From the IMG/VR virus record IMGVR_UViG_3300006754_004387, positions 1 to 21,009 of that record: 21,009 bases of DNA; one strand, 5' to 3'. This DNA comes from a virus. Both the position numbers and the translations under genes were made by a program. Every line of letters begins with the position of its first letter. Position 1 is the first letter of the stretch. Positions 1-21,009 of this stretch are shown here, piece by piece. Under the pieces are notes generated by a model. That model was not told where the DNA came from and ran no database searches. It was given only the letters and a program-made list of their open reading frames with translations.

Positions 1-42
1 GGAAAAAATATTAAACAGTGCTTTTATTGTAAAGATAAATAA
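1..42 (+). CDS. Possible 3' end of an upstream gene (edge fragment)
   Basis: Frame 1 is open from the window edge and ends with TAA at 40-42. It encodes 13 residues with a C-F-Y-C pair (residues 7-10), which could be half of a zinc-binding site. A second frame (2-94) is also open from the edge for 30 codons, ending at TGA 92-94. In AT-rich DNA a fragment this short cannot be assigned to either frame with confidence. Either would place another gene on the same strand just before the resolvase, consistent with a rightward operon. No function can be given. Confidence 0.25.
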   Translation, partial: GKNIKQCFYCKDK

Positions 43-130
43 TTGGATAAAAAATTACATATTTTCTAAATTGAGTTATGAATTAAGTTTTTGATATGAA
101 CATTCCGATAAGAAAGGATTTTCGTTAAAA

Positions 131-589
131 ATGATTATAGGTATAGATCCCGGAAGAAGTGGAGCAGTAGCAATCTGGTCTGGTGGAATAGATAAGGTTA
201 TTAAATGCCCAAGCAACTCTAAAGAAATGGCTGATATAATAAAGTCTGTTAGTAATGAAAATGTTGTTGCATATGTAGAAAGAGTATGGGCAAGACCATC
301 TAATGCAACAAGAGCAGCCTTTACATTTGGAGTTAACTATGGAGAATGGTTAGGAATACTGGCAGCCTTTGATATTAAAACTGTACTTGTTACGCCACAA
401 ACATGGATGAAATATTATAAAGATAAGTTTAAGATGAAACTACCTAAAGAAAAAAAAGATAGAAAAAACAAATTAAAAGAAATAGCAACACAATACACAG
501 ATAAAAAAGTTACGTTATACAATGCAGATGCTATACTAATAGCAGTCTATGGATTCATTAATCAACAAGAAGGGAATAAAAATGTTTAA
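131..589 (+). CDS. RuvC-like Holliday-junction resolvase, phage type
   Basis: This is a 152-residue RNase H-fold endonuclease that should cut four-way DNA junctions, resolving recombination intermediates or branched DNA before packaging. The N-terminal motif GIDPGRSGA carries the first metal-binding acid (D6). YVERV holds the second (E50), followed by a TFGVNYGEWLG block and VTPQTW (about 88-92), a pattern I recognise from short phage RuvC proteins. The C-terminal motif NADAILIAVYG gives a third acid, D133. Bacterial RuvC has a D-x-x-D pair here, but this protein has tyrosine (Y130) three residues before D133, so the fourth ligand must come from elsewhere, perhaps D124. The start ATG follows AAAGGA (113-118) with 12 bases between. 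The last 8 bases overlap the next gene. The family call is secure; the exact in-vivo substrate is inferred. Confidence 0.9.
   Translation: MIIGIDPGRSGAVAIWSGGIDKVIKCPSNSKEMADIIKSVSNENVVAYVERVWARPSNATRAAFTFGVNYGEWLGILAAFDIKTVLVTPQTWMKYYKDKFKMKLPKEKKDRKNKLKEIATQYTDKKVTLYNADAILIAVYGFINQQEGNKNV
569..576 (+). promoter_or_regulatory. Ribosome binding site deciding the start of the 64-residue gene
   Basis: AGAAGGGA lies inside the end of the resolvase gene, 5 bases before the ATG at 582. It favours this ATG over the earlier in-frame ATG at 549, which would overlap the resolvase by 41 bases and has no comparable site. Confidence 0.6.
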
Positions 590-776
590 GTTAGGTAATG
601 AACTAGTTGGTATTTTAATTTGTGATATGAAAAACAGTATCTTAGATACTTCTGTAATCAATATAAGACTGTTCCCAATTTCAATATTTCTCGAAAGACA
701 TCACGATGTGAATAGTTTTGAGTTTAGAATAACTCTATTTGAAAAAATTAATCTTGGAATATACTTTAGTTATTAA
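582..776 (+). CDS. Unknown 64-residue protein coupled to the resolvase
   Basis: I do not recognise this protein. It starts inside the last codons of the resolvase gene (ATG 582-584, resolvase stop 587-589), an arrangement typical of translational coupling, and a good ribosome binding site precedes it. It begins MFKLGNELVGILICDMKN and ends NLGIYFSY. The composition mixes hydrophobic and charged residues with one cysteine and no clear membrane helix; alternating hydrophobic positions suggest a small beta-rich fold. The TAA stop abuts the putative terminator hairpin, which supports it as the last gene of the rightward operon. A longer version from ATG 549 (75 residues) is possible but less likely. 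That it is a real gene rests on coupling and context, not on recognised homology. Confidence 0.55.
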   Translation: MFKLGNELVGILICDMKNSILDTSVINIRLFPISIFLERHHDVNSFEFRITLFEKINLGIYFSY

Positions 777-832
777 CAGGGTGGTGGGTATTTTATACAA
801 CGAGTCCTTTCGTCATACACCCATTGCCCTGT
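776..832 (+). terminator. Hairpin between convergent genes, probable rightward terminator
   Basis: In the rightward transcript 776-789 can pair with 819-832 over 14 consecutive base pairs, three of them G-U, around a 29-base loop that contains a small ACGA/TCGT hairpin (800-803 with 810-813). An AT-rich tail with four T's (833-840) follows. The three G-U pairs become C-A mismatches in the leftward transcript, so the structure favours ending the resolvase operon. Its right arm lies within the last codons and stop of the leftward 896-residue gene. The long loop and weak T tract keep confidence moderate. Confidence 0.5.
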
Positions 833-3503
833 ATAATTTTGTCAATTCTTTTTCTTTCTGAGCATTCACCTCTGCCTGCAACTGAGCTGGAGTCTTCTCT
901 TTCTTTCTACCGTTCTTCTGTTGCTCAGGGAAAAATGGTTTAAGAATTGGGCCTTTTCTAAGTTCTCTTGTCCACGCTCTTGGATACAACCCAAACTCAT
1001 GCATTAAAACATTCCATCCAGTACCATTTTGCAGAGCTTTGGCATCTCTTAAAACTATCTTTGATAGCTGAACATTTAATGTAGATAGTAATCTTTGTTG
1101 CTTCTGTTCATCTGTTAATGCATAAGCATCATTATATCCTACAATTAAATCCTTTAACCTAGTATCAGGCATCTTTATAAAATCATACATTGTAGCTAAG
1201 AAAAATAGATCACCGACAGCGGGACCTATGTATCCTCTACCCTTTATATCTTCTTTGCCTTCCATGAATCCTTTTAAATCTTTTATTCTTTCAACAGTAT
1301 CATTCTCCATTAACCTATGAAAGTCTAGATTAGCTACCCCACTCATCATATGTGTAAAGAAATATAAACCAGCAAACTTTAATGGTACATACATATCAGG
1401 ACTATCCCACTGTTTTGCTATTGCTGCATCTTTTGACTTCCTTAATATTTCAGACTGTAACTGTAAGAATGACATTGGAAAGTGCATGAATTGAAAAGCT
1501 ATCTGACCGAATGAACCCATAGGTTTTGCAGTTCCACCTATTATGGGAGCCTTTTGATGTGGGGCATATGCAAATGCATATTTATTAACTATATCAAGAG
1601 CATATGGTTTTGCTATTTTTATAGCCTCTGACTCACTCAAACCGCCTTCCATCATCTCATTAATCTTAGTCATTAATGAGTACCTCCACATATGTTTTCT
1701 TAAAAAGTTTTCTGTAATCTTCTGAAATATTGCACCCTTACCTGCAGCAGAGGTTAAAGCAGAATCGAATGCTCTCCATACTTTACCATCCTTCCATTGT
1801 AAAACTACATTACCATCAGCGTCGGGTCGTAAGTCAATATCTCTTACCTTAACACCCTCAGTTGGTAAAAAACCTTCAGTATATATTGGAGCAGACATGT
1901 CGGCAAACTTAAATCCTTGTTCTTCTTCAATCTCACTTACAATTTTTCTAATATTTCTATTTCCCTCTGAACTCCAGTCTCTTAAATAACTTATAAATGA
2001 ATTGTTACCTGCTCCCTGTAAAAAATAGAAACCAGAAAATGTATTCCTCGCAGCAGTTCCAACTCCAAATCCTATCTTACTAAGAAACTCAAATCCCGTT
2101 AAAGCTCTTACAGTTTTATTCACCCAAACAGGTCTATCTTGATAGCCTTTTTCTGCCACAGTAAACATGTCATCCAAATAATCTCTTAACCCTTCAGCTA
2201 CTCTGGAATCTTTTGGCAGCTTTTGTATACCATCCATGTAAACACTTCTTATATAATTTGATTTGTTAAAAGCAATAGCATCCATTGAATACTTTCTTAG
2301 TACACTTAAAGGATTCTTCATATAATTTTCAAAAGGAACTCCTCTCCTAAACCTAGCAGATAGTGGCTCACCAAGCTTGCTCCTCATATTAGAGAACACA
2401 GATTCTAATTCTTTAAAATCTTTCTCTGGATTTTTATACCCATCCTTCTCAGCTCTATTCATTATACCTTCTATTTTAACAAACGATTCAAGTAAGTAGT
2501 GTGGGAAATAATTTCCCTTCTTAAGTCCATCAACTATATTTTTAACTTCATCATTTATTTTTTCTTCATATCTTTTTACAAGTTTACCTGTTCTTGTTAA
2601 TAAAGCTTTATTACTTTTATCATTTAGATAAGATTGTCTAATAACAGTTTTGTGTTGTTCAAGGCCTCTAATTAAAACAGTACCCATACGTTCTAATACT
2701 CCTCTAGATAATTCGCCAGCTCTTCTAACATTATAACTAAATTCCTTACCAGTCATATCATCTATTACTTGATGAATATCATTGCCAAATTTATCTGTAC
2801 CTATTTTTGTTGGAGTAGTCTCTAAGTATCTTCTCAGTTCTTCCAAAACCTGACCACCTTCAGACTCGAACACCTTAATAATTTCTTGCCTTATATCATT
2901 TACCTTTTTAATTTGAGCATCTGACTTTGGGTTATGTAATTCAGTTAACAATCTGTTCTCTAACTTCTCTAAGTCCCTGACTTCCTTAATGCCGGGTATA
3001 AGCCTAGACCTACCGGTTCTTTTTAATATCTCAGTTCTTAAATACTTTGACAAATCAATATGAGCGCTTAAATAATGTGAGAACTGCGTTTGTTCGTAGT
3101 TAGTAGCATTGTTTAGTTCTCTATTCATCCAATTTGTTATAGCCCACTTGGACATCACACCTCTCTTAACAAATGCAAATCTTTCTAGAACATTTAGCTT
3201 GGGGTTATTAAGATTCTTTGCTTCTCTCTGAATTTCATTAGCAACCCTTCTAAAATCAGCTTCTTTAAATCCAGTGAAAGAATCAATGGCTGGTTTATAT
3301 GTACCACGCCATACTATTTCTTCAAACATCTTCCTACCCTCAGCGTCAGAAAATCCATAATGTTTTGTTATAGCTTCACCTATAAAACGTTCCTTACCAT
3401 CCACATCTTTAATTCTTTTACCATCAAATAATTGGCGCAACTTATTCAAATTAAATGTTGTGAACTCTTCTCCTTGTTTAGGTGGTGCACATCTTGTAGC
3501 CAT
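813..3503 (-). CDS. 896-residue helical, partly hydrophobic phage protein, putative internal virion or ejection protein
   Basis: This is the last gene of the leftward operon. I chose ATG 3503 because GGGAG (3516-3512) sits 8 bases upstream and the preceding giant gene stops in the same bases (TAATG overlap). A TTG start at 3518 would add five residues. The N-terminal 450 residues look mostly helical and highly charged, without a recognised enzyme motif. Hydrophobic stretches follow at about 471-499 (GFGVGTAARNTFSGFYFL), 652-681 (glycine and aromatic-rich, GSFGQIAFQFMHFPMSFL), 702-726 and 754-774. The 650-780 region, with repeated F/M/H residues, resembles large phage proteins in the 'large polyvalent protein associated domain' group as I remember them; this needs a profile search. 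Coupling to the giant gene suggests that the products are made and possibly packaged together. Membrane interaction during DNA entry is an inference. Confidence 0.75.
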   Translation of the reverse strand: MATRCAPPKQGEEFTTFNLNKLRQLFDGKRIKDVDGKERFIGEAITKHYGFSDAEGRKMFEEIVWRGTYKPAIDSFTGFKEADFRRVANEIQREAKNLNNPKLNVLERFAFVKRGVMSKWAITNWMNRELNNATNYEQTQFSHYLSAHIDLSKYLRTEILKRTGRSRLIPGIKEVRDLEKLENRLLTELHNPKSDAQIKKVNDIRQEIIKVFESEGGQVLEELRRYLETTPTKIGTDKFGNDIHQVIDDMTGKEFSYNVRRAGELSRGVLERMGTVLIRGLEQHKTVIRQSYLNDKSNKALLTRTGKLVKRYEEKINDEVKNIVDGLKKGNYFPHYLLESFVKIEGIMNRAEKDGYKNPEKDFKELESVFSNMRSKLGEPLSARFRRGVPFENYMKNPLSVLRKYSMDAIAFNKSNYIRSVYMDGIQKLPKDSRVAEGLRDYLDDMFTVAEKGYQDRPVWVNKTVRALTGFEFLSKIGFGVGTAARNTFSGFYFLQGAGNNSFISYLRDWSSEGNRNIRKIVSEIEEEQGFKFADMSAPIYTEGFLPTEGVKVRDIDLRPDADGNVVLQWKDGKVWRAFDSALTSAAGKGAIFQKITENFLRKHMWRYSLMTKINEMMEGGLSESEAIKIAKPYALDIVNKYAFAYAPHQKAPIIGGTAKPMGSFGQIAFQFMHFPMSFLQLQSEILRKSKDAAIAKQWDSPDMYVPLKFAGLYFFTHMMSGVANLDFHRLMENDTVERIKDLKGFMEGKEDIKGRGYIGPAVGDLFFLATMYDFIKMPDTRLKDLIVGYNDAYALTDEQKQQRLLSTLNVQLSKIVLRDAKALQNGTGWNVLMHEFGLYPRAWTRELRKGPILKPFFPEQQKNGRKKEKTPAQLQAEVNAQKEKELTKLYRAMGV

Positions 3504-6500
3504 TATCCACACTCCCAAGGGCTTTTATCTTCTGAACTCATATAATTTCTCGAATCCCTATAATATTTCATGTCATTTAATATATCATTGTAAGTACCAT
3601 ACTGCATTATTACATCCATCTCTCCACTAGCATCCATCTTTGTTCTAGCTCTATCATGGTACCTAGATAGCTCATGCCTAAGATGATGTTGCATTGCTGG
3701 CATATATAACCATCCCTTTTCAAAAGCAAGCTCAAATACAGGACTCTTTTCACGAAGCCAATAGTTGTCATTAAAATATAACCTACTCTGCCAAAGCTCT
3801 GCGAACTCGTCTGGAATAACATTATCCATCTTCCTTCTATATACTCTGCCATAGCTACCAAATATACTTTCAAACTCCTCGCTATGCATCTCTCTTAGCA
3901 TCCACCTTGAAACTGCGTTTGTTAACCTTTTGTTAATTCTATATGCAGGCATCTTTAGATTGGTATTAGCTATAAAAGCAGCTCTAAACACAGGCTCAGG
4001 CTTAATTAAATATCTAACTAAACTAGACATTGTCTCATTATAAGTAATATCACGATCTTGTTCACCCCATTGGTTATCAGCACTACGAAGCCATCTTTTC
4101 ATAAAGTCATCTACTAAAGAATCTTCCATCAACCTCTCAAACTGCCAATTTTCTACCTGATGAGGGTTTCTTTCAGCTAATTTATATACTTGACTGGCTA
4201 AGCTACCAAGATTATGTTTCAACTGTTCACTTTCCGCAACGAATTTATTTTTTGTGGCCTCAGGTGAGTGAGGTAATATATGTTCTACCTGTAAATCACC
4301 AACAACCTCAAGCATAGCATATGCATCAATGGATGATTCGTTGCTCCAAGCTGAATTTCTAATAGGATTTCTTAAAATAACATATTCATGACCAGCCTCA
4401 AAACGAAAAGAACCTAAAGGCTCTATATATCCTTTTCTGATAAACTTTAGCCTACCATTTCTATCTCTAAATCTTCTATAAACAAAGGCTCTACCTTTAG
4501 GGTATGGATTGTCGAATTTTACATATCCCTTCTTCTTTTTTGTATTCTTTGTCCTTATATCAAAATGTTTTGTCAATGGATTCTTTTCGTCAGCAGGTTT
4601 TCCCTTTATATGTTGAACTAAATCTGATTCTTTTTGTGTTAAATAATCTAAAAGAGCATCAATATGCATCAGCTTTCTTCTTGCTCTTGTAATTGAATTA
4701 CTTTGATGTCTACCTGCCTTAGATATATATCTCTGTATGGAACCCTTTTCCTCTCTTAAACTGTGAAACAGTAATGAATAATCTTCTATGACACGATCAT
4801 TAACTGTAGATAATTTGCTTATATCTTTCAACACATATTCTGATAACTGTCTTGTTACAATGTTATCATTTTCTTCTATCATATCCCTTATCTTTTCATG
4901 AGTTTTTGAATCACTGAGAGATGATATTACATCTATTTCATCTAATATATCACTAACCTTACGAGCAGATAGTTTTGCTTTTCCTCTCTCTATTGATCTG
5001 CTATATCCACGAAGGTCTGAATCTGACTGACCAAACCTACTGACAATATAATTGCCAACATTACTATCCTTTATAGTCTGAGGATTCTTTATATAAACTA
5101 TTGATTTGGCTGGCTCACCCTTACGAACCTTTCTATAATTCTTTTTTAAGTGTTGCCATTCTCTAAAATCGTCACCTTCACTAGAAAGAAAGTATAATTT
5201 ATTTAGAGCTGTTACCAATTCTTTCTGTTTTTTACGACCACTGTACCTACTCAACAAACTATGATAAATTTCAAGATTAGGATTAGTAGTGAACCTGTGT
5301 AAACTACTTCTCATATAAGCAATTTCATTGGCCTCTGGTGGTCTTCTTCCTCCTGTGTCAAATACATCTGTAAGAAACCTCTGTGACTGTGACAATTTCG
5401 TAAGACTTTCCATTACTATATCTTCTAGGACATCCTTTTCGTACCCAGTTTTTTCACCTTTTATTCTGAAGAACTGTTCATATCCTTCCTCACCATATTT
5501 ACCTAGATCAGCCCTTAATTTTTCATCACCCTCTAGCTTACCATCGAACAATATAAACTTCATTAAATCTCTATGACTTGCCTGAGATGCAAAGTTAGGT
5601 TTCTTTACACTGTCTATAAGGCTTTGTAATACATTCTTATATCTTTGTAGGAATCCACCAAGTCTTAATCTTCCTTCAGTACCCGCAATATCAATCATTG
5701 ATACATCAGCACCAAAGTTAATCTCATCTTTTCCAGCTCTCAGTATGGCAGATAAAGACGATGACAATCTTTTTATTCTACCAAAACTATCCTTGGCTTG
5801 CATATTTAATTGTATATGTTTGTTTATACTATCACCCTTGGGGTATGCACTTCCAGCCCTGCCAAGTTCAGAGTTCGTAGTGCCAAATGGATTTATAACG
5901 GGGCCTTCTGATTCATATACATAAGCATCAATTGAATGACCTGCGAATTTAAATATATCATTGGCTACTTCTGTTGGCTTAACATTATAACTGAACACAG
6001 GATCAACATCAAAGTCTGCCTGATGAGTTTGTGCTATATCATGTATATTAACACCCACTACATTACCCTCAGCTCTATCATAAAATCCCTCAACCTTATG
6101 AACAGCCACATCACCACCAAGGTTAGGCATCCTTAGACTTAGAGAATGAAGATAAAATTTTGAATCCATATCTTTAGAATCTTGGCTTTCATTAAAACGC
6201 TTAAGTCTTTCATGCATATATCTCAGTCTTTTTCTTCCCTTTATACTTCTTTCAAGTGATTCGATCCTCTTAATTTGAGAGTCTAGTTCTTTCGCAGTTA
6301 ACGTATCCAATGGGTCTTGAACAATCCACTTGCCATCCTTGTCTCTACCAATCTGTACATCGCGTCTTACGTTATCCCTTGACACCATTGTTGGTAATGA
6401 AACCTCGACAACATATTGAACCTTTCTAAAATCTTTTATCTCAGCCATGCCGTCAAAGTGAGATAGCTTCTTGCCACCTATAATCGTCTGTCTGCCGTCC

Positions 6501-9500
6501 TTATAAACTGGTATTGATCCCTCTAAAAAAGGAACTAAGATAGAATGAGAAGCTCCATCTACCTTTGGCTTTCTTAAACTATTTACAATATTTCTTACAG
6601 CTATTCTTCTTATTGATTCTCTCATTAAAATAGAAGATGGGTCAGCTCCTACCTCTAAGTACGCTGATATAAGACCATTTGAAGACTCTTCAAACAAAGC
6701 ATTTTCATCTCTTAGAACCCTCATTAAATAATCTGCAGTAGCAATTCTACCTTGACCAATATGAAGACTTGCCAGTTTACCTAACTCTTGTGTAATTCTG
6801 TTTTCATAACCAACATAGTCATTCATGAAAGATTTATAACCCAAGGTTGGTAGAAAATCAGTGAGGCCATAGGTTACGCTTGTTAATGCTTTTCTATCCT
6901 CAACCTTACCCAAGAATATATTCTCGAGTTTCATACGACCCTTATTAAATCCAGTTACATTTTGAAGAGCCAACTTGACAGCGCCTTCCATTGTATTAAT
7001 ATTGTTATCCTTTATCATTTTCTCAGTAACTTCAACAAAATCAGCATTAAAAGCTTTAGCAGCTGACTGAGTTGTTAATATATCTATTCCTAAGTCGTCA
7101 AGTGTCTCTGCTATTTTTCTATTATATACAAAGTTTGACTTTAAAAGAATACTTTCACCGGGTTCATTAAACCATCCGTAAGGTTTGGCTCCTGCGGTTC
7201 CGAATGGCATCTCAAAATCATCTAGTCTTCTACCCTTTGGTAAATATATTAAGTGAGCAGCATTTGTACCCATATAAGACTGAGCATTGGAAGCAGAGCT
7301 GTCTATACTTGCTAATAGTTTATCTAAGGCAGCTTCTTGATCAGCCCTACCGGGTATATTCTGTCCTTTTAATTGATCAAGCTTTCTTTTTGCTAAAAAT
7401 TTTGCGTTTAAGCCTGATCCAGACAACTCATCTCCAAGACCAACAATATTAAATGCTCCTTCTTTTAAGTATGCATCAATAGCAGCAATTTGTTCGCCAT
7501 TAAGACTAAAGACAGCGTCCTCTTTCATTTCTTTATAAAACTGTTCCGAAGCTCTTGTCTTAGCTCCAGTGCCTTCCGCTAATGTTACATACTTAAACAG
7601 TGAAGCTGCTTGATTGTTTAACTCACCAGAGTTTGCCGCTGAAGCCAACATATCGTTGACCATTGTATTGGAAACTTTATCCCAATAAACAGCTCTTACC
7701 ATTTGTTTAACGTCAGACGATGTAGGGGCTCTCTCACCTCCAAAGTCACCATATATAACTTTTATATGCCTAGAAGCCATCCTAGCTTTTTCTCTATCAA
7801 CATTCGTTCTGTTCCTATCAGCTGCAATGCTATCCAAGAATGACACCTTATCATTATACCACGAATCAAACCATTTATTTAATCTTCCATCAGTAAGCTC
7901 ACCAATACCTACAATTAGAGAAGTATTATAACTAACTGGAACTCTTACAGGTTTTGAGAATACTTCAACCTCACTCTGAGTAGTCGCTTCCTGTCTTTCC
8001 TGAGCGTCTTCGAGTCTAAATACATCAGTTAGGTTCTTACTTATACTGTCTTGAGGTTTAGCCTGTTCAATTACATTATCAATATCCTCTATTGTATTAA
8101 CATTAGTCTTTCTTCCTCTATAAACACCAGTCATATCAAGAGTAACAACTGAAACACCTTCACCTCTTAGCTCTTCTATAATCTCACTGGTAAGACCTGT
8201 CCCAGCATTTGATCTCCCTATCTCTAATATTGGTTTTCCATTCTTATCATATGACAGTGATGCACTTGGTACACTGACTCTACCTATTGATATTGCCATT
8301 AAAGCAGGCCATGTATATTTGTTAAAGTCATCTATCTCTTTCTTAATATGATCTGGAAGTTTTTCATATTTAGTGCCATACTCTATATCTTCACCAAGTT
8401 GCATATGCTTAGCGTATATTGCATTTCTTATTTCTTCTCTAATTCTATTCCTATTTGCTTTCAATGCCTTTTCACCTTTAGGCGTGGGATTTTGTAGAAA
8501 AAGACCCCTTCTCTCATCCAACTCAGTTAATAAATTCTGCCATTCCTTACCTTTTAACCACTCATTATACCTACCATACCTCTGAGATATAGTGGCAGGT
8601 GATACATCAGGCATATGTGGCATATTGTTGGTAGAATAATCATTCCACTGTTCAGCTATCTTAGCTTCCTGTTCAAAGTATGATTCCTCGTCAATGCCCT
8701 TACGCCAATTTCTTACGCTCACGTCCATATGATCTACCAGTTTTCTTAAATTGCCTGCATCGGCAAACTTACCAGCAATCTCTCGTAGTGATAAATCTTC
8801 TGGGACATCAACATTCAATTCAGTTCTTAATATTTCAGTAAGTCTAGCGGTTAACCTATCAAGTCTTCTTTTACCCATTATCCTATCAGAAGAATAATTC
8901 ATCAAATCAAATCTTATAGTCTCCAACACAGAATCTAAAGCCAAACTTTCACCTCGGGAATCAGCCAAAGTTTTTTCAATTACCTTAGCTGCACTATCTA
9001 CACCAGCCATTACCTTTTCAAGGGTCTCTCCATCTATTACCCTTTTAATTAAAAGCTCTAGTGGTTTAATATTTTCTTCACCAACAAGTGGATCGTTTTT
9101 ATATTTTTCTATAATACCTTCAACTCTTGCTACTATAGCATCAGATTGTTCTGCGTTATCAATAGATTTTATTGTTGTTCTCTCACCCAACTCATTTTTA
9201 TCATATAAACTTTCAAATAAACCATCAACACTGTCTAAAAACCCAAGGCTCATATCAACAGATTTCTTTGCATCTTCATAATGAACAAGAACCTGCTTAT
9301 CAAAATGTGATGATACCATCCAAGCATCTTCTATCGCAAGAGGTAAGTTTTCAACTTGTTTTAACGGTATACCATCTTGAACATCTACAAACTTACCCTT
9401 GACAGCATGCAATGAATCATAAACATCTTTATATTTCTTTACAAGAGGTTCAATTTCATGTTGATTATCAGTGCCACCATATAAATCAGTTAATGCAGCT

Positions 9501-12361
9501 CTCACAGATTCTACATTCCAAATCTTTAAAACATTTCTACCATTTTCTTTCTCTACTCTGCCCACTTCATGAGCCATTAACCCATCAATCATCGTCAGGT
9601 GCTTTGATGTAATATTAGGTGATGACATTATTCTTGAATAGAAATACCTACGTTGTATCTCTGTGGTATCTCTATCTAAGACGAAACCTTCCTTCTCAAA
9701 CTGTCCAACAATGTCTTTAGCTTCTTCATATTCAACACGACCAGCCTTATCCATCATCTTCAAGTCACCTGTAACTTTTCCCTCGCCCCACATCTTAGCT
9801 AGGTAAGTTATTTTTCTTGATAACTCTATACGATTATCAATTATCTTATCCCACTCGTCATCCTTCGTATCCTTAGGCTTTTTGAGATCAATCGTGCCAA
9901 CAAGATTCATTAAATTTTTAGGAACGGATTCACCAAAGTTTACATCTAAAATTTCCCATAAAATCTTTTGCTTATCACTAAGATTATCAAGCTTACCATC
10001 AACCATATTAAACATTGCTTCTCTATTGCTGGTCTGTCTATAAGAACTCAAAGCCAACAAGAATGAATTTTCTATCGGGTCAATATTCTCAGGATAATTT
10101 GTACCATAGTTCTCCACCCTAAGTCTATCCATCACAGCATCAATTTCCTTCTTGATGTCATGTTTTAATTCTGGTGAATTATCTATATCACTTACTTTTA
10201 ATTCCTCACCGGGAGTTTGCTTAATTGTTTGAATAAGATTTGTCTGTTCATCAAGAGTATCTCTAATTCTATGAGCTAATATAATCTCTTGATATTCAGC
10301 ATTGCCAATATATTGTGATATATCAGGTAGTCTCGCCATTCTAATTGGGGTGTCTATATCAATTTCATTACCCAACTCATGATCTGTTTCCAGCCCAATC
10401 CTTTTTGCTATCCTAACCATTAATTCAGCATATAATTTACCAGTGCCTTCCAATGCTCCCTTTTGAGCTTCCGTTGCAAAGTCATGGAAGTTATCTTCAG
10501 ATAATTTCACACCTTCTTTTATCTCAATTGACTCAAGCTTGGATTGTATTTCTTCCAGTTGAGTAACAGTAAGATTGTCAAGTTTGATTACACGTTCAAG
10601 TAAATTAGGTTCATCAATATTCCTTGACAATGCAGAGTATTCATACAAATTATGAGCCCATCTAACCAAGTTTAATCTTGTTGGTATGTTTTCTTTTAAA
10701 CCTACCGGTTCTCCCCATTGCCCGCCTTCCTGTTGTTTCCTAAGTTCTTCACTGCTAAATATATTTTCTATCCTGTTAACAACAGGGTTAGCCAACAAAC
10801 CAGAAAAAGCAGCTCCTAAGTGCATCTGATTATCAAATGCTTTAGCGTAATGAGATATATTTTCGGGATTCATTCCAAGATACTGTAAAGCCAGTGATCT
10901 TTCTTCAAACTTGTTTAAATGAGGATGCTTCTCAATAAATAGTGGTTTCTTTAACTTAGTAAACCATGCTCCGACCAGTAGATGAGCCATTATTTCTTCA
11001 GGTGGTAAAGCTTTTAAAAGATTGGTATCCATTATGGTGTGCATATTAAAATAAAGAGCACCAAGAGTCATTCTACCTAATGAAGCAATAAAGTCCTCAC
11101 CAGCATATTTATAAAAGTCTTTCCATACAGTTGGTACATCAACCAAACCGACAACTCTCTTTAATGCATCGACAGCTTCTTCTCTTGGTAAATTCTTATA
11201 AGCCCAGTTGCCAGCTTCCTTGCCAATTATTGTATCCTTTAAATAATTATCTCTTGATATAATCTTTAATAGACCATTAACCTGTTCCTCGTTTAGACCT
11301 TTATAATTATTAGATGATCCTTTTGTTATGTTATTCAAGGTCTTTCTAAGATTCGTGGCAGTCTTTCTTATGTGAACCTTACCGCCACCACCAACCATTT
11401 CAACTGCAGGTAAAAAGGCGGCAAATATAAAGGCATCTTTAACATCAGCAACTGGATCAAATTCCTTTTCACCAGCCAATGAATGAACGCCATCATAAAT
11501 AAGATTATATATAGCAAATGAAGTTCCCATCTCAGCTGCTCTTGCAACATATTTTGTTATATTACTTTTCTCAGCGACTCCAAACTTTGCGTTCAGACCT
11601 TTTTCTATAAGCCTACCAAGGTTATTTATATGTACACCTTCTGTAGTAAGAGCCCTAGTAGCTTCATCACCTACTGTTTTTAAAATATCATCAGTTGCGT
11701 CAGGAAACTCTCTTTTTAGGGATTCATATATTGATCCTCTTACAACATCTTTAACCTTACTAACCTCATCCAAACTTAATTCATACTTTGGAAGAATAAA
11801 TTTCTTCATAACCTGAGGTTCTTTTAAAGCAGTAGAGACTGCTCTCTCAGCTATTTCTCTACTAAGACCTATCTCTGACCTTACAGCAACATCACCAGCT
11901 TCTTTGACAGCCTTTCCTACAAGATTTGAAGTTCCAGCTTTAGTGACTGCAGATACACCAGCTCTTACTCCCATTCCTACCCATTTAATTGGAACAAGGA
12001 ATCCAGCAGCTTCACCAATAACACCACCAACAGTAGCAAGTCCCTCTGTTTTACCTTCTAATAAACTATATGGTTTTTCACCTGTAGCAGCCTTTACACC
12101 TATACCCGGAATACCTACAAGAGCACTGTCAACAAAATGCCATAAGGCAGAACCAACTCCATGAAGAACACCTGATGCTTTTTCAGGCTCATCTGGAACA
12201 TCAAGATCAACCAATACATCGCCTAATAGTTGTTCGTATAGGGATGGGTTCTCTCCAAGACTTCTTTTTTGAGACACCAATGGTTGAACTTGAGTCATGA
12301 CTCCCTGTTTTTGTTTCTTCAACAGGTCGTCCATGAACTGTTTAGTTAGATTGTCAGGCAT
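3503..12361 (-). CDS. Giant 2952-residue phage protein, probable two-barrel (DPBB) virion RNA polymerase
   Basis: It probably copies phage early genes after entering the host with the DNA. Seen in order: a charged N-terminus; a glycine-rich hydrophobic region (64-150) and two more hydrophobic stretches (278-295, 309-328); a long helical region to about 1400; a mixed region ending in LLKSNFVYNRK with K1741 and K1749; R2077-M-P; ADFDVD with D2116, D2118, D2120; a helix LQSLIDSVKKPNF (about 2243-2256); and an EHILPH...HNLGSL block (2693-2721) resembling an HNH nuclease. In cellular polymerases the catalytic beta lysines are also eight residues apart, and the beta' R-x-P lies 35 residues before the first aspartate of NADFDGD (39 here). 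phi14:2-type crAss-like phages carry virion polymerases with D-x-D-x-D. ATG 12361 lies 3 bases after the previous stop, without a clear Shine-Dalgarno site, so translation is probably coupled. The gene is certain; the polymerase role is strongly suggested but not proven. Confidence 0.8.
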   Translation of the reverse strand: MPDNLTKQFMDDLLKKQKQGVMTQVQPLVSQKRSLGENPSLYEQLLGDVLVDLDVPDEPEKASGVLHGVGSALWHFVDSALVGIPGIGVKAATGEKPYSLLEGKTEGLATVGGVIGEAAGFLVPIKWVGMGVRAGVSAVTKAGTSNLVGKAVKEAGDVAVRSEIGLSREIAERAVSTALKEPQVMKKFILPKYELSLDEVSKVKDVVRGSIYESLKREFPDATDDILKTVGDEATRALTTEGVHINNLGRLIEKGLNAKFGVAEKSNITKYVARAAEMGTSFAIYNLIYDGVHSLAGEKEFDPVADVKDAFIFAAFLPAVEMVGGGGKVHIRKTATNLRKTLNNITKGSSNNYKGLNEEQVNGLLKIISRDNYLKDTIIGKEAGNWAYKNLPREEAVDALKRVVGLVDVPTVWKDFYKYAGEDFIASLGRMTLGALYFNMHTIMDTNLLKALPPEEIMAHLLVGAWFTKLKKPLFIEKHPHLNKFEERSLALQYLGMNPENISHYAKAFDNQMHLGAAFSGLLANPVVNRIENIFSSEELRKQQEGGQWGEPVGLKENIPTRLNLVRWAHNLYEYSALSRNIDEPNLLERVIKLDNLTVTQLEEIQSKLESIEIKEGVKLSEDNFHDFATEAQKGALEGTGKLYAELMVRIAKRIGLETDHELGNEIDIDTPIRMARLPDISQYIGNAEYQEIILAHRIRDTLDEQTNLIQTIKQTPGEELKVSDIDNSPELKHDIKKEIDAVMDRLRVENYGTNYPENIDPIENSFLLALSSYRQTSNREAMFNMVDGKLDNLSDKQKILWEILDVNFGESVPKNLMNLVGTIDLKKPKDTKDDEWDKIIDNRIELSRKITYLAKMWGEGKVTGDLKMMDKAGRVEYEEAKDIVGQFEKEGFVLDRDTTEIQRRYFYSRIMSSPNITSKHLTMIDGLMAHEVGRVEKENGRNVLKIWNVESVRAALTDLYGGTDNQHEIEPLVKKYKDVYDSLHAVKGKFVDVQDGIPLKQVENLPLAIEDAWMVSSHFDKQVLVHYEDAKKSVDMSLGFLDSVDGLFESLYDKNELGERTTIKSIDNAEQSDAIVARVEGIIEKYKNDPLVGEENIKPLELLIKRVIDGETLEKVMAGVDSAAKVIEKTLADSRGESLALDSVLETIRFDLMNYSSDRIMGKRRLDRLTARLTEILRTELNVDVPEDLSLREIAGKFADAGNLRKLVDHMDVSVRNWRKGIDEESYFEQEAKIAEQWNDYSTNNMPHMPDVSPATISQRYGRYNEWLKGKEWQNLLTELDERRGLFLQNPTPKGEKALKANRNRIREEIRNAIYAKHMQLGEDIEYGTKYEKLPDHIKKEIDDFNKYTWPALMAISIGRVSVPSASLSYDKNGKPILEIGRSNAGTGLTSEIIEELRGEGVSVVTLDMTGVYRGRKTNVNTIEDIDNVIEQAKPQDSISKNLTDVFRLEDAQERQEATTQSEVEVFSKPVRVPVSYNTSLIVGIGELTDGRLNKWFDSWYNDKVSFLDSIAADRNRTNVDREKARMASRHIKVIYGDFGGERAPTSSDVKQMVRAVYWDKVSNTMVNDMLASAANSGELNNQAASLFKYVTLAEGTGAKTRASEQFYKEMKEDAVFSLNGEQIAAIDAYLKEGAFNIVGLGDELSGSGLNAKFLAKRKLDQLKGQNIPGRADQEAALDKLLASIDSSASNAQSYMGTNAAHLIYLPKGRRLDDFEMPFGTAGAKPYGWFNEPGESILLKSNFVYNRKIAETLDDLGIDILTTQSAAKAFNADFVEVTEKMIKDNNINTMEGAVKLALQNVTGFNKGRMKLENIFLGKVEDRKALTSVTYGLTDFLPTLGYKSFMNDYVGYENRITQELGKLASLHIGQGRIATADYLMRVLRDENALFEESSNGLISAYLEVGADPSSILMRESIRRIAVRNIVNSLRKPKVDGASHSILVPFLEGSIPVYKDGRQTIIGGKKLSHFDGMAEIKDFRKVQYVVEVSLPTMVSRDNVRRDVQIGRDKDGKWIVQDPLDTLTAKELDSQIKRIESLERSIKGRKRLRYMHERLKRFNESQDSKDMDSKFYLHSLSLRMPNLGGDVAVHKVEGFYDRAEGNVVGVNIHDIAQTHQADFDVDPVFSYNVKPTEVANDIFKFAGHSIDAYVYESEGPVINPFGTTNSELGRAGSAYPKGDSINKHIQLNMQAKDSFGRIKRLSSSLSAILRAGKDEINFGADVSMIDIAGTEGRLRLGGFLQRYKNVLQSLIDSVKKPNFASQASHRDLMKFILFDGKLEGDEKLRADLGKYGEEGYEQFFRIKGEKTGYEKDVLEDIVMESLTKLSQSQRFLTDVFDTGGRRPPEANEIAYMRSSLHRFTTNPNLEIYHSLLSRYSGRKKQKELVTALNKLYFLSSEGDDFREWQHLKKNYRKVRKGEPAKSIVYIKNPQTIKDSNVGNYIVSRFGQSDSDLRGYSRSIERGKAKLSARKVSDILDEIDVISSLSDSKTHEKIRDMIEENDNIVTRQLSEYVLKDISKLSTVNDRVIEDYSLLFHSLREEKGSIQRYISKAGRHQSNSITRARRKLMHIDALLDYLTQKESDLVQHIKGKPADEKNPLTKHFDIRTKNTKKKKGYVKFDNPYPKGRAFVYRRFRDRNGRLKFIRKGYIEPLGSFRFEAGHEYVILRNPIRNSAWSNESSIDAYAMLEVVGDLQVEHILPHSPEATKNKFVAESEQLKHNLGSLASQVYKLAERNPHQVENWQFERLMEDSLVDDFMKRWLRSADNQWGEQDRDITYNETMSSLVRYLIKPEPVFRAAFIANTNLKMPAYRINKRLTNAVSRWMLREMHSEEFESIFGSYGRVYRRKMDNVIPDEFAELWQSRLYFNDNYWLREKSPVFELAFEKGWLYMPAMQHHLRHELSRYHDRARTKMDASGEMDVIMQYGTYNDILNDMKYYRDSRNYMSSEDKSPWECG
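3512..3516 (-). promoter_or_regulatory. Ribosome binding site deciding the 896-residue start
   Basis: GGGAG on the minus strand, 8 bases before the ATG at 3503, lies within the last codons of the giant gene. It supports the ATG at 3503 rather than the upstream TTG at 3518, for which the site would be mispositioned. Confidence 0.65.
4139..4285 (-). other. Candidate HNH-type nuclease motif inside the giant protein
   Basis: Residues 2693-2741 contain VEHILPHSP with H2694, HNLGSLAS with N2717, and ENWQF with N2738. The order and spacing (23, then 21 residues) resemble the DUF1524/GmrSD C-terminal HNH pattern: E-H-I-L-P-Q, then N-x-LGNL, then N-x-x-F. The LGNL asparagine is serine here (LGSL), and the third metal ligand could be N2732, H2734 or N2738. 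This is a motif match by eye only. Confidence 0.4.
6002..6133 (-). other. Catalytic-barrel signature (R-x-P ... ADFDVD) of the giant protein
   Basis: Residues 2077-2120 run from RMPNLGG to ADFDVDP. They match the beta'-type double-psi barrel of RNA polymerases: R-x-P that contacts the nucleotide, a hydrophobic VEGF stretch comparable to IQAF, then three aspartates (2116, 2118, 2120) that would hold the catalytic magnesium. The glycine of DFDGD is valine here, as allowed by the looser D-x-D-x-D form of phage enzymes. Confidence 0.7.
7115..7141 (-). other. Paired-lysine signature of the first polymerase barrel
   Basis: K1741 and K1749 in LLKSNFVYNRK are eight residues apart, the same interval as the two invariant lysines of the bacterial beta subunit (K-x7-K in GDK...GNKG). 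They lie 367 residues before D2116, on the expected N-terminal side. The DLGIDILTTQSAAKAF stretch that follows is another pattern I recall from giant phage polymerase-like proteins. Confidence 0.5.
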
Positions 12362-12364
12362 ATT

Positions 12365-13450
12365 TTATGAGTATGGACTGTAAGCGCCGCCAGTCGCTTC
12401 TCTTTTTATATCCATAAAGGATTCGAGTTTTCTTTCGTTTAATTCCTGTTTAAAAGTTCTTTGGTTTCTTTCAAGTTGTTCTATATCACTGTTAAGTAAT
12501 GATATTTGTTTTTCAAACTCAGATTTAATCTCGTCTTCTCTATCAATAAAATCTTTTTGTTGTTGCGTTATTTCCCTACCAGCTCCTTGAATAAACTTTA
12601 TATCTCTTACTTGATTTTCCATATCATCAATCGCTTTTGATATTAATTCTATTTCACCCTGCTTAGTCTTAGCTGAAGTTCCAAACTCTGTAAGCTGCTC
12701 ATCAAGAGGTAAAGTTGTATCAACATCTGTGACATCTTTCTCTTCAGTTACACCTTCCAATTCCAATGAGGATAGTACTTTAGCGGCATCAGAGTATAAA
12801 TCTATTTCTTGTATTTCATATTCACCCTTTAAAAATTCTTCAGTTTCTTTTAAGATAAGATTCTGATTATTTAAAAGACGATCCATATCCAAGAAGTCTC
12901 CAACAGACTCACTAACACCTTTATCGCTTACATCTGAAAAGTATCCGAGCTTACCAAGAGCTTTAACAATCTTTGTTTCCTTAGCTGTCTTCTTATGTGA
13001 AGGGTCTGCCAATGCACTTAAGCTAGAACCTATCTTTAATATCGCTTCAGGGTTTTGAGCTTCTTGAGCTGACCATAATGCAGAAACTAAATCATTGGCC
13101 GTATCTTTATCTAATCCTATTTGATATTCATCAGTACCCCAGAAACCACCTGTTCCTATTAACTCATCACGAGCGTTCTTTAAAGCATCTTTATCATCTT
13201 TATATTTTGCATACAAACCAGACAAACCTGACTCATAAATAAATTCAGAAGCCTTCTTAGTCATTAACTGCTGATTTACTGAAGTCATTATTTCTAGATT
13301 CTTACCAGCTACAGTTATATCTTGAGCTCTTTGTTGTGAAGCGATTTGCATATAGGCAAGAGCCTCTGAAACCTTACGGCTTTCTCTAGTCTCCTGATAT
13401 TGTAACATTCTGTTAAATGACGCTAATACGTCATATGCTTCAACTGCCAT
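12365..13450 (-). CDS. 361-residue helical coiled-coil protein, unknown, putative internal virion protein
   Basis: I do not recognise a named family. The protein is rich in E, K, Q, D and L and should be largely alpha-helical. An N-terminal helical part (about 1-75, with MQIASQQRAQDITVAGKN) precedes a more compact middle containing GTGGFWGTDEYQIGLD (about 99-115). A predicted coiled coil follows at about 255-345 (from KTKQGEIELISKAIDDMENQ), before a short glycine-tyrosine tail, GGAYSPYS. There is no signal peptide or membrane helix. The ATG at 13450 directly follows the previous stop (TAA|ATG, no gap), and the stop lies 3 bases before the giant gene, so translation is likely coupled on both sides. 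A soluble helical protein between tail genes and a giant polymerase-like gene fits an ejected or scaffold-like internal virion component; this is inference from position. Confidence 0.8.
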   Translation of the reverse strand: MAVEAYDVLASFNRMLQYQETRESRKVSEALAYMQIASQQRAQDITVAGKNLEIMTSVNQQLMTKKASEFIYESGLSGLYAKYKDDKDALKNARDELIGTGGFWGTDEYQIGLDKDTANDLVSALWSAQEAQNPEAILKIGSSLSALADPSHKKTAKETKIVKALGKLGYFSDVSDKGVSESVGDFLDMDRLLNNQNLILKETEEFLKGEYEIQEIDLYSDAAKVLSSLELEGVTEEKDVTDVDTTLPLDEQLTEFGTSAKTKQGEIELISKAIDDMENQVRDIKFIQGAGREITQQQKDFIDREDEIKSEFEKQISLLNSDIEQLERNQRTFKQELNERKLESFMDIKREATGGAYSPYS

Positions 13451-14185
13451 TTATCCAAACCAACCTGATTCTTCTCTTTTTTTAGCAAAATCTAATTGCT
13501 TCATAAGACTTGCCCTATTAGCTGCTATATTTGCTTTTTGACTTTCAAACCATCCTTCGACTTCTCCCATTTTAGAACCCAAAGAAGCCAGTAAACTTTT
13601 TTTACCTCTACCAAATGCACCTGAAATACGATCCCACATTATAGATTTTTTATCCTGCGCTCCACCAGCAGTTACCAGACCACTCTTTTCAATTGCTCTA
13701 TTAGTTTGTTCGTTCAAATCTTCTCTTGCTATACCTGTCTGCGATGATAAATCATCAACTCCCATTCCATACTCAGCCATATTTGCATTAACTTTTGAAG
13801 AGTAACCTTGTTGGAGAACCTTTTCTTGTGTATCTAAAGCAACTAACTCATCATTTATATATTGCTGCTCAACTCTTGCCTGGTCTTTTTCTGCTGATTG
13901 ACCAGATAAATGACTAAAACCCTGTACAGCAAATTGACCAATTGCTAGGGCTGTCATTGGTTCAACAAACTGTTCTTCCAATCCAGTCTCAGGATTAGTA
14001 GTTCCAGAACCAACAGCATCCACTAATTTTTCACCTTCCTTACCCATCATACCAATCAATGCTTTTTCTGCAGGGTTAACATGCCATAGTTTACCCTCAG
14101 ATGTACGAGCTATATCTGTATCTCCATGCCTGCCTTTACTGGCAAGGCTTGAAAGATGATTATCTGCTAGTGATTTGCCAGCCAT
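13451..14185 (-). CDS. Phage virion-associated protein with GRHGDT ... NPETG motif, unknown function
   Basis: This is a 244-residue protein if read from ATG 14185, or 248 from ATG 14197. I prefer 14185, 1 base after the previous stop, because GAGG lies 12 bases upstream, whereas the ATG at 14197 abuts that site with no space. The N-terminal part holds GRHGDTDIAR (about 18-27), NPAEKALIGMM (37-47) and GSGTTNPETGLEEQF (59-73). I have seen this G-R-x-G-D-T followed by N-P-x-T-G-L pattern in uncharacterised structural proteins of many marine and other short-tailed phages, often near tail and internal virion genes. After a short hydrophobic stretch (about 77-90) the rest is helical and ends KKREESGWFG. 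The role is unknown; a minor virion or internal-core protein is most likely. Confidence 0.8.
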   Translation of the reverse strand: MAGKSLADNHLSSLASKGRHGDTDIARTSEGKLWHVNPAEKALIGMMGKEGEKLVDAVGSGTTNPETGLEEQFVEPMTALAIGQFAVQGFSHLSGQSAEKDQARVEQQYINDELVALDTQEKVLQQGYSSKVNANMAEYGMGVDDLSSQTGIAREDLNEQTNRAIEKSGLVTAGGAQDKKSIMWDRISGAFGRGKKSLLASLGSKMGEVEGWFESQKANIAANRASLMKQLDFAKKREESGWFG

Positions 14186-14186
14186 A

Positions 14187-15038
14187 TTAATACTCATCCT
14201 CGGGTGGATTGTACCAGTCAGGGTTAAGAACTGGGGATTTGAAGTTAAGAACTGAGGATTCGAAAGGAACAGCTTCCTCTGAAACCACTGTCATATCTGT
14301 TTTTTTGCCACTTTTCTTGGCTGTTTTTGGAGCATCTAATCCCGTCTGATATTCATACATCTTTCGAGCTTCCTCACTCATATTCGTAGGGTCATAAGCA
14401 CCCGAAACAGCCTTCTTTGAAAAAAGGTTTGATAACTTTTCTTTACCAGCTGCAAAGATAGACTTCTCACCTGTAATATCTCCCAAGTCAAATCCCTTTT
14501 TCTCACCATAAAATTGACCAGATGGAGCAGCGGGAGGAGCTTGAGCTGCTTCTTTATACATACTTAAATCAGCTTTTACACCGTATTTAGCCCCTTCTCC
14601 TATACCTGAGATAGTTCCTTTTCCTAAAGAATATCTATCTTTACCCTCTCCAAATTTATACTTAGTGCCTTCTTTAAAAGTCCAAGTCTCCTCAGGAGCA
14701 AATGACTCAAGATATTTCTTACCCTCAGTCGTTCCAATAAATGATTCATAATCCTCGCCAGTATATGACTCTCTAGCAATTTGACTCTGCACACCAGTTT
14801 TAGCAGTCTCAAATTCTTGCTTAGCTTCCCATCCACCAAACAAAGTACTGGTAAGACTTATTCCTTCTGAAACTGTGCCTATAAGTTTCTGTGCCTGTCC
14901 TTGACCCCAATCCATAATTTGAAGTTCACCCTTCATCAAATCACCAATGCTTTTTACAGCAGTCTCAGCGGCTTGAACCTTACCTTCAGCTGCGGAAGCC
15001 CCTGCGAATGTACTATATAATGATTTTCCGTTTGGCAT
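14187..15038 (-). CDS. 283-residue unknown protein, putative internal virion protein
   Basis: I do not recognise a family. The first ~80 residues are alanine, glycine and serine-rich with regular spacing (STFAGASAAEGKVQAAETA), suggesting an amphipathic helix of the sort found in phage ejection proteins. The middle (about 95-165) is rich in K, G, E, Y and F and could be beta or disordered. A P/A-rich linker (AQAPPAAPSG, about 165-174) follows. The C-terminus is extended and acidic, ending PDWYNPPEDEY, and includes the tandem heptad FESSVLN-FKSPVLN. The start is well supported by AGAGGA (15049-15044) 5 bases before ATG 15038. The gene opens a run of three unknown genes directly upstream of the giant gene, whose products are probably used together. 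Confidence 0.8.
   Translation of the reverse strand: MPNGKSLYSTFAGASAAEGKVQAAETAVKSIGDLMKGELQIMDWGQGQAQKLIGTVSEGISLTSTLFGGWEAKQEFETAKTGVQSQIARESYTGEDYESFIGTTEGKKYLESFAPEETWTFKEGTKYKFGEGKDRYSLGKGTISGIGEGAKYGVKADLSMYKEAAQAPPAAPSGQFYGEKKGFDLGDITGEKSIFAAGKEKLSNLFSKKAVSGAYDPTNMSEEARKMYEYQTGLDAPKTAKKSGKKTDMTVVSEEAVPFESSVLNFKSPVLNPDWYNPPEDEY
14198..14201 (-). promoter_or_regulatory. GAGG site deciding between two starts
   Basis: GAGG on the minus strand touches the ATG at 14197 but stands 12 bases before the ATG at 14185. A second GAG lies 7 bases before 14185. Both point to the downstream ATG as the working start. Confidence 0.4.
14223..14264. repeat. 21-bp tandem duplication, two copies
   Basis: Two adjacent 21-base units (14223-14243 and 14244-14264) differ at only two positions. 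The length is seven codons, so the duplication keeps frame and gives FESSVLN followed by FKSPVLN near the C-terminus of the 283-residue protein. One of the two base differences turns serine into proline; the other is silent. The glutamate-to-lysine change is created at the junction codon beside the first copy. Confidence 0.8.
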
Positions 15039-15043
15039 GGCTT

Positions 15044-15049
15044 TCCTCT
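15044..15049 (-). promoter_or_regulatory. Ribosome binding site in the largest gap of the late operon
   Basis: AGAGGA on the minus strand, 5 bases before ATG 15038, is the strongest Shine-Dalgarno match in the window. The surrounding 55-base gap (15039-15093) is AT-rich. I see no convincing promoter or terminator in it. Confidence 0.65.
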
Positions 15050-15093
15050 AATTTACTAAACTTTTCATTATTGTTCTAATCGTTTATTTATCA

Positions 15094-16050
15094 TTATGAA
15101 GCCCATTCAGTCGTAGAGAAATCTAAAGTAGGGGTTTCTCCAAATGGTTGAAAAAATACGTTTATATTATAATCAGTTCTTATTTTATTAGCAACTGTAG
15201 CTCCCGCAGTTGTATCGTATCCAAAAAAATTAATACCCACTACTATACTATAAAAAGTTGAGTCGTGGTGAGTTAAAGCATATAAATCAGGACTTCCACC
15301 TTTAGTATTTGTAGTAACTGCAAAACGATGAGAACCAGTTATATGAATTGATTCAACAGGAGAATAAAATAAATTATTTTCAACATCATCTAATGCCCAT
15401 TTATTATTGTGAGCAGTGTGCTGGTCACTATAAGTTGATGTATTCATTACATATTCAGTGTGATATCCATCTTCACCATAAGACGATGCTGAGTTATTTA
15501 AATCATCGGAGATAGAGTTTCCTAAACTTTTTATAGTCTTGGTTCCCATTTGTAAATAATTTGAACCATGACCGTAGGCATTGTTTGAACGACCAATTAA
15601 TTGAGACCTTATATAACTGTTACATTTTGGATCAGTAATTGATTCAAACCATGTCCCAGATTCTGCGTATCCCGATGGATTATCATGCTGTGTTCCATAT
15701 ACCAAACTTGAACTCAATGTCATTCCACCTGATACCCAAAATAAGAAACAATCAAAATCTCCAAACGATTGATATGTATCAGTGCGGTCTGTTGCTGCTA
15801 AATGCGTACTTGCATCTAGGTTGTTAGGGGCGGGAGGTGTTGTATTTCCATACGGATTAGATTCTTTAGAACCCGTAGGAAGAGTCATTCCGCTTGACCA
15901 ATTAGTATAATATACTTCATTTGTATCGTCTTTATTATCACTGTTGTCATAAGAATTTCTGATATTAACTGTGAGAAAACCTGATATTAATCTATCTGGA
16001 GGAACTCGTGCGTATGTTTTATAATTTGCTAATCTTGGAAAATCACCCAT
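15094..16050 (-). CDS. 318-residue possible tail or receptor-binding protein
   Basis: No family is recognised. The protein is rich in N, S, T, Y, D and G with few lysines, the composition of an extracellular beta-rich virion protein. After MGDFPRLANYKTYARVPPD comes a beta-like FLTVNIRNSYDN segment. A long polar stretch holds DFDCFLFWVSGGMTL (about 97-111) and SPVESIHITGSHRFAVTT (about 229-246), and the C-terminus contains YNINVFFQPFGE. There is no lysin, peptidase or glycosidase motif. The position directly after the tail fibre suggests a second fibre subunit, a tip or receptor-binding protein, or a decoration protein. TAAGG sits 9 bases before ATG 16050. The gene is followed by the largest gap in the operon, so it may close the tail-fibre block. 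Confidence 0.8.
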   Translation of the reverse strand: MGDFPRLANYKTYARVPPDRLISGFLTVNIRNSYDNSDNKDDTNEVYYTNWSSGMTLPTGSKESNPYGNTTPPAPNNLDASTHLAATDRTDTYQSFGDFDCFLFWVSGGMTLSSSLVYGTQHDNPSGYAESGTWFESITDPKCNSYIRSQLIGRSNNAYGHGSNYLQMGTKTIKSLGNSISDDLNNSASSYGEDGYHTEYVMNTSTYSDQHTAHNNKWALDDVENNLFYSPVESIHITGSHRFAVTTNTKGGSPDLYALTHHDSTFYSIVVGINFFGYDTTAGATVANKIRTDYNINVFFQPFGETPTLDFSTTEWAS

Positions 16051-16059
16051 TATATTTTA

Positions 16060-16064
16060 CCTTA
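16060..16064 (-). promoter_or_regulatory. Ribosome binding site overlapping the stop codon of the tail fibre gene
   Basis: TAAGG on the minus strand uses the fibre's TAA stop (16064-16062) as part of the binding site for the 318-residue gene, whose ATG (16050) begins 9 bases later. This couples translation of the two genes. Confidence 0.6.
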
Positions 16065-17840
16065 CCAATTATCAAAGCTAGTATCAGCAGTTACTCCAGA
16101 TATAGAAGCGGCAGCAGCTGAATATATACCTAACAAAGAATAATTATTCTGTTTATCTGCTAAACCCATCGTCATATGGTTTGTGGAATCCGCAGGCTTT
16201 ATATTAACAGCATAGTCATCAATAAAACAACTTCTAATAACTACATTACCAGTGCCATCACTTCTTGTTAATAATAAATTTGTAGCTGAGTTATGTATGT
16301 CCCAGTAGTTTTCAACATCACCAGACCCATCAGACTCAGCAAGTCTTACCCTTGCATCAGCAGAAGCAGCTCCAGTTTCAGTATCTTGAATAGTTAGAAC
16401 TGGATCAGCTCCTTTCATATGAAGTAACGACTCTGGAGTAGGATCACCTATTCCAACTCGAGCAGTATCCGTTATTCTCATAACTTCAGTTCCATCAAAC
16501 TGATTAAAAACTAAATCATCACCATCTACATTCAGATTTATATCAATATCTCCTGCAGTACCATCTACATCAATAGTTAATTGTGTTGTTCCAGCATCCT
16601 TAAACTCAAAGTTTCCACCCGCAGCATCTAAAACAACATCAGCAGCAGAATCTAACAAAATATCCCCTGAACTTGTTGATTGTAAAGTTACTCCTGTATG
16701 ACCGTCAACTGTTACAGTTGATCCAGCAGAGTCAACTACGAGAGCTCCAAGTCCTTCAATAGTCGCTCCATCACCTGAATGTGTTATATTAAAGGGGCCA
16801 CCATCACCCATACTAATGACGGAATTATCTGACGTAAGCGATAAATCATCTCCTACGGTCAAATCTCCTGCAAATGCGCCTGTAAGGTCATCGCTAATAG
16901 TTAATGCAGTCGCTAGAGAATTTAGTGTGCTACCAGAACTACCAGCATTAGCAGTCTGAAATATAATATCACCGCCTGCACCAGAACCTTTTCCTTGTCC
17001 ACCTTGAAATGTAAGAGCTCCACCAGCTATATTATTAGTTGTACCTGCTGTAGTATTACCTGCTGAAATAGTTAATGCTTTTCCCGCTGCATTATGAGCA
17101 GTAGCAGTAATTGTATTAGTAGCATTTTGGCCATTGCCATATACAATATCGCCGCCAGTAACAGTCAAATCAGTTCCAACAGTCATAGTAGTTGTAGATT
17201 GTAGGGCGGCGCTTGACTTAACAATATCTTCAGTAAGTAATAAAGTCCCAGCACTTGCGCTGCTGTCTATCGTTGAGCCATTTGCTAGTGTTATATCTCC
17301 ACCTGCGATAGTCAAATTACCAGCAATAATAACATTATGAGATGCATCAATTGAGAATGAGTTATTAGCAAGTGTGACGTCAAAGGCTGCGTCAGTGTTA
17401 ATAACAAATGCATCCGATGAGTCATCAATACCCATGATTGTCTTCAATGTTGAATGACCCCATACAACACTCCTATCAGTTCCATCAGCATCAGAACCAA
17501 TTATCATTGTACTTGTCATTGCTCTTGAACCATCAATCAATAAATATTGCTCATGGTCATCATCTCCTAAACCAGCTAAACCATCATGGCTTGAAATTCC
17601 TGCTCCGCCTGCAGTTCCTCTAGTCCCTCCTACAATTCTTATTGCTGGCATTTCACCAGAAGAAGCAACTGCTACCCACTCATTTGATTGTTTTACATAT
17701 TCAACAGTGCCAGATCCATCTATCTGCCTAAAAGAAATATCACCGTCATATCCTTCTTTATCATCTGGCTTGCCGACACCAAGAGTTGGTTGCTTGGACT
17801 TCTGATGTAATAACTTTCGTTCTTCTCTTGATAATGGCAT
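16062..17840 (-). CDS. 592-residue phage tail fibre protein
   Basis: This should be a trimeric fibre that reaches for the host surface. The N-terminal part (to about residue 60) has GYDGDISFRQ...VEYVKQSNEWVAV, a D-G-D-I ... Y-V-K ... W-x-x-V module I recognise from N-termini of phage fibres that attach to the particle. HDGLAGLGDDDHEQYLLIDGSRAM (split: HDGLAGL at 85-91 and DHEQYLLIDGSRAM at 95-108) is a common collar motif. From there to about 450 the chain is repetitive, G/D/T/S-rich, with recurring L-T-V/I-x-G-D units as in beta-helical shafts. RVGIGDPTPESLLHM (about 460-474) is another frequent fibre motif. The end, SGVTADTSFDNW, shows no self-cleaving chaperone domain. Its ATG overlaps the stop of the nozzle gene by one base (TAATG). 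Family confidence is high; the receptor is unknown. Confidence 0.9.
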   Translation of the reverse strand: MPLSREERKLLHQKSKQPTLGVGKPDDKEGYDGDISFRQIDGSGTVEYVKQSNEWVAVASSGEMPAIRIVGGTRGTAGGAGISSHDGLAGLGDDDHEQYLLIDGSRAMTSTMIIGSDADGTDRSVVWGHSTLKTIMGIDDSSDAFVINTDAAFDVTLANNSFSIDASHNVIIAGNLTIAGGDITLANGSTIDSSASAGTLLLTEDIVKSSAALQSTTTMTVGTDLTVTGGDIVYGNGQNATNTITATAHNAAGKALTISAGNTTAGTTNNIAGGALTFQGGQGKGSGAGGDIIFQTANAGSSGSTLNSLATALTISDDLTGAFAGDLTVGDDLSLTSDNSVISMGDGGPFNITHSGDGATIEGLGALVVDSAGSTVTVDGHTGVTLQSTSSGDILLDSAADVVLDAAGGNFEFKDAGTTQLTIDVDGTAGDIDINLNVDGDDLVFNQFDGTEVMRITDTARVGIGDPTPESLLHMKGADPVLTIQDTETGAASADARVRLAESDGSGDVENYWDIHNSATNLLLTRSDGTGNVVIRSCFIDDYAVNIKPADSTNHMTMGLADKQNNYSLLGIYSAAAASISGVTADTSFDNW

Positions 17841-20812
17841 TACTTAATATGCTTCATTCTATATACAATTGTTATATCATTAATTTCAAAACCGGCTGGC
17901 ACAGTTTCACCAGACTGAACTTGAAATCTTAACTGAAAAGATTTTATATTATTTGCTTCAGATGATACGTCAGGTTTTAATACAGCCACCTGCCATCCAT
18001 TAGCATATGCCAATTCAGCGCTTGCAAAGTTAGTTCCATCAGCGAAATCATATGGAAATGTAGTACCTCCATTAACATCATAATCAACAATTACATTTGA
18101 TACAACATTACCACTAGCTGCTGTTTTATATGTTACATAAACTTTATGTATTTTCTTTCTCACTCCCGGCTCTCCAAAATCAATGTCAGGAGTTTCATAT
18201 AAAAATCCAGTCGAAGCCTGAGGTGAAGTTTGCCATGTGTTTATATCTGTATCAGTAGAATCAATATAAAATAAGTCCTGATCTGCACTTAATGCAAAGT
18301 TTGTCATATGAGTAGTTTCAGCTGTTCTTGCTAAACCACTTGTCCAGGCTTTTAAAACAAAGTCATAAAGAAAGACGTCATTATTCTCATTCTTGATAAG
18401 TATTTGTCTTTTCTTTGGTATATAACCAATCTGTGCACTGCCCATATCAGCGTCATCTGCACTACCATCTACTCCGTCTGTAATAAAAGCCTCCCAATCA
18501 GTTTCATTTATTATACGGATACCGCCCTGTTCAAGTAGATTATGTACTTGTTTACCATCATATAAATAAACACCATGTATATTAAACCATGCAATTCCTT
18601 GATCTGTCCTAACAACATGATAATCATAAGAGCAACCTTTATTCCTATAAGTATCCTCTAAGAACTCTATATTATCAGATATATTAATTACATATAAACT
18701 ATTCTCTTTAAACTCAAGTATCCTATCAGCAAACGCTTCCAATTTTACTATATTCTCACCATCTTTAATTGCTACATCAATTACACCCATTCCTTGTGGG
18801 AATGTATCAAACCTATTTACTTGGCTCTTTAATATTCTATCAGGGTGTGTCTTGCCGTCTTGTTTTATATTCCCTATATAAATACGTCTTCCCTGTATTA
18901 CAGCTGTCTTGAACTGCGCATCCAATGACTTTGTTTCACTGGAATATCCATTAATATTTTTGAATGTGTCAATAGTGTTGACTGAATCTGGTGATATGCC
19001 GCGAACTAAAGCAGTGTTTCCAAGTAAATCACCAGAAGTATTATTAGTATTTTCCATTGAGTAAGCAACAATATCAGCCTCTTGTACCCACTTAAACCCT
19101 TTATCTATAAAGTCTAATTCCCCTATAAGAAAATAATTATCATTATCCTCTGACTTCCAATATAATCTAGCTCCACTAATTCTTTTATTAATACCATAGG
19201 TACCTCCTGGTTTAGGTATTGTGTAAACATCAAAGTTAAGTAAACATGGACTCCTAACAATAGCTAGCTTATTTACATTAACAGGTGGTATCTCATAATC
19301 ATCATCGCCAGAAGTATCCCAACTATTATCACTACCATATAAAAGAGCCCCAACAGTAACAGTAGTGGAAGTATTATCTGTAATAACTCCCTCACTACCA
19401 TCAGTTGTATTCTTAATCAACCTTCCTATTAATTGATCCTGTATAAAAGATTCTCCACTGTCTGTCATAACAGTAGCATGATCACCAGCGTCATGTTCGC
19501 CAGAATAAGTTGTATCAATGTCTCCAAACTGATACGGTAATGATTCCTGTTTATTTTCAGCATCATACAACCAAGTATAATGAAATGTGTATGCGCCAGT
19601 TGGAAATCCATCTGGAGCTACTGGAATAAACATTGGAGAACCCATCTGCCAAGTGGGTCCATCATCAACTATGTATCCAGTAGACCTTCTGTCAACGATA
19701 ACATTCCAATAACCAAAAACTTCTCCCCAATCATCAGGTGTTCCTTCAATAGCATCATTAGTGCCCTTCGCACAAACTATAAAATTCCAACAATCAGCCG
19801 TTATTTCATCCCTATTAATATGCCATTGATAATTATCAGTACTTGATCCAAGTTTTATTCTGATCTTATCAAGATCATTATATTGCCTGCCGCTTGTGAT
19901 AAAAAATGGAATAGCCCAGCTCTGTGAATCAGATGGTAGAATACCGTCAGCAATACCGGTATCTGTAGCATTAGATAAGGCGGCTGTGCCAGTAGAACCA
20001 GTGATACGAAGATTATTATCTGCAAAAGAATACGGACTATTTTTACTATCAGCTTCTGACCCACCTGCTACAAGAATATCTGAAGCAGTATTTAGTAGTA
20101 ATGTATTATATTGAACTCCTACCCTAAGGTTAACAGCATTACCTTCAGCAACCTGTGGATTAGCAACACTAGTCGATGATTGAGCAGCACTACCATCAAT
20201 AACCTCACCTATATACTGGTTCGCAGTTGAATTAACTCCATTAGTATCAGTACCTTGAAATGGAGTAGATATTAAACACTTACCTACAGTTGGAGCTGCT
20301 ATTGACTGATTTGCATCATACCATCCAATCGCCCCAGAATCACCATTTATGCCATTGAACCTCTCATCTGTTATATAACCAAACCATCTAGTACTTTGGC
20401 TAAAAGCCTTATCAGCGACTCTAACAACACCATCAGCCGCATAATATACAGGATCAATTGCTCCGCCTGGGCTTATAACATCTGCGTCCCATCCTTCACT
20501 ATCTTTTGCATCTACTTTATCATCACCACTATCATAACTAAATATAATAGTTTCATCACCAGAGCCGCCATCAAGTTGTCTATCACTGCTTATTACAAAC
20601 AGTCCTCTATTCTTGGTAGTTAAAGGAGTGTGGGTAAAACTATTACCACTGCCATCAACCTCTGTTGTCGCTCCCATTAATTTTAATCTTCCAACCGAGT
20701 CAACTGCACAATCAACAAGATTTGGTGATTGACCTTCTCTTAAATCTCTTGGGTCTGCATCAGAATTTAAACCACCATGGAATTGTTGTATTTTATATGT
20801 TTGTTTAGGCAT
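17840..20812 (-). CDS. 990-residue beta-rich tail nozzle-like structural protein
   Basis: This is likely the large tubular or nozzle protein at the end of a short tail. The N-terminus (FHGGLNSDADPRDLREGQSP, residues 11-30, then VGRLKLMG) is a hallmark of phage beta-propeller tail proteins: F-x-G-G-L-N, then D-P-x-D-L, then an arginine-glycine strand. The central third has IQGRRIYIGN (about 635), LEFKENSLYVINI (about 697-709) and IAWFNIHGVYLYDGKQVHN (about 738-756), which look like propeller blades similar to P22 gp10-type proteins. Residues ~450-505 (GRLIKNTTDGSEGVITDNTS...) look like an inserted small domain. The C-terminal 120 residues (DIDFGEPGVRKKIHKVYVTYK, split at 875-895; ending NDITIVYRMKHIK) form a probable beta-sandwich. 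The start overlaps the previous gene by 8 bases, with only a weak GAG site. The fold call is moderate; an adaptor or stopper role is possible. Confidence 0.8.
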   Translation of the reverse strand: MPKQTYKIQQFHGGLNSDADPRDLREGQSPNLVDCAVDSVGRLKLMGATTEVDGSGNSFTHTPLTTKNRGLFVISSDRQLDGGSGDETIIFSYDSGDDKVDAKDSEGWDADVISPGGAIDPVYYAADGVVRVADKAFSQSTRWFGYITDERFNGINGDSGAIGWYDANQSIAAPTVGKCLISTPFQGTDTNGVNSTANQYIGEVIDGSAAQSSTSVANPQVAEGNAVNLRVGVQYNTLLLNTASDILVAGGSEADSKNSPYSFADNNLRITGSTGTAALSNATDTGIADGILPSDSQSWAIPFFITSGRQYNDLDKIRIKLGSSTDNYQWHINRDEITADCWNFIVCAKGTNDAIEGTPDDWGEVFGYWNVIVDRRSTGYIVDDGPTWQMGSPMFIPVAPDGFPTGAYTFHYTWLYDAENKQESLPYQFGDIDTTYSGEHDAGDHATVMTDSGESFIQDQLIGRLIKNTTDGSEGVITDNTSTTVTVGALLYGSDNSWDTSGDDDYEIPPVNVNKLAIVRSPCLLNFDVYTIPKPGGTYGINKRISGARLYWKSEDNDNYFLIGELDFIDKGFKWVQEADIVAYSMENTNNTSGDLLGNTALVRGISPDSVNTIDTFKNINGYSSETKSLDAQFKTAVIQGRRIYIGNIKQDGKTHPDRILKSQVNRFDTFPQGMGVIDVAIKDGENIVKLEAFADRILEFKENSLYVINISDNIEFLEDTYRNKGCSYDYHVVRTDQGIAWFNIHGVYLYDGKQVHNLLEQGGIRIINETDWEAFITDGVDGSADDADMGSAQIGYIPKKRQILIKNENNDVFLYDFVLKAWTSGLARTAETTHMTNFALSADQDLFYIDSTDTDINTWQTSPQASTGFLYETPDIDFGEPGVRKKIHKVYVTYKTAASGNVVSNVIVDYDVNGGTTFPYDFADGTNFASAELAYANGWQVAVLKPDVSSEANNIKSFQLRFQVQSGETVPAGFEINDITIVYRMKHIK

Positions 20813-21009
20813 CTTCTTGCTCTATCTCATTCATTATGATATCTTGAGCATGATCAGGTAGATCACATATGCAAGGAGCTTCATCAAACTCAGGATCGTC
20901 ATGATCAAACATGTCAAGACGTAACCCGCCTTCGGTGCCCTGTATTGGGCCTCCTTCGCTTACTCGTATTTTTTGGTTGAGGGATTCCTGAAAGGAATCT
21001 TCTTGTTCA
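20805..21009 (-). CDS. C-terminal fragment of an acidic unknown protein
   Basis: A frame open from the right edge ends with TAA at 20807-20805, encoding 67 residues. It is strongly acidic (20 D/E against 3 K/R), with two short SEGG/TEGG repeats, a MFDHDDPEFDEAP stretch and a CIC pair. Its stop overlaps the ATG of the nozzle-like gene by 8 bases. The protein is cut by the window edge, so its family cannot be judged. An acidic C-terminal tail on a head, portal or connector protein would fit the position, but that is a guess. Confidence 0.7.
   Translation of the reverse strand, partial: EQEDSFQESLNQKIRVSEGGPIQGTEGGLRLDMFDHDDPEFDEAPCICDLPDHAQDIIMNEIEQEDA

Follow-up and report, generated by a model that had tools for sequence, protein, structure and literature searches.

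We find that the window, by which we mean the whole stretch of DNA analysed (a complete IMG/VR entry of 21,009 bases), encodes a giant protein that is, with a probability of about 90%, a single-chain two-barrel DNA-dependent RNA polymerase (RNAP) of the crAss-like/QDE-1 clade. A first-pass annotation, made from the letters alone, had proposed such an enzyme. The proposal is now backed by catalytic residues that are kept in 14 of 14 family members, by a sole significant match among PDB structures and by a profile match above all decoys. The annotation was also right about the open reading frame and its length; the strand, which it did not give, is minus. The features of the window are collected in Table 1.

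Table 1. Features of the 21,009-base window
Feature	Position	Strand	Basis
Giant ORF, 2952 aa	3503..12361	-	ORF call and translation, ATG start; 13 divergent homologues of 2830-3013 aa
RNA polymerase core (predicted), residues ~1323-2453	5003..8396	-	Aligned structurally to phi14:2 RNAP residues 306-1825
N-terminal extension, residues 1-873	9743..12361	-	Hydropathy, predicted model; all-helical
C-terminal extension, residues ~2454-2952	3506..5002	-	Beyond the 6vr4-aligned region
K1726, invariant lysine 1, DPBB-B (beta-like) barrel region	7184..7186	-	14/14
K1741, invariant lysine 2 (first lysine of the annotated K-x7-K)	7139..7141	-	14/14; counterpart of phi14:2 K1027 by spacing
K1749 (second lysine of the annotated K-x7-K), not conserved	7115..7117	-	K in 5/14
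K1769 in SAAK, invariant lysine 3	7055..7057	-	14/14; paired by hhalign with D-G-V-K1065 of phi14:2
R2077-x-P2079 (LSLRMPNL), arginine motif of DPBB-A (beta'-like)	6125..6133	-	R and P 14/14; aligned to phi14:2 GYRIPN
D2116-F-D2118-V-D2120, putative metal-binding catalytic triad of DPBB-A	6002..6016	-	14/14
901-aa companion protein	813..3518	-	Overlaps the end of the giant ORF; adjoins the giant in relatives
Three small genes (361, 248 and 283 aa)	12365..15038	-	Just upstream of the giant; order kept in relatives G001 and G003
Likely tail/fibre structural genes (318, 592 and 990 aa)	15094..20812	-	Upstream, same operon; order as in G001

Homologues of the giant protein

The giant protein had no match in Pfam, PHROGs, NCBIfam or the PDB sequences. 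The entry point to its family was a scan with the 901-aa neighbour protein, which led to two IMG/VR contigs with a giant ORF in the same place. Alignments from these first two contigs led to further loci and to a total of 14 distinct giants (13 homologues and the window's own; 2830-3013 aa, pairwise identity 16-83%), one of which, that of locus L011, is cut by the locus end. Extension of the family starting from L016 and L023 recovered only these two themselves. A search of the 14-member alignment against the same four libraries returned nothing usable, tblastn searches of 50,697 phage records with three of the giants as queries found no match, and none of 558 pattern matches in the GTDB genome collection was a relative. 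None of the libraries that we searched includes this family.

Conservation of the catalytic motifs

The residues that the first-pass annotation had picked out (K1741, K1749, R2077-x-P and D2116/D2118/D2120, with 39 residues from the arginine to the first aspartate) all lie where it placed them. On its own this observation could have been chance, since each motif occurs in the single sequence at about the frequency found in shuffles: 15 observed versus 18.4 expected for K-x7-K, 9 versus 5.7 for R-x-P and 1 versus 1.0 for D-x-D-x-D. Across the family, K1726, K1741, K1769, R2077, P2079, Q2114, D2116, D2118 and D2120 are invariant (14/14). The assignment of R-x-P and D-x-D-x-D to a beta'-type barrel is borne out by this invariance and by the interval, which is the same in the virion RNAP of phi14:2 (GYRIPN ... 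GSDFDID; 39 from R1322 to D1361).

The reading of K-x7-K as the barrel signature of bacterial beta did not survive. K1749 is a lysine in just 5 of the 14 giants (elsewhere L, N, V, Y, D or Q), so the spacing is a coincidence. Judged by conservation, K1769 is a better candidate than K1749 for the second catalytic lysine. The 12 crAss-like RNAPs that we compared have three invariant lysines (K1012, K1027 and K1065 of phi14:2; 12/12). They are spaced 15/38 in phi14:2 and 15/28 in the giant family, the first spacing being common to both, and spacing together with the profile alignment indicates K1012 as the counterpart of K1726. On these sequence comparisons the conserved lysine spacing is of the crAss-like type, unlike that of bacterial beta. 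QDE-1 uses two lysines that are 24 residues apart, K743 and K767 (PMC1750930). This indicates that widely spaced lysines are normal for the clade and that the bacterial K-x7-K was the wrong yardstick.

A giant tail or ejection protein of unrelated origin that carries the motifs by chance would be in keeping with their frequency in the single sequence and with the lack of a match in any library. Set against the invariance of the motifs, the profile match and a sole significant fold match that is itself an RNAP (both described below), such a protein is hardly credible.

Both motif regions lie on a single chain in all 14 relatives, unlike the bacterial arrangement with the barrels on separate subunits. 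The aspartate motif reads HQGDFDAD in L003. The giant of L023 (L023:152-8959), one of the two most divergent, has E-R-G-P ... N-A-Q-A-D-W-D-G-D. Its QADWDGD is near the cellular NADFDGD, and at this motif L023 is closer to cellular beta' than is the rest of the family. It may help to bridge these polymerase families to the cellular form.

Profile and structure comparisons

Using hhalign, we compared the 14-member alignment with crAss RNAPs (n = 12) and obtained scores of 49 and 46 (P 2e-4, probability 44-47%). Ten decoys, among them the N-terminal part of the giant, the 901-aa protein, reversed profiles and six column shuffles, scored 14-24. The aligned profiles run collinearly for ~780 columns, with SAAK1769 opposite DGVK1065, LRMPN opposite YRIPN and NAQSY opposite TDAQAW. 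At the level of profiles the match to crAss RNAPs exceeds every decoy, but the probability attached to it is just 44-47%.

The core (residues 1320-2510) was modelled blind with AlphaFold from the 14-member alignment, with moderate confidence (pLDDT 65, pTM 0.65). In a Foldseek search of 350,542 PDB chains, the sole match below E 0.001 was 6vr4, the virion RNAP of phi14:2 (E 1.1e-6). VIA aligned 734 residues of 6vr4 with Z 9.9 and an rmsd of 6.8, a large value that we attribute to the imperfect model. Elsewhere VIA gave Z values of 7.9-6.6 for RDR2, 6.5 for QDE-1, 6.3 for P23-45 gp64 and 4.6 for Pol I. The individual values are modest; ranks 1-9 hold only two-barrel RNAP folds, and the unrelated chains that come next have Z 3.6 and below. 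A structure prediction with a Foldseek comparison had been suggested at first pass, with the phi14:2 polymerase and QDE-1 in mind; the former was the top match and the latter was also among the two-barrel matches. The predicted model supports the presence of both barrels within one chain and the overall fold.

A BFVD search with the core model returned crAss RNAPs and unnamed viral proteins (TM up to 0.54). The unnamed proteins indicate that public data already contain further, unannotated relatives. Four entries (A0A516L9L2, A0A516M3R5, A0A516LHK8 and A0A516MLC8) have strong fold similarity to the core, with E down to 1.8e-20; they are deposited as pieces of larger proteins and probably belong to the family.

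The extensions

The polymerase core makes up little more than a third of the giant protein. Podoviruses commonly have giant ejection proteins that lack polymerase activity, and a polymerase-derived ejection or structural protein that has lost its activity could account for so much additional sequence. We regard this as quite improbable: the aspartate triad, the arginine and the three lysines are kept in 14 of 14 members at identities down to 16%, and an inactive remnant would not keep its catalytic residues. From this conservation and the fold similarity we infer that the giant is an active polymerase.

The N-terminal extension is predicted to consist entirely of helices. Its hydropathy marks hydrophobic stretches near residues 107-132 and 307-329, which vary between members. 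Its model (pLDDT 62, pTM 0.43) was obtained in the same way as that of the core and doubles as a negative control for the fold search. Against the PDB, this 873-residue model gave no significant match, only generic helical matches of low confidence. The likeliest role of these ~870 residues, which are helical and in part hydrophobic, would be in packaging or in crossing the host envelope. In the C-terminal extension, N2665, P2666, P2788 and P2805 are invariant in the family alignment. We dropped QVEHILPHS, near residue 2693, as a candidate HNH-like stretch, since it is absent from the relatives.

Gene neighbourhood

The relative G001, of 51.7 kb, shows the wider gene order. One strand carries TerS (phrog_51), TerL (phrog_38, 1.8e-71), portal (phrog_156, 6e-55), a probable head protein (phrog_1328, 0.0013), tail/fibre-like genes, three small proteins, the giant and an 899-aa companion. 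On the opposite strand are a RuvC-like resolvase, DnaB helicase (phrog_19, 8.5e-67), a DNA-methylase-like gene and an exonuclease. The window has the same order up to the contig ends, and the shared order, which in G001 includes the terminase, portal and head genes, supports the late structural operon that had been postulated at first pass.

The three small upstream genes have no family match and are a candidate ejection-protein cassette. The 592-aa (16062-17840) and 990-aa (17840-20812) products, both on the minus strand and also without a family match, are probably fibre and tail proteins, to judge by position and repetitive composition. The 901-aa protein is 51-57% identical in close relatives, versus about 30-43% for the giant; it belongs to no family and might take part in ejection or transcription as a partner. 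Beside the late operon, on the plus strand (131-589), the window encodes a RuvC-like Holliday junction resolvase (phrog_1770, E 1.4e-22), which is placed identically in L002, L003 and G001. A search for early-promoter motifs in three relatives found nothing exceeding shuffled controls. PF00940 (T7-type RNAP) was not matched in 15 related contigs, nor in control genomes, so this search was uninformative.

Since the gene closes a late structural/ejection cassette, an encapsidated and ejected polymerase is likely, and on this gene position we consider it probable that the giant is a component of the virion. The following cycle is probable. The giant would be made late and packed in the virion; the polymerase would be ejected with the first DNA and would transcribe early phage genes before new phage proteins exist. 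In catalysis, DPBB-B would supply basic residues from K1726/K1741/K1769, and DPBB-A would supply R2077 and the Mg-binding D2116/D2118/D2120.

A two-barrel RNAP might instead be made after infection and transcribe genes of the middle or late phase, as P23-45 gp64 or YonO do, and gp64, a non-virion RNAP, is indeed among the structural matches. We consider this unlikely, as the gene ends a structural/ejection operon apart from the opposite-strand replication genes, the hydrophobic N-terminal extension is unlike compact non-virion enzymes, and the closest fold is that of a virion RNAP. For the virion polymerase, a bolder and rather doubtful proposal is that one polypeptide combines part of the ejection conduit with the first polymerase: the helical, hydrophobic N-terminal ~870 residues would insert into the envelope of the host, and the two-barrel enzyme, nearer the C-terminus, would meanwhile transcribe the incoming genome and perhaps help to draw it in. 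The phages would be a small-genome, probably short-tailed lineage outside Crassvirales.

With regard to Crassvirales, none of 12 portal matches was crAss-like, the similarity to any known phage being weak. For TerL, similarity was likewise weak, and no crAss-like phage was found among the best 15 of 61 matches or among those tallied by name. As far as such weak sequence similarity allows, the family appears to stand apart from Crassvirales.

Comparison with known systems

Experiments have established two-barrel polymerases that are packaged in virions for few phage groups (crAss-like, P23-45-like and jumbo phages). The present family, missed by sequence libraries, comes from phages whose contigs have so far not exceeded 52 kb. 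It suggests that early transcription independent of the host may be more frequent among uncultured phages than their annotation reveals. It adds 14 divergent sequences to the clade that connects the polymerases of phages with those of eukaryotic RNA silencing. Enzymes of this kind are already known: crAss-like phages and P23-45 have virion RNAPs with two barrels on a single chain.

The virion RNAP of N4 is a T7-like right-hand polymerase, whereas the predicted fold of the giant is two-barrel. The packaging and ejection logic would be shared: the N4 (Schitoviridae) vRNAP of ~3500 aa is packaged and ejected with two other ejection proteins (PMC12633501). Podovirus cargo proteins are also packed and ejected in crAss001 (PMC10172136), and the small ejection-like genes beside the giant resemble the cargo arrangement of crAss001 and of N4.

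QDE-1 and RDR2 resemble the giant in structure (Z 6.5-7.9), and QDE-1 does so also in having lysines that are not K-x7-K. Both differ in being eukaryotic, with a role in RNA silencing, and have no detectable sequence match to the giant.

The RNAPs of phi14:2 type and of P23-45 are proven virion components (PMC10770324, PMC7886860, PMC10172136). P23-45 has a vRNAP, gp96, which is joined to the tail tape measure protein, and an nvRNAP, gp64 (PMC10770324). In gp96 a two-barrel RNAP lies within a giant virion protein, as is probably the case here, and its interval from R-x-P to D, counted on the sequence, is 38. The RNAP of gp96 is N-terminal in a 5002-aa tape measure, whereas that of the giant is central, and the neighbouring genes resemble a short-tail ejection cassette. 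The fold ranks favour the phi14:2/RDR side over P23-45, though the lower ranks are tied.

Three crAss-like phage records (MT774376, NC_055868 and NC_055872) have RNAPs in 13-15-kb ORFs labelled hypothetical protein, 'DNA helicase' or 'exonuclease V'; these look like misannotated polymerase fusions. The contigs of the giant family differ from crAss-like phages in reaching at most 52 kb so far, many being fragments. The phi14:2 RNAP (locus tag gp077 in KC821624, 2180 aa) shares with the giant the single chain, the position as a late structural gene and the R-x-P to D interval, and it is the best fold match. The two differ in sequence (~11% identity) and in size, the giant having a much longer N-terminal extension.
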